The notes under the pieces: generated by a model
Database searches by the model: none
Told to the model about the DNA's origin: nothing
The model's input: only the letters and a program-made list of their open reading frames with translations
In this document: positions 1 to 64,000 of the stretch, in pieces
Position numbering within the stretch: position 1 is the stretch's first letter
Layout of the letters: each line of letters begins with the position of its first letter
DNA from: Craspedostauros australis
Lineage: Eukaryota > Bacillariophyta > Bacillariophyceae > Mastogloiales > Achnanthaceae
Length of the DNA: 64,000 nt
Reading direction: 5' to 3'
NCBI GenBank assembly: GCA_026770025.1
Contig: JAMXDE010000035.1
Location: forward strand, 310,001-374,000
Position numbers and translations under genes: made by a program

Positions 1-317
1 CCTTCTGTTTCCGTCTGCTGTACCTCTGTCTTGTACGCTTTCACTTTGATTGCTGGCTGTGATGGTCTTGGTGTTGGTGTCTCTGTTGATGCCGATGTCG
101 GTCTCGGCTGGTCTCTCTGCCGCGTCTCTGCGCCGGCTCTTCGTGCAGCTTGCTCTGCTTCCGTTTCGATGATGACTCCTTGCTGAGCGCTTGGTTGTTG
201 GATGGGCGCACCCGCTCCTTCTCGCGTGAGGTTCGGAGTCTCGTCCTCGTCTCCCTCGGTCTCGTCCTCGATCACTGGTGTGAGAGGGAATGCAGTCTCT
301 TCGGTCTCTTCGCTCAT
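1..317 (-). CDS. Gag N-terminus of copia element D (partial, runs off the left edge)
   Basis: Reading the minus strand from the ATG at 317 gives 105 codons without a stop up to the window edge. The protein begins MSEETEET, is acidic, and then becomes rich in Gln, Arg, Thr and Pro. The start context (stop codon TGA directly followed by ATGAGCGA) is the same as at the gag start of element A at 8,189, whose protein begins MSEEEE. About 230 bp upstream lies the palindrome next to the LTR that A also has. It is therefore read as the gag start of a relative of A. No domain is visible in this short piece, and whether the rest of D is intact cannot be judged here. Confidence 0.5.
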   Translation of the reverse strand, partial: MSEETEETAFPLTPVIEDETEGDEDETPNLTREGAGAPIQQPSAQQGVIIETEAEQAARRAGAETRQRDQPRPTSASTETPTPRPSQPAIKVKAYKTEVQQTETE

Positions 318-500
318 TCAGCGCTCGTCTCGCTTCTCGTCTCTTCCTCGATCACTCGTGTGAGAGGGTACTCTTCCACTTCAGTCTTTTCTGCTCATTC
401 AGCGCCTCGCGCTCTTCGTTTCGTCCTCGATCACCGGTGTGAGAGGGTATGCTAGCTCGTCTCTCGCTCGTCGCTCATGCAGCGTCTCTTGCTCATGCAG
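260..500. repeat. Imperfect tandem repeat, period about 80 bp, three copies
   Basis: The word cctcgatcac followed by a ggtgtgagaggg-like stretch occurs at 266, 346 and 425. Copies share the surrounding CT-rich sequence and end near cattcagcg or catgcagcg. Each copy carries an ATGAGC on the minus strand, so the 5' end of the D gag region has been duplicated in tandem. Confidence 0.65.
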
Positions 501-549
501 CGTCTCAGTCTCTTCGATCTCTCCTTGCACAGGGCTTCCCTGGTGCTAA

Positions 550-561
550 CGTTTATAAACG
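550..561 (-). promoter_or_regulatory. Palindrome next to the LTR of D (putative primer-binding region)
   Basis: The 12-bp palindrome cgtttataaacg directly abuts the LTR terminus TGTTGG at 562. The same palindrome abuts the LTR of element A at 8,260-8,271, and the next bases are also similar. Its position is that of a reverse-transcription primer-binding site. It does not begin with TGG, so a full tRNA 3' end is not the obvious primer. An internal or half-tRNA primer, as known for Drosophila copia, is one possibility. Confidence 0.45.
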
Positions 562-927
562 TGTTGGAAGGCTCCGCGCACGGAGAATCGGTAGTAGTCA
601 CACTCTTTGTCGAAAGTGTTTCTGTTACTGTTACTGTCGTTACTATTGATTGTTGGTGAGCGAGCGTGGGGTATGAGATGATCAAGATGCTCTCTTGATC
701 CATCTCTTCCTTGCTCTCATTGCTTGGTGCAATCCTCTTGCACCTCCATGCACATTGCTCTCATGTTGCTCGTTGATGTTGACTTGATTGTCAACCTCGT
801 CGTTTCTCTCTCGTTGTCTCGTCGTTGTTCCATTCTCGGGTTTTGTTGAATCCGATGATTGATCGAATCTGATGGAATATTCACAACATATTTCATTCCT
901 GTAGACCTGGTAGTTAAGATCTTCATG

Positions 928-935
928 TGACGTCA
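928..935. promoter_or_regulatory. TGACGTCA palindrome (CRE-like) in the D LTR
   Basis: An exact TGACGTCA, the classic bZIP/CREB-type binding word. It lies inside the LTR, where transcription control elements are expected. Confidence 0.45.
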
Positions 936-1026
936 TGTGTGATGGATACTGTGGTATCCCTTGGTATCGCGGTATCCTGGCATCGTAGTATCGCGGTGTC
1001 TTCGTGGTATAGCGATGGTATCGCTG

Positions 1027-1034
1027 TGACGTCA
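1027..1034. promoter_or_regulatory. Second TGACGTCA palindrome in the D LTR
   Basis: Exact match, 99 bp from the first copy. Confidence 0.45.
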
Positions 1035-1223
1035 TAGTTTTGTATCGTGATTCCGCCACCAAATAGTCTAGATGGCGGCAAGCAAGTGTGACTGATGCAT
1101 ACACATCCGAGTACACACATTTCGACATGGGCAAGACAACGGAGACACCGAGAGGATCAGAGTGCTCAACTAATGAAATAGCAAACAGACCGACTATCAA
1201 CACCATCGTCATCCACAATGGTA

Positions 1224-2014
1224 TGTTGGCAAGTTCCGCTCACGGTAACCTACGATCGTGGAAGATGGTGTTGGTTGATAGTCGTCTGTTTGCTATTTCA
1301 TTACGTTGGCACTCCGATACTCTCGGTGTCCGTTCGTTCTCTTGCCCGATGCTCTCGGCGCTTCAATCTGTTTTGCAGATTCGGTCTCCGACTATGAGTC
1401 GGTACGCGAGATCCTCTCTCGCTCCTCTCTGTATTCTCTCTCTCTCTCTCACCATCGTGTGCTCGTGCTACACGATGCTTCGTGTTCGATGCGTACTCCG
1501 CATTCGACACTCTGTTCATTCAGTACTGGTTTCTACTCCATGAGTACTTACCATTTGAAGTTCACCTTCAGTATCCATGATCTTCATGGGTCATCGTATC
1601 TTTGCCTCCTGCTCTGACTTGGAGACAGCTGTCGACGTGGTGACATGTTGACATCCTGTCGACGTCAGTAGGCGTCCTTCTGCTCTCCAGATGTCACGTT
1701 CCATTGGTGATGCAGTAGTCTGTCAGATGATATCGTCATCTGAGGTTTAGTTGGGAAGTACCTCGAGATTCTCTTGGTACCATTGATGCATGGACGGACG
1801 ATCTTCCAATTTTCTCATAAATCGTTATTTGCAAATTTCCTCCAGAAATCTTGCCCCTTTTCGTGTGTTCCATTTCCCCTGTAATTCTGACGAATTACAA
1901 CACACTATCGACACGAGTGTAGTTATACCGTCCAAGTGCGTATGAGAGAATAACGGGTGAACGATGCACATATACACGTACATCTCGACATATACTCACA
2001 TGTACATCTCGACA
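1224..2014 (-). repeat. 3' LTR of element A
   Basis: Uninterrupted 791-bp LTR copy. It contains a TC microsatellite near 1,435-1,450 and a tandem of about 25 bp near 1,975-2,014 (acatctcgaca-type units). No coding capacity. The short reading frames here are chance. Confidence 0.85.
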
Positions 2015-2034
2015 CCCTTCCTATGTGCATTCGG

Positions 2035-5000
2035 TCATTCGAATGTTCTCGATGTGTCAAGGTACGACTCCTCATGTTCACGTTGCAAGTTGGCCTTGAT
2101 GTTCTTGGTGAATCCGTCGCTTGTGTTCTGCTCGGATTTGACGAAAATGATTTCGATGGTTTTGTTGATTACCATGTTCCTCACGTAGTGATGGCGCACG
2201 TCGATGTGCCGCGATCGTTGGGATGTTGATGGGTTCTTGGCGATGAAGATCGCTTCGATGTTGTCCACACGGACCTTGATCGGCGTCTTCACTGGGATGC
2301 CCACACTTTCGAGTAGCTGCATTACGAAGAAGATTTCCTTTGCCGCTTCGGAAAGGGCAACATATTCTGCTTCGGATGAGCTGAGTGTGACGGCCTTCTG
2401 TGCCTTGGATCGCCAAAGGATTGGTACCTTGCACAGGTATAGGATGAACCCTCCCACGCTGATTCTCGTGTTCTTGTCTCCTGCATATTCGCTATCGCAG
2501 AAGAGCTCCATGTCCCAGCCGTCGTCGTCTGGACGCGCTGGATGGATCTTCAATCCATAGTCCTTTGTATCGATCACATACTTGATGATCCGATACATCT
2601 CCTTCATTGCGGCCTTGGTGGGCCCGATCAATACCTTGGAGAGTTCCCTCACAGGGTTCGCGATGTCTGGTCGCGAGTGCTTGATGAGGAAGAGTAGCAT
2701 ACCGACGCCTCGGCGGTATTCGGCATGTTCTTCTGGTCCGACCTTCTGCAGTCCGTTATCTTCAGATGGTCGTACGATGATTTGGCCCGGGGTTCCCGGT
2801 GTCCCATAGCGTTGCATCTTCTCAACCTTGGTTCCGAACTCTTCGATGAGGTGTCGGATGAGATGTGGTTGACGCAATGTCGCTCTAGTCTTGTCATGGT
2901 TCAGTTCGATGTTGCAGCTGAGGTAGTCTCCGAGTCCACACTCGATTGTCACCTTGAACTTGCTGCCTTGGATGTCCTTCAGGAATGTCTCCAGTGCCTT
3001 GGAGTCTCCGCAACAGAAGCAATCGTCCACGTAGATGGCCACGATCATGCTTCCTTCGTTCGTCTTCCTGTAGAACAGGCACGGGTCTGCTGCGCTCTGT
3101 TCGAAGTTGATATTCTTGAGGGTCGATACCAACATCTTGAACCATTGCCTGGCGCTCTGCACAAGTCCGTAGATTGGCTTATGTAGGGTCAGAGCTTTGT
3201 CTGATTGATGATCCATCCCATTGGGACAGTTCATGTAGATCTCTTCGTCGAGGTCTCCATGTAGGAATGCCGTTACGACATCGACGAGTGCGCAGTCCAT
3301 CTTCTTGATTAGCATGATCACCATCATGACCCGATAGGTCACATCATGGATGACGGGTGAGTAATGCTCTTGGAAGTCTACTCCTGCGACTTGTGAATAG
3401 CCACATGCAACGAGTTGTGCTCGATGTGTGCCGTCACGCTTCAGCTTGAAGACCCATTTGCACTTGCAGCATCTGCGGCCGCGTGGGATGGCGTCTCGTT
3501 TGATCTTGCTATACACCTTGCGTGTATCCATGGAGTCGAATTCCTTCTTGATGGCTGCTCGATATCCCTTCCGATGGATAGGATCTGGGTGATTGAAGGC
3601 TCCATCGAACGTTGTAGGTTCGATGTGCTTCTCTGGTTCCTTGTTCTCGTCCTGCATCGACAGTCCGATGTCGATCGCTGGTGCTTCGGTGATGATTGCG
3701 TTCATCCCGTATAGTCCTGTTGTGCTATGATGAGTGATCTCGATCTCTTCGTCTTTGTCTTCGATCTCTTCGTCATCTGTAGTTTCGTTGTTGGATTCGT
3801 CAGTTATATCATCACTCAGTTTGTCACTATCGTCATTGGATGATGACTTGCTTTCGTAGCCTTCCTCCTTTCGACCTCGTTTGTTGAAGTCTGCGAGCTC
3901 ACGCAGAACTCTGGGAATACTCTTCCCTGCAGTTGACTTAGGATTAGCTTCTCCCTTCCTGCCTCGTGCTTCATGACGTCGGATCCTCTCCTTCTAGCTA
4001 TGTCACGCTTGTTTGGTTTGCTTGGTGGAGATCTGGATGGACTGTCATGTGTAGACCTCGCTGGTGTATTCGGAGGGGTAACACCTGTCTCGTCATCGGC
4101 TTCGTCGCCGGATGGTAGGATTTCGTCATCCTCATGGTTGGATTCGCTCCGATCTTCCTCGTCATTTTGGATTAGTTGAGTCACTACTCCGTCGTCCTCA
4201 TTATCCTCATCATCGCTGTCTGATAGGATGTAGTACCTGTTGCTGTCAGCGAAAGATACTCTCTTCGCTTCCGATGTTTGACGCGTTGCCGTTCTTGGCG
4301 TTGCTCCCTTCCGTCCGATGGTTGTGAAGCCGTCTGCGTCCGTTGTTCCTGTTTCGTTGGATATGTTTGGTGCTGGTGCCCAGCCACGGAACTGTCCGTA
4401 TGATTGGTTGAGCCACTTGATGTCGCGTGAACAGATGAGTGACTTGGTCGATGGTCTGTACATGTTGTAGACCCCTGATGCATGTTGGTGTGCATATCCG
4501 ATGAACACCATCTCTTCTCCTCTGTTCTTGAGTTTGGCGGTGATCCCGCCGTAGGTGGTCTTCACAACACCTACCTCTCCAAACGTGCGGAGCGCGTCCG
4601 CATATGGTGGATCGTTGCCGAAGAATTGTCGATGTGGTGACTCCTTCTGGTTCTTCGCTACGGTGATATTGGCGATGGCGGTGGCAGTGCTAGCAGCCGC
4701 TGCCCACAGGCCATGCCTATACTCTTCGTCGAGCTGTGCTCCATTGAGCATGGAGCGAATCTTGGTGTAGAGGTACGCGAACTTGCGTTCCACTCTGCCG
4801 TTCTGTTGCGGCGTGTTCGATGCCGTGTATTCGAATTTCACGTTGAGTCCTGCATCGATGAGAATATCCTCCGTGGATTTGTTCTCTCCGCTGTTGTCAC
4901 CTCGGAAGATGATCTGTTGGTCACCAGTCTGTGACTTGATTGTTTGAACGAATCATTTGATGTATCCTGGTTGATCACTTTTGTTCTTGAGAAAGAAACT

Positions 5001-8000
5001 CCAGCAGTGATCCGTGCAGTCGTCCACGATCAGGGTCCAGTAGCGTTTATCTCCGAAGCTTATGTGTTTAGTGTAACTAATGTCAATGAAGAACCGTTCG
5101 CCGCGGCGAGTGGCTCTTGGAATGGTTGCCTTCGGAATATTCTTCACTCTTGCGTTCGCGACCGCGCAGTCGCGACACACTGGCATCTCGCCGATGATTT
5201 TCCATCCGTACTGAGCGGCCGTCCGCTTCATGGTCTCGAGTGGCGCGTGGCTGAGCATTCGGTGCAGGTTCACCGCGCTGATCTCCTTGGATGGATTCTT
5301 GACGATGGCTGTACAAGCCTTGTCGTCGTCTGTTGGCATGATGGGATGCATCTGCACTCCCGTGATGAATCCGTTGGATGTGGGGAAGACTCGGTCGAAT
5401 ACGATCTTCATTCTGGATCCGTTGATGATGTCCATCAGAATGCCATTGTTACCAAGCTGGTAACCGTTGTACAGAGCCTTGTTCGTGGAGAAAAGGTTCA
5501 CCGCCATTTTCGGTGTGTACTTCACGTCATCGAGCCGGATGATGTGGCCAGTGTTGTTTCGCTGCTTGACTTTCAAGCGAATGGATCCCATCTTGGGAGA
5601 ATCCAGCTTCATGCTGTCTCCCACTTGGACGAAGGACTTGATGTGCCGCACATTGAAGAGAGCGGTGTCTGAATTGACGATGTGACACGAAGCTCCGCTG
5701 TCGGCGAGCCAAGTGTCCTTGTATCTGGTGCTCAGCTCGTGGAGTTGCTCCACGGCTGCCGCAGCTATCTCGTCGTCGAAGCTGCCGTCGTCGTCGTCTT
5801 CGTGGACTCCATCTTCGTTGTATGGATGATGATGGTCTCCGTCATCCATGTCGTCGGGTAGTTGCGCGTAGTCCGATGGAATGGTGCTGTTTCGATGTGA
5901 TCCTGTAACAGGATCATATGGGTGGACGCGTGGTCGTTCGCGTAAGAGTACGCGCATACATCCTCCAAGAATGTAATGAAGATCTGTCTCTGGGATCGTC
6001 TCTGTCTCGGCTGCTTCCAGTATGCGATTGATCACAACCGAATTGGCGAGAATCTCTTCGATCGATCTGAAGTTCTCGGATAGGATCGATCCCATCATGT
6101 TTACCCATATTGGTCTCAGCACTCCTTGTGCGACTCCTGGGAACAGGCTCACTCCTGCTTCCATCACTGCATCGAAGATGAGTTGCTTCTGGATCACCAA
6201 TGCTGTTTCTGTTGCATATGGGACGGTGTCATGACGATGGAGGTAGTTGGACCTGTTGGGATCCTCGATTGGTGGGAAGTCGATATTCCCTGGGTAGACG
6301 ACACGCTCGTTTGGATTGAAGCTGTCGTCTGGATGATTGCCGTCCTCGGATTCGTCGCTGTCATCCTCGTCGAAGATGCCCGATCTGTTGTTCCCCCCCG
6401 GTGGGGGAGGAGGCGCCGCGCCGCGGTCCGCCTCATCGTCTTCATCTGCGCCGTCCTCGTCGGCGTCGTCGTCGTCATCGCTCATGGCCTCTTCGATGTC
6501 GCTATCGTTGGCCTCGTCGTCCATCTCAGCTTCGTCGCCGTATGAACCGATCAGGTCGTGCGCGTTGAAGCAGCATTCGTAGCTCACTTCGCGTCTTAGA
6601 TCCACCTCGTGGATGATTGGCTCCTCGCTGAGCCACTCCGGGATGATCTCATCATCCTGCACTTCGTCGTCACTCCCGACGTATTCGAAGTTATCAAATA
6701 AGGAGTCTTCGATGTAGTCGTCGGACACCAACATGCAGAGTGGCATGTCTTTTGCTGAGAGTACCATCTCGTGCCCGCTCTTGTCGTGTCCTTCCGTAGC
6801 CGCGTTGGCTTGTTCGTTGTTCTTCTTGCTTTCGTTGAACTTCTTCTTTCGGCACTCCGCCTCACGATGTCCAAAGATGCCGCAGTAGTTGCACTTGCCC
6901 TTGAAGCCGCTTCCCTTGTTGCGCTTTCCGTTCATTTTGTTGTTGTTGTTGTTGTTTTTCTTGTTGTTCGATTTCTTGCGTTCTGGGCAATCGGCGGATC
7001 TATGGCCATACACGCCACAGTTGTGACAAGTACCCTTGAAGTTACCGGTGCTTGTGAAGCCGGTGTCGTTGCTCTTCGTGTTACTGTCTTGGAAGTCGTC
7101 GACGTATGCTTTGCCTCCTCTGTGCGTGGCGTATGCAGTGCGGAGTACTCCTCTGATCGTGTTGATGGTAACCAGTTCCGGATTGAACGTGAGTTGGTGT
7201 TGGAAGTTCACGACGTGGGTTTTGTATTCCACGCTCACCGTGCTGAGGATTTGCATGATCATTTCCTCGTCCGTGATCTCGTACTTGACATCGTGGAGAC
7301 GCGATCGTAGGCTCTCGAGTTGCGTGATGTAGATGTCGGGGTCCGTGTCTCTCTTCATCTTTTCGTTGTTGAATTGGCGCTTGAGTTTGATCTTCGTCAC
7401 CGCATCGGATGGTCGGAACTTCTCCGCGAGAACGTTCCATGCTGCGTGTGCGTCTCCTTCAGGGTAGTCATCGGAGATGCATTGGTTGATGTACTGGATG
7501 GCCTGCTTCCCTTTTCCTTTCTCTGCATCCATCATGAGGATCAGATCGCTGAAACAGTCGCATCCCAATTCGTAGATCTCCTCCATCGCTTCCTTGTCTT
7601 CATCGGCGGCTGCCGCGATCTCCTTCATCGTTGGCACCTTGGTCTTGCCTAACATCACGTCCTTCGTCTTCTGTGCACGAGCGTATGCCTTCGCTTGGGA
7701 CTCCCATGCGCTGTAGTCTTCCTGTTCACCACTGAACATCGGCGCCTTGATGCGTCGCTTGTTCATGTTGGCTGATGTCGCCATGTTGATTCGTTGTTTC
7801 GTCGTTGGTGCGCTCGCGCCCTTGATTTCCGTCGGTTTCTGTGTTGCCGATTCTTCGATTTTCGCCTGTTGTTGCGCGGAGATTGTTTTCGTCACAAATT
7901 CTCCTCCTGGTGGTGTCTCACTTTTACCACTCTGTTTGGTTGTGCGAATGCTCTTCGTCACACCAGTCTCCTCTTGCTTGATCGCCTTGAGAATCCTCTT

Positions 8001-8189
8001 CTCCTTACGATGTAGTCTTGCAGACCGTTCTTCTTCGGTCTCGTCGATCGCGCTTGCGTCTGCGCCTGATAGGACAGTAGCCGCGGCTGCTTCCTTCTCT
8101 TGTCGTGGTGGAGTCTCACTCGCACCTTCTTCTCTCTTGATAGCCGGATTGGACAAAGGGATGTCTTTCAATTCCTCTTCCTCGCTCAT
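2035..8189 (-). pseudogene. Gag-pol of element A, disabled by one stop codon and one frameshift
   Basis: Order from the start at 8,189: Gag with two CCHC knuckles (C-x2-C-x4-H-x4-C, near 7,020 and 6,890), a long acidic and Pro-rich linker, an aspartic protease with DSG (near 5,700), the HHCC integrase zinc region, the integrase core, then reverse transcriptase with YVDD (near 3,030) and RNase H. This is the Ty1/copia order. A TGA at 4,950-4,952 interrupts the integrase in frame, where the context suggests a lost Trp. Near 3,925 the frame shifts: the protein continues in another frame with an LRELADFNKRG-like stretch before the RT. The other domains look conserved. The leader from LTR to gag is only about 80 bp. 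Confidence 0.85.
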
Positions 8190-8259
8190 TCAGCTTGCTG
8201 CTCTTGAATGATGTTCGTCTTCCTCGCACGATACGATTCGCGGGCTCGCCCTGATCTAT

Positions 8260-8271
8260 CGTTTATAAACG
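8260..8271 (-). promoter_or_regulatory. Palindrome at the primer-binding position of element A
   Basis: The palindrome cgtttataaacg directly abuts the 5' LTR of A, as in D. Conservation between two otherwise diverged relatives suggests it matters for priming or packaging. Confidence 0.45.
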
Positions 8272-8630
8272 TGTTGGCAAGTTCCGCTCACGGTAACCTA
8301 CGATCGTGGAAGATGGTGTTGGTTGATAGTCGTCTGTTTGCTATTTCATTATGTTGGCACTCCGATACTCTCGGTGTCCGTTCGTTCTCTTGCCCGATGC
8401 TCTCGGCGCTTCAATCTGTTTCGCAGATTCGGTCTCCGACTATGAGTCGGTACGCGAGATCCTCTCTCGCTCCTCTCTGTATTCTCTCTCTCTCTCACCA
8501 TCGTGTGCTCGTGCTACACGATGCTTCGTGTTCGATGCGTACTCCGCATTCGACACTCTGTTCATTCAGTACTGGTTTCTACTCCATGAGTACTTACCAT
8601 TTGAAGTTCACCTTCAGTATCCATGATCTT
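8272..8630 (-). repeat. 5' LTR of element A, first part (interrupted by B)
   Basis: Matches 1,224-1,582 of the 3' LTR apart from a few transitions and a 2-bp microsatellite difference, then stops at ATCTT where element B begins. The LTR resumes at 18,111. Confidence 0.85.
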
Positions 8631-9173
8631 AGTTGGGACAGACTAGCTCCGGGACTGACCCGGGACTTGACTGTCCATCCCGCGTACACGGTATTCGGTA
8701 CCCAAGACCGATACTGTGATGAAAGGCTACCGCACACACGATGTGTAGTTGAACTGCAATCCTTGCGTTGCTCGCCCTCCAGCTCATGCACCCCTGCCAC
8801 CTGTCCACCTCGTCACCCTACCGAATATGCATCTGTCTTGAAGCATATCTATGTGAATGGATCAGCCACTGCTCTACGGGTGATGACACTGGAAAGCTGT
8901 ATGTGTGCAGGATCACCACGGCATGCTGCTGCGCAACAAAGAACGGCTGAAGTACGACAGCACGAACCCCACCTTTTTACTCGATCGTCCTACCAATAGT
9001 AAGCTTAACACATAAAACAAGCAATCAGAAACTATCTTACCAGCTTACTTCCAAGTCTACTACAGTTACATCATCGTCTGATACAGCTTTGTTCTCAACA
9101 TCAAACGGCGTCAAAACCGGTTGAAGGACAAACCATCCTCCTGACAACGTGCAGAAGACACGGAATACTAACT
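8631..9173 (+). repeat. 5' LTR of element B
   Basis: 543 bp with termini AGTT and AACT. Identical by eye to 17,563-18,105. Confidence 0.9.
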
Positions 9174-9529
9174 GGTAGCTGCGAGTGGTTCTCGCTTACA
9201 TCCACCTTTCCTCACTCTCAAAGAGACTTCCTCAAGCGCGCAGACCGCGGTGTCCAACGGCACTGAGCCCAAAGGCTCCAAGCCTCGCAGGACCAACGAT
9301 CCTGACTAGCAATCTATGAAGTTAGCCCGAAGGCAACTCATCAAATCAAGCCCTTGCTAAGCAAGCGCACCCAACCAACACCTGCAAAACCAGGTGTACG
9401 TCTCAAGAGCACCCCTGCCAAGACCTCCGTGCACACCTTCGCCACCGAAGGGAGGAAGAGCAGCAAGACCTGAGACAACCGTCGACACCAAGCGAAGCCC
9501 AACGACTTCGACACCTCCGCCGCCTCACC
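9174..9529 (+). other. Untranslated leader of element B
   Basis: 356 bp between the 5' LTR and the gag start. The first bases (ggtagctgcgagtgg) are the primer-binding candidate. No other structure is recognised. Confidence 0.6.
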
Positions 9530-12500
9530 ATGAGCGCCCAAGGAGAAGACACGAGCATCAGCAGCGAAGAACGCAGGCTGGAGGCTTTCGTGGAACGGCT
9601 CAACCAACAAGCCGCTCAAGCCCTTCGAGACCTCAACGAATCCCGAATCTCTCGAGGAGCTGCACCCATCCCTGCTCAGCAAAGAGACCAAACGGCAGCC
9701 GGGCAAGGAGAGGGCGAAACCGCCCAAGACAACGATGGAGACGCCAACGACCAACCGAACCCTGGTGAAACCGATGAAACCGCAAGACGCGGAGGGAACG
9801 AAGGCAACCCCGCCGAATCCACCGGAGGTGACTTCCCTTTTGCCGCCGACGAGGACCCCATCGGACCCGAGACCACATACGTGGCGTACGAAAGCGAAGA
9901 CAAGCCAGAGAAACCCATCATGGGTGGACTCACCAAGGCTGGTCGTCACTGGGTACCATGGACGGGAGGGAAACCGAACGTCGAATGGACGGGCCTTGCG
10001 GAAGACGCAGCCACGTCCTATGACAGCTCCCAACAGCAGCGCGTCCTCCACAACGGCTCGGACTCCAAGAACCAACCGGAGCGAGAGAAGGGCATCCGCC
10101 CACGCTTCCGAATCGGAGATAACCGCCAGCGCATGCTGCGCCTCCTCAAGGACCACATGTCCACAGCAGGTCTCATCTCGATGACCTACATGAGGAGCAA
10201 CGAACACGCCGATGAGATGGTGTGTGTCCTCGACGCCCCTGGCAGCACCACCATCAGCCAAGCCACTGACCACCATGACCTCTATCGCCACTTGTGGGAT
10301 CGATACGACAAGCAGAACAACGCATCTGCCGCTCGATTCCTACGCGACAGCCTTGACCCCGACCTCGAAGACCGCCTGATGAACCGCATCAAGCCGAAGT
10401 ATCAACAAGACTTCAACGTGATCTTCACTGAACTCATCAAGAGTATCACCTCGAGCTCGCTGGACAAGTACGCACGGCTCCAAGAGAAGGTCAGGAAGAC
10501 CACGCCCCAGAAGTTCCAAGGAGAGAACATCCAAGCCATGGCTGACGCTCTTCGCATCATGTGCAAGGAACTTCAAGACGCCGATCAGTTCGAAATCTCG
10601 CTTCTCCGTACCATGACAGACAACTTCTTCATGGCAGGAGGAAGAACCACGTCAGGAGAACGGTACCGTCATCGAATCCTCGACATCAGCGACCGACTCA
10701 GACGACTGATCGAAGACAAGTCCCTCAAGACCTACGAGCGAGCGGAGCCCCACCTGCTCCGTGAAGACCTCACCTGGATGGACATCTGCAGCGTAGCTGA
10801 GGATGCCTATCTCGACGAGCTGCAAGGCAACTCCTGGCACGCCAACAGGCACTCTCGTGATCGAAACACCCCTCGCATGCATGCAAACCACACCTCAACT
10901 ACGAAGGAAGCCCGTCTTCTGGAACAGCACAAAGGAGGCAAGCGACAGGGTGCTAAGAACAAGTCAACCACGAAGAGAGCACAACCAAAGAAGGACCCTT
11001 GGATCACTACGCCCCCAAGGAAGGGTGAGCCACAACAGAAGCTCATGAACGACAAGACCTTCCACTGGTGTGCGAAGTGCCGCCACTGGCGCATCTCCCA
11101 CGGCACAGCTGGCCACATCGACGACTTCCAGCGAAAAGCCAAAAGCCCACAGCTCGAAATCGACCATGCTGCCTGGACCTGCCTGTCCGCGGAAGCACAC
11201 GTGAGCGAGCTTGCCTGGTGGACAGCCGTGTGGGATGTCTTCACCTCCTTCGACACCATCAACATCTTGACAGGATCCTTTCTCGCCCTTTGCTCAGTGC
11301 AAATCGCCGTACTCGGCATCGAGTGTGGCTGGTACGTGATGAGCACTATGATGTGGATGACAACGGCCATTGTGCTATTCGCCCTCCACACCAGTGTCCC
11401 ACGGCATTACCAACCCACCTCAACTCGAACAAACAATGCAGCCAACGTCTGGAAGAAGAAACAACGAAAGCGTTTTAAAACTCACCAACGCTTCTACCAC
11501 CATCCAGCCAAGCCAGCAGACAGTCTGTACGACTCTGTGTTTGGCAACGACGACTTCAAACATTTCCTCCATGACAAACGCACCACCATCGCAAAATTCG
11601 ACGCTCCACGTGCGAACCACCGAAACCGAAACAAAACTCGACGGGTTCGCCGATGCAAAGGTACAAGCCAAAACTCCTGTCGCGCGAAGCATACGCCCAG
11701 TCCCGCTCGTCCACCCAACCAACGCTGCGAAGCACGACCAAGTGAACACGCAAACACCAACGTATTTATCAACGCCTATTACACCCTCACGGCCATCTTC
11801 GGTTGTAAACACGCCTTCGCCGCGCCTCACAAGGTAGAGGAGGTCATCCCAAGTGGTGGCTCCTTCGATGTAGTGTGGGACACCGGTGCCTCCATCTGTG
11901 TCACCAATGACGTGAACGATTTTGTGGGCCCCACCTCTGCACCAACAACACCGACCTTCCTTAACGGGTTCTTGCGTCGCACCAAAGTCAAGACGAAGGG
12001 TATAGTAGAGTGGTCGATCCTCGACACCAACGGCAAGCCACGATCCTTGCGTCTCCCGGCCTTCTACGTACCTGGATCATCCGTCAAACTCATCAGCACC
12101 ACAAGCCTCCTCCATCAGTACAAAGGAGAGAACATCATCGTGGAAGCTACCAACATCAAGTTGAGCGGTATCCCAGGAAACGAAGAACGAGGATCCATCA
12201 TCGCCCACAACCGGAAAGCAAATCGTCTTCCCACATCACGTGCCTACCGCACAGGCGACCTCTCCGACGTGCCAGCCGTGCTCACAACAACCATCACTTC
12301 TGTGGCGCAACACAACCAAAACCTGAGCCAACCACAGAAGGAACTCCTCAAGTGGCACTATGTCAGGAATCGGGGGTACGCTTTTACCAAGATACCCATG
12401 ATTGCCGCACCTCCCAATAATATCTTCACAACTCGACGAGGTCAACTTTGTTGGTAACACTCGGACCACCTTGCAGCCTGTCCCCCATCAACCCTCTGTC

Positions 12501-15500
12501 CATGAATGACATCAACATCAGTCATGTCCCACCATGGAGCCTATCCATGTACCACCGCTGTAATGAGGGCGAACCTATGGATCGACCTCTAGGGATGTAT
12601 TCGCACACGAGCCAAGACTATGGGCGAAACTGTCGATATGTATCAGACATGTCGACGCGCATCGACGGACAAGGGATCGCTTCTCTGAGAAAGAGAAACG
12701 GAAGCGATGCCCCTATCCGCTCAAGAGCACGATTGACGACGCGACATGGAATGAACATGACCGGTGAGTATGTGATGATGGCGCAGGAGGAATACTGAGG
12801 AACCGAAGGTCAAGTGGGATCGATCAGACTGAGACCCATGCTGAAGATACCTGTGCGTCTATGAGAGATGCTGCTCGAATGTAGAAGATGCAATCACCAC
12901 GAGAATGCATGATGAATCTGCAGAAGAGAGCATGAGAGCAAGCTGATGAAGCAGATGAAAGCAACCATGGACAAGTGCATGATCATGGTGAACTGCTACA
13001 GATTACACTTGCTGCTGAATTGGAATTGGAGAGTCAAGGAGTTTGTTCTCACAGTTCTAAATTGGTACAGATTGATAACAGATTAATCTACTACCTAACC
13101 CCGGATTTCCAACAGCACTACCGACTCGGGCACCTCTCCTTCCGACGTGTGCAATTTCTACTTCGATCAGGTGCACTCGTCAACACCGAGGCATCACGAA
13201 AAATGCAAACAGCAGCCGCCCGTGTGCAGGAGTGCCCGCTATGTGCGGCATGCCAATTCGGCAAACAACACCGCAGACCTACGCCAGGCACAACACAGCA
13301 CGCAATACTGGACCGACAGGGTGTGATCAAAACGGATCATCTCTTCCCTGGCCAACAGGTCTCCGTGGATCACTTCGTGGGACGCACGCTGGGCCGCCTG
13401 TTCACTGGAAGGGGCAAATCCGACGCCTCGGAGATGTACAAGGGCGGAGCGATGTTTGTGGACCATGCATCAGGCTACATTCACGTCGAACCTGTTGCGT
13501 CCCTCACCACTCATGCAACCCTCGAAGCCAAGACACGATTTGAGTCCATGTGCCGCGATGTGGGAGTACCAGTGCGCTCCTATCTCTCGGACAATGCCAC
13601 CACCTTCACATCTCCAGACTACACCAAACACCTTGAGCGCTTCCACCAAGTGCATCGTTTCGCTGGAGTCGGTGCTCACCATCACAACGGAGTGGCTGAG
13701 CGGAGCATCCGCACCATCATTTCAATGGCACGCACAATGATGATGCATCAGAGCATTCACTGGCCGACGATGTTTGACGCACAGCATTGGCCCATGGCAG
13801 TCGTGCATGCAGCGTACATCCATAATCGAGTCCCCAACGCAGCCACCGGATTGACACCGATGGACATCCTGTCGCGTACTCGCATCCCGCTGAAGCAGCT
13901 CCACAACCTTCACGTGTGGGGCAGCCCAGTGTACGTATTGAACAAAGCTCTCGGCGATGGTCGCAAGATCCCACGATGGGAACCACGCGGAGAACGATAC
14001 GTTAACATGGGTCTCTCCACCCGTCACGCATCAACGGTCCCCCTCGTGTTGTCACCACGGACAGGATCCATCACTCCGCAATTTCACGTCGTTTTTGACG
14101 ACTGGTTCGCAACCATCGCAACCAACCCAAGCGACCTTCCCGACTACAACACCAATGAGTGGACCCACATGTTCGGCGATACAACCTACCAAATCCCTTT
14201 CGACGACGAAGACATCATCGCCATGGAAGAAAGAGATATCGAACGTGAAGACGCAAACGATCACCGACGGTTTCACTCCATCAACGATGCGCCGATGCCA
14301 CCGCCATCATCAGGCGCGCAACCGGCACCCACGCGAACTCCGATCAACACAGATTCACCAGCTCACATTTTGGAACAGCCGTCGAAACCGGAAATGAACA
14401 GCGACACAACACCAGTCGATCAAGTGCAACCACCTCAACCAACCTCCCAACCAGCGGATACTGTTGAAGATCACACACGCACACCACCAATGCCACCAAC
14501 AGAGGGAGGCGAGGAGCCGAAAGAACGTGCCGTCACAACTCCGCCAAACCCGTTGCCACCAACAGAGGGAGCGACAAATGATGACGAAAGTGGTGAAATG
14601 CCGATCGCAAGTGATTCCCCTCCAGCTTCGCCACCTCGTGAACCCATTCACGCGCCAACGAAAAGAGACAAGGCAAAATCATCCAAGCTACCTCCACTTC
14701 GCCGCTCGGAGCGTATCAACAAACGAGAGCCACGAGAACGCAAAACCGTCGAGCGACTCACCTACAACAAGTTAGGGGGCAAAGTCGTGTGGGCAGATGA
14801 CGACACGGTACCCATTGAATCTAGCGCCAACGTGACAACTCAACACACAGGTAACCACAGCAAGACCCAAGCGGTACAGAGCATGAAGAAGGTCCTGCAG
14901 GAGTGCCGCCAGTCGCTAATGGAGTTCACGGAGCACCCTGACGACCAGGTAACACAAAAGGCCAAGGTCCTGGTCCGTGACGCGGAATCCATGCTCCGGA
15001 AAGTGAAAACCATCGATACCGAAGAGCTACGAAAGGACGAACGGCGTTGGGCGCAGGGCGACCTCGAAATGGAACGGATGCTGCGTGCAAGGCAGCTCGA
15101 GATCCGGGCCGAGATGCGCAGGGAACAAGAGGAGGCGGCGGCCGATGAAGCAACATCGCCGCATGAACACCACATCCTCATGATGAGCAACCAATCCGGC
15201 TCGTCCTCAGAGGACGACGACTCATTCCCCGGCCATACCATGGACCCCATCGATATCGGTCACCTGTGGCCGCACCACATCAACATCACTCGACACATCC
15301 GTCACTACTTTGATCATGTGGTGCAGTTCCGATTCCCGACGGAAGCTGCAAGGAGCCAGTGCCTCTACTACGCCATCCGTAGATTTGTTGACGCCGTCGA
15401 CGAAATGCTCGAAACAGGTGAGTATCACCTCCCCGTCTCGTACTTCGGATTCATACCACGTATACAAGGCCAACGGTATACCCTGGAACGAGCCATCGCG

Positions 15501-17480
15501 GCCATGGAGAACGGTCTACGACCACCGGACGAAGATGAACGGGTACAGGATTTCATGCGACGAGCGGGCTTCGCGTGGCATCTCATCACGCATGACGAGC
15601 GATTTGAGATCGGAATACTTCACTTGCACATCCAGCTTGGAGTTGCACCCGAGGTACCACCAACGATTATGGCCCCACCGAGCGAATTCGAATCGGCCGA
15701 ACAACATGCTTCGGCATCAACTCACCAACCACCACCGCATGACAACGAAACCGACGAACACTACGCGATGGCAGCAGCGGTCGAGCACAACGACAACGAC
15801 AACCACAGTGCCCTCATCACATACGACCTGCTCAGCTTCTTCACCAGCGGCGGCGATCTCGACATCACGGACCGGCACTTCAGCTACAAGGCGTCGAAAG
15901 CTGACCCCGACACTCTATCCTTCAGCGAGGCCATGAACGACGACAACAAGAGCGAATGGATGGCCGCCGCACACAAGGAAATCCACGATCTCACCAACAA
16001 AGGGACGTGGATTGAAGTGCCGAAATCCTCCACCACCGATCGCATCTTCCCAGGGACATGGGTATTCCGACGCAAGCGAATGCCCGACGGGACGGTCAAG
16101 AAGTACAAAGGCCGATGGTGCTGCAGAGGCGATATGATGACCGAAACGGAAGCAACCTACGCTCCGGTTGTCGCATGGTCATCCGTTCGCGTCTTTCTCA
16201 TCCTTTCCATTTTGCTCCGCTGGGTTACGACATCGATCGATTTTTCGAACGCGTTCGTCCAAGCCGACATCCACCGACCTGTCTACTTGCACCTCCCTCG
16301 CGGCTTCCGATCAACGAATGGACCTGACACTTGCCTCAAGCTGATTAAAAGCCTTTACGGTCTCACTATAGCTCCCAAGCTATGGTATCAGCATCTCGTG
16401 CGCGCCCTCCTTGCGGAAGGGTTTCACGCGTGTGACCAAGAGAAGTGCCTGTTCATGCGCGACGGCATGATGATCGTTCTCTACGTGGACGATGCCGGTA
16501 TCGCATCGCGTACGGAAGAAGAGGCAGACGCATTCATCGAGTCCATGCGCAAACGCGGATTTGATCTCACACGCGAAGGCACGTTCACGGAATTTCTGGG
16601 AATATCACTGCACCGAGACCCCAAAAACAACGCCATCCACCTCAAGCAAACCGGGTTAATCAACAAGATCATCGAGGCCACCGGCATGCAACACTGCAAG
16701 CCGAACGTAACACCAACAACACAACTCGCTCTTGGCGCCTCAGCAGACCAACCGCCAATGAAGGAAGCATGGAACTACCGCTCCATCGTCGGCATGCTGC
16801 TCTACTTGACTACGAACACACGCCCCGACCTTGCTTTCGCCGTCTCTCAAGTGGCCCGATTCAGCAACGATCCCCGTCAACCGCACGCAAAGGCAATCAA
16901 GATGATCGTGCGATACCTCCGCCACACAAACACCATGGGCACTATCGTACGACCAACGGGCCAACTTAACTTGGAGTGCTACGTGGACGCTGATTTTGCT
17001 GGTCTATACAAGCGCGAATCCGACGATTCCCCCAACGCAGTGCGCTCACGCACCGGCTACGTCATCATCCTCGGTGGCTGCCCACTCGTGTGGAAATCGA
17101 AACTGCAGACGGAGATCGCCCTATCAACAATGGAGTCGGAATACGCCGCGCTGTCTCTTGCCATGCGTGCCCTCATCCCCATGCAACAACTCATCAACGA
17201 AGTCAACGCATCAACGAGCCTCAACCAACCACTGCAAACCAACATCCAATGCACCGTTTTTGAAGACAACGAGGCGTGCATTTCATTGGCAACGAACCAC
17301 AAGGTCACGGCGCGGACCAAACACTTCCTCACCAAGTGGCATTTCTTCTGGCACTGGGTCAAGGAGGGCTTCATTCAAATCCTACACGTGCCAACACCAC
17401 ACCAAGTTGCCGATATCTTCACCAAGGGCCTCGCGCGGGATGCATTCGAGCACCTGCGCCGCATGCTCATGGGGTGGTAA
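9530..17480 (+). pseudogene. Gag-pol of element B, split by insertion C
   Basis: Two open pieces (9,530-12,457 and 12,975-17,480) become a single frame of about 2,396 residues once 12,361-13,114 and one copy of the 6-bp duplication are removed. The junction then reads KWHYRLGH, the start of the integrase zinc region. Order: Gag with a Cys-x2-Cys...His...His finger (near 11,070-11,105), two hydrophobic stretches, protease with DTGAS (near 11,880), integrase with D, D and E in VDHF, SDNAT and GVAERS, a long Pro-rich and then acidic linker, RT with YVDD (near 16,485) and RNase H. No other lesion is seen, so B was probably intact until C landed. Confidence 0.85.
12361..13114. mobile_element. Insertion C: solo-LTR-like element inside the pol of B
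   Basis: 754 bp starting TGT and ending ACA, flanked by an exact 6-bp duplication, GCACTA (12,355-12,360 and 13,115-13,120). It has no long reading frame. TG...CA ends plus a short duplication fit a solo LTR of another family. Excision restores the reading frame of B exactly. The right third (about 13,000-13,100) is richer in A and T than the surrounding element. The orientation cannot be decided. A non-autonomous DNA element is less likely, because only TGT/ACA is shared by the two ends. Confidence 0.75.
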
Positions 17481-17562
17481 CGGAGACACAAATTGTGAAC
17501 TGTTGATCGAACGATGGAGGTTTTTACACCGGGGACATGCTTCGCACTACGCCGAGAGGGAG

Positions 17563-18105
17563 AGTTGGGACAGACTAGCTCCGGGACTGACCCGGGACTT
17601 GACTGTCCATCCCGCGTACACGGTATTCGGTACCCAAGACCGATACTGTGATGAAAGGCTACCGCACACACGATGTGTAGTTGAACTGCAATCCTTGCGT
17701 TGCTCGCCCTCCAGCTCATGCACCCCTGCCACCTGTCCACCTCGTCACCCTACCGAATATGCATCTGTCTTGAAGCATATCTATGTGAATGGATCAGCCA
17801 CTGCTCTACGGGTGATGACACTGGAAAGCTGTATGTGTGCAGGATCACCACGGCATGCTGCTGCGCAACAAAGAACGGCTGAAGTACGACAGCACGAACC
17901 CCACCTTTTTACTCGATCGTCCTACCAATAGTAAGCTTAACACATAAAACAAGCAATCAGAAACTATCTTACCAGCTTACTTCCAAGTCTACTACAGTTA
18001 CATCATCGTCTGATACAGCTTTGTTCTCAACATCAAACGGCGTCAAAACCGGTTGAAGGACAAACCATCCTCCTGACAACGTGCAGAAGACACGGAATAC
18101 TAACT
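17563..18105 (+). repeat. 3' LTR of element B
   Basis: 543 bp, same as the 5' copy. It begins 82 bp after the pol stop codon. Confidence 0.9.
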
Positions 18106-18110
18106 ATCTT

Positions 18111-18540
18111 CATGGGTCATCGTATCTTCGCCTCCTGCTCTGACTTGGAGACAGCTGTCGACGTGGTGACATGTTGACATCCTGTCGACGTCAGTAGGCG
18201 TCCTTCTGCTCTCCAGATGTCACGTTCCATTGGTGATGCAGTAGTCTGTCAGATGATATCGTCATCTGAGGTTTAGTTGGGAAGTACCTCGAGATTCTCT
18301 TGGTACCATTGATGCATGGACGGACGATCTTCTGATTCTCTCAGAAATCGTTATTTGCAAATTTCCTCCAGAAATCTTGCCCCTTTTCATGTGTTCCATT
18401 TCCCCTGTAATTCTGACGAATCACAGTATACTATCGACACGAATGTAGTTATACCGTCCAAGTGCGTATGAGAGAATAACGGGTGAACGATGCACATATA
18501 CACGTACATCTTGACGTATACTCACATGTACATCTCGACA
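18111..18540 (-). repeat. 5' LTR of element A, second part
   Basis: Continues the LTR from the ATCTT duplication to TCGACA, followed by the ATGGTA duplication. Most of the LTR differences from the other copy fall in this part, for example around 18,332-18,346 and 18,421-18,430. Confidence 0.85.
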
Positions 18541-18573
18541 ATGGTAGGCTTCCGTGAGCGGAACTTGCCAACA

Positions 18574-19189
18574 AAGGTGATGATCGCCGATTCGGTATGG
18601 TGACTGCTTCTGTTCCCTGCGAATATCCTCGTTGTTGTTGGTGCCGTTTTTGCTGGTGCTGGTGTTGTTGTTGGTCGCGCTGTTGCTTGGCCCATCGACC
18701 ATATCGACCATATTGTCACTGGTGTGCCCTTGTGTCAGAATAGATCTGGTTTCCAGACACCATAGCGTGGCATGTTCGTCGTTGAAGATCATGTCCTCTG
18801 CGAGCATGTTGATAAAGGTTTGCAGTAAGTTGTTTATGCCTGTGACGAGCTCCAAGATGATACTTATAAGCCCTCATTGCATCCACGACAGTAAGGGCGA
18901 ACAGAGTCGTAACCAGGCGAAAATATTCATCCTTTGTCACCCAGATCCTCTTGAGGCCCAACACATCTTGGCGCACATGGTTGTGAGTGTCCACGGCATT
19001 GGAAGCGCCGAAATACTTACTGGCCACCTTGGGTCTTGGAACCTCCTTCGTTCGATGCCTGCGTTTGTCATCGATCCGTTTCGCGATGTAGGGCGTGGAT
19101 GGCCCCAAATGACCTGATCCAGAGGAGAACACAAATGGAATCACGGAAGCGCGCGAGTACTTGTATCCCATGGCATATATCTCGGTTGG
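18574..19189 (-). pseudogene. piggyBac-like transposase, C-terminal piece
   Basis: Reads EIYAMGYKYS at its start, then a stretch with VPRPKVASKYF, NAVDTHN and RIWVTKDEYFRLVTTLF, as in the last part of the catalytic domain. A frameshift near 18,855 moves the reading to a frame with INNLLQTFINMLAED and then an Asn/Thr-rich tail. The tail ends abruptly at the LTR of D. No Cys-rich C-terminal finger is seen, presumably lost with the D insertion. Confidence 0.75.
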
Positions 19190-19877
19190 AGTTAGGATTC
19201 GAGCGTAGTCAGCGCGAATCGGTGGAGGATGCCTCCTGAATCTGCTGGCTTTGAGATAGCCGTGTGATGCAGTTCAAGAGAGGTGTACTGATGGAAGAGT
19301 TGTTACTGTAACAATGAGTAGAAGAGTGCTTTGTAGCTAATCCTTGTCTGTTGTTATTATGAGTTAGCTTGTAGTGTTAGTAGGATGAAGAAACGATGCC
19401 ACACAGCTTGATAGGACCCTGCACTGATGTACTTGGTTCAGTGCTTGAGGGTAGGCAATTATTGCAGTTCCTTGCTCTTATCCACGTAGACACACTGCAG
19501 TGTAGGTCATGACACTCAATAGTGACGATCATGAAGCAATGGCTGTGGCTTGATTTCACTCTCGGATTCCATTGCTCGGGTTGAAGCAGGTTGGATACAT
19601 GCGTCAAGACTACAGCAATGGTGCAGTAGTCATTAGCATGGAGGGAATCGAGGTGTGTTGTAGTAAGAGGATCTGAGGAGCATATAGTTCCCAAAGTGAG
19701 GCATGTGTCAGGTCGGTCATGCTTGAGTCATGGTGGACTCGTGAATGGAGGAGAGAAAGGAGGGAAAAGATTTGGTGGTCGATCAAGTTGGAAGATTTCG
19801 AGGCCAAAACAAGAATTTCTCCCATCGGAGGTGGATACCGTGTCCGGTAATAGTCTGTCCCTTATTGAATCTCAACT
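19190..19877. mobile_element. 688-bp insertion with AGTT...AACT ends in the transposase gene
   Basis: Flanked by GTTGG on both sides (19,185-19,189 and 19,878-19,882). The ends AGTTAGGATTC and GAATCTCAACT match as inverted repeats at 9 of 11 positions. The same ends and a 5-bp duplication are found at the LTRs of B, so a solo LTR of a distantly related family is the favoured reading. The alternative is an 8-bp duplication (GTTGGAGT) and a hAT-like non-autonomous DNA element of 685 bp. Either way, removal restores the transposase frame across NDTPT/EIYAM. No long reading frame is present. Confidence 0.7.
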
Positions 19878-19882
19878 GTTGG

Positions 19883-20371
19883 AGTGTCATTGCAATTGAC
19901 ATCTCCATCGTCACGGTTGCGTTTCAAAAGAAGCTGTGTTCCGGAGGGCCAATCGCTCATCTTTTCTTGCAGAAACTTGAGGGGGAAGCCCGTGGACGAA
20001 GTCTTGATGATGCCAATAAATCCTGATTTGGTCTTTGAAGCGATTTCCAAGCATGTCTGCACAGATGCGAGCCACGAATCTCCCAAGAAGATGCTGTTGG
20101 GGAGGGCGAAGTCTGACATGTCGATGTGGATGTTGTTGCGCCCGATGTCCTGCGTTGCCAGAGCCATGCGCAGAGAACAGGCAACAGTTGCCCTTCCGCA
20201 ATCTCTCACGTGATTGGCCTGGTCCATCTGTTGCTTTCCGCGTTGAATCTCAAAAAGGATCATGATACCGGTTTCACTATCGTCAATGGTTTTGAACTCC
20301 ACCCCAAGCGGTTCTGGCTTGCGCGGAATGTGTGTCAGATGGGGAAGGTTTCCGGTGGGCGACATACGGGG
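19883..20371 (-). pseudogene. piggyBac-like transposase, middle piece
   Basis: Begins RMSPTGNLPHLTHIPRKPEP, then GVEFKT, EIQRGK, LGDSWLASVQT, IGIIKTS and EKMSDWPSG. This order is typical of piggyBac-like transposases of algae and stramenopiles. The Asp of LGDSW is the expected second catalytic residue. Open throughout. Confidence 0.8.
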
Positions 20372-21083
20372 TGATAATCAGCAATTACACACAGGACAAG
20401 AGGGGAGCACCAAACACTGCACTTACTACGCCGCCAGGGTGATCAATCCGTCAGGTGGAGTTGGAGATGTTTGGTGTTTGTTGTTGTTCTAATAGGTTGT
20501 GTTCAATTGATGATTGAGTTTGGATTATGAGATGATGATCTCCTATTTCTAATGATGGTGCCTAATGCACGGTTGCTAACGTGCTGCTCGATTACCTTGT
20601 GGTTTCTCTTGCAGTCTTTTCTAAAACATTGCCCAAGATGGCATGTTGATCTACACGATACTCCGTGTTATTCTTGCCTTTGGGTCTTTCTTCATCTCTC
20701 CTGGTCTTGCCTAATCTTGATCTCTGTTTGATCACATATGGATTGATCCGTCTACGTCGACAAGGTGCATGCATCACCTCTGACGATGTTGTTCTGGATC
20801 CTAAGTATTGTTGCCACGTGCTCGATGATGCACTCGGCATGGCTAGACAGGTCAGTGTACCATGACTAAAACATAATCTCGATTCCGAGGATCACAATGA
20901 CCGATCCTCTGACGTCATACGATGATGTCAGTGCCTACGTCATGTTCGATGACCGTAGTGACCGAATATCAATCGTGTATCAAGACTCACTCGACTATAC
21001 TCTCAAATCGAGTCGAATCAAAAATAGTGAATCACGTTTCAGTCATGGGAGATGGGTACCTAATTTCGATCTAGATGTTGATA
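20372..21083 (-). repeat. 3' LTR of element F
   Basis: 712 bp, identical by eye to the copy at 28,173-28,884. Carries the CRE-like words near 20,910-20,945. Confidence 0.9.
20910..20917. promoter_or_regulatory. TGACGTCA palindrome in the F LTR (3' copy)
   Basis: Exact CRE-like palindrome about 170 bp from the LTR start in element orientation. Two near matches follow (tgatgtca near 20,923 and tacgtcat near 20,936), making a cluster of three within 40 bp in the expected U3 promoter region. Confidence 0.5.
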
Positions 21084-21107
21084 CTCCCCTATAGTCGGGA
21101 GTCTTGT

Positions 21108-24100
21108 TCATCCACCCAGAGTCTCTCCTTTCCAGAACAGAAGCGGCCTCACTAACGGCCAGTACTTCGCCCATGGAAGGAACTTGGTCATGACGTCGGC
21201 TACGTTTTCCGTTCCGTCTATCTTGCAGAAATGCAGGATCTTCGCAGCTACTGCGGCACGCACGCGGTGATACGCCAATGCGTTGTGTCGTTTGGATAAC
21301 ACACTGTTGGGAATGGTGGAGGATGTGATCACGCTCTGGTTGTCTCCGAACATCCAGGCGGGTCCGTCCAGCGGAATTCCCATTGCACGAAGAGTGAGGC
21401 GCATCGCAATCACTTGCTCTGTTGCCTGTCTTGCCGCTACGAATTCCGATCCGTAGGTTGCAGTCTCGACGGTAGTCTGGCGTTTGCTGAACCATTCGAT
21501 GGGTGTTTGGTTGAGCAGATGGAGAACACCAGTTGCAGATTTGCCTGTCACTTTGCAGTGCATGAGGTTGGCATCTACAAACGTCGTCATTCGGACTGCC
21601 TTGCCTTTGGGTGCTGGATCGTCGTCTGCAGTCTCCTCTCCGGCGTCACCATATACAGAGTACATCCATTCATGGTCAGGAACCTTGAAGAAGCGCTCGT
21701 GATCTGGAATTCCCGTTCTGAACCTGATGGCGGCATCAGAACGCTTTCGGAGGTATCCATACACACGTTTGGCGCGGTCCATGTGACCAATCCTGGGTTG
21801 GGCTCTGAATCTAGACAAAGTCATCACAGCTGCAGCAATATCAAACCGTCCCAATGTGATGCACCATTGAAGGGCGCCGATGAGTGATTGGAATTGTCTG
21901 GTCTCTACAGGGTTTAGTTCGCGTGATGTGTCTAGCTCTGGGGCGTCGTTGTGTTCCATGGGACTGGTGTAGGTCCGTGGAAGCTCCCCATGCACCTGTT
22001 CGTAATTCGCCAGCATCCGTTTGATGTAAGATTGCGGGCTCATAGTCAGGGTTCCGTCTTTGTCACGGTCGAAGTCTGCGCCGAGGTGATACTTGATTGG
22101 TCCTACACCTTTCAACTTGTACTTGTACTTGTTGATGAGCGTGTCGAAGAATAACTGTGGGTCTTCCATGACGGCCATCAGATCATCTACGTACACACAG
22201 ATGTATTCCCAGCATCTACCAGCATCCCTCATCCACACATCCGGGTCAGCTTTGCACTGAAAGAACTTCATGTCACGGAGTGTGTCGGCCAGAGACTCGT
22301 GGAATCGTGCACCAGACGTGCGTAGTCCGTAGAGCGCTTTCACAATGATCATCATGTGACCAGCAAACTCTTGGAACTCAGGACCAGCTACAAAACAGAT
22401 CTTCTCTTTTGTGTATGCTTCTAGATAGGCATTACCAATATCACCCACCATGGGTTTGAGGTTGTTGAGTTCTGCTGCAAGCAGTGCAATCCTGAATGAT
22501 CTGAGATTGACTACTCCAGCATATGCCATATCCTTACACGGGTCTGTCAAGTGGCCTCCTGCTACGCATCTTGCCTTGTGCCGAAGATCGTGCTTCACAT
22601 CGTACACCCAGAGGAGCTTGATCTGCTTGTATCCATCTGGTTTCCGAGCGTTCTTTCCAAGATCCTTGAACGTGCCATACTCGTGGAGCTGATCCATTTC
22701 TTTTCTCTCAGCATCTACCCACTTGGAGTTGCCGTTCTTCTCATCAAGCTGGCGGGCTTCCTTCCCGTTCCGTGGAACTTGAACACCAAACTTGAAGATA
22801 GGACCTTGTGCACGTGTTTTGCGTTTGCCAGCATTGATAAGACGATTGAGTTTCTTCTTTCTCTTTGCTAGTTTACGGAATCGTTTCCAGCCAGGCAGAC
22901 CAAGGAGGTTGTTGTCTGCGGCATACTTCGCGCATGAGACAGGATCGTCCTTGGCTATCACGTCCAGTGGTTCCATGGTCACACTGCCATCCTCCCATTG
23001 TACCTTTACGTTGTAGGAGGAGCCGTTGTATTTGCTGTGACTGGAGTGGAACGGACCTTCATGACCGGTGATGGCTTTGAAAACGCACATCTCCCCGTCG
23101 CCAATCTCCTGTTCGTGCTGCTGTTCGATGATGTCAGCTAGATCCGTATACGCGATGAGCTCTTCAGTGTCGTCGTCGCCGTATGCGATGAGCATCTTGA
23201 TATTGTCATGGTTGGCTGCGTCTCCGTCCTTGATCCTGCGGATCACTCGAGCTCTCCACTTGAGTCCATCCTGTTGGTGGAGGAAGGTCAATCCGAGCAA
23301 CTCATCAGGACTGAATTTGGGGACTTTGACTACACCAGAATCTGATTCTCCATGTGATGTGGCTACCAGGTCAGACAGTGCATGCACAACGGGTCGTCTA
23401 GGTTTAGGTGTGCTGTCACTGTCGAAATCATCTGGATTTCCGTTTTCGCTAGCTTCGTCATCCACGTTACCATCCTCCCCAGAAGCAGGCAGGGGGTAGT
23501 CAGCCCGTAGGTTTCGCGCGTCATCGGACACACGTCGGATGCTGGAGCGTGGCAACAGCCGTTGCGTTGCATCATCAAGTACCCAGAACGTCAGTTCGTC
23601 ACCCTTGTGCTCGCACGGTCCAGCCCAGCGTCCACGCCGTTCTTGCGTGGTGCCCGGGAAGGCAGCGTTCCCGACCTTGTAGTACACTGGCTCCCACCAG
23701 TGGAAGCTGAGGTACTTGCTGACATCAGGGCGCTGGCCTGTGGCGGCTTGGATGGGCGTGATGTGGCCAGCCGTGGACTGCGACAGGTGGTTGAGCAGTC
23801 CCACGACGTACAAGGTGCAGATGAGCCAGAACCTGGCAGGGGTGCCAGTTCGGTCCATGATGCCGTTGGTGGTGCGCTTGATATCCTGGATGCGTCGCTC
23901 GACAGGATTCTGATGTTGGTGGTGTGGTTCGGACTGGTGGTCTGCGATGCAGTACTGCCGGAGGATGTCCTTCATCTTGCCCCCGATCTGCGCCGTGGCG
24001 TTGTCGGACATCAACACGTCCATGGCACCATGCTCCCGAATGAAGTCTTGGACAACACGGGGAACATGGGACTCGCTTGCCAGAGGGTACGCCGCTGTGA

Positions 24101-26567
24101 GGCGCGTGTTGGATCCTACAAACACCTGTACCATGGTACATCCACCGTGTCCGGGGACTCCATCATGATGAGCAGGCGTGTCAGAGAACAACGTGTCCAT
24201 GGAAACAACATCGTGTAGTCGACTGACATTGGCTGCGGGGAATCTAGACTTATAGTGCTTACGCATGGGATAACGCTCAGACATGCGGTACCACTGGGTA
24301 GTACATGCAAGAGTGTCACGCACGCGGTCTGCTGGAATCCACCCGAAGTACGGCCGTAGCGCATGGAAGTTGGGCGCTTTACCCACGATGTTGCGTGGCC
24401 CAGCCTTGATTGCCTTCTCCCCATCCCCGATCGTTGCAGCGGATTGAGCGTACTGAACGCACTTGGAGATGGTGATGTCGATGTCGTCGTCTTCGCCGCG
24501 TTCGGTCGCGGGGATGTTGTCCAGATCAGCCTCCCCGTCCAGGACAGATGGGTCCCACTCTTGGTCGGAGGTGAAGAACACGTGTGGCAGATCGTCTAGC
24601 TCTGCTTGAGTTGGCTTGTGCATGTCCATGTATGCGAGGCCTTGACGCACGGTGAGCGGGATGATGAATCCGTCTGGCGTGACGATGGTTTGCCGACCGC
24701 CAGGGAGGTTCTTGGGTCTCTCGTTGACATCCAATCCAAACGCCGCGAGTTGGTTGGCAGAATGGATGGTGCGCCCTTTCCCGTAGTTGGCGTACTGATG
24801 GAACCAACCGATCACCGGCCCTGAGGTGGTCTGGATGACAGCGGTGGCCGTGACCAGCGCCAGATCCTTGATCTCTGCGTCGCCGATTCCAGAAACATCA
24901 GCACGGTTGGATGTGGACTCCATCACCAGCATGTCATCTCCAACGAGACCGCCGTTCGCACCTCCATCCACTAATGCGCCTTGCACAGTCACGTTTGTGT
25001 TGTTGAACTTGTACGATACGTTCGTGTGTGACAAGGTGTAGGTGCGACCATCAATGACGAGGGTAGTCGGCGGGCCCCCGGACGCGCTAGACATGGCATT
25101 GGAAAGCATACGGTTGATTGCTGTTCCGGCGGTAGAACTAGACTCATTATTGTTACTACCGTTGTCGCTGGCCTGGGTGTCCTGTTGGTCGTTCTGGTTG
25201 GATGTGGATCCACTGCGGTTGGTGTTGTTGGCGGAACGCCTAGGCTTGTCCTTCTTACCACGTCCAGACTTGGCTCGCCGGGCTTGGAGGAAGTCGCTGC
25301 GTTGCTTATCCGACAGCTTCTGGAACTCCTCACGTGGCAGCCGTTCTCGTGTCTCCTTGCTGTAGTCCTTGTTGGGCTTCCAGAGATTGGGTCCGTCGTC
25401 CTTATCCTTCCCGCGTTGCTTGCGCTGGTCGGTGTTGTTGGCCTGGCGCGGCGGCTTGGGCTTGTTGGCGTCGTGGCCATCGAGTTGAACAGCGTACGAC
25501 CGAACGAGCTCCACGAGGGTGTCGAACTCCATGGTGGTTGCGGACTTGCTGGGTGAGTAGGCCAGGATAGCGGTCTGCAGGTAGTCAGTCTGGAAGATAG
25601 ACTGGTACAGAGCCTTGTCTGCCTCGATGGCGTTGGTCAACCACTCCTTCTTCGTTGCGTCGTCGATTGGATCATCACGCAAAGCCTCAAGTTCGTGAAC
25701 CTTGTGTTGCCACAGGTCCAGGAACTGCTCACGCGTCTTGCGCCACTGCTTATCCAGCTTGAACTTGATGATGTCGTCGCGGATGCGTCGGATGGTGTTG
25801 ACAGCAGTAGCACCGGTGGTGTACTCGCGAACCAGCATGCAGTAGACGGCTTGGCCGTCACAGATCGACTCGTATGGAGTGACACACTTCCTACTCTTCG
25901 TGGTCTGCAGGTTGGATACAAACACGTTGAACAGGAAGGTGGACTGCACTTTGAAGAGCTCGGCTTGTTCATCAGACGGGACGTAGTCAGTATCGAGAAC
26001 ATTGGAGATGCCATGAGCAGCAGCGGTGGCACGCAGACGACGATGGAACGTAGCGAAGTACTTGTCATCAGACAACTTTGGGTAGTCGCTAATGTTACGC
26101 TTGATGCTACGGTTGAAATCTGCGGCGAGGTCGCGTCCAGTCTTCTCCGTTGGTTCGGTCTTCGTTGGTTCGAAGGGGAATGCGCTGGTGGTTCCATCGG
26201 GCATGGCAGCTGAGGATGCGGGCGAGGGTGTGAACGTCCGGGCGAGATACTCCATGTACGAAGCTTGGTTGAGTTCCCGCCATGTCTCTGCAGTGGGATT
26301 AGGTTGAACACTGAACCAGCCAATGGCATTTATGAATTTCCGGATTGCTACCTTAGACAGTTGGGCTACGTAGTCGGATCCTGGATCAGGCACCTGGATG
26401 GTGACGTCCATATCGAGCATGTCTTCGCGATGGAGCGAAGCGAAATCCATGATGGTTTGGATCTCTTCGTTGTGCAAGATAAGCCATTCATTGGATGAGT
26501 CGTCATATCCGAGAACGCTGAGGACGTGCGCCAGGATGGGGTCGTTGATTGGGATTGCGTTGGACAT
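21108..26567 (-). CDS. Gag-pol polyprotein of copia element F
   Basis: A single 1,819-residue frame. Residues 1-500 are Gag-like, mostly helical and ending in a Lys/Arg/Asn/Gln-rich stretch. No CCHC knuckle is visible. A protease follows near residue 526 with VDGGANGG, so the usual D-S/T-G reads D-G-G. The integrase core has Asp near 787 (SMDTLFSD), Asp near 854 (SDNAT) and Glu near 889 (NPVERR). RT has YVDD near 1,459 and is preceded by the MMIIVKALYGLRTSG stretch typical of this clade. RNase H starts near 1,662 (VDANLMHC). There is no stop or frameshift, and one frame for both parts means no recoding is needed. The closest described relatives are probably diatom CoDi-type elements, from memory of the family style and not from a search. 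Confidence 0.9.
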   Translation of the reverse strand: MSNAIPINDPILAHVLSVLGYDDSSNEWLILHNEEIQTIMDFASLHREDMLDMDVTIQVPDPGSDYVAQLSKVAIRKFINAIGWFSVQPNPTAETWRELNQASYMEYLARTFTPSPASSAAMPDGTTSAFPFEPTKTEPTEKTGRDLAADFNRSIKRNISDYPKLSDDKYFATFHRRLRATAAAHGISNVLDTDYVPSDEQAELFKVQSTFLFNVFVSNLQTTKSRKCVTPYESICDGQAVYCMLVREYTTGATAVNTIRRIRDDIIKFKLDKQWRKTREQFLDLWQHKVHELEALRDDPIDDATKKEWLTNAIEADKALYQSIFQTDYLQTAILAYSPSKSATTMEFDTLVELVRSYAVQLDGHDANKPKPPRQANNTDQRKQRGKDKDDGPNLWKPNKDYSKETRERLPREEFQKLSDKQRSDFLQARRAKSGRGKKDKPRRSANNTNRSGSTSNQNDQQDTQASDNGSNNNESSSTAGTAINRMLSNAMSSASGGPPTTLVIDGRTYTLSHTNVSYKFNNTNVTVQGALVDGGANGGLVGDDMLVMESTSNRADVSGIGDAEIKDLALVTATAVIQTTSGPVIGWFHQYANYGKGRTIHSANQLAAFGLDVNERPKNLPGGRQTIVTPDGFIIPLTVRQGLAYMDMHKPTQAELDDLPHVFFTSDQEWDPSVLDGEADLDNIPATERGEDDDIDITISKCVQYAQSAATIGDGEKAIKAGPRNIVGKAPNFHALRPYFGWIPADRVRDTLACTTQWYRMSERYPMRKHYKSRFPAANVSRLHDVVSMDTLFSDTPAHHDGVPGHGGCTMVQVFVGSNTRLTAAYPLASESHVPRVVQDFIREHGAMDVLMSDNATAQIGGKMKDILRQYCIADHQSEPHHQHQNPVERRIQDIKRTTNGIMDRTGTPARFWLICTLYVVGLLNHLSQSTAGHITPIQAATGQRPDVSKYLSFHWWEPVYYKVGNAAFPGTTQERRGRWAGPCEHKGDELTFWVLDDATQRLLPRSSIRRVSDDARNLRADYPLPASGEDGNVDDEASENGNPDDFDSDSTPKPRRPVVHALSDLVATSHGESDSGVVKVPKFSPDELLGLTFLHQQDGLKWRARVIRRIKDGDAANHDNIKMLIAYGDDDTEELIAYTDLADIIEQQHEQEIGDGEMCVFKAITGHEGPFHSSHSKYNGSSYNVKVQWEDGSVTMEPLDVIAKDDPVSCAKYAADNNLLGLPGWKRFRKLAKRKKKLNRLINAGKRKTRAQGPIFKFGVQVPRNGKEARQLDEKNGNSKWVDAERKEMDQLHEYGTFKDLGKNARKPDGYKQIKLLWVYDVKHDLRHKARCVAGGHLTDPCKDMAYAGVVNLRSFRIALLAAELNNLKPMVGDIGNAYLEAYTKEKICFVAGPEFQEFAGHMMIIVKALYGLRTSGARFHESLADTLRDMKFFQCKADPDVWMRDAGRCWEYICVYVDDLMAVMEDPQLFFDTLINKYKYKLKGVGPIKYHLGADFDRDKDGTLTMSPQSYIKRMLANYEQVHGELPRTYTSPMEHNDAPELDTSRELNPVETRQFQSLIGALQWCITLGRFDIAAAVMTLSRFRAQPRIGHMDRAKRVYGYLRKRSDAAIRFRTGIPDHERFFKVPDHEWMYSVYGDAGEETADDDPAPKGKAVRMTTFVDANLMHCKVTGKSATGVLHLLNQTPIEWFSKRQTTVETATYGSEFVAARQATEQVIAMRLTLRAMGIPLDGPAWMFGDNQSVITSSTIPNSVLSKRHNALAYHRVRAAVAAKILHFCKIDGTENVADVMTKFLPWAKYWPLVRPLLFWKGETLGG

Positions 26568-28172
26568 CGTGTAGTTGAGCGTTGCGATGATGTGGTCGTT
26601 GGTCCAATTTGCTAATAATATCGGACGAGTATTTTCCCGCAGCTCCCAGGAAAGTGGTCACACTTGGAAATGACTGTGTCGTCCGCTGTGATGTCGAAGC
26701 GTTCGCTGGGATGTGACGGTGGATTTCTGCGCTTGTCGGAATTCGTCGGGAATGGAAGAGGTGCCGGATGCAAAGCGCCAGTGATGGCGAAGGCGTCAGC
26801 GGTGGTGTGATGTCACGAGTGGACTGCGGTTAATCCGTGCGCAATGTCTCGAATTGTGACTGACTGACGGATGGAAGGCCAGACGGGACCGTGTGAATTT
26901 CCCGATTGATGAATGCGAAGATGACCGTGCTTAATCCGAGGCGAAGGATGACCGATGGAAAAATGTCAACAAGGACCGTGTGAATTTCCCGTTTGGGCGA
27001 TGTGTTGGCGCGCGACCCGAAGTCGGATGAATGACTGGGATAGCGAAGGAGTTGTGAACCGATGTGACGCGCCAGTGATTGTGCGAACCGAAGGAATTCA
27101 CAGCCAATCAGAAGGTGGACTGAGCGCAAATGGGCGTTGTTGATGGAATTGTTGTCGGTTTGTTAGTCTTGAAAAACGATGAAACGTCGCGGATGGATTG
27201 CGCGTTGGATGGCCCTGCCCGTTCGGATTTCGTCTCTCCGAACGCTGTATTCTTGCGCTTGCTCAGCTGTGCTCCACCAGGATGTGGTGCACCTTTGGTT
27301 TCACCCAGTTGGACCTTCGATTCAATCCGTGCCTCCTTTGAGTGCCACGGATCAGCTTGCTATACGTCTTTTAGATCTGGCAGCAGCTTGCCCGATGTAC
27401 CTGATACTAACAGGATTTTGCACGCTAATGAGCGCGGTGCCCCCCAGGTGCCAGCAACTGCTTTGATTCACCTGGTTCCACCACTCGCGTTTTCGTCCAG
27501 CGTATACCTGCCTTCCGGTGTCGTTAGACTCACTTGTGTGATATTGCTATCAGCACAATGCTAGCTTTACGGGTTGCTTCCGCGGTATCTCTACCGATCG
27601 CGTTTCTTCCCCAGTCAAGGGCAGACGCTAGTCTGGTTAGCAGTTATCTCTGCGTCCCTTTTGGACGTTAACCGATCTCAAGTACGGCTTAGACTTAGTG
27701 TTAACGACTGACCTGGTCGCGACAACTCACGGTGAGATTGCCGATAGGTTTCAGAGGGCCTTTGCGCTCCAAGTTTTTACGTGTGTCTTGCTTCACGGGC
27801 TTTCACCTTTGTCGATGCTGACCAGGCCAAGTGTTTACGTGTGACTTGCTTCACGGGCTTTTACACCTTTGTCTTTTAGCTGACCAGCTATCGTAAGTAA
27901 CGCAGTGGTGCGATACTTGGTTGTTTTAGGGAAGAATTACTCCACCTGCGATATTCGCAACAGTGGGTGAGCCTTTCTGCACTCTGGCAGGGCGAAGCGG
28001 GTGTGGCGGCACGTAGCAATCTGCACACACGAGCAATTGGTCCGTCGTCACGAACGCGTTGGGCCTTTCTTGGGCCGAAATCAAAAGGAAGGGGACAGCG
28101 TGATGTCACGAGGGCATGCGCAGCACTTCAGGTTGCTTTCACTCTCACGATAGAGACTTGCGACTGTTAATC
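26568..28172 (-). other. Long untranslated leader of element F
   Basis: 1.6 kb between the 5' LTR and gag, unusually long for copia. It contains direct repeats: gaccgtgtgaatttcccg at about 26,889 and 26,973, and a unit of about 70 bp in tandem at about 27,770-27,890 (tttacgtgtg, cttgcttcacgggctttcacc, then gctgacca). The primer-binding candidate is GATTAACAGTCGCAAG next to the 5' LTR. No convincing reading frame. Confidence 0.6.
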
Positions 28173-28884
28173 TGATAATCAGCAATTACACACAGGACAA
28201 GAGGGGAGCACCAAACACTGCACTTACTACGCCGCCAGGGTGATCAATCCGTCAGGTGGAGTTGGAGATGTTTGGTGTTTGTTGTTGTTCTAATAGGTTG
28301 TGTTCAATTGATGATTGAGTTTGGATTATGAGATGATGATCTCCTATTTCTAATGATGGTGCCTAATGCACGGTTGCTAACGTGCTGCTCGATTACCTTG
28401 TGGTTTCTCTTGCAGTCTTTTCTAAAACATTGCCCAAGATGGCATGTTGATCTACACGATACTCCGTGTTATTCTTGCCTTTGGGTCTTTCTTCATCTCT
28501 CCTGGTCTTGCCTAATCTTGATCTCTGTTTGATCACATATGGATTGATCCGTCTACGTCGACAAGGTGCATGCATCACCTCTGACGATGTTGTTCTGGAT
28601 CCTAAGTATTGTTGCCACGTGCTCGATGATGCACTCGGCATGGCTAGACAGGTCAGTGTACCATGACTAAAACATAATCTCGATTCCGAGGATCACAATG
28701 ACCGATCCTCTGACGTCATACGATGATGTCAGTGCCTACGTCATGTTCGATGACCGTAGTGACCGAATATCAATCGTGTATCAAGACTCACTCGACTATA
28801 CTCTCAAATCGAGTCGAATCAAAAATAGTGAATCACGTTTCAGTCATGGGAGATGGGTACCTAATTTCGATCTAGATGTTGATA
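28173..28884 (-). repeat. 5' LTR of element F
   Basis: 712 bp. It drives the element from right to left. Confidence 0.9.
28711..28718. promoter_or_regulatory. TGACGTCA palindrome in the F LTR (5' copy)
   Basis: Same position in the LTR as 20,910. This copy lies in the LTR that would act as promoter. Confidence 0.5.
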
Positions 28885-29199
28885 CGGGGCTTGTATGCGG
28901 TCATGCTTTTGTCCATGACTTTTACCTGGCCCGGAATGATGGTGTCGCGCCGACGCTTGTTTGAAAAACTCCACCCCAGGTTGGATTTGCCACCATTTAT
29001 CCTCGAGTTGCTTGGCCAGGTCAGAGAACAAGTACGGGATGAAGTGCTTGCGGATGTGTTGGAAGTGATGGAAAGGCATGTGTGTCATGACATTCCTGTC
29101 CTCACAGAAACCTTCGTTCATCCTGTCGCCCCAATGCTTCGTGGTCGAATCGAGCTTGCCTACGAGTATAATTCCAAAGAACACCCACAGTTCGCGCTC
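28885..29199 (-). pseudogene. piggyBac-like transposase, start of the catalytic domain
   Basis: Reads ERELWVFFGIILVGKLD, then DKWWQIQPGVEFFK and, after a one-base frameshift near 28,950, RRRDTIIPGQVKVMDKSM. The Asp of VMDKSM is the expected first catalytic residue. Just upstream (near 29,200) the minus strand reads ctctattag before the coding stretch, which could be an intron acceptor. Confidence 0.7.
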
Positions 29200-29714
29200 A
29201 GACTAATAGAGCCCAAACGTAATGGCTGTTGTCTTGTTGGCTGTTCTTTAGCTGTAGGCAGAGGCTTGACTGGCAAGCGATCCGGACAAGAGTCTTCTGT
29301 TCCACAAGTAGTCAATTTAGAATACTGGTAGATGGTGAAGAAACGTGCGGATTATGAGATTAGTGCTATGGTTCTTCTCTTCGAGGGGAATCTCCTGTGA
29401 TGTCCTGTATGACAATGCGTGTGGGTTGTGTAGCCCAAGTACCGTGGGTCGAGATCCGTTGTCTGGGTTCTGTGAGAGACAATGGGCGATGATGCTCGTT
29501 GTTGTGGCTTTGGTTCCGTGCGTCGGCGTTTTGGCGATGGTGGGTGTCAGAAACTTGGTTATCGGAACCCCATTGGTTCCTTGACACGAATTCCGAAGAT
29601 CCGCTTCAAGGTTCCGGATCTGTCTCCAAACGTGGGGTTTGGCGAAGTGTCCGTTCGATCTACTGGAATGCTGACGAGTCGGAGGATTCGTAGTCTCTCT
29701 CGCTAAGGTGGTTA
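29200..29714 (-). other. Segment between transposase pieces, no continuous frame
   Basis: No frame joins the N-terminal piece to the catalytic piece. A short LSERDYESSDSSAF stretch near 29,650-29,705 may be a decayed exon. One or two introns or further damage would explain the gap, and the sequence does not decide between them. Confidence 0.4.
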
Positions 29715-30740
29715 CTAGTTTAGCTCTATTACAGACATGGGGTCATTGTTCCGCCTGCCGCCAACATCAATTGCGCCTGCCATGATACACCTGTTGAGAG
29801 CGTCAACTTGTCGTTTCCAATTGCCAGGCCATAGATGTTGCACCAGTCCCAGGAGGTTGATGCGGTCACGATTGGTGTCGTCTTGCGAGCATTTCTTGTC
29901 GAAGTCGAAACCTGCGACGCCAAGCTCAGCTTGAGGCTCTTCGTCACACTGTTCAACTGATTTGTCATCCACCACCGTCCATGACTGTGCGTTCTTTTGC
30001 TTGCCAACCAGGACTGTTGTATCCATCAATTGGTTCTTCTCCTCCATGTGCATGTATCCTGGGGACTCTTCTTCACGTTGCATGATGTAGTTGAATTCGT
30101 CTCCAGTGAGCAAATCGCCTGTGCTGGAGTCATAGGTTCCATGGGTGTCATCTGCTGCATCATTCTTGTTGTTCATCAAGATTCCTGTCTCGGACTCATC
30201 TGTATTTTGGTTGGGGACGTCCGTGTCCGCACCATGACTGGTTGAGGCGCTGTTCCCTGGGGATAAGACGTTGGTGTGGTGTGAATAAGAGGCGTTGCTG
30301 AACGTGGATGTGTTGCGGCAGAGGTTGTGGTACTGCAACGTCTTGTAGTGCTTGTTTAGTTCCGACAATCCCCTCCCAACACTCTGCGCACGGATGAGCT
30401 CTTCAATACAGCTGCTGTCCAATTCGACTCGTGTCTTGTCAAGCAAAGTCAGCTTGGTGCCTGCATGTTCACACACTGTGTTGATGGAACGCCAGTGCAC
30501 AACCCAGTGATTCTTGGGGAGAGATTTGAGGACAACACCATACAGAATGCTTCGAACCTTGCCCTTGCTGTTCCCAGAGGTCACAAGAGATCCACAGGGG
30601 CTCGATACGTGGGTTCCAGGGCGGATCTTCATGGTGCGATCTTCAGTGGAGAGTAGATAGAGAGGAGGGCGATGTCGGTTGGGGTAGGGAAAAGCTGGTG
30701 CTGCACCTGTTGTTGGTGTTGCATCTGTTGCTGTTGCCAT
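29715..30740 (-). pseudogene. N-terminal region of the piggyBac-like transposase
   Basis: 341 residues, open from ATG at 30,740. Residues 35-110 (MKIRPGTHVSSP through KGKVRSILYGVVLKSL and WVVHWRS) look like a small beta-barrel of the Tudor/SH3 type often found at the start of algal transposase-like genes. This is followed by a low-complexity polar region and then LLGLVQHLWPGNWKRQVDAL, a segment common just before the catalytic part in this group. It may still be transcribed, because its promoter region is intact, but it could only give a truncated protein. As a stand-alone gene it would be a protein of unknown function. Confidence 0.6.
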
Positions 30741-31745
30741 GGTCGCAGTCGTGTTGCTACGTCCTCCTCATGACGTCATGATGACGCGAATAACGGAAAT
30801 TAATTTTCAGACATGCTTCCGAGAGTGGATCCGAGTGGTCAAAAAGCATTCCGATTGTCATGGGAGCACTAAATGCGAGCATACCAACACACCATAGCAA
30901 TACAACAATGTATAGATCATATTATCGTGACCGCCTCGGAGAGAGGAATCTGAAATGATATCTATTGTACAGATTGAGCCAAAGACCGCTAAGTTCGGAG
31001 AATTCAAAGATGGAGGGTCGAATTTCTCGAAAAAAGAGGCAAGATCCTACCGGACCCCTGTAGAATCCTACTTGTAGCCAACTGTAGCCAACGATATCCA
31101 AAAAACATCCGGTCTGTCCGTCGATCGACAGCAAAACCACACCAAGGGGATCAATAAACACATTAAGATCGACGAGATAGTAGTAACAACAAGATAATGT
31201 TATTGCTTTCCTGGATAGCCCTGAGTCTTAAGTTTACGTAGATGTAAGGAGATATTCGATTGAGTGTCTACAACTTTAAGTCCGAGATCGGGAAAAATGG
31301 ATCCAAAATCTGTAGCCAACTGTAGCCAATCGTAGCCAAAAATCGCCAATTTTTGGTCTGGCTCTTTGGGGCACTAGTGTTATCGCAAGTGCATCAACTG
31401 CGATCTGCACCTCGTTGATATTGGATCTTCGTGTCATCGGTATTGACGGGATTCGATCAAGCATGCAAGCGGCATTGGTGTCCCGTTGTATTTCTCCGAA
31501 CTGGGACCAACAGGCTGTCGTACGCAGTTCTTCGAAAGACGACTCGTTCCTTGTCAACGACGGAATGTCGAGTGTGGCTTTCTCGTACCTGGGACACCCA
31601 ATAATTTGTCCAGAATTCCGAAAATTACATGTTCTGGAGTCTTGCAGGACTAAATCAAGAGAAAATCAGCGCGATGATCGAATTGTGTATGAATTATTCA
31701 AACACGACAACTCAGCGAGAAATTCCTTGAAATGCGCAATTTCCA
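30741..31745. other. Non-coding region upstream of the transposase relic
   Basis: AT-rich for this window. The word tgtagccaactgtagccaa occurs at about 31,075 and 31,311, and a small palindrome, ccaaaaatcgccaatttttgg, at about 31,337. No supported gene. Confidence 0.5.
30771..30778. promoter_or_regulatory. TGACGTCA palindrome upstream of the transposase start
   Basis: Exact match inside the longer palindrome catgacgtcatg, 31 bp upstream of the ATG at 30,740, with a half-site (atgacgcg) 3' of it. Confidence 0.5.
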
Positions 31746-31953
31746 TTAACGGAGAATAAACTATCGGACATAGTCGAACATGAGGACAAATCCGGACAGT
31801 CCCTGACAAATCGGGACAAATCCGGACAAGCCACCACACTAACCGTGTACAACTACTATTCCATGTAGTCGGAGATGTCCGGATCTGTCCGGATTTGTCA
31901 GGGACTGGCCGGATTTGTCCTCGTGTTCAACTTTGTCCGATGGAGTCCGTTAA
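31746..31953. mobile_element. 200-bp foldback element (MITE) flanked by TTAA
   Basis: TTAA at 31,746-31,749 and 31,950-31,953 brackets 200 bp beginning CGGA and ending TCCG. The two halves are long inverted repeats. The left arm has atcggacatagtcgaac then gaggacaaatccgg, and the right arm is its near reverse complement. About 65 bp pair on each side around a loop of about 50 bp. The arms contain tandem tccggacaaat-type words. There is no coding capacity. TTAA is the piggyBac target, which fits mobilisation by that family. Confidence 0.75.
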
Positions 31954-33131
31954 GTCATTGCTTGCCGTTGCTGAATTTTTTCTCAAATGGTCGACTTAGA
32001 AGAAAAGAATGACAAACTTGATCGATACTCTGGTTCTGTCCTTTTATAGTCCCGCAAGACTAGAAACGATGTCAACACACACATTCTGGACAAATTATTG
32101 GGTGTGCCTGGGTGACAAAATCATTTTTGGGTGTCGAATTTCCGTTTCCGTTGCTGTTTGCCGGGTGTCCCGGATGGTGCCCTGAAGTCGTATGGGTCGG
32201 CTGTGTCAACCAGTGATATGTCACCAGCAGTCAGAAAGCACCTTGGTGTGCACCGGGGAAAAGAAATTCAATCCTCATACTGTACGAGCTTTTGCATCCG
32301 TTTGGTGAGAACCTCCACGGATGGCGAAATTGCGTTATCTGTTGACATCGATGAGTGCGGAGAGTGGGTCTTTTCGTTGGCCGTTGACTTTTGTTGAGAC
32401 TTCGGAATGAATGTCAACAATCGAGCGATCAGAGCAGCTCAAAAGACATCGAAGTCAGTGAAAGTTGGCGAGGCGTTTCCTCTCAAGGCACGAGTTCCAC
32501 ACCGCCGAGAGTCATTTTTGATGTTAACCAGTAACCACAACGTCTCCCACCAGATCGACAATCGTACTACTCCTCACCACGCAACGTCGCGCTGCAACAC
32601 AGCACAACGTAGCACAACTCAACGTGTTGTGGTCCTCTATGGTCATCTTTTCAGTTTGCACAAGCGAAAACACAACTCACTTCGCCACATCACATAGGCG
32701 GAGCGGAATGCCAACACACACTACAGGAACGAGTACAAGCAGAATGCACGCTGCCCGTACCCTCCGAAACAACACCAGAGCTCTGCGATCGCAGGTGTGA
32801 CTCTTCTCATAATCTCAGCAAGGCTACAATCAACCAACCAACTAAGCAACTGAGCAAGCCAACAAGGTATCAGGAGTGACGGGAACGGATTGCATCACGA
32901 TCGCGCTGCTGCACTTCTGTGCTATCCGCAATCATCCGCCAACAACAACACTACCACACTGCCACACTTGTGCAATAGAGTACATACTTCTCATCTCGTC
33001 TCCATCATTACACAGTCCTGCCATCCTCCACAATCGCAGCACAACAAAGCACAGCCCAAGTACAAGCACACGACACGACAATCAGAAGGAAAACACACGT
33101 ACCGTACCACGAGTGCGAAGTCAACCCAACA
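31954..33131. other. Intergenic region upstream of the first PSxx gene
   Basis: No supported gene. The reading frame at 32,131-32,397 has no recognisable features. The last 400 bp are rich in CAA/CACA-type sequence and poor in G, as is common in leaders just before a start codon. Confidence 0.4.
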
Positions 33132-36100
33132 ATGATCAGCTTTCCCTCCAAGGCAGCCATCGCGGTGACTATCTTCGTCCTCTTCGCCTCCTTTGCGACA
33201 ACCGAAGCCAAACTGGGCGAAGGAAAGCGTTTCCAGGCCACGGATCAAACGGAGTCGTATGACACGATGCAAGGCACTCGTGCACTCAAGACGGCAGTCT
33301 TCGGCAATTCCAATCCCACTCCAGGCGGTGGTGGTGGAAAGACTTCAAAGACGACCATCCCGCCGATCGTCATCGCCAAGACATCCAAGACTGCCATCTT
33401 CAACCCGCCTCCTTTGCCCACGGCCATGCCGACCCAAATGCCCACACACATGCCTACCGGCGCTCCTACCCACACCGCGTCATCTTCTCCGACCTCCCCG
33501 CCGACCTCCAACCCATCCGCCGCTCCGTTCGACTTCGATTCGTTGATCTTCGTCATGTGCAGACCGGACGGCGCCACCGTCCTCACTCCCGATGAAAGCC
33601 GCATCAAGCTCATCATGTGTGACGCCACCAAGGAATCATGCCGCACAGCCGTGACCGCCGTCAGGAGATCCGCCGACCTGCAAAACTACTTCGCATGTGC
33701 AGGCAACGTGGGAGAAGGAGCGGCACGCAAACTCTTCAACAGATTCGCCATGAACACAGAGCTCGCTGACCAACTCACGCTGATGGCCGATATTGGAACA
33801 GCCCTCATCACAGAACGGCCAGATCAAATCAAGGAAGCGTGCAGGACGATCGGGATGACGCAGACACCACCCATCGCCGATGCATGCTGCCAAGGAACAT
33901 CAGGATGCACCTTGGCCGCTCCTCCCTCCCCTTCCTCTCCATCACAGCCATTCATTACCGTGGCTCTCACTGCATGCACCGGCGACAACGCATGCAAGGA
34001 CATGGGACCCAATCCCCTCATCCTTGAGTCTTCGTGCACTGGTGTGAGTGCTTGCGAGTCCATGAACCAGAACGATCCCGATCCCGTCATCACAGGAGTC
34101 ACCTTCGTTGGTGAAGTAGCGTGCACCAGCTCACGTTCTTGCGAAGGAGTGGGATATCGCTCATACGGAGATGTGGTCGTCCAGAACGGCGCATGCTTGG
34201 GATCGAACGCGTGCAACTCTGCAGGCCGCCGCACAGCACAAGGACATTCCCCCATTCGCATCCAAAGTCACATCAACATCGGATCGAATGCCTGTGTCGG
34301 TGGCAATGCCTGCAAGAACGCTCACTCGACCATCAACCGTGTTTTCGGAGGAAAGAACAGAGGGAGCCTGATCATCGGCGATGGTGCGTGCGCCCGTCGT
34401 GGATCATGCGAGGGGCTGGGCTTCAGCGACACGATGAGGACGGACATCGTCATCCCTTCCGATGGATGTCCGAACGTCGACAGCTGCGTTGGATGCATGA
34501 CGCAGTCGGAATGCAACTTCGATGCGGTGTATCTCATCTCGGATGCGGGTGGAGCGTGTCCAAAGAGAAGCGACGGCAGTCCAACGGGCGAGAGGGTGGA
34601 TGAGTTCTGCGTGGGCAAAGCCACGCTTCCAACAGACTGTCCCACGTTCTCTCCAACTCCGTTCCCCACACCTCTTGCATCATCCAATCCAAGCCAGGTT
34701 CCGTCAGAGGTCCCGTCTCAGGGTCCCAGCTCAATTCCCTCCGAGGATCCCTCTCAGGCTCCGTCGAGCCTCCCGTCTGCAATGCCTTCCAGTCTGCCAT
34801 CGGATCTACCATCGGAATCACCTTCAGATATTCCATCTGAGATTCCGTCCGATCTTCCGTCTGAGGTTCCGTCCGAAATGCCGTCAGATCTACCATCAGG
34901 CTTGCCGTCTAGTGGACCATCAAGCCTCCCGTCTGAGATACCATCAGATTTACCGTCCGACCTGCCATCTGAGATGCCGTCGGACCTACCATCAAGTGTT
35001 CCGTCCGATCTTCCATCAAGTCTTCCTTCCGAGCTGCCGTCCGATCTACCATCAGATCTCCCATCGAGTCAGCCTTCGGATATGCCTTCCGAGCTGCCAT
35101 CAGACATTCCGTCAGGATTACCGTCCGAGTTGCCGTCAGATCTGCCATCGGACCTGCCTTCGGACTTACCGTCAGATCTACCATCAGATCTTCCATCGAG
35201 CCAGCCTTCGGGTATGCCATCTGAGCTCCCATCATATGTACCGTCAGATCTACCATCAGACCTTCCGTCAGGATTGCCGTCCGAGCTGCCGTCGGAGCTG
35301 CCGTCAGACCTGCCTTCGGATTTACCGTCTGATCTGCCGTCCGAGCTTCCATCCGATTTACCATCAGATCTTCCATCGAGTCAGCCTTCGGGTATGCCAT
35401 CTGAGCTCCCATCAGATCTACCGTCCGAGCTTCCATCAGACCTTCCGTCAGGATTGCCGTCGGATCTGCCGTCAGATCTACCATCGGACCTTCCGTCAGA
35501 TCTGCCGTCTGATCTGCCATCTGAGCTTCCGTCCGAGCTGCCGTCCGATCTACCATCAAACCCCCCGTCTGAGATACCGTCAGACCAACCGTCCGATCTG
35601 CCATCCGAGATCCCGTCGGACCTACCATCAAGTCTTCCTTCCGAGCTGCCGTCCGATCTACCATCAGATCTTCCGTCGAGTCAGCCTTCGGGTATGCCAT
35701 CAGATCTTCCGTCAGGATTGCCGTCTGAGACGCCGTCCGATCTGCCTTCGGGCTTACCGTCAGATCTACCATCAAGCTTGCCGTCGGGTCTGCCCTCGGA
35801 CCTGCCCTCGGACCTGCCATCTGATCTACCATCAGGTCTCCCATCTCGGATGCCGTCGGAAGTTCCATCAGATTTACCGTCAGACCAACCATCTGGTCTG
35901 CCGTCCCATCTGCCGTCCAGTTTACCATCATTCCTACCATCCATGACGCCGTCAGATCTGCCATCCGATTTTCCATCCATATCACCGTCCGGTATTCCTT
36001 CTCAACTTCCATCCGATACCCCATCTGGTCTACCGTCTGTTTCCAGCATTCCGTCCGATATGCCATCATCAATGCCAACGCGGATATTTATGTTGAAGGT

Positions 36101-36560
36101 CGGATGTCTTTCAACGCCCGGAGATGTCGATTCAACATTCAATGAAGTTCCAGGAATGGTCACTTGTGGCGCTTCTGAAGGTGTGTGTGCAGATTTTGTC
36201 ACTGCAGTTGAGGCCTTGGACCCCAAACAGAGTCTATTGATCAGGAGCATCATTGGGTGCAATGGTGCTTCACCTCCTGGAGCCAATACACCCGCTGTTG
36301 CTCAGTCTTTCTTCACAGGCGGCGTTTCCACCCATCAAGTCTTGACCCGGGCTCTATTCTCGGCTCTCGCCAGAAACCGCTTGCTGTTCGCAGGCAGCGC
36401 AAGCGAGGTAAGGGCGGCTTGCAATGGGAGATGCTGCGTCGGGATCGATTCTTGTGTCACCAATCCACCGAATAGTATTCTTTTCGTGGGCGAAGGGGCA
36501 TGCATTGGGGACAATGTTTGCCCAATCGTGCCCCCAAGGACATATTTCCCGGCGCGGTAA
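33132..36560 (+). CDS. Secreted Cys-rich protein with a very long Pro-Ser-x-x repeat spacer
   Basis: 1,142 residues. Residues 1-26 are a clear signal peptide (hydrophobic AAIAVTIFVLFASFA, cleavage near TTEA). Residues 136-254 form a helical-looking domain ending CCQGTSGCT. Residues 275-470 hold six or seven short units with a Cys-x5-Cys pattern (ACTGDNAC, SCTGVSAC, ACTSSRSC, ACLGSNAC, ACVGGNAC), spaced 25-35 residues apart and suggestive of a disulfide-pinned solenoid. Residues 502-985 are about 120 copies of PSxx, mostly PSDL, PSEL and PSGL. Residues 990-1,115 repeat the first domain, again ending CC..GIDSC. The second solenoid is missing: the frame ends just after GACIGDNVC. Probably extracellular or wall-associated. 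Function unknown. Confidence 0.85.
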   Translation: MISFPSKAAIAVTIFVLFASFATTEAKLGEGKRFQATDQTESYDTMQGTRALKTAVFGNSNPTPGGGGGKTSKTTIPPIVIAKTSKTAIFNPPPLPTAMPTQMPTHMPTGAPTHTASSSPTSPPTSNPSAAPFDFDSLIFVMCRPDGATVLTPDESRIKLIMCDATKESCRTAVTAVRRSADLQNYFACAGNVGEGAARKLFNRFAMNTELADQLTLMADIGTALITERPDQIKEACRTIGMTQTPPIADACCQGTSGCTLAAPPSPSSPSQPFITVALTACTGDNACKDMGPNPLILESSCTGVSACESMNQNDPDPVITGVTFVGEVACTSSRSCEGVGYRSYGDVVVQNGACLGSNACNSAGRRTAQGHSPIRIQSHINIGSNACVGGNACKNAHSTINRVFGGKNRGSLIIGDGACARRGSCEGLGFSDTMRTDIVIPSDGCPNVDSCVGCMTQSECNFDAVYLISDAGGACPKRSDGSPTGERVDEFCVGKATLPTDCPTFSPTPFPTPLASSNPSQVPSEVPSQGPSSIPSEDPSQAPSSLPSAMPSSLPSDLPSESPSDIPSEIPSDLPSEVPSEMPSDLPSGLPSSGPSSLPSEIPSDLPSDLPSEMPSDLPSSVPSDLPSSLPSELPSDLPSDLPSSQPSDMPSELPSDIPSGLPSELPSDLPSDLPSDLPSDLPSDLPSSQPSGMPSELPSYVPSDLPSDLPSGLPSELPSELPSDLPSDLPSDLPSELPSDLPSDLPSSQPSGMPSELPSDLPSELPSDLPSGLPSDLPSDLPSDLPSDLPSDLPSELPSELPSDLPSNPPSEIPSDQPSDLPSEIPSDLPSSLPSELPSDLPSDLPSSQPSGMPSDLPSGLPSETPSDLPSGLPSDLPSSLPSGLPSDLPSDLPSDLPSGLPSRMPSEVPSDLPSDQPSGLPSHLPSSLPSFLPSMTPSDLPSDFPSISPSGIPSQLPSDTPSGLPSVSSIPSDMPSSMPTRIFMLKVGCLSTPGDVDSTFNEVPGMVTCGASEGVCADFVTAVEALDPKQSLLIRSIIGCNGASPPGANTPAVAQSFFTGGVSTHQVLTRALFSALARNRLLFAGSASEVRAACNGRCCVGIDSCVTNPPNSILFVGEGACIGDNVCPIVPPRTYFPAR
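34640..36080 (+). repeat. 12-bp coding minisatellite encoding PSxx
   Basis: Degenerate repeats of the form ccg-tcn-gat-ctn, about 120 units. Higher-order copies are visible, for instance the block around the word cagccttcgggtatgcc at about 35,195, 35,384 and 35,684. The repeat keeps all frames open over long stretches. Confidence 0.85.
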
Positions 36561-37957
36561 ATAGATTTAGCCGTTTCAATATTTTCAATAGTAATGCTTG
36601 GAGTACTTACGGCAATAGCTGCGTTCTGACCATCCGCACTGCGAAGAGGACGTATCTGCAGGGACTCTTGCAGTTCCCCGATGGTCTGCCTATCCTCACA
36701 AGCATCAGCAAGAAACTGAAATTGATTCCGGAGACGCTATCAAACCACCAGCAAGACAGTATCGATATCGATGACGCTGTCTCAGTCTCTGGCAACTCGT
36801 CTTGAGACGAAATGGCGATGATATGGTTCGTTCGTATCAGTGGTATGCATTCATGTATTCGAGCAATCCTGCGACGTGCTGACTCGCGTCATTACGTCAG
36901 TGCGTGAAGTGCTCTTGTATCCTATTGTGCGATGCCCGGTTGAAAATGGATTGGAAATGGATTGCGATCAGCGTCTCGTCCTCTCCTTTCATCATGTCAG
37001 CTATTTCACTTCCTTTTTTACACATCGTGTCGCTCCACCTCGTACATACCCCTCCATGCCATATCAGCGTTTCCGAATCACGAATGCAGGAACCAACCAG
37101 TGCATCTTTGAGATGCCTGCAGTGGCAAAATCTACGCCACGCACTGTCCATTTAATATATTGGACGAGATGGAATTGCCGTCGGTGATGTGCTTCTTACC
37201 TGCGGCACAGCATCTCCAGGCTGGAGGATCTTGTTCGGTCGCGGTACACATACGGATTCGCACAACAGTACAAGAAGAGGCATCAGGGCACCAACGACAC
37301 TGCGGCGCTGGAGGATGTGATGCTGCGACGGTTCGGTTGGTCTGCGGATCCATCACGAGGTACTCGATCTAGGTTGGGTGCACACATCGGGGTGAAGCAA
37401 GAGTGTAGCGAATGCATGGTAGATGCGTTGCGATTTGCGAAATTCTTTGGGAACAATGATGAAACGTCCACCCAAGCGGACCGAGGGGGCGCATACCACG
37501 TGCAATGGACATTCGCTGCAAATGATGCGTCGGTGCAAATAGCAGCGTGACAGCGGTTGGTACATGATGGCTGGGAATGGCTCGCAATGATGCAGAGCAG
37601 AATAAAGGATAAGTATGATACTCCACTCTGTGCGATCCTCGTAGTCGCAAAGAATAGATTTGCGTTGTCGGCTCGCAGCTGGACAAATGACAGGATCCCA
37701 CGGAGTGCTGTGTTGTCGGTGAAAGACATTCGAGTATTGGCATTGTACTCAAGAGTATCTGCTGTGATCGGGCCCTTGTGACTACCAATACTCTGCGGCA
37801 GACAGTCTCCTGCGCATGATCTCCCGGTGCCTCGGTGTCCCCTTTCAAGATGTAGGTAGAATAAGTTGTGTATGGTACGAGTAACACCTGAACGTCATAA
37901 GTCCAGTCACTTTGATATGAGTAATGCGTCTGATGTTGTCTCGTATCATATGGATTA
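36561..37957. other. Intergenic region between the two convergent PSxx genes
   Basis: No gene is supported. Just after the stop at 36,560, another frame reads KDIFPGAV, which resembles the paralogue's FDLFPGTI, so the first gene's original 3' end may have been here and decayed. Farther on no Cys-repeat units were found in any frame. Confidence 0.45.
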
Positions 37958-40900
37958 TTAGAGGTTTTTACAGGCATCTGCGTTTGGACCAGGGCAGTCT
38001 GCAGCCGCTTCGCTGATGACATATGTGAGCGCAGCGTTCCCACCGCACATAACTTCCCGCACACAGGCGTTGCAACTCTCTGGTTTGCTGGCGACGCAAG
38101 CTCCCTCCTCGATGACAAGGTCGTTGATTGCGTTTTGATTGGCCGCAACGCTTTTGCAAACGTTGTCGCCATCACAAGCATCCTTCTCGATTCGTACGCT
38201 TGCGGAGGGCTTTCCCGTTTCTCCTCGAATAGCCGAATGGATTTCGGAACAGCTGGATTGGCCTTTGCATGCATTCTCTCCAACGAAGATATTGGTCACT
38301 CTTGGTGGTTGTGGGATACTGAATGAGCGGCCTCCCATACTGACACAGGACAATTGTCCATCGCACGCTCCTGTCTCGACTCTCACATTACCAAGCATGT
38401 TTCTGCCGACATTTTGGCAACTTAATCTACCAAGACAGGCTCCCGGTCCGACTACCCTGAATCCAACCTCAGTAGTGGGGCTCGGGAGGGTTCCAGTGAC
38501 CGCGCCAAGCAAATTGCATGCATCATTGGTATCGCAGCTTTCAAGGATGATGGTGCCGGGAAATAGGTCGAAGCAGGCTCGGTCACCGTCACAGGACGCG
38601 TCACTCACCGTCAGCACACCGGCAGAAGGCGACGTTGTGCAACCAATGGTGCCTGTGCAGCAGTTGCTACCGCACGCTGCTGTCACAGCCGCACCTGAAC
38701 CCGAATAGAGCTTCTTCGTCCCCTCCACTGCTGTCAACAGCGCCGTGGTCACGCTGGCTTCGTTCTTGACCTCGTTGAATCGTTTCTGGGCGACTGCCAG
38801 CTCCACGGCCTGTGGAGTTGTTGCATCATCATCGCATCCGAAGATGCTCTTTATCATCTTCCCCTTGTCACCGAGAGCATCGACAGCCGCCACAAAATCT
38901 GCACATGTGTCGGTTCCGCTATCGCAGAAGACTGCACCGGCAGTGATCAGGTTGAAGGCCGATCCTGTGTTTCCTGGACCTTCCAAACATCCAACTGTAA
39001 AAAAGGCAGGGGGCAGGGTTGGGCTGCTTGTTCTTGTAGGTTCTTGTGAAGGCCCTGAGCTCGGAAGATTGGAGGGAGCCTGTGAGACCGAAGGAGACGC
39101 GCTTGGGATATCTGACGGCATCTCCGACGGAAGATTGGACGGAAGATCGGACGGCGACGAGCTCGGGATATCTGACGGCATCTCCGACGGGGGTGTAGAC
39201 GGAAGATCGGACGGCATCTCAGATGGTGCATCTGACGGAGCGCGCGAGGGGCTCTCCGACGGCATGTCAGAGGGCAGACTTGACGGCATCTCGGACGGAA
39301 GATCTGACGGAAGACGGGATGGCATCTCGGACGGGAGATCGGACGGAGATGAGCTTGGAATGCGTGACGGCATCTCAGAGGGCAGAGTTGACGGAATATC
39401 AGACGGTTGATCTGACGGAGTTTGCGAAGGGCTGTCGGACGGAGACGAGCTCGGAATATCTGAGGGTATCTCGGATGGAAGGCCGGACGGAAAGTCGGAC
39501 GGCATTCCTGACGGAGGCAGCGACGGATTATCGGACGGCGATGAACTCGGAATATCTGACGGCATCTGGGACGGAAGGCCGGACGGAAGACTAGACGGGG
39601 CTTGTGAGGGTGTCTGAGATGGCCGATCTGATGGTAGAGCCGTTGGCAAAGCAGATATCAAGTTGGTTGGGCTGTTGGTCGGTCTTGAGGTGAGGGGTGT
39701 GGGGAAAGGAGTCGGAAAGAATGTCGGGCACTCCGTGGGCAAGGTGCCCTTGCCAACACAGAACTCCTCCACCGTGTCTCCTGTTGGATTGTTGTTGCTG
39801 TCGCTACCTCCAACTGGACAGGCTCCAGCGGTGTTACTGATCAGGTACGCCTCGTCGGGGCCGCATTCCGTCTTCGTCATGCATCCTCTGCAGCTGTCGA
39901 CGCTGCCGCATCCATCAGGACGGACAACGATGTCGGTCCTCATCCTGTCATTGAAACCCATCTTTTCGCAGGAACGATCAGCGACGCAGCCTCCATCACC
40001 GATCGTCAAGCTCCCTGCAACCTTGCCACCAGCCCCATGGTTCACTGTCGAATGCGCGTCCTTGCAGGCATTGCTGCCGACACAAGCGTTCAAGCCAATG
40101 TCGATGTGACTGCGGAAGCGAAAGGATGATCCGGACTGTTTGACGCGGCGTCCAGCTGCGTTGCATGCGTCTGGACCAATGCACGCGCCAGTCTGGATGG
40201 TGACGTCACCATGGGATCGACGTCCCACGCCCTCGCAAGATCGTGCGGTGGTGCACGCCATCTCACCAACGAAGGTAACTCCCGTAATGAAGGGGTTGAT
40301 CTCGTTCTCGTTGACCAACTCGCATGCACTCTCGCCGGTGCAGGAGGAATCGAGGATGAGAGGATTGGGCCCCATATCCTTGCATGCGCTGTCACCGGTG
40401 CATGCCGTGATGGCGACGGTCATGAATGGAGGAGGAGCGGACGCAGAAGCGGTGACTGCGGTGCATCCTGATGACCCTTGGCAGCATGGATTGGCGACAG
40501 GAGGGGACTGTGCCATGGCCATGGCCATGCAGGCCTCTTGCATAGCATCCGGTCGTTCCGTGACGAGGGCCACGCCCACATCCGCCACCAACGTGAGTTG
40601 CGCAGCGAGTCTGTCATCGGATGCGTACATGTGGAATAGCTTGCGCGCGGCTGCTTCGCCAAGGTCTCCTGCGCATCCGAAGAAGTTCTGCAGCTGCTCG
40701 GATTCTTGGACGGCGGTCACTGCCTCGCGGCACGATGGTTTGTCCGCATTGCAGATGATGGTCTTCACGCGTGCTTCATCTAGCGTGAGGGTGGTGGTGC
40801 CATCTGGTTGGCAAACGACTTCGATGGTGGCATCGAAAGAAGCTGGATTGGCTGCTGGCGGCGAAACTGGCGAAGGCGTTGGCTGTCCCGTCATGGGCGA

Positions 40901-41182
40901 GAAGCGCGTGGGGCTGGCGGTCGGCGGCCCAGTCGGTAGTGCGGTCGGAGCAGAGGTCTCCAGAGCAGTCGGATTGGCCGATGGTGGCACGGGGTTGCTC
41001 TTGTTGACCTTGGTGTTTTTCCTATCACCGTCGTCGCCCTTGAGGATGCGGGTCTTCTTCATCATGATGTGAAGTTCTTTGGTTGGATCCACGATGTTCC
41101 TGGTGGCACGCAGCTCGGCGTCGGCCGTTGCCATGTTGGCGACGACGAGTACAGCCATGAGAGCTGTCTTGGTGATGAGCAT
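37958..41182 (-). CDS. Secreted Cys-rich PSxx protein, paralogue in inverted orientation
   Basis: 1,074 residues from the ATG at 41,182. That start is chosen over an in-frame ATG 59 codons upstream because MLITKTALMAVLVVANMATA then forms a signal peptide at the very N-terminus. Layout: first helical domain (about 40,830-40,480) ending CCQGSSGCT; Cys-x5-Cys solenoid 1 (40,440-39,800); PSxx spacer of about 245 residues (39,740-39,005), less uniform than in the neighbour; second helical domain (38,995-38,640) ending CCTGTIGCT; solenoid 2 (38,630-37,970). It therefore keeps the full duplicated plan that the neighbour has partly lost. The N-terminal halves of the two proteins are closely similar (ACTGDNACKDMGPNPLIL versus ACTGDSACKDMGPNPLIL). 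Function unknown; extracellular by the signal peptide. Confidence 0.85.
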   Translation of the reverse strand: MLITKTALMAVLVVANMATADAELRATRNIVDPTKELHIMMKKTRILKGDDGDRKNTKVNKSNPVPPSANPTALETSAPTALPTGPPTASPTRFSPMTGQPTPSPVSPPAANPASFDATIEVVCQPDGTTTLTLDEARVKTIICNADKPSCREAVTAVQESEQLQNFFGCAGDLGEAAARKLFHMYASDDRLAAQLTLVADVGVALVTERPDAMQEACMAMAMAQSPPVANPCCQGSSGCTAVTASASAPPPFMTVAITACTGDSACKDMGPNPLILDSSCTGESACELVNENEINPFITGVTFVGEMACTTARSCEGVGRRSHGDVTIQTGACIGPDACNAAGRRVKQSGSSFRFRSHIDIGLNACVGSNACKDAHSTVNHGAGGKVAGSLTIGDGGCVADRSCEKMGFNDRMRTDIVVRPDGCGSVDSCRGCMTKTECGPDEAYLISNTAGACPVGGSDSNNNPTGDTVEEFCVGKGTLPTECPTFFPTPFPTPLTSRPTNSPTNLISALPTALPSDRPSQTPSQAPSSLPSGLPSQMPSDIPSSSPSDNPSLPPSGMPSDFPSGLPSEIPSDIPSSSPSDSPSQTPSDQPSDIPSTLPSEMPSRIPSSSPSDLPSEMPSRLPSDLPSEMPSSLPSDMPSESPSRAPSDAPSEMPSDLPSTPPSEMPSDIPSSSPSDLPSNLPSEMPSDIPSASPSVSQAPSNLPSSGPSQEPTRTSSPTLPPAFFTVGCLEGPGNTGSAFNLITAGAVFCDSGTDTCADFVAAVDALGDKGKMIKSIFGCDDDATTPQAVELAVAQKRFNEVKNEASVTTALLTAVEGTKKLYSGSGAAVTAACGSNCCTGTIGCTTSPSAGVLTVSDASCDGDRACFDLFPGTIILESCDTNDACNLLGAVTGTLPSPTTEVGFRVVGPGACLGRLSCQNVGRNMLGNVRVETGACDGQLSCVSMGGRSFSIPQPPRVTNIFVGENACKGQSSCSEIHSAIRGETGKPSASVRIEKDACDGDNVCKSVAANQNAINDLVIEEGACVASKPESCNACVREVMCGGNAALTYVISEAAADCPGPNADACKNL

Positions 41183-42325
41183 GTTTGCAATTGTGTTGAA
41201 TAATGCGATAGGTGGTGACGATTCTGCGATCTTGTCGAAGTGAATGAATGCTTTTGCAATGCTCTGCCAATGATGAAACGCTTCCGCTCGCTCGTGTGGA
41301 GCATGACAAGTAGATGGGCGATGGTACTCAGTAGGGGCGTATCGGCTGTCACTCTTCACTTTCGTCTCGGTCGAGTATGTTGCGTGAGTCCATCTTGTGA
41401 TGCTGGACTGCTATGGCTCGACAGAAGCGCACACAAAGCACAGAGCGGAATAACTCAACGCACGACCGATGAAGGAAAGAGCATTCACAGTGTGTTTGCT
41501 TCGCGGGAACGGCGGTGGAGAATTGTGAAGGCCGATTGGTTGTGAGTGTCACGGAACGCAATGAAATAGGCCAGTGGCGAATCTTGGATCCTCTTTGCAA
41601 TGAATGAATGACCGCGCTTAGCAACCTACAGTGACATTTTGTGCAGCCCCAAAGTGACAAACAAGCACCAGACGAAGGCTCCCAAAGTGTGATCTCGGAT
41701 GAACGTCATTTTTTCTTCATCCATTCGTGCTTCATCAACTTGCAACAACAATTCCGAGACACGAACTTGGAGGTGCGGCAATATATATACATTTGTATAA
41801 ATTGAAACGGAACATCTGGCATTCTGACTCACCTGATTGAATCCCTGATTGGCCGAATGCTTGACGTCACCAACGCACATCGTTCTGGATTCGGCGCTCA
41901 TTGGCTGTTCTGTTGACACGGACGCACTTCCAGAACAGAGCGGGAGGATCTGCAACGAGCGGCGGACCAATACCAATACTCTATTTGTGTTTGTGTGTAC
42001 GCACCCACACAACGGAGACTGAGAGAATTGAAGAGAGACCACATCCTCTGCTTTGTGATCTGCTCATCCACGACAGACGTCACGTTGAGAGAGAGGCGAA
42101 GGCAGAGAGAAGACAGCAACACAATAGGTCGTACTGGCATAGTAATAGAGTACATTCTCATATTGCGATAGCACGAGAGGGGCAGTCATTGTTGGTGTCA
42201 ACAGAATTGGCATTGCGCTTGACTTCGTCTCATTCATCTCCCATTGTGCACGCTGCTGATCCGTGCAATACAGCCACCAACACAAGGCGGAGAGGATTGC
42301 CCCACCGTGCGTCCGCAGCAACAGG
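41183..42325. other. Divergent intergenic region with CRE-like site
   Basis: 1.14 kb between two outward-facing starts. Contains TGACGTCA at 41,862-41,869, a gattggc-type CCAAT box (about 41,848) and an attggct (about 41,901), and an AT-rich tatatatac at about 41,782. No reading frame is convincing. Confidence 0.45.
41862..41869. promoter_or_regulatory. TGACGTCA palindrome in the divergent promoter
   Basis: Exact CRE-like word, about 460 bp upstream of the plastid-protein start and 680 bp upstream of the PSxx gene start. Confidence 0.4.
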
Positions 42326-44512
42326 ATGAACAACCGCACGATGAGACTGAGCATCGCCATGCTGGTGTGCGCCGCATGGCTGTCTCCTGCATGTGGCTTC
42401 ACGCAGCGCCCCGCGTCACGCAGAAGCACATCGCTGTGCCTCGCATCGTCACGCGAGAATGAGATCCGACGCAAGATCATGAAATTGAAGCGTCAAGGCA
42501 GACTGAAGGATGCAAGTCCCACGGATGCTTCGGATATGTCCATGTACACGCAGAAGATCAAGGACAAGCTTGGTGCCAAGAAGACGAAGATGTTGGGCAT
42601 TTCGGAGGGCGATGATGGAGATGATGCAGATGATGAGTTGCAACGGATACAGGCCGAGTTGGATTCTGACAATGATATTGACAATGATATTGACAATGAT
42701 GATAGCGATAGCATTGGTGCCAATGATGGTCTGAGAGGAACGCTGGGAACTCTGCCAAATCCATTGCCAGAACAGGAGCAACCCATCATCAACACTGCCA
42801 ATGCGGGCATCGATGTCGCCGATCCACAATCGGCACCAACAGAAACATCAGCAGAAACATCAAAGGCCACAAGGAAGCCAATCATCGATCCATCTCTCTT
42901 TGACAGCCCTGATACCGATAACAACAACAATGATGATAATGGTGGCAAGTCGGAACTCAGCGATGATGAATTGGTGGATTTGGTGGCAAAGAAGCTTGCA
43001 GAAAGGGCAGCGGAAAAGGCGGATCAACCACCTGTCACGACGACCACTCTCATTTCGCCGTCATCTACACCAGCAACTACTACCACTACTCAAACAACCA
43101 CGGCAACTGCGACCGCCGACAGCAGCAATAAAAACACCAAGCTCACCAGCGGCGTCGGCGGTAAATGGATCAAGAATGACGATGCCGACGACAAAAACTC
43201 AACGGAGTACTACAAGCCAAAGACGGGAAGCTGGGGAGCCTTCCCACGTCCCAAGGACATCAGCAAGGCCTACGGCGGCGGCAGGCGTGTTGGTCCGGGC
43301 TACTCCAACGAGGACTCCGAGGCGTCGGAATTGCGCACGAAGCAGCTCCTCCAGAATTACAGAGAGAAGGTCGGCATCGACGTGCCCAGCGAGAAGGAGC
43401 ATGCCACGCAGATCGAGGAGGCAGTGCAGATCGGCCACCTCGCCATGCAGCGCGGCGTCTACGCCACGGCCGTGTCCGTGTTGGAGAAGGTCACGCCGTG
43501 GTGCTCCACCAACTCGCCCGTGGGATCCAAGGTCTTCCTCGACCTCGCCATGGCCTACGAGGCCGTCGGCAGGACCAAGGAGGCCTTCCAGGTCTACTCC
43601 ACCCTCACCAAATCGCGCAACGAGGACGTCAAGTACAACGCCCGCAAGCTCCTCTACGGCCTCGAGGCCATGGAGGTCATGCGCGACATCTCCGACGACT
43701 TCTCGCGACAGAAGATCCGCAACACCTTCATCGACACGACGGGCCTCGCCACCATCTCGCAGAACTTCGACGACGTCTACAACACGGCCTACGTCGACAC
43801 GAGCGGCAGCTTCTACAAGCGCCTCACGGAATCCGTCGTGCGCTCCAACCGCGAGGCGCGTCAGATCCTCCTCAAGGCCACGGGCAAGGGCGCCGTGCCG
43901 CGTCTGCGCGTCGTGCAGGCCCTGCGATCCATCTCCAGACACTTCGACGAGGCCCTCGAGGCAGAGAAGGTGGCGCAGCAACCCGAGCTCGAACCCACGG
44001 CCGTCATCGACGGCGTGCCCATCCGGCCGTCCCAACCCGAGAACATCCTGCCCACGAACCCCCTCTACTCGTCCGACGAATTCAACCTCGCCACGTCCGA
44101 ACAGATGCTGGCCAACCTCGACGGATCCTGGGATCTGCAGCTCCTCGCCGACAAGAAGGGCGACGGCGTCTCCTACTACAACACGACCGACACGACGCAG
44201 ATCATCTCGGTGCAGCACATGACGTGCCAGGCATCGTGCGTCACGAACGGACTCTTCGGCAACATCGAGCAGCAGGCATCTCTGCGATACGACGCGTCCG
44301 ATCGGATCGTCACGCCCGTCAATGCCAAGTCCACGCAGAACGCATTGGCGTCGTTGTGGAACTTTGGCAACGGGTTCGCGACGAGCGTGCAGAACGCGCA
44401 GCAGATCATGTCCGTCGATTCCGTCCTTCTCATCACGCGGCGCACGCAGCGGGAGACCGAACGCGATTATTTTACGGTGTGGCGTCGGCGCGATGAGAAT
44501 GGTGATGTGTAG
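42326..44512 (+). CDS. Plastid-targeted protein with TPR-like middle and fibrillin-like C-terminus
   Basis: 728 residues from the ATG at 42,326. The upstream in-frame ATG at 42,263 would put 21 polar residues before the signal peptide. MRLSIAMLVCAAWLSPACGF is a signal peptide ending at a Cys-Gly-Phe junction, followed by TQRPASRRSTSLC: the bipartite plastid presequence of diatom-type plastids, with the key Phe. Then come a basic helix (ENEIRRKIMKLKRQGRLKD), an acidic low-complexity region to about residue 290, and helical repeats with TPR character (about 370-560, IGHLAMQRGVYATAVSVLEKV and LDLAMAYEAVGRTKEAFQVY). The last 130 residues begin LDGSWDLQLLADKKGDG and read like a plastid-lipid-associated (PAP/fibrillin) lipocalin-like fold. 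The fold assignment is tentative. Localisation is well supported, function is not. Confidence 0.8.
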   Translation: MNNRTMRLSIAMLVCAAWLSPACGFTQRPASRRSTSLCLASSRENEIRRKIMKLKRQGRLKDASPTDASDMSMYTQKIKDKLGAKKTKMLGISEGDDGDDADDELQRIQAELDSDNDIDNDIDNDDSDSIGANDGLRGTLGTLPNPLPEQEQPIINTANAGIDVADPQSAPTETSAETSKATRKPIIDPSLFDSPDTDNNNNDDNGGKSELSDDELVDLVAKKLAERAAEKADQPPVTTTTLISPSSTPATTTTTQTTTATATADSSNKNTKLTSGVGGKWIKNDDADDKNSTEYYKPKTGSWGAFPRPKDISKAYGGGRRVGPGYSNEDSEASELRTKQLLQNYREKVGIDVPSEKEHATQIEEAVQIGHLAMQRGVYATAVSVLEKVTPWCSTNSPVGSKVFLDLAMAYEAVGRTKEAFQVYSTLTKSRNEDVKYNARKLLYGLEAMEVMRDISDDFSRQKIRNTFIDTTGLATISQNFDDVYNTAYVDTSGSFYKRLTESVVRSNREARQILLKATGKGAVPRLRVVQALRSISRHFDEALEAEKVAQQPELEPTAVIDGVPIRPSQPENILPTNPLYSSDEFNLATSEQMLANLDGSWDLQLLADKKGDGVSYYNTTDTTQIISVQHMTCQASCVTNGLFGNIEQQASLRYDASDRIVTPVNAKSTQNALASLWNFGNGFATSVQNAQQIMSVDSVLLITRRTQRETERDYFTVWRRRDENGDV

Positions 44513-44856
44513 AGTCAGTTCGTATGCGTACCATTATATATTATATAATATTATACTATATTAGACAGTTGCCGTTTACAATACATTGATCAGATATAGA
44601 ATAGGTAGTTTATGCATATCTTGGTGTGCCGCGCTCTGTCTGATTCAATAACATGGTCGTCTCGACAGAGCGAGAGTAGATGTTCCGTTCTTCCATTTGT
44701 TGCGTTGGTCTGGCCTTTGCTCGTGCGATGACCGCCACCAACCGTTTTCGTGTGTCGCAAGATCTCCCTCATTGTTGTTTTTGATGGATGCTTCTCTGCC
44801 GTCCAACCACACAACTGATGTCCACACTTCACTTCTGCTCACAAATCTGAGGAACG
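44513..44856. other. Intergenic region, AT-rich near 44,530-44,580
   Basis: The stretch attatatattatataatattatactata just after the stop is a likely 3'-end-processing region. Nothing else is seen. Confidence 0.4.
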
Positions 44857-47800
44857 ATGCCCAACAAACGCAAACGCCGTCCACTGGAGGACGCACCATG
44901 GACCTCCGTGTCGGTCGAGCTGCCCACCAAGCAGAGCAGCGGCAAGGAGAGCGACAATCACTATGACAATCCCAAGCTGCAGCGCGTTGCCAACGATGAT
45001 CTGCCCGTCCAGCCCGGTGAGGACATCGCCATGTTCTACGGGCTGGAGGTCCTGTCCTCGGATCAGTACGAATTGGTGGAGACGTCAGACTCCATCAAGA
45101 AGCTTGTGATCAAGGAGCAGCCGCATCAGCAGCAGCAGCAGCAGGACGGTGTTGACGAGGACGAGGCTGCGAAGGAAGGGGAGGAATGCTCAAAGAAGAA
45201 ACGCAAGAAGAAAAAGAAGAAGGACAAGCAGGCTCCCTCGGCAGAGGAGGATGGCGCGTCCTCCTCGTCATCTTCCAAGTCCAAGCCACAGAAGAAGCAA
45301 CCGCAGCATGCTCCACCAACCAGCGACAGCGAGGAACAACCGCCGTCAGAGGAGGACATCCAGCAGATCCAATCCAACTGGATGAACTCCACGGGCGGCG
45401 TCGTCTTGCACGAACGACTGTGCTCCCATCTGCACCAGCATGACTACACATCGCCGACGCCCATCCAATGCGCAACGCTGTCGGCATCCATCTTGGGACA
45501 GCGCAATCTGGTCGGCGCGGCACCCACGGGCTCTGGCAAGACGCTGGCCTTCCTGCTGCCCATCCTGCAGCACATTCTCTGCGACGACGATCCCACCGAC
45601 GGCGTCACGGCCCTCATCATCACGCCGACGCGCGAGCTGGCCATGCAGATTCAACGCGAATGTCAGAAGCTGCTGACGAAGGCCAAGGACTGCGCCTGTC
45701 TCGTGGGCGGTATCGCCGTCGTGAAGCAGAAGCGATTGCTCAAGGCGAAGCCCAATATCATTGTCGGGACGCCCGGTCGACTATGGGCCATGGTACGTGC
45801 GCTTGCAAGGCATCGCAATGCTAGTGAAGAAAAAGAATATATCCAAAATACACAAACGTCCGAAGATGTATTTACGTGCATTCTTGTGACGATTTATATT
45901 CGAATTGCACGTCAGTCGGAAGCATGAAACGAAAATCAAATGAGATGAAGCGAATGGAAACGAAACGAAACTCGTCGCACAAGTGAAAATGGAGCCATTG
46001 CTCACTTGCGATTTGCTTGATGTCTCCTGCAAAGGCTGTTGCACACACATGCAGAGACGAACTCACTCACACGCTCAATCACTCATGCGTACAAACGCAC
46101 TTTATTTTGTCTCACGCCAACAACAGATGTCGGATGCCACGGTCGATCACGTCAATCAATTGGACCATCTCAAGTTCCTTGTTTTGGACGAGGTAAGTGA
46201 TCAATGAGTGTTGTGGCGGCCTGAGCGCTTCAGCCTTATCTCTATCTGTTCCTTTTCTTTTGATTCGTCAGAGCATTGGGACTCTTCACTGACATGCCTA
46301 GCCTTGCCTTCTTGTTCCCTCACTTCCACCCAATCACCGCCACAACCACCGCCACAACCACTGTCACAACGCACACAGGCGGATCGCATGGCACAAGACC
46401 ATTGCTTCCCGCAGCTCTTGAAGATCCTGCAACGTATCCACGATGCCAATCCCGCGGAGGATGACATCGATGAAGACTACAGCGATGACGAGGATGATGA
46501 GGATGGCACTGCCTTCCTCCCGTCCTTGCCAGGTATCCGTGGCGAAGCCAAGCTCGAGATGCTCTCACCTGACATCCTCGCCCAAATCAGCAAACAACGC
46601 GGTGAGACCAGCGGCGAGATCCGCGAGCTTGATGAGGACCAGTACGGTGAGCAAGATGAGGACAACGACGTCGAGTACGATGAGATGGACATGCTCCCAT
46701 CAGCCAACCGAGTCAAACGCCAGACCTTCATCTACTCGGCCACGTTGACCTTGCCACGAACCGCCACCAAGTCCAAGAAGAAACAGAAGCAAAACCACCG
46801 ATCGAAATCCAAAACAGTCGAAGGTCCCATCGCTGAGATCCTCAAGAAGGTCAAGGTGTTCGGCGAAACGAAGATCGTGGATTTGACCACCACCACCGAC
46901 GGCAGCAGCACCAATACGGCCAACCTGCGACACATCGCCTCCACCACGCGTCTGCCGCCAGGCTTGCGTTTGCAACATATCAAGTGCACGCAACGACACA
47001 AGGACTCGCATCTGTATGCCTACCTCGTCACAACGCAGGAAGGACGTGCCGGACCGTGTCTCGTCTTTTGCAACTCCATTGCCGGCGTACGCCGCGTGGG
47101 TGCCACCTTGCAAAAGTTGGGTGTTCCCGTGCGGCAACTGCACGCCAACATGCAACAGGTACGTCACCTTCGTGTCATTCCGTTGCACTCCATGTCGAGT
47201 CGGTCCATTTTACTCTGGTTCATTGTGTCTGCAGGCGTATGCGGTGAGGAAGAAAACACAGGTTCCCTTAGTCCAACTCTTTCACATGAGCATTGGTGTA
47301 CAAGCACCAACGGGATTCGCGAGCAAATGCGATGCAAACGATGGTGATCAAAATGGTCCCGTCCGCTGTGTCCTTTCGTTCGTCTCACGTTGGTGTTTGT
47401 CTTACGATGAAGGTACCAATAGTGAACAATCTCTGAGCATATCAACGACAGCAACGAGGCGCGTGGCAATGCTTGATCCTTCCATTGGGTACACACAATC
47501 TCACCACGCTCATCCACTCCATCTCCTTCTCTCTCTCGCTCCCTATCTTTATTCCAATACACGTACACAGAAAGCGAGACTTCGAGCCGTCGAATCCTTG
47601 CAAAAGTCCATCCAAAATGCGGTCGTCGTTTGCACAGACGTCGCAGCACGCGGTTTGGACATCCCAAGCGTTTCCTCTGTCGTTCACTACGACATTGCAC
47701 GATCTGTCGATACATTCGTCCATCGATCTGGTCGAACAGCGGTACGTACAAACCACAATGTGACACAACACGATGCAATGCGATGCCTGTGCTCAATGAG

Positions 47801-48583
47801 TATTAGTATGACGATGAAGAAGACATGGAAGTTTGGACTAGAGTCTCCGAAACAATTATATCAGGGGTAGTAGCCTGAACATGTGGAGAAAATTCCCTTG
47901 GCTGTCTGAGGCATTATCGCGCTGTGCGTACGCGCACCATGCGTTGCCTACCAAGCACACAACTTACACTGCTCTACTCTGGATTGCCACTGTCTCATCG
48001 ATTGGAACCAACCATCATGACGCACAAATGAACTTATGCCACGCATGTGCAATCCATCTGCTCATCCACACAACTACAGCGCGGCGTCGGACCCAACGCC
48101 GTGGGCTCGAGCATCTCCTTGATCGCACCAGCCGAAGACAAGGCCCACTCCAAGATTCTGGAATCGATCGGCGTGCGATTCGAAACTCTGCGCATCGATG
48201 GTCGGTTGCTCGCGGGAGCCCAAGAACGCGCGAACCTGGCCTCCAAGATTCTGCAGTTCGATCAGGATGAACGCAAGAAGCAGAGCAACAACCAGTGGTT
48301 CATCAAGAATGCCCAGGAGGCTGGCATCGAGCTGGACGAGGACATGCTGGACACTGACGCCAATGACCACAAGACCTCGCCGGCCCAGAAGGTGGAGGCC
48401 ACACGCGCCCGCAAACGTCTGGCGGTGCTGCTGGGACAACCGATCGTGACGCAGCGATTCAAGAAGTTCCTGACGAAGGAAACGCTTGCCAAGGAGCAGG
48501 CCGAGTTGAAGCAACAGCAGCAGCAAATTGAACAGAGATCCGCGAGGCTATCAGCCGGCTCGAGGCTGCGGCGTTATCGATGA
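44857..48583 (+). CDS. DDX24/MAK5-like: DEAD-box RNA helicase, DDX24/Mak5 type, five exons
   Basis: Exons 44,857-45,792, 46,127-46,192, 46,379-47,158, 47,571-47,741 and 48,080-48,583 join to 818 residues. All four introns are phase 0, with gtacgt or gtaagt donors and cag acceptors. Motifs in order: Q-motif (TSPTPIQ), I (APTGSGKT), Ia (TPTRELA), Ib (GTPGR), II (LDEAD, split by the second intron), III (YSATLTL), IV (CLVFCNS), V ([11 protein letters not shown]) and VI (HRSGRTA). The N-terminal tail is Lys-rich with poly-Gln. A long acidic insertion between motifs II and III, the WMN.TGG.VLHERL entry and an extra Lys/Gln-rich insertion after motif III are typical of DDX24/Mak5. That family acts in the nucleolus in assembly of the large ribosomal subunit. 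The exon model is inferred from splice consensus and protein continuity. Confidence 0.85.
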
Positions 48584-49271
48584 TGGCGTAGCGAATACAG
48601 AGCAACGTATGGTATGGTAAGTCCAAGCATCTCATTTGGTCTGTGTACGAGGAGTGGAGGTGTCAACAACCCAACCCAACCGACTGACGGAATGAAAGCA
48701 ATGACGAAACAACATCGTTTACGGACTAGAGTCTCTGACAATTGGATTCAAGCCCAATAGTGTTGATAACGACGTGCAAAACTTTTCTGAGCTTTCATTC
48801 ATCCACGCATGCATTCGGTTGTGGACAAAGTTTGATGTGAGGTGGACATTTTACACTGTCACGCGGCTACCTGGTACATGCGATTCTCACCACAGCGTTC
48901 CCTTTTCTTTCGATTCCTTCGGCAACACCTGATGTCCTGCAGCAGTACAGTGAACATAAATCATACACTAATAGAGTACAACAACCACAATTTACAACTA
49001 CGGTACCTATCTCGCCATGTGACGGTATGCTTGACTGGTGGCTTGGTGTGAATGCGTTCCAGTGTCACTCCAAACCATACTCGCACAGCGTTGATGGTCA
49101 ATCTAGATGCCTTTGTAGTATTAGTGTTTTGCGATGATTTGTTAGAGATGTTCTACTCTCGTTGTTGTGACGGACATCACAGGCAGAAGTATTTGCACGA
49201 TGCCAACCAACGATGCGTCTGCGAGTGTTACCAATACCGGAACTCCACAAAGCAAGCGGTATGAACAAGGT
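48584..49271. other. Intergenic region
   Basis: No gene seen. The word actagagtctc occurs at about 48,726 and also in intron 4 of the helicase gene at about 47,837, a small unexplained repeat. Confidence 0.4.
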
Positions 49272-49979
49272 CTACTCGATCTCGACCGTCCCACCCACGG
49301 CCTCGAGCTTCGCCTTCAATTCCTCTGCCTTCTCCATGGGCAGATCTTTTTGCAACGTCTTGGGCGCGCCTTCGACGAGCTCCTTGGCTTCCTTCAAACC
49401 CAATCCAGACATGGCACGCACTTCCTTGATGACCTTTATTTTGGACTTGGCATCGAAGCCGGTGAGCTTGACATCGAACTTGGTCTTTTCTTCGACGACC
49501 TCCTCGACAGGCGCCGCTGCACCACCGCCGCCACCACCGCCACCGCCGATGCTGGACGCCAGCAGACTCTCATCAAATCCGAAATGCGTCGATATTTTTT
49601 CCGTCAATTCCCGGATTTCCAGCAGGTTGAGATGCACGACCTCATGCGCCAGCTGATGGATATGTTCGGGTGCCATGACCTTGTTGGGATCGCCGCTCGT
49701 ATTGAGAGGTGGCAGCGGGATGATGGGCATCTCCTCGCCGTCCTCGAAATCTTCCTCAAACATCTTTTCGAGTTCGGGATTGTTGTGATGCAGAGGATTC
49801 TGGTAGACCGGCACAACATCATCGTCGTCCTTCTTGAGGGTTGCAGTGGAATGGATGGACCGCGTGCCGCGTCGTGCGGCTAGCCTGGATGCTGCGAAGG
49901 TGGCAAATCGAGGAGCGCTGGTAACAAGCTGACGTCTCATCGCCAGCGACAAGCATGTTCGTCGAACTGTGTTTATCAT
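49272..49979 (-). CDS. Mitochondrial ribosomal protein bL12 (L7/L12), copy 1
   Basis: 235 residues from the ATG at 49,979. The reading frame is open for 80 codons upstream, but [17 protein letters not shown] begins an Arg/Ser/Ala-rich, acid-free presequence typical of mitochondrial import, without the Phe junction of plastid proteins. The N-terminal dimerisation region ([20 protein letters not shown]) is followed by a poly-Gly/Ala hinge of 10-15 residues. The C-terminal domain reads [20 protein letters not shown], then [16 protein letters not shown], with the Lys cluster that contacts translation factors. bL12 forms the ribosome stalk that recruits elongation factors. Two further copies lie downstream. 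Confidence 0.85.
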
Positions 49980-50757
49980 GATGGATGGATGGATGGATGT
50001 GGAATATGATGGAATGTGATGAGAGTGGAGAATATGTTCGTGACTCGCAGTCGTGATCAAATGATCCACCGTATTTGTGTTGGCGCTTGAGGTCTGAGTG
50101 TTGGCAACGCTGTTTCGGTTGTCTTCGTTGTCGCTGTTGCCCTTCTTCCTTCCTTTCACGATGATACACAAACTGGTTGAGTTGCGAGTGCTGTCGTTGA
50201 CAGTGATGTCCACAGGCAAGTATTGGTATTAGATTGTGCGCCACAGTGCGTCTCTGTGTCGGAGCGAAGAGAGTGAAGTGATGTGCGCAAGTTGATGTGG
50301 TTGATGTGGTTGATGTGGATTTTGTGTTGGAATGTGGGCGAAATCGATGGCTCGTTTCTTGACCGTGGAATGGCGGCGTCCGTCCGTATGTACGTGTTCT
50401 GGCCAAACGCAACAGCGATCCATCACATCATCGCCATGATCAACACTCTGTTGGCATCATCATCCTACCATCATCGTCTCATAGTCGCATCATAGTCGCA
50501 TCATAGTCGTCGCTGCCATCTCCAGGCAACAGCTCGAGTGCAATTCATCATCCCCAGCGATCATCGACTGTTCACTTCTATTGGTAGAATACCACACACA
50601 ACTCCACAGTTGCCACTAATTCGCGATAGAAATCTCCTTTGCGACATAGAATATTATACTGACTGCAACAACACGTGTTGTCGTGGACAAACCAACATTC
50701 CCTCCGCAATCGACCGTGCTCCATTCCATTCCACGCTATTGGTGCACGTGGTGTATC
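49980..50757. other. Divergent promoter region between two bL12 genes
   Basis: Contains three short tandem repeats: tggatggatggatgga (about 49,983), gttgatgtg x3 (about 50,292-50,318) and atcatagtcgc-type x3 (about 50,477-50,507). An E-box-like acacgtgt lies at about 50,671. Confidence 0.5.
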
Positions 50758-51462
50758 ATGAGTCCATCTATCCTGCGAGCATCCTCAAACTTGGGCAAAC
50801 GAAGCCTCCGCAACCTGATCCATAGACATGCTGCAGCATCTCTGTCTGCCTCAGTGCAGCGCAACGACGTTCCTTCTTCGACACAGAATCGATCCATCGC
50901 AACAACAACAATGTCCAGCAGATCTTCTGCATCCGCATTGCTGCGCAACAATGCATGCATGACGATTTCACGGCGAAGTCTTTCCGACGAAGCCGCTTCC
51001 AAGGAGAGCACCAATGATGATGAGGAGGAACCGATAGTGCAATACGCCTTCACCCCACCAACACCTCTGTCGCAGGCATCGCATCAAAAGATCGAAGACC
51101 TGTTCCAACGCATCCTGTGGCTCGATTTCATCGAACTGCACTTGCTGACGCAACTCATTCATGAAGCGATGGGTGTCGATCCCGCTCGATTCGCGGGCGG
51201 TGGCGGCAGTGCCACCGTCGCGGTGGCCAAAGAGACGACAGAGGAAGATACACGCAAGGAGGTCAAGCTCGTGGGTTTCGATGCCAAGGCCAAGATCAAG
51301 GTCATCAAGGAAGTGCGCGCCATCACGGGATTGGGATTGAAGGATGCCAAGGCCATGGTGGATGGCGTGCCCAAGACGGTGCAGAAGGATATGGCACCCG
51401 ATCAGGCGGAAGAACTCAAGGCGCAATTGGAAGCGGTCGGTGCGGTGGTTGAGATTGTGTGA
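50758..51462 (+). CDS. Mitochondrial ribosomal protein bL12, copy 2
   Basis: 234 residues from the ATG at 50,758. An in-frame ATG 25 codons earlier would add a Pro/Trp/Cys stretch unlike a presequence. The N-terminal 90 residues are rich in Ser, Arg and Asn with few acids (mitochondrial presequence style). The N-terminal domain has DLFQRILWLDFIELHLLTQL, a GGGG hinge, then [34 protein letters not shown] and a terminal EIV. Compared with copy 1 the C-terminal domain is nearly the same and the N-terminal half has diverged strongly. Confidence 0.85.
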   Translation: MSPSILRASSNLGKRSLRNLIHRHAAASLSASVQRNDVPSSTQNRSIATTTMSSRSSASALLRNNACMTISRRSLSDEAASKESTNDDEEEPIVQYAFTPPTPLSQASHQKIEDLFQRILWLDFIELHLLTQLIHEAMGVDPARFAGGGGSATVAVAKETTEEDTRKEVKLVGFDAKAKIKVIKEVRAITGLGLKDAKAMVDGVPKTVQKDMAPDQAEELKAQLEAVGAVVEIV

Positions 51463-52032
51463 GCGGTGGTAAAGGCTGTGGTGATTATTATGGTGATAAT
51501 TATGGTGGTGACTGGAGTGGCGAACTAACCAAACCATGACATTGGAGCATTGCTCTCTCGACACACACACACACACACACACACAAAGAGAGATCGTTCT
51601 CCACTAAACCCACTTCTCGGAATGGTGAAGTCCAATTATACAATATATTAGTATGCTTGCCAGCGGGTGGATAGGCGAGAAAAGGATTAAGCGCTTCACT
51701 ACGCTAAGAATTTACTCCAGCTTGCGTACGAGTACTCGTGAACGTGTAATCTCTAGATAGGAGACAGTATAGTTGCTACTGTCAACTCGCAAAGCGCAGT
51801 TACATACTTCTCTGAATGGCAGAACTTGCAATGAATCAAGGTCGTTGTGGTGTGTGCTGATGTTCTTCTCGAGAGAGGTGGACGCGACGAAGTTTGGAGT
51901 TGGAATCGAACAAGTCGAAAAACCAAAATCGACCGAAAATTGATGGACGAGAGATCCACCCACAAAAACACATCACAATCACCTTTGAACAACGCCTCCA
52001 TACATTGTCATACATTGTCATACATTGTGATC
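51463..52032. other. Intergenic region between bL12 copies 2 and 3
   Basis: Holds a CA microsatellite (about 51,561-51,585) and, directly before the next ATG, three copies of catacattgt (about 52,000-52,028). Confidence 0.5.
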
Positions 52033-52524
52033 ATGGTCTACCTCCACACGAGCCGACACCTGATGCGCCGCGCCGTCGCGGCCACGCGGCCCTGCAGAAT
52101 GTCCTTTGCCACAGACTCGAAACAGCAGCTGTCGACGCCCAAATTGCAAAGCATCTTCGATCGCGTCACGGCCTTGCCGGAGGAGGAGCTGAACATTCTG
52201 CGACATTTGACGCTGCAGGTGCTGGGCACGCAAGTGTATCCAGGTGAATTCGGCGGCGGCGGCGGTGCAGCTGATGCTGCGGCCGTTGTCGAGGAAGTCG
52301 TGGAGGAGAAGACAGCATTCGATGTCAAGCTGGTGGGATACGATGCCAAGGCCAAGATCAAGATCATCAAGGAAGTGCGCGCGTTGGGAGGATTGGGATT
52401 GAAGGAGGCCAAGGCCATGGTGGATGGCGTGCCCAAGGTCATTCAAAAGGGATTGAAAAAGGACAAGGCGGATGAGATCAAGGAGACGTTGGAGGCTCTG
52501 GGTGGAGAGATTGAGATTGTCTGA
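52033..52524 (+). CDS. Mitochondrial ribosomal protein bL12, copy 3
   Basis: 163 residues from the ATG at 52,033, the length of a standard mitochondrial bL12. The presequence begins [20 protein letters not shown]. The N-terminal domain includes [20 protein letters not shown], followed by a Gly/Ala hinge. The C-terminal domain has [36 protein letters not shown] and a terminal EIEIV. This is the most canonical of the three and the best candidate for the ancestral copy. Confidence 0.9.
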
Positions 52525-52994
52525 GCCCAGTTCGAATCGTTGACCTCATACGAGCGCGAGTATGGGTACGAGTTTGGTGGAGCACAACGAGTATGATCTA
52601 TGCCATTGCTTGATACGATAGACTACAGGCTGTGGCAAGCGCGCATGAACAGAAAATAGGAACGAGAGCTCTGTTGCAGTCATACGGAAAAGGGCGTTGT
52701 ATTATACAAGTACACTGTCTTCGAGCATTGCATGGGACTCCAAATCAACGTTTTAGGACTATTATATGAATGAATGTATTCGAAAAGCAGAGCCGAGTGT
52801 TCTCGTTGATTGGCAAAGAGATGTAATAGAAAATTGATTTCGAAGCACAAGCAGGCCTTTCTACTTTCTCTTGCACGCACTTCATGGTATTGCATTGGTT
52901 CCTGTCTGAAAGTCTTGTCAAGCTCACCGTCCACGCAGCTTCGCCATGCAAGACAATGTCACGCACATCATCAATACCACCGCGCCCACCATCT
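52525..52994. other. Intergenic region between convergent genes
   Basis: No gene or repeat is recognised. Confidence 0.4.
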
Positions 52995-53747
52995 TCACCC
53001 GATCCTCAAAATGATATGCACACCCGACGACGTCTCCACGAGCTCCTTCGTCAACTCCCCAACCTGCAGCCCGAACGACGCCGCCTCGAACGCCGGCTGC
53101 ATCTTGCGTCGCCCGAAGAATCCCAGATCGCCACCACGTTTCGCGCTCGAACAATCGGACTCCGTGCGTGCCAATTCTTCAAACGTCGCACGCAGCTCAT
53201 CGGGATTCGCCTCTTCCTGCACGATCTCCAGCAATCCCTGCAGCTCTTCGCGCGCCTCGTCCAACGACTGCGTGATGTTGGGCTGCCGCCAGCTCGAAGG
53301 TCGTCGCGATCCTTTGTGCTTCTTGAGGATGTGCAAGACGCGGACCTGCTGCGGGCCGGTGTCCGTTTTGCGTCGTTTCGATGATTTTTCGGCGCTGTCC
53401 GATTCGGACTTGATCTTGGCGGCATCGCTGCTGGACGATGATTCGGCTTTCACCTTGGTCTTCGTCGTCGTCTTTGTCGTCTTCTTCGATTTCGTCTTCG
53501 TTTCCGTCTTCGTTTCCGTTTTGATTGCCGGCGCTGCGGCTTCGGCGATGCCTGGCGGACTCCACGTGCACTTGCCCGTCTCTGCATTGAAATAGTAGAA
53601 GTAACCCGGATTGGTGTTGCTTTCCTTGAGGAACCATCCCACGGGAAGCGGCGGAGGAGGATCCTTCACAACGGAAGCAACGGCGTCGGCCACATCATTC
53701 GCATTCAGCGTTGCTTGCGGCTGCTCGGCTTGGGCCATCTTGGGCAA
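52995..53747 (-). CDS. PIN1-like: WW-domain parvulin peptidyl-prolyl isomerase (Pin1 type)
   Basis: 250 residues; a second Met at position 4 is an alternative start. The WW domain (about 33-66) begins LPVGWFLKESN and contains YFYYFN and the second Trp in CTWSPP. A Lys/Thr/Ser-rich linker of about 60 residues follows, with KKTTKTTTKTK and KSSKRRK, a likely nuclear localisation signal. The parvulin domain (about 135-250) has HILKKH, the basic pair SRRPSSW that binds the phosphate of pSer/pThr-Pro substrates, the catalytic Cys in SDCSSAKRGGDLG and the final His in GVHIILR. All key residues are present, so an active phospho-dependent isomerase is expected. The linker is longer than in human Pin1. 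Confidence 0.9.
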   Translation of the reverse strand: MPKMAQAEQPQATLNANDVADAVASVVKDPPPPLPVGWFLKESNTNPGYFYYFNAETGKCTWSPPGIAEAAAPAIKTETKTETKTKSKKTTKTTTKTKVKAESSSSSDAAKIKSESDSAEKSSKRRKTDTGPQQVRVLHILKKHKGSRRPSSWRQPNITQSLDEAREELQGLLEIVQEEANPDELRATFEELARTESDCSSAKRGGDLGFFGRRKMQPAFEAASFGLQVGELTKELVETSSGVHIILRIG

Positions 53748-54138
53748 GATCTGCTGTGGCTACAGGTGATTGGGCTGCTATCTTTGTCTGGAGTGATTTG
53801 CTGATGCACTCTTTTGTGGGTATAGTCGAGCGTTGACCAAGTTGCCATTGAATTGAAACGTGATCGCCATCTCTCCTCCGTCCACTTCACGCAACAACAT
53901 CAACAAGCAAAACGATGTTTCGAGAAGAAACAATGCATTCGATTGGGTCGATTCGACTAGATGGATCAATCATTTCGCACAAATTCAAAAATATGGCGCC
54001 AAAACCAACCACAAAAACGGCACAGGCATCAACCCACACATGCCCAATGACAATGATACCTCCAATGCTCCGTTGCTCATGACACCGAACCTCCGAGTAT
54101 AGAGGATCCACCACCTTCGCATCCAAACGTGGTGGAAC
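53748..54138. other. Divergent intergenic region
   Basis: About 390 bp between outward-facing starts. No motif is recognised. Confidence 0.4.
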
Positions 54139-55599
54139 GTGAGGCGTCGTTCAGGTCCTCTTTCGTATCGCTCTAAATCTCGTCACGTCAACTGCACCCG
54201 AATGATGAACAAACTGCCAACGACAGCGCGACGCAAACGGCCCAAGCGATACAGCAAGGCGATGATCGTGATCGGCATGCTGCTTCTGCCATGGATCGTC
54301 TCCTTCATCATGGTGATGTACCTGCATGCCACCACACTCGAGCATCATGTGACGACGCTTCCGATACAAAGACGAACATCGCTCGAGGATTCCATCGCAA
54401 GCACGATCCATCGATGGGAAGAATGGATATCGCGCATGGTCGATGGCAAGCATGCAGACACAATGCAAGATGAGACGTTGGGTTGGATCTCACGGCCGTC
54501 ACGTGGAACCAGACGACGCGGTGGATCTTGGTCCAAAGCCGATGGGAAAGAGAAGGATTTGGGAGCTTTGCCCATTCCACCGCAATTCGATACGGACGAA
54601 TTGAGACCGATTTACGAAATACTGAAGCAGGGCGCATACAACGTGCACGATCCAACGATCTTCAGCAAGGACGTCATGGCGTCGTTGCCGCGATGGTCGC
54701 AAATTGAGGAGCTGTACGGCCCACCGAAGATCGTCGGCCTGGAGACTTGCAAGGCGTACCGCGACACCGTGCCGGAGAAGGACAGAATAGCGGGTGTGGC
54801 GGGGACCTTCAATTCCGGGACCAACGTGCTGTCCATGCTGCTCGTTGCCAACTGCGCCAACATGGAACACAGCACCTCCTTCTACTCACAGTACAACAAG
54901 CGCAGCATGCAATGGCAGGTGCCGTGGGGCAAGCACGTGCCTGCCAAGATGCGATTGAAGCTGACGGCCGATCGGTACGAGAGCATCCACCAGGAGAATG
55001 TGATACCCGTCGTCACCGTCCGTGATCCCTACACGTGGATGCAGTCCATGTGCCGGCAGAATTACAACGCGCGTTTTGACCATGCCGTGGACAATAATTG
55101 CCCAAACATCGTGCCGTACCCCAGCGATATCGCCGCGCACCCACGATACGCCAAGATGAAGCACGTCCCGATACATGTCAAGTACTCGGCCACCTTGAAT
55201 GAACGTCATGAATCCTTGCCGGGCATGTGGAATGAATGGTATGCCGGGTATTACCGCGAGGCGACCTTCCCCCACTTGATCGTGCGCATGGAGGATCTCA
55301 TCTTTCGAGGCAAGAGCACGATCCGGAAGATATGCGATTGTGTTGGGGGGCACATGCTTCCCGATGACAAGTTTATCCATTTTCAGGACGTGGCCAACAT
55401 CAACGAGGGCATCGAGCTGGGCAAAGACTTCCACCAGGGCCTGCTGCGATCTCTCATCAAGTACGGCAACAAGACCACGCGGTCCTTGGGGTATCCAGAC
55501 TTTCAGCTCGAAGCTGCACGGGACGTATTGGACCCAGAGATGATGAATGCCTTTGGCTACAAGCACGTCCCGATGGAGGCGCAACGCGCGGCGCGATAA
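54139..55599 (+). CDS. Type II membrane protein, sulfotransferase-like
   Basis: 486 residues; Met-22 or Met-23 are alternative starts that would shorten the cytoplasmic tail. Basic residues (RRKRPKRYSK) precede one hydrophobic segment (about 42-62, MIVIGMLLLPWIVSFIMVMY), giving a type II, probably Golgi, topology with the C-terminal domain in the lumen. GVAGTFNSGTNVLSMLL (about 217-233) resembles the PAPS 5'-phosphosulfate loop, and VVTVRDPYTWMQSMCRQ (about 293-309) the 3'-phosphate motif R-D-P of sulfotransferases. A later HLIVRMEDLIF matches the usual acidic strand. Substrate unknown; a carbohydrate is plausible. No neighbour points to a pathway. Confidence 0.65.
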   Translation: MRRRSGPLSYRSKSRHVNCTRMMNKLPTTARRKRPKRYSKAMIVIGMLLLPWIVSFIMVMYLHATTLEHHVTTLPIQRRTSLEDSIASTIHRWEEWISRMVDGKHADTMQDETLGWISRPSRGTRRRGGSWSKADGKEKDLGALPIPPQFDTDELRPIYEILKQGAYNVHDPTIFSKDVMASLPRWSQIEELYGPPKIVGLETCKAYRDTVPEKDRIAGVAGTFNSGTNVLSMLLVANCANMEHSTSFYSQYNKRSMQWQVPWGKHVPAKMRLKLTADRYESIHQENVIPVVTVRDPYTWMQSMCRQNYNARFDHAVDNNCPNIVPYPSDIAAHPRYAKMKHVPIHVKYSATLNERHESLPGMWNEWYAGYYREATFPHLIVRMEDLIFRGKSTIRKICDCVGGHMLPDDKFIHFQDVANINEGIELGKDFHQGLLRSLIKYGNKTTRSLGYPDFQLEAARDVLDPEMMNAFGYKHVPMEAQRAAR

Positions 55600-57886
55600 C
55601 GACATTGCCACGTGTATGGTGCAGATGGACTGAAAAGTTGATTGGAGCCGTGGTAGAACATGGAATCGTGGACTCCCTTGTGAGGGGTTCGGGTGACCGA
55701 GCCTCGAAGGAAGGTTGGAGTGGAAGTGGTTGCGCGTGAGTGAGGATTCAAGCATGGACATAGTCGCACTCGTACCTTGACTGGGGCTGATGGCACCAAT
55801 CGCGTTTCGCCCATGTCGTCAACGTACGAGACGTGACATGGAATAGTAGAGTATTGGTGACAGTGTCCACCCGCTTCCTCAGTCTCGCTCCGATCCAAAT
55901 GTTGATCGTATTGTTTGGCAACACGACGAAGAGTTGCCATTTCCACGATATCCGAAGCGAATGGAGTGTGGCTATGTGAATGTGCCCGCAAGTCCGCATA
56001 ATTCCTCATATTTCTAGTTGTTGGTACTCATACCGACCTCCGCGGCGACGAAGGATGCGCCACCTTCGAGGGCGTTCCGAGGACCAAAAGTCCCTCTCTT
56101 GCCCTCGAGACAAAGGCCGCTGTGGGTACGCAAGGAATCCGCAGCCTCTCTGCGAGAAGACAAGATCTCGGTGATGATCCGGACGAAGAGTCACACAAAC
56201 TCAAGACAAGAGAGTAATCGCTCGGTTCCGCTGAGGTGGTCACATGCTAATGGCGTCTCGGCGAAGAAACCATCTCGTGGCCACGGATCGATTCGTCTTG
56301 GATGGAGGACTGAGAAAGGGACGCATGGTGGACCACCGACTGATCGGCTCACCGGCTGGCTGACAGATTACGCCCAGGGACGGCTTGGCGGGAATGTGGG
56401 TGCGAGCGTTCGCTTGTGATGCCGGCTTCACCGGAACTCCGCCGGTCTCTGCTCCTTTGTGCTTCCACTCGTATGGATTACACCATCCTTCTGCCACGGA
56501 CAGCAACATCCAAGGTGCCTTGCTTTGTTGCAAAAGAAAACTATCGGTGATGTGAGAGGCTTCACGAGAGGAAAATCCTTATACCCGTCCAAGCGGCGCA
56601 ATTGGCGAGGGATGCACGGAGCTTGATGGAGTCAGCAGACCAGAGTAGAGCAGAGCATCATGGTGTCATTGACATGATGGGCACAATGGATTTGGTAGAT
56701 TTGGCGCGAAAGGTGAGCGGCCGAGACGCAAATCGCGGCGAGTCGACTCGGTTTCTCTCTCCACCGATTTATTCATCGTGACACGACAACGGAGCGACTG
56801 GAGAATGTCATTAGTCGCCTTGGACAAAGATGTCTATGTACGCGTTCTCATTTAGTGATCTTTGACACTATTCAGTCATCGACAGACGCAATCGCCATCT
56901 TGTCTTTGTCGACGAGCTTTTGCGCAGCCAAGAGCGAAACTGCGCAAGTCACCTCCATACGTGGACATAAACTAATATGACTTGATGTTTCCTTGTTCGC
57001 CAATCCCAGTGTTGACATGTTCTATTTTCTGTTTCTATGTGTGCTTATTGCAGGATATGATGTGAAAAGGCCCAACAAATGTCAGGGTTGAAGCAGACGT
57101 GCGAAAAATGGGAAGGGTGCTGCTTGATTCGCGGTGCTGTCCCAAGGCGATGCAGCGCCAGCGTCTCACGAAATTCTCATCCACACAATCTTAAAAATAT
57201 GCGTGTGTCCCCTATCGCGTGCCATCAAGGAATCTTCACCTCTTCGTTATTCGTTGCAGTTACTTCCTCTTTCTCGGAGCATTGTCGGAGGGATCGATTC
57301 GTCGATGCCTGCGGCAGCGCAATTGGCATGGGACACACGAGTAGGTGTGGTGCGACTATGTCATGTGCGCTGCGCGTCTGCGTACCTGTACCCATGCGCC
57401 CGGGGATCTTGTGAGAAACGCAACTACGATCACACCCCTCCATCGAGAGGCACCCAACGCCGACTTTGGCCGTGGATGTGACCAACGGTATTGCTGCTGC
57501 CATGAAGCGTAATCTTCAATGTCCGTACGCCCAATCTCGTATCACATGCATGAATGCATGCGTGCGTGGAAGTGTTCAACGCAGATGCAACTGATCAGCG
57601 CACTGATCGGGGCAGTTGCTCACAAACTACCACTGGAAACCCATTTCCACCTATCCATTCATAAATCTGCACATCCATATTTCTCAACACAAGCAGTCAA
57701 GTTGCAGCCTCAGCTTCCATCTCTCCACAGACCTCCAATCACCACAGTAATGCGCATGCACTGAACGACAGGTCAAAGTCAAAGTCAAACATCAACGACG
57801 ATCTTCACCCAAATCCAACTGCTCTGCCCCAGTCTCTACTCACAACACTAAGACCGACAACGACAACAGCATCGACATCGACAGCA
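55600..57886. other. 2.3-kb intergenic region
   Basis: Scanned for coding frames, tRNA-like boxes and repeats; none is supported. The only structure seen is gtcaaa in tandem (three copies) at about 57,773-57,790, about 100 bp upstream of the receptor start. Confidence 0.4.
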
Positions 57887-60800
57887 ATGCAGACCGTCAC
57901 GGCATCAATCTTCGCGGTGGCTTCAATGCTATCATCCATGTCATCATGGGCGGTGTCCGCTCAGCAATGCTCCCTTCCGTCGAAGCCCATTCCCGTGCGA
58001 CCGCTCAGCATCAGCCAGTCACCATCCATGAGATCGGCCAAGCATTCAGCCACCGTCTACAAGGTGGGCGCGTTTGGCATCCGCGGTGCCCAACAGGCCA
58101 CGGAGGACTTCACAGCCATCTTCCAGGAATACTTCGAGATGTACGTCTCGCCTCAGTTCGCTGACGTCCCGTCCACTTCAATTGGAGATACAAGTGACGA
58201 CAGCAGGAAGATCAGCTTCGAGCTCGTCCCCATCTTCAACAGCGAGGAGGGATTCCTCGACTTCCTGGCGTCCAACGAATTGGACTTCATGCTCATGCAC
58301 ACGGGCGCCCATTCCTGCATGGAAAGCGAGGTCGGCGTGCGCTCCTTGGCAACCGTCACGTCCACAAGCGAACTGCAAGGACAGACGTTCGAGCTCAACC
58401 AGTACGGTGGCGTCCTCTTCACCGCCAAGGACAAGGCAGGCGAGATCCGGGACATCGAGGACGTTCGCGACCGAACGACGGCCTGCGTGGCCCTCGAGGC
58501 CTTCGGAGCAGGGCAGCTCCAGTTCCGAGAGCTCATCATGCGCGACATCCACCACCTCCAGGACGTCGCTCAGGTCGTCTTCATGGAGAAGCAGCCGAAC
58601 GTCGTCAACGCCGTGCTGCAGGGCAAGATCGAGGTGGGATACGTGCGCACAGGTCAGCTGGAGCGCACCATCGACGAGCGCACCGGCAACTTGGTGGATA
58701 TGTCCGAGGTGCACATCTTGGGAGAGTTCGGCACGACCGCCGAGGACGGCACCAGCCCTCCGCTCATCGACGTCAACGGCAACCTCTTCCCGTACCCATC
58801 GTCGACGCACCTCTACCCAGAATGGGGCTTCTCGGCCTTCAGCCACGTCTCCAACGACATCGTGGAGGCGGTGCAAGAGGCCATCCTGCAGATTTCCCAG
58901 CACGCGGCGATCGCCCCGTCCCTGCTGGCGTGCTTTGAACGATCCGCCTGCGATCCGCTTCGCGACACGCACAAGATCAACGCGCTGTCCACACAGCTGA
59001 CATCCTGCCACGAGCAGTGCATGTATGAGCTGCACGACCTTCAGGAGCAGCAACTGGGCTCTGTGCCCTTCCGACGATGCGACACGACCTTGCTCCAAGC
59101 CCTGGCCGCACACTTCGCTCTCACCCAGGCAAACGTAGCAGGTTTCGCGCCAACGGCATCCTACATGGAGATCCACAACATGCAGACGAACCTCGCCTTC
59201 CTCACAAAGGACCACAAGTGCATTCGCACAGAAGGTCTGGCCGACGGTGTCACCTGCCCCGCCGGTCACTTTCCGAAATCCAAGGAAGACATGACACGCG
59301 GTTGCGAGGATGCGAACTTGGACTGTCACGGCTTTTCCTGCCTGTGCAAACCTTGCGTCAAGGCCTCCGACGTCGACTTCTTCCCGGTCCTCACTGACGT
59401 TAGGAAGGATGATGACATCGACCTGGCCCTGGCCGCCAACAATTCCACCATCCGAACTGGATCAGGGTGCGAAAAGTTCGACATATGCGGCTACGTGTCA
59501 CAGAACGACTACATCGTGTACTACGCCATCGACAACCGAAGACGGAACGACGTCGTCCTGTCAGTCGAAGTCCTCGACGGCGACGTTGGCATGAGATACA
59601 CCATGGACCCCGTGCCATCCAGGCCGCATGAATACCAGGTGGTTGTGAAGGACACCAACATCGACACGGGAGAGCACATCGTCTTCGTCCGAGTGGATGA
59701 GGAGCAGGTTCCCGATAGTCCGTTCCGTCTGCAAATCGACGAACGGGACTGCGTCGCCGCCACAGGTGATGCGTACATGATCCCCACCAGCACGGGAAAA
59801 TGCGTGTGCCAAACGACCGTCACCGTCGAGCTGTTCGGAGTCTGCGTCCCCTACTCCATCTTCATCCCGTCCGTTGTACTTCCAACGCTTCTCATGATGG
59901 GAATTGCCGTCCTAGTGTACGTCGAGCACAAACGCAAGGCAGCTGACGCGATCTGGAAGGTCGATCCCAAGGAGCTGATCTACGGCGAACCTCCCCAGGT
60001 GCTGGGACGTGGCACATTCGGCATGGTCCTGCTGGCGGAGTACCGCGGTACCAAGGTGGCCGTGAAACGCGTGCTCCCGGTTGGCAGACATGCTCGCAAC
60101 CTGAATCGTCGTGCCTCGCTGAAGTTCGATTTCGATGACGACAGCCTGGCACTGGCCAAGTTGGAAATGCGCATGAGCGCTTCTTCCAAACAACCGAACG
60201 AGCCGAACCTCGAACTTCAAGATAGCGCAAACTCCACCGATGATGCCTCGGGTGCTGACGATCAGCAGTCGTTGCATTCCCTCGGGAAGGACTCGACGGC
60301 ATCCGCAAAATTTCAAGCCAAGTTGATCCGCCGCAGCTCCGGCGTGTCTTCGGTCTCCTCTTCATCGTCGTCACGCATGGATGGCTCACATTCCAGAACC
60401 AATCGGGGATCAACGGGAGATCTGCTGGCATTATCTTCCATGTCATCTGTGGCTCGTGACCACACACCAAGGCGAAGAACGTCCAAATTCAAGGACATAT
60501 TTGGGTCGCTCGGCAGCGCATCCACGAAGAGGATGGAGCGAGAGTTCATCCAGGAGATGCGGCTCCTCTCCCAGCTCCGACATCCCTGCATCACAACGAC
60601 GATGGGAGCTGTGATTGACAAGTGCAGCGAGCCCATGCTGATTATGGAGCACATGCAGCTGGGGTCGCTGTACGATCTCCTCCACAACGACTCCATGGTG
60701 CTGAACGGAGAAATATTGCTCCCCGTCCTACGAGACGTCGCTCGCGGGTTGCGCTTCCTGCATGCCGCCGCGCCGCAGATCATCCATTCCGATCTGAAGG

Positions 60801-62197
60801 CAGCCAACGTGCTGGTCGATGAGCGTTTCCACGCCAAGGTCTCCGATTTCGGCCTGTCTCGCAAGCGCTACTTCTTCCAGGACAAGGCAGCCGCCGCCGG
60901 AACGCCGTATTGGATGGCGCCGGAACTGCTGCGACGCGAAACCGGCAACACGACGACGTCCGATGTGTACGCATTCGGTGTCGTTCTGTACGAGGTCCTC
61001 ACGCGCAAGGACCCGTACGAAGGCGAATCACTCGATGCGGTGCTTCAGCTGGTCGCCGACGCCAAGATCCAGAAACGCCCGACCGTCCCAAAAGGTCTTT
61101 CCAGCGAATCCGTCCAGCTCATGAAGGCATGCCTGCGCGAGGATCCGACGCTGCGTCCAACAGCGGAAGAAATCAGCGTCCGGCTCGAAATGCTGGATGC
61201 GGACCACATCCGTGTGGCGACCAGCGATCGGAGATTCGGCACAGGGGAGGCTCCCAACGGCAAGAAACGATCCGCGGAAGACCTCCTCTCGCAGCTCTTC
61301 CCGGCACACATCGCAACCGCCTTGCGCGAAGGCCGGAAGGTGGAACCAGAGCAGCACGATTCCGTCACCGTCTACTTTTCCGACATCGTCGACTACACAA
61401 AGATCTCTTCCGGTCTTTCGCCCACCAAGGTTTCCAGCCTGCTGGATCGTCTCTACACCAAATTCGACAACCTTTGCGACATCCACGATGTGTTCAAGGT
61501 GGAGACGGTTGGCGATTCGTACATGACGGTGACGAACATCCACAAGAAGGACCCAGCTCACGTATCAAGGATGGTGGCATTCGCCATGGATGCGGTCGAT
61601 GCTGCTAAAACCACGCTGATTGACGAAGATCAGCCGTCCCGCGGATTCGTCGAAATCCGCAGCGGTTTCAACACGGGTCCAGCAGTTGCTCACGTGGTGG
61701 GAACGCGCAACCCACGCTACTCGATCATCGGTGACACAGTCAACACCGCATCCAGGATGGAGAGCAACTCGCTGCCAGGAAGGATCCAGTGTTCGGAGGT
61801 CACGGCGAGCCTTCTCGAATTGGATTCACCGGAGGGATTCAACATCAAGCGACGAGGCGATTTCAACATCAAGGGGAAGGGAGAGATGACGCTGTTCTGG
61901 GTCGAACGGGAGGGTGCGGAAGACCACGAGGAGGAGGAAGGTGGCGACAATGGCACCGACGGCGACGAACAAGAGGGAAGCGAGACTTCATCGCCACGGA
62001 ACTCCGCGCACGGCTCAAACAAGCGCCACTCAGCAGCTTTGGAAACCATCGTCGAATTGACCGCCGAGGTCATGGATGAGAAGAGTCAGAGGTCGCTGGT
62101 GTCTGGAATGGACTGCGATGACAGCGAGTCGGGTAACTACGCAACGTCCCAGGAACTGTGGGTGGACGGCGTCGAGAAGGGGGACGAAAATGTGTAG
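57887..62197 (+). CDS. Receptor with PhnD-like ectodomain, protein kinase and guanylyl-cyclase-type domains
   Basis: 1,436 residues, no intron. Signal peptide 1-25. Residues about 57-331 resemble a PhnD-type (phosphonate-binding-like) periplasmic solute-binding domain, with TEDFTAIFQEYFE, ELDFMLMHTGAHS and an FGAGQLQFRELIMRD segment where bacterial homologues carry a conserved Ser. A Cys-rich segment (445-501), a filamin-like repeat (about 520-621) and one membrane helix (657-680) follow. Kinase: Gly loop GRGTFG (about 706), VAVK, a Ser-rich insertion of about 155 residues, EM in helix C, HSDLKAANVL (about 966), DFG (about 987) and APE. A linker (LLSQLFPAHIATALREG) of the kind joining kinase and cyclase in animal receptors precedes a class III cyclase (1,155-1,330) with metal-binding Asp in FSDIV and VGDSYM, Glu in KVETVGD and NTASRM. 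Both enzymes look active. Confidence 0.85.
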   Translation: MQTVTASIFAVASMLSSMSSWAVSAQQCSLPSKPIPVRPLSISQSPSMRSAKHSATVYKVGAFGIRGAQQATEDFTAIFQEYFEMYVSPQFADVPSTSIGDTSDDSRKISFELVPIFNSEEGFLDFLASNELDFMLMHTGAHSCMESEVGVRSLATVTSTSELQGQTFELNQYGGVLFTAKDKAGEIRDIEDVRDRTTACVALEAFGAGQLQFRELIMRDIHHLQDVAQVVFMEKQPNVVNAVLQGKIEVGYVRTGQLERTIDERTGNLVDMSEVHILGEFGTTAEDGTSPPLIDVNGNLFPYPSSTHLYPEWGFSAFSHVSNDIVEAVQEAILQISQHAAIAPSLLACFERSACDPLRDTHKINALSTQLTSCHEQCMYELHDLQEQQLGSVPFRRCDTTLLQALAAHFALTQANVAGFAPTASYMEIHNMQTNLAFLTKDHKCIRTEGLADGVTCPAGHFPKSKEDMTRGCEDANLDCHGFSCLCKPCVKASDVDFFPVLTDVRKDDDIDLALAANNSTIRTGSGCEKFDICGYVSQNDYIVYYAIDNRRRNDVVLSVEVLDGDVGMRYTMDPVPSRPHEYQVVVKDTNIDTGEHIVFVRVDEEQVPDSPFRLQIDERDCVAATGDAYMIPTSTGKCVCQTTVTVELFGVCVPYSIFIPSVVLPTLLMMGIAVLVYVEHKRKAADAIWKVDPKELIYGEPPQVLGRGTFGMVLLAEYRGTKVAVKRVLPVGRHARNLNRRASLKFDFDDDSLALAKLEMRMSASSKQPNEPNLELQDSANSTDDASGADDQQSLHSLGKDSTASAKFQAKLIRRSSGVSSVSSSSSSRMDGSHSRTNRGSTGDLLALSSMSSVARDHTPRRRTSKFKDIFGSLGSASTKRMEREFIQEMRLLSQLRHPCITTTMGAVIDKCSEPMLIMEHMQLGSLYDLLHNDSMVLNGEILLPVLRDVARGLRFLHAAAPQIIHSDLKAANVLVDERFHAKVSDFGLSRKRYFFQDKAAAAGTPYWMAPELLRRETGNTTTSDVYAFGVVLYEVLTRKDPYEGESLDAVLQLVADAKIQKRPTVPKGLSSESVQLMKACLREDPTLRPTAEEISVRLEMLDADHIRVATSDRRFGTGEAPNGKKRSAEDLLSQLFPAHIATALREGRKVEPEQHDSVTVYFSDIVDYTKISSGLSPTKVSSLLDRLYTKFDNLCDIHDVFKVETVGDSYMTVTNIHKKDPAHVSRMVAFAMDAVDAAKTTLIDEDQPSRGFVEIRSGFNTGPAVAHVVGTRNPRYSIIGDTVNTASRMESNSLPGRIQCSEVTASLLELDSPEGFNIKRRGDFNIKGKGEMTLFWVEREGAEDHEEEEGGDNGTDGDEQEGSETSSPRNSAHGSNKRHSAALETIVELTAEVMDEKSQRSLVSGMDCDDSESGNYATSQELWVDGVEKGDENV

Positions 62198-62311
62198 AGC
62201 CCATCACGCAGAAGGTAATAGTAGATAGGTACATGGAATTGTATGGACGGTCGACTTTGCCGCATTGCAAGTGCGGCATCACCTTGTCTGTAGTTGTTTC
62301 ATGGGCACCCT

Positions 62312-64000
62312 TTAGTTTGATTTGGAGAAGTTGCGCTGCATGACGATGAAATACCTTGTGGTTTGTTCTGCATGACTCCCGCCTCCAGATTGCCACAGAC
62401 GGTCAAAGTAGCTCGTGCCGTTGCTTGCGTTGCCGTTGCTGCCGACATCCTTCGTTGTTGCATCATCAAAGGAAAGCCCAGTCTCGCTTTCGAAAAGCGA
62501 TACCGTGGCCGCGGTCACACCTTTGCTGCCACCACCGCCGAAGGTCTCGGTAACTCTCACGTTCGGATGGACCTCGTTGTCCAACTGCATGCAAATCAAC
62601 AGGTTCGGGAATTGACGCAGCAACTTGACGAAGGTCGCGCAGATGAGCCGCCCGTACCACTTGTTGTCCGTCACGATGGCAATTCTGGAATGCTTGGACT
62701 CCCGCAGGCATTCGGCAGCAGCGCGCAACATGGAACTATTCAGCATGTGTGCTGGTTCTGCATTGTCGCCGGACATGATCTCTTCCAAATTCGTGACATC
62801 CACTCCGTACGTTTGGGTTGGTGGCTCCGGATGATTGACGAAGATGTTGGAGACGGTGCCATTTTTGACCAGCTGGCGCAAGAACATTCCGCTTTCCGCG
62901 CCCACCACGCAGATATTGTGTGGCAATCGGTTGGATTCCGGCGCGGTGCCATCGCTGCTGCTGTCTGCCAAAAAGGCACGATGCAGGATCTTGCCGACAC
63001 GATCGGCGCGCAACTCGACCGCTACATGGTTGCGCTTGGGATTTTTGTGGGCGCGATGCACGATCCATTCACCGAATCCGGCACCCAACTCCAAATCCAA
63101 AGGAATCTTCTTGGATTTGGATCTGGCATCATCGCCAAGACCCTTTGAAAAGAGCTTTGCAAAGTCGATCGCGCCATCGCTGCCGATGATACCGCCTTGC
63201 AACCCGACCGCACCCAGAATGCGATTGCACTCTTTTCGTTTGAGCGGAACATACTGCGAACCGCTGCTGTGTTGGATCGTGACATCCAACTTGCGCAAGG
63301 CCGACTGCAATCCGAAACTGAAGAACGCCGCATTGACAAGCTGCTGTTGCAAGTCGTGGCCTTGTTGTGCGTTGTGCATGGACGTCGTGCCGCCGCCGCT
63401 CACAAACAGAACGCGCGTCAGAAGCAACCGCGAGAGACATCGCGGCGCGATGGGCTTGCATCGCCGGATGATGACGCGCGCGTCGTCCTCGATCGATGTC
63501 AGCCGATGCACGCGGAAGATCTCGTTGGATTCGGATCGTCGGTCGGGCGTCGCCGTGGAGGCAAGGTCATCGGACATTTGTTTGAGAATCTTGCGCGAAG
63601 CTTGGGCCGATACGATGGCCTGCCGCGCCGCCTTGATGGCGTCATCCGGGTTCTCGGCCAACGCGTGAGAACTGGCCAGACTGAGGTAGCACATTCCCAG
63701 AGCCTCCCGCTTGCGCTGCTGGGCCGGTTGCGGATTCGTTGCGTGTTGCAGCGACGTGGAAAGCTGTTCCAGCTCATGAATGCGCTTGGATGCCTTGTCC
63801 AATTGCATCGCCTGGCATAGCACCGTGACGCAGTACTCGTACGATGATGCATCAAATGGCGGGAAGCAGTTGTGGTGCTGATACAGATCCCACGCAGTCT
63901 CGCTGGCGCTGACTCCGCCGGAGAGCGACGCCGAACCATCTCGCGCATCCTTGTGCAGCGTTGTTGCTGTCCACATGCATCCCCGCAGGAAGGTGTTGAG
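62312..64000 (-). CDS. TrmB-like methyltransferase with a long N-terminal helical region (partial at the right edge)
   Basis: Open from the window edge to the stop at 62,312, at least 562 residues. The ATG at 63,976 is possible, but the frame stays open to 64,000, so the true start may lie outside. Residues about 30-140 are helical and Ala/Leu-rich, with a TPR-like YCVTVLCQAMQLDKASKRIHEL. The C-terminal half has the Rossmann SAM-binding motif LDLELGAGFGEWIVHRA, the acidic end of strand 2 (VAVELRADRVG) and a core resembling tRNA (guanine-N7) methyltransferase TrmB/Trm8. Where that family has the F-P-D-P-W motif, this protein reads NHPEPP, so substrate or activity may differ. It converges with the receptor gene, 114 bp apart. 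Confidence 0.65.
   Translation of the reverse strand, partial: LNTFLRGCMWTATTLHKDARDGSASLSGGVSASETAWDLYQHHNCFPPFDASSYEYCVTVLCQAMQLDKASKRIHELEQLSTSLQHATNPQPAQQRKREALGMCYLSLASSHALAENPDDAIKAARQAIVSAQASRKILKQMSDDLASTATPDRRSESNEIFRVHRLTSIEDDARVIIRRCKPIAPRCLSRLLLTRVLFVSGGGTTSMHNAQQGHDLQQQLVNAAFFSFGLQSALRKLDVTIQHSSGSQYVPLKRKECNRILGAVGLQGGIIGSDGAIDFAKLFSKGLGDDARSKSKKIPLDLELGAGFGEWIVHRAHKNPKRNHVAVELRADRVGKILHRAFLADSSSDGTAPESNRLPHNICVVGAESGMFLRQLVKNGTVSNIFVNHPEPPTQTYGVDVTNLEEIMSGDNAEPAHMLNSSMLRAAAECLRESKHSRIAIVTDNKWYGRLICATFVKLLRQFPNLLICMQLDNEVHPNVRVTETFGGGGSKGVTAATVSLFESETGLSFDDATTKDVGSNGNASNGTSYFDRLWQSGGGSHAEQTTRYFIVMQRNFSKSN

Follow-up and report, generated by a model that had tools for sequence, protein, structure and literature searches.

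A predicted diatom receptor joining a bacterial-type sensor ectodomain to a TKL-like kinase and a guanylate-type cyclase

The receptor guanylyl cyclases of animals are among the closest described systems to the protein considered here. They are defined by a kinase-homology domain without the catalytic Asp, and their ectodomains are of the ANF-receptor type, several being type I binding-protein folds, so a cyclase bearing a binding-protein ectodomain is no novelty as such; the original prediction called their ligand domain unrelated, which is roughly right but needs this correction. In bacteria, tetrathionate and thiosulfate sensing has been proposed or reported for PhnD-like sensors (available part of PMC5408782). 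In diatoms, guanylate cyclases are named in the cGMP responses to pheromone and to bacterial signals, and the accessible portions of this literature name no ligand of a diatom receptor cyclase.

The window, a stretch of 64,000 nucleotides, contains at 57887–62197 of the forward strand a single open frame of 1436 amino acids (ATG at 57887, stop at 62197, no internal stops), and the frame itself, Pfam, and hydropathy confirmed the predicted ectodomain, membrane helix, kinase, and cyclase within it (Table 1). The Pfam matches are PF12974 (residues 117–339; 4.2e-16; 59.5 bits versus the gathering cut-off of 27), PK_Tyr_Ser-Thr (residues 878–1099; 3.2e-49), and Guanylate_cyc (residues 1152–1340; 1.2e-52), while a simple hydropathy window gave one strong hydrophobic segment, 658–676. 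Of the six modules originally listed, the PhnD-like ectodomain, the helix, the kinase, and the cyclase thus stood, and a signal peptide was recognised by eye. The remaining one, a filamin repeat, is only suggestive and was not taken as an established domain, since PF00630 scored 13.3–16 bits against a gathering cut-off of 26.9; it gave no match in two of the three paralogues tried, and the single-sequence structure model of this stretch was uninformative (mean pLDDT 43).

Table 1. Features of the predicted receptor gene, in positions of the window and residues of the encoded protein
Feature	Position	Strand	Basis
Signal peptide, predicted (residues 1–26)	57887..57964	+	By eye: hydrophobic stretch, then VSA-QQ
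Predicted type II binding-protein ectodomain, bacterial signalling-sensor kind (residues 56–350; PF12974 117–339)	58052..58936	+	Pfam, trees, profile comparison, predicted fold
Helix Y-x-x-hNM starting near residue 426, and a Cys-rich module with seven invariant Cys (445–490) and CLCKPC at its end	59162..59356	+	Alignment of the window protein and 7 paralogues
Filamin-like stretch (residues 559–614), under the Pfam cut-off	59561..59728	+	Pfam
Single transmembrane helix (residues 658–676)	59858..59914	+	Hydropathy; helix also in an otherwise poor model
TKL-like protein kinase (residues 700–1100); a Ser-rich insert of ~140 residues separates VAVK from helix C	59984..61186	+	Pfam, structure-database sequence match, motifs
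Helical linker preceding the cyclase (RSAEDLLSQLFPAHIA...), aligning with the NPR-A linker	61268..61339	+	Alignment; S-helix (available part of PMC1592074)
Predicted class III guanylate-type cyclase (residues 1152–1340)	61340..61906	+	Pfam, alignment, residues
Acidic low-complexity tail (residues 1341–1436)	61907..62194	+	Sequence

The predicted structure of the ectodomain and its fold matches in the PDB agree with the proposed type II binding-protein fold; both signalling and transport proteins were matched, including ArrX (the best), AioX (close behind), PtxB, and PhnD. Neither the first 704 codons of the gene nor the diatom profile had a hit at or below E 0.01 in sequence searches of solved structures, and a mixed, mostly bacterial profile (A6, whose alignment omits L065, L059, and L091) reached PtxB, ArrX, and PhnD. 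In profile–profile comparison the diatom profile matched the sensor set at E 2.5e-55, the lone set at 1.2e-46, the plasmid histidine-kinase set at 6.5e-39, and the transport set at 9.9e-12; against the single E. coli PhnD sequence the diatom profile had a probability of 0.6%, and profile against profile gave 97.4%. The eight diatom ectodomains formed one clade (100/100) nested in the sensor clade, which a 100/100 branch of length 1.03 separated from the transport-type rows (PhnD), in a tree omitting 9 rows further to the 9 loci, of 45 from genomes, that the first ectodomain tree had left out as near copies, as incomplete, or as containing N. The identity between bacterial sensors and diatom ectodomains is only about 23–36%.

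Judged by their domains and gene neighbours, the bacterial relatives of the diatom ectodomain are signalling proteins. The sensor clade consists mostly of TtrS-like histidine kinases, GGDEF/EAL proteins, and lone proteins, some encoded just before histidine kinases. The domain scan of 44 genome relatives (the 45 loci without L059, which holds N) found GGDEF in 9, EAL in 4, and HisKA with HATPase in 9. The downstream gene was scanned for five lone proteins and is a histidine kinase in four cases; among the seven lone loci with listed neighbours (L061 unscanned), no kinase was found in the scanned neighbours of L073 and no long same-strand frame directly downstream of L079. Ten plasmid contexts were examined from two sets of matching records, 66 and 57 in number, and their relatives, known from annotation and not from Pfam, include five sensor histidine kinases, four PhnD/SsuA-type proteins (588–1094 aa) in which a histidine-kinase His motif is visible, and one ATP-binding protein; an annotated response regulator adjoins nine of the ten. 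The 43 pattern matches in viral contigs included no relative.

In the neck of the protein the Cys-rich module (445–490) is common to the window protein and its seven paralogues, and at the position of the Tyr of the Y-x-x-hNM helix the bacterial relatives have a Tyr that hardly ever varies (GFxPPxDY segment). This module was absent from the module list of the original prediction.

The kinase is TKL-like, with CTR1 as its nearest solved structure (6.2e-43, sequence search), and has the catalytic Lys, Glu, Asp, DFG, and APE in place. All the motifs claimed for it were found: the Gly loop (707), VAVK (724–727), HSDLK (967–971) with the catalytic Asp D969, DFG (987–989), and APE (1011–1013). No branch was starred in the tree of the nine kinase copies of the genome. 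The cyclase, whose nearest solved relative is NPR-A (1.7e-45, sequence search), keeps both metal Asp residues, Asn, and Arg, and its base pair is Glu/Ser, which the accessible text of PMC4215837 reports within the guanylyl cyclases; the Glu is of the guanine type, and the residues are those of a guanylate-type cyclase.

At least nine related receptor-kinase genes are present in the genome, and all eight PF12974 domains found there, those of the window protein and seven paralogues, occur with receptor kinases. Four members are kinase–cyclase proteins, three combine the kinase with a degenerate cyclase, as read across putative introns (such introns are predicted for C15a, C15b, C1, and C6), and one, C10, has the kinase followed by a histidine kinase and two receivers where the others have a cyclase; at least 5000 plasmid records match this histidine kinase. 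The tandem genes C5a and C5b have near-identical effectors and very different ectodomains with a sharp break between them, and dN/dS for this pair was 0.17 in the effector and 0.32 in the ectodomains. In searches where this genome was the only eukaryotic one, no full-length relative was seen outside it, and neither these searches nor the available parts of the literature gave another architecture of PF12974, kinase, and cyclase, in agreement with the original view of the system as undescribed. The genome also contains an expansion of silicon transporters; the idea derived from it, that of a non-photosynthetic diatom, was rejected because of 61 PF00504 matches.

It is probable that the window gene encodes an extracellular receptor by which a photosynthetic, diatom-like silicifier detects a small molecule, perhaps an anion, and signals via cGMP and phosphorylation. 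In such a single-pass receptor the type II binding-protein domain outside the cell would close on its small, perhaps anionic ligand, and the change would travel along the Cys-rich neck and then the single helix, reaching a receptor dimer and switching the Ser/Thr (TKL-like) kinase and the guanylate-type cyclase and so producing phosphorylation and cGMP; the surface location, the dimer mechanism, and the enzyme activity are those that the sequence suggests. The gene belongs to a family that couples one ectodomain type to one kinase type and, behind it, to a cyclase, to a degenerate one, or to a histidine kinase followed by two receivers.

The original proposal of a small phosphorus ligand, that is, a true sensor of phosphonate, phosphate, or phosphite, finds some ground in the PF12974 name and score, in the presence of ArrX, PtxB, and PhnD in the fold search (ArrX binds arsenate and phosphate, according to the available part of PMC5908839), and in the Tyr which the window copy keeps at the Tyr93 contact position of PhnD, but it appears very unlikely. 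The Ser127/Ser129 pair, the Ser-x-Ser clamp contacting phosphonate in PhnD (pocket residue roles are given in the same portion of PMC5908839), occurs in none of the 8 diatom rows and none of the 46 sensor-type rows versus 14 of the 19 other PF12974 rows; His157, Glu177, and Asp205 are also replaced in the diatom rows (177 is Asp in seven paralogues and Gly in the window copy), and the trees group the ectodomain with signalling sensors and not with transport PhnD. Because of the clamp residues and the trees a phosphonate was dropped as the first choice. It is likewise improbable that the ectodomain is a relic without small-molecule binding, engaged in protein–protein contact or cell-wall sensing, although no other diatom ectodomain diverges as far as that of the window copy (end branch about 1.0), which also carries insertions of about 13 and about 10 residues and a Cys-rich, filamin-like neck. 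This divergence, and a pocket that differs from all seven paralogues at 4 of 11 positions (47, 65, 93, and 177, PhnD numbering), count against the favoured small-molecule receptor too, so that the window copy may bind something else or nothing. Against a relic stand the Arg at PhnD N175 and the Trp at PhnD D205, invariant in all eight diatom rows and present in 43 and 46 of the 46 bacterial sensor-type rows, respectively, and the purifying constraint on the paralogue ectodomains (dN/dS 0.29–0.32, a test of the paralogues only). This Arg underlies the guess of an anion; TtrS itself has Pro there, as do two further plasmid rows.

As for the output, the kinase might be a pseudokinase or scaffold with the cyclase as the only active part, as in animal receptor cyclases, to which the cyclase and linker are nearest. 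The catalytic loop reads HSD (in the window protein) or HGD instead of HRD in all nine copies, and in the accessible part of PMC4718504 the Arg-to-Gly change in HRD is counted in 19 of ~50 human pseudokinases versus only 8 of the ~500 human kinases that are active, which leaves the activity of the kinase here uncertain. This reading is nevertheless rather unlikely, since all nine copies retain VAVK with its Lys, the helix-C Glu, H-x-D-L-K with the catalytic Asp, DFG, and APE, three paralogues combine these intact kinase residues with a cyclase that lacks the first metal Asp, the Asn, and the Arg, and one paralogue has a histidine kinase instead of the cyclase.

Returning to the small-molecule receptor with two outputs, it is conceivable, though we would not call it the expected history, that an ectodomain with which bacteria sense anions was acquired by a diatom lineage and became the basis of a modular family of chemoreceptors. 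In that family one sensor and kinase would be plugged into a guanylate cyclase, a cyclase retained in catalytically degenerate form, or a histidine kinase and two receivers, and ectodomains would be swapped while the effector stays fixed (C5a/C5b), as though a repertoire were being assembled for chemicals that come from bacteria or from the water around the cell. Production of the soluble ectodomain in bacteria, and its screening, are probably feasible, which renders the question of the diatom cGMP ligand directly testable, and one sensor joined to eukaryotic and two-component outputs in one genome offers a natural test of module recombination. The members with kept kinase motifs and a degenerate cyclase form a mirror image of the animal receptor cyclases.

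Among known systems, the TOMM system kinase/cyclase fusion (TIGR03903) shares the succession of kinase and cyclase, but the window protein scored 67.9 bits versus the curated cut-off of 705.75. The arsenic-sensing AioX and ArrX share the fold and are signalling binding proteins (PMC5908839, available part), but they are separate proteins, and the Ser pair and His named there for AioX are absent in the window protein. The bacterial PF12974-PAS-GGDEF(-EAL) sensors have the same ectodomain kind governing a nucleotide second messenger; unlike the window protein, they are cyclic di-GMP enzymes without a protein kinase. The TtrS-type sensor histidine kinases share the ectodomain clade with the diatom proteins, as well as signatures around x-LE and ST-x-LYP-D/E-W, and their histidine-kinase output recurs in the C10 paralogue. 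TtrS lacks the conserved Arg of the diatom rows, and a Cys pair present in 8 of 10 plasmid histidine-kinase rows, including TtrS, is absent in the diatom rows, which have RTDQ/RTGQ and FPF/FPY at these sites, and in most other bacterial sensor rows too. With the animal receptor guanylyl cyclases (NPR-A, GC-C) the window protein has in common the single membrane helix, the kinase fold, the helical linker, and the class III cyclase in identical order. The ectodomain class differs, as Pfam gave no ANF-receptor match up to E 1 in the window protein and found PF12974 instead, and the kinase domain described as inactive or a pseudokinase in animals (available parts of PMC1592074 and PMC4718504) has its counterpart here in a kinase with the catalytic residues kept.

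The receptor gene of the window is a well-formed member of a real family and represents a novel variation on the receptor-cyclase type. The PF12974 binding domain, protein kinase and class III cyclase of its product all score above the Pfam cut-offs, and one strong hydrophobic segment occupies residues 658-676; these scores and this segment bear out the original prediction of a binding domain, membrane helix, kinase and cyclase in one frame. A filamin-like repeat, which had also been proposed, is no more than suggestive: it reached 13-16 bits in the window protein and one paralogue against a Pfam cut-off of 26.9, and no Pfam match to it appeared in two other paralogues tried. Directly C-terminal of the binding domain lies a Cys-rich module, which is kept in the window protein and its seven paralogues.

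The search of the genome with PF12974 gave eight matches, all together with receptor kinases. The window gene and the paralogues C5a, C5b and C25 are kinase-cyclase receptors, each in one frame. The cyclase of the paralogues C15a, C15b and C1 has Glu or Lys in place of the first metal Asp and lacks the transition-state Asn and Arg; in C1 the second metal Asp is missing as well. The kinase motifs of these three copies stand intact. The dN/dS of the degenerate cyclase between C15a and C15b was 0.15 by a simple counting method on this single pair, so the domain appears to be maintained for something besides ordinary catalysis.

Coordinates of the receptor genes, of related bacterial sensors and of other features of the window
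Feature	Location	Strand	Description
Window receptor	window 57887-62197	+	1436 codons, uninterrupted frame
C5a, C5b	L021 2500-7458, L022 1763-6598	-	tandem; near-identical effectors, strongly different ectodomains
C15a, C15b, C1	L025, L026, L028		same kinase, degenerate cyclase; catalytic-loop exon between inferred introns
C10	L024 1055-7183	+	2043-codon frame: PF12974, Ser/Thr-type kinase, HisKA, HATPase, two receivers
C6 (ninth gene)			kinase and cyclase beneath a different ectodomain
Sulfitobacter sensor	L042 4872-8156	+	same ectodomain kind
Sulfitobacter sensor	L046 4845-8111	+	same ectodomain kind
Retroelement region	window 2035-8189	-	long; presumably copia-like
Retroelement region	window 9530-17480	+	long, middle of three; presumably copia-like
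Retroelement region	window 21108-26567	-	long; presumably copia-like
ORFs flanking the middle region	window 8208-8999, 16996-17931		repeated stretch in common
Secreted-looking protein	window 33132-36560	+	long, many PSDLPS-type repeats; related to the next
Secreted-looking protein	window 37958-41359	-	long, many PSDLPS-type repeats; related to the preceding, opposite strand
Ribosomal protein gene pair	window 49272-50219, 50683-51462	-, +	head to head; presumably L7/L12-like

All nine kinase copies retain VAVK, the helix-C Glu, H-x-D-L-K, DFG and APE, and plant CTR1 is the closest kinase of solved structure; with a catalytic loop that reads HSD or HGD, the copies are probably, though not certainly, active. 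Among solved cyclases NPR-A is the nearest, with an alignment running from the linker helix through to the end. The base-recognition pair is Glu/Ser in the window protein, Glu/Gly in C5a, C5b and C25, and Glu/Cys in C6. According to a passage of PMC4215837, guanylyl cyclases pair Glu with Cys, Ser, Thr, His, Ala or Gly.

The bacterial relatives of the ectodomain were sought in plasmids by tblastn with two diatom queries, giving 66 and 57 records with numerous near copies, out of which ten contexts were examined. Five of these genes are annotated as sensor histidine kinase, four as PhnD/SsuA-type, yet with 588-1094 aa and a visible histidine-kinase His motif, and one solely as ATP-binding protein; an annotated response regulator adjoins nine of the ten. 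One scan of bacterial and archaeal genomes yielded 45 loci, and in the 44 scanned for domains PF12974 was always present, with GGDEF in 9, EAL in 4, HisKA in 9 and HATPase in 9, while protein kinase or class III cyclase was found in none of the 44 (19 families matched at E 0.001). Many of the remaining loci are lone binding proteins; neighbours were listed for seven, including L061, and the downstream gene was scanned for five of the seven, proving to be a histidine kinase in four, while in the fifth (L073) it is not one and an MCP gene lies upstream. At L079 no long same-strand frame immediately follows the lone binding protein. The two Sulfitobacter sensors adjoin flagellar motor genes (motA and others), and Skeletonema costatum, a diatom, appears in the source field of L042. 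By its bacterial relatives the ectodomain belongs to a signalling type.

Because the 45-locus sample came from a search with a diatom-led profile, it is skewed toward close relatives, and the tree was therefore supplemented with E. coli PhnD and with further PF12974 proteins from six of those genomes. Among its 64 rows the eight diatom sequences form one clade (100/100), and a further 100/100 branch parts the sensor clade from transport-type rows. Comparisons of the diatom profile with the sensor set (E 2.5e-55) versus the transport set (E 9.9e-12) agree with this placement. Transfer from bacteria is a likely reading of a tree in which all eukaryotic rows come from this genome; no donor can be named, since branches next to the diatom clade among bacterial sensors are weak (bootstrap 30 and 56).

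The structure predicted for residues 27-480 (mean pLDDT 76, pTM 0.73) matches ArrX best (E 8e-14), then XAC2383, PtxB and AioX, with PhnD further down; the modelled fold is that of a type II binding protein. The accompanying idea of a phosphorus ligand signalled into cGMP is weakened, because phosphonate-contact residues are missing and the ectodomain falls in the sensor clade, apart from transport rows. With residue roles as given in a passage of PMC5908839, none of Ser127, Ser129, His157, Glu177 and Asp205 of E. coli PhnD is kept in the diatom rows; position 177 is Asp in seven of the eight, and Tyr at 93 is kept by the window copy alone. The Ser pair is absent from all eight diatom and all 46 sensor-type rows and present in 14 of 19 other PF12974 rows, three of the five exceptions falling within the sensor clade. 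All diatom rows have Arg at position 175 and Trp at position 205 (PhnD numbering), residues shared by 43 and 46 of the 46 sensor-type rows, respectively; in TtrS Pro replaces this Arg. According to passages of PMC5408782, tetrathionate is bound by the relative TtrS, and that study also reports a thiosulfate sensor whose domain is PhnD-like. Our guess is that the Arg holds an anion, and the wider hypothesis of an anion or metabolite ligand replaces the phosphorus one for the window receptor. This copy departs from its seven paralogues at 4 of 11 pocket positions and may bind something other than their ligand.

The similarity of C5a and C5b breaks sharply at the CLC-PC motif. Up to it, protein identity per 60-column block is 39-58%; in the 20 blocks that follow it to the end of the protein, identity is 95-100% in 15 and never below 88%, with DNA identity of 91-100%, and dS is 1.37 in the ectodomain versus 0.077 in the effector. 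This pattern could reflect either a swap of the ectodomain onto a copied effector or conversion of the effector, and both would give one output different sensors.

Biswas and others reportedly published on kinase-cyclase fusions in 2009, and fusions of this sort from non-animal organisms may therefore have been described before. The complete architecture is not named in the titles and abstract starts searched, a set lying outside most subscription journals, nor in passages of PMC7296067, PMC8027222, PMC5485032, PMC5225109, PMC8396549, PMC1592074, PMC5408782, PMC5908839, PMC9054022, PMC4215837 and PMC4718504.

In the genome (74.8 Mb in 90 contigs) the silicic-acid transporter family has 88 matches and the light-harvesting family 61, which indicates that the organism is a photosynthetic silicifier, probably a diatom. 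The transporters are very strongly expanded, none of the 88 places lying inside the window, and 28 matches cover 501 or more of the 513 profile positions with no internal stop. According to passages of PMC9054022, an expansion of SIT genes is reported for the diatom Nitzschia putrida, which is non-photosynthetic; the present genome is that of a photosynthetic species.
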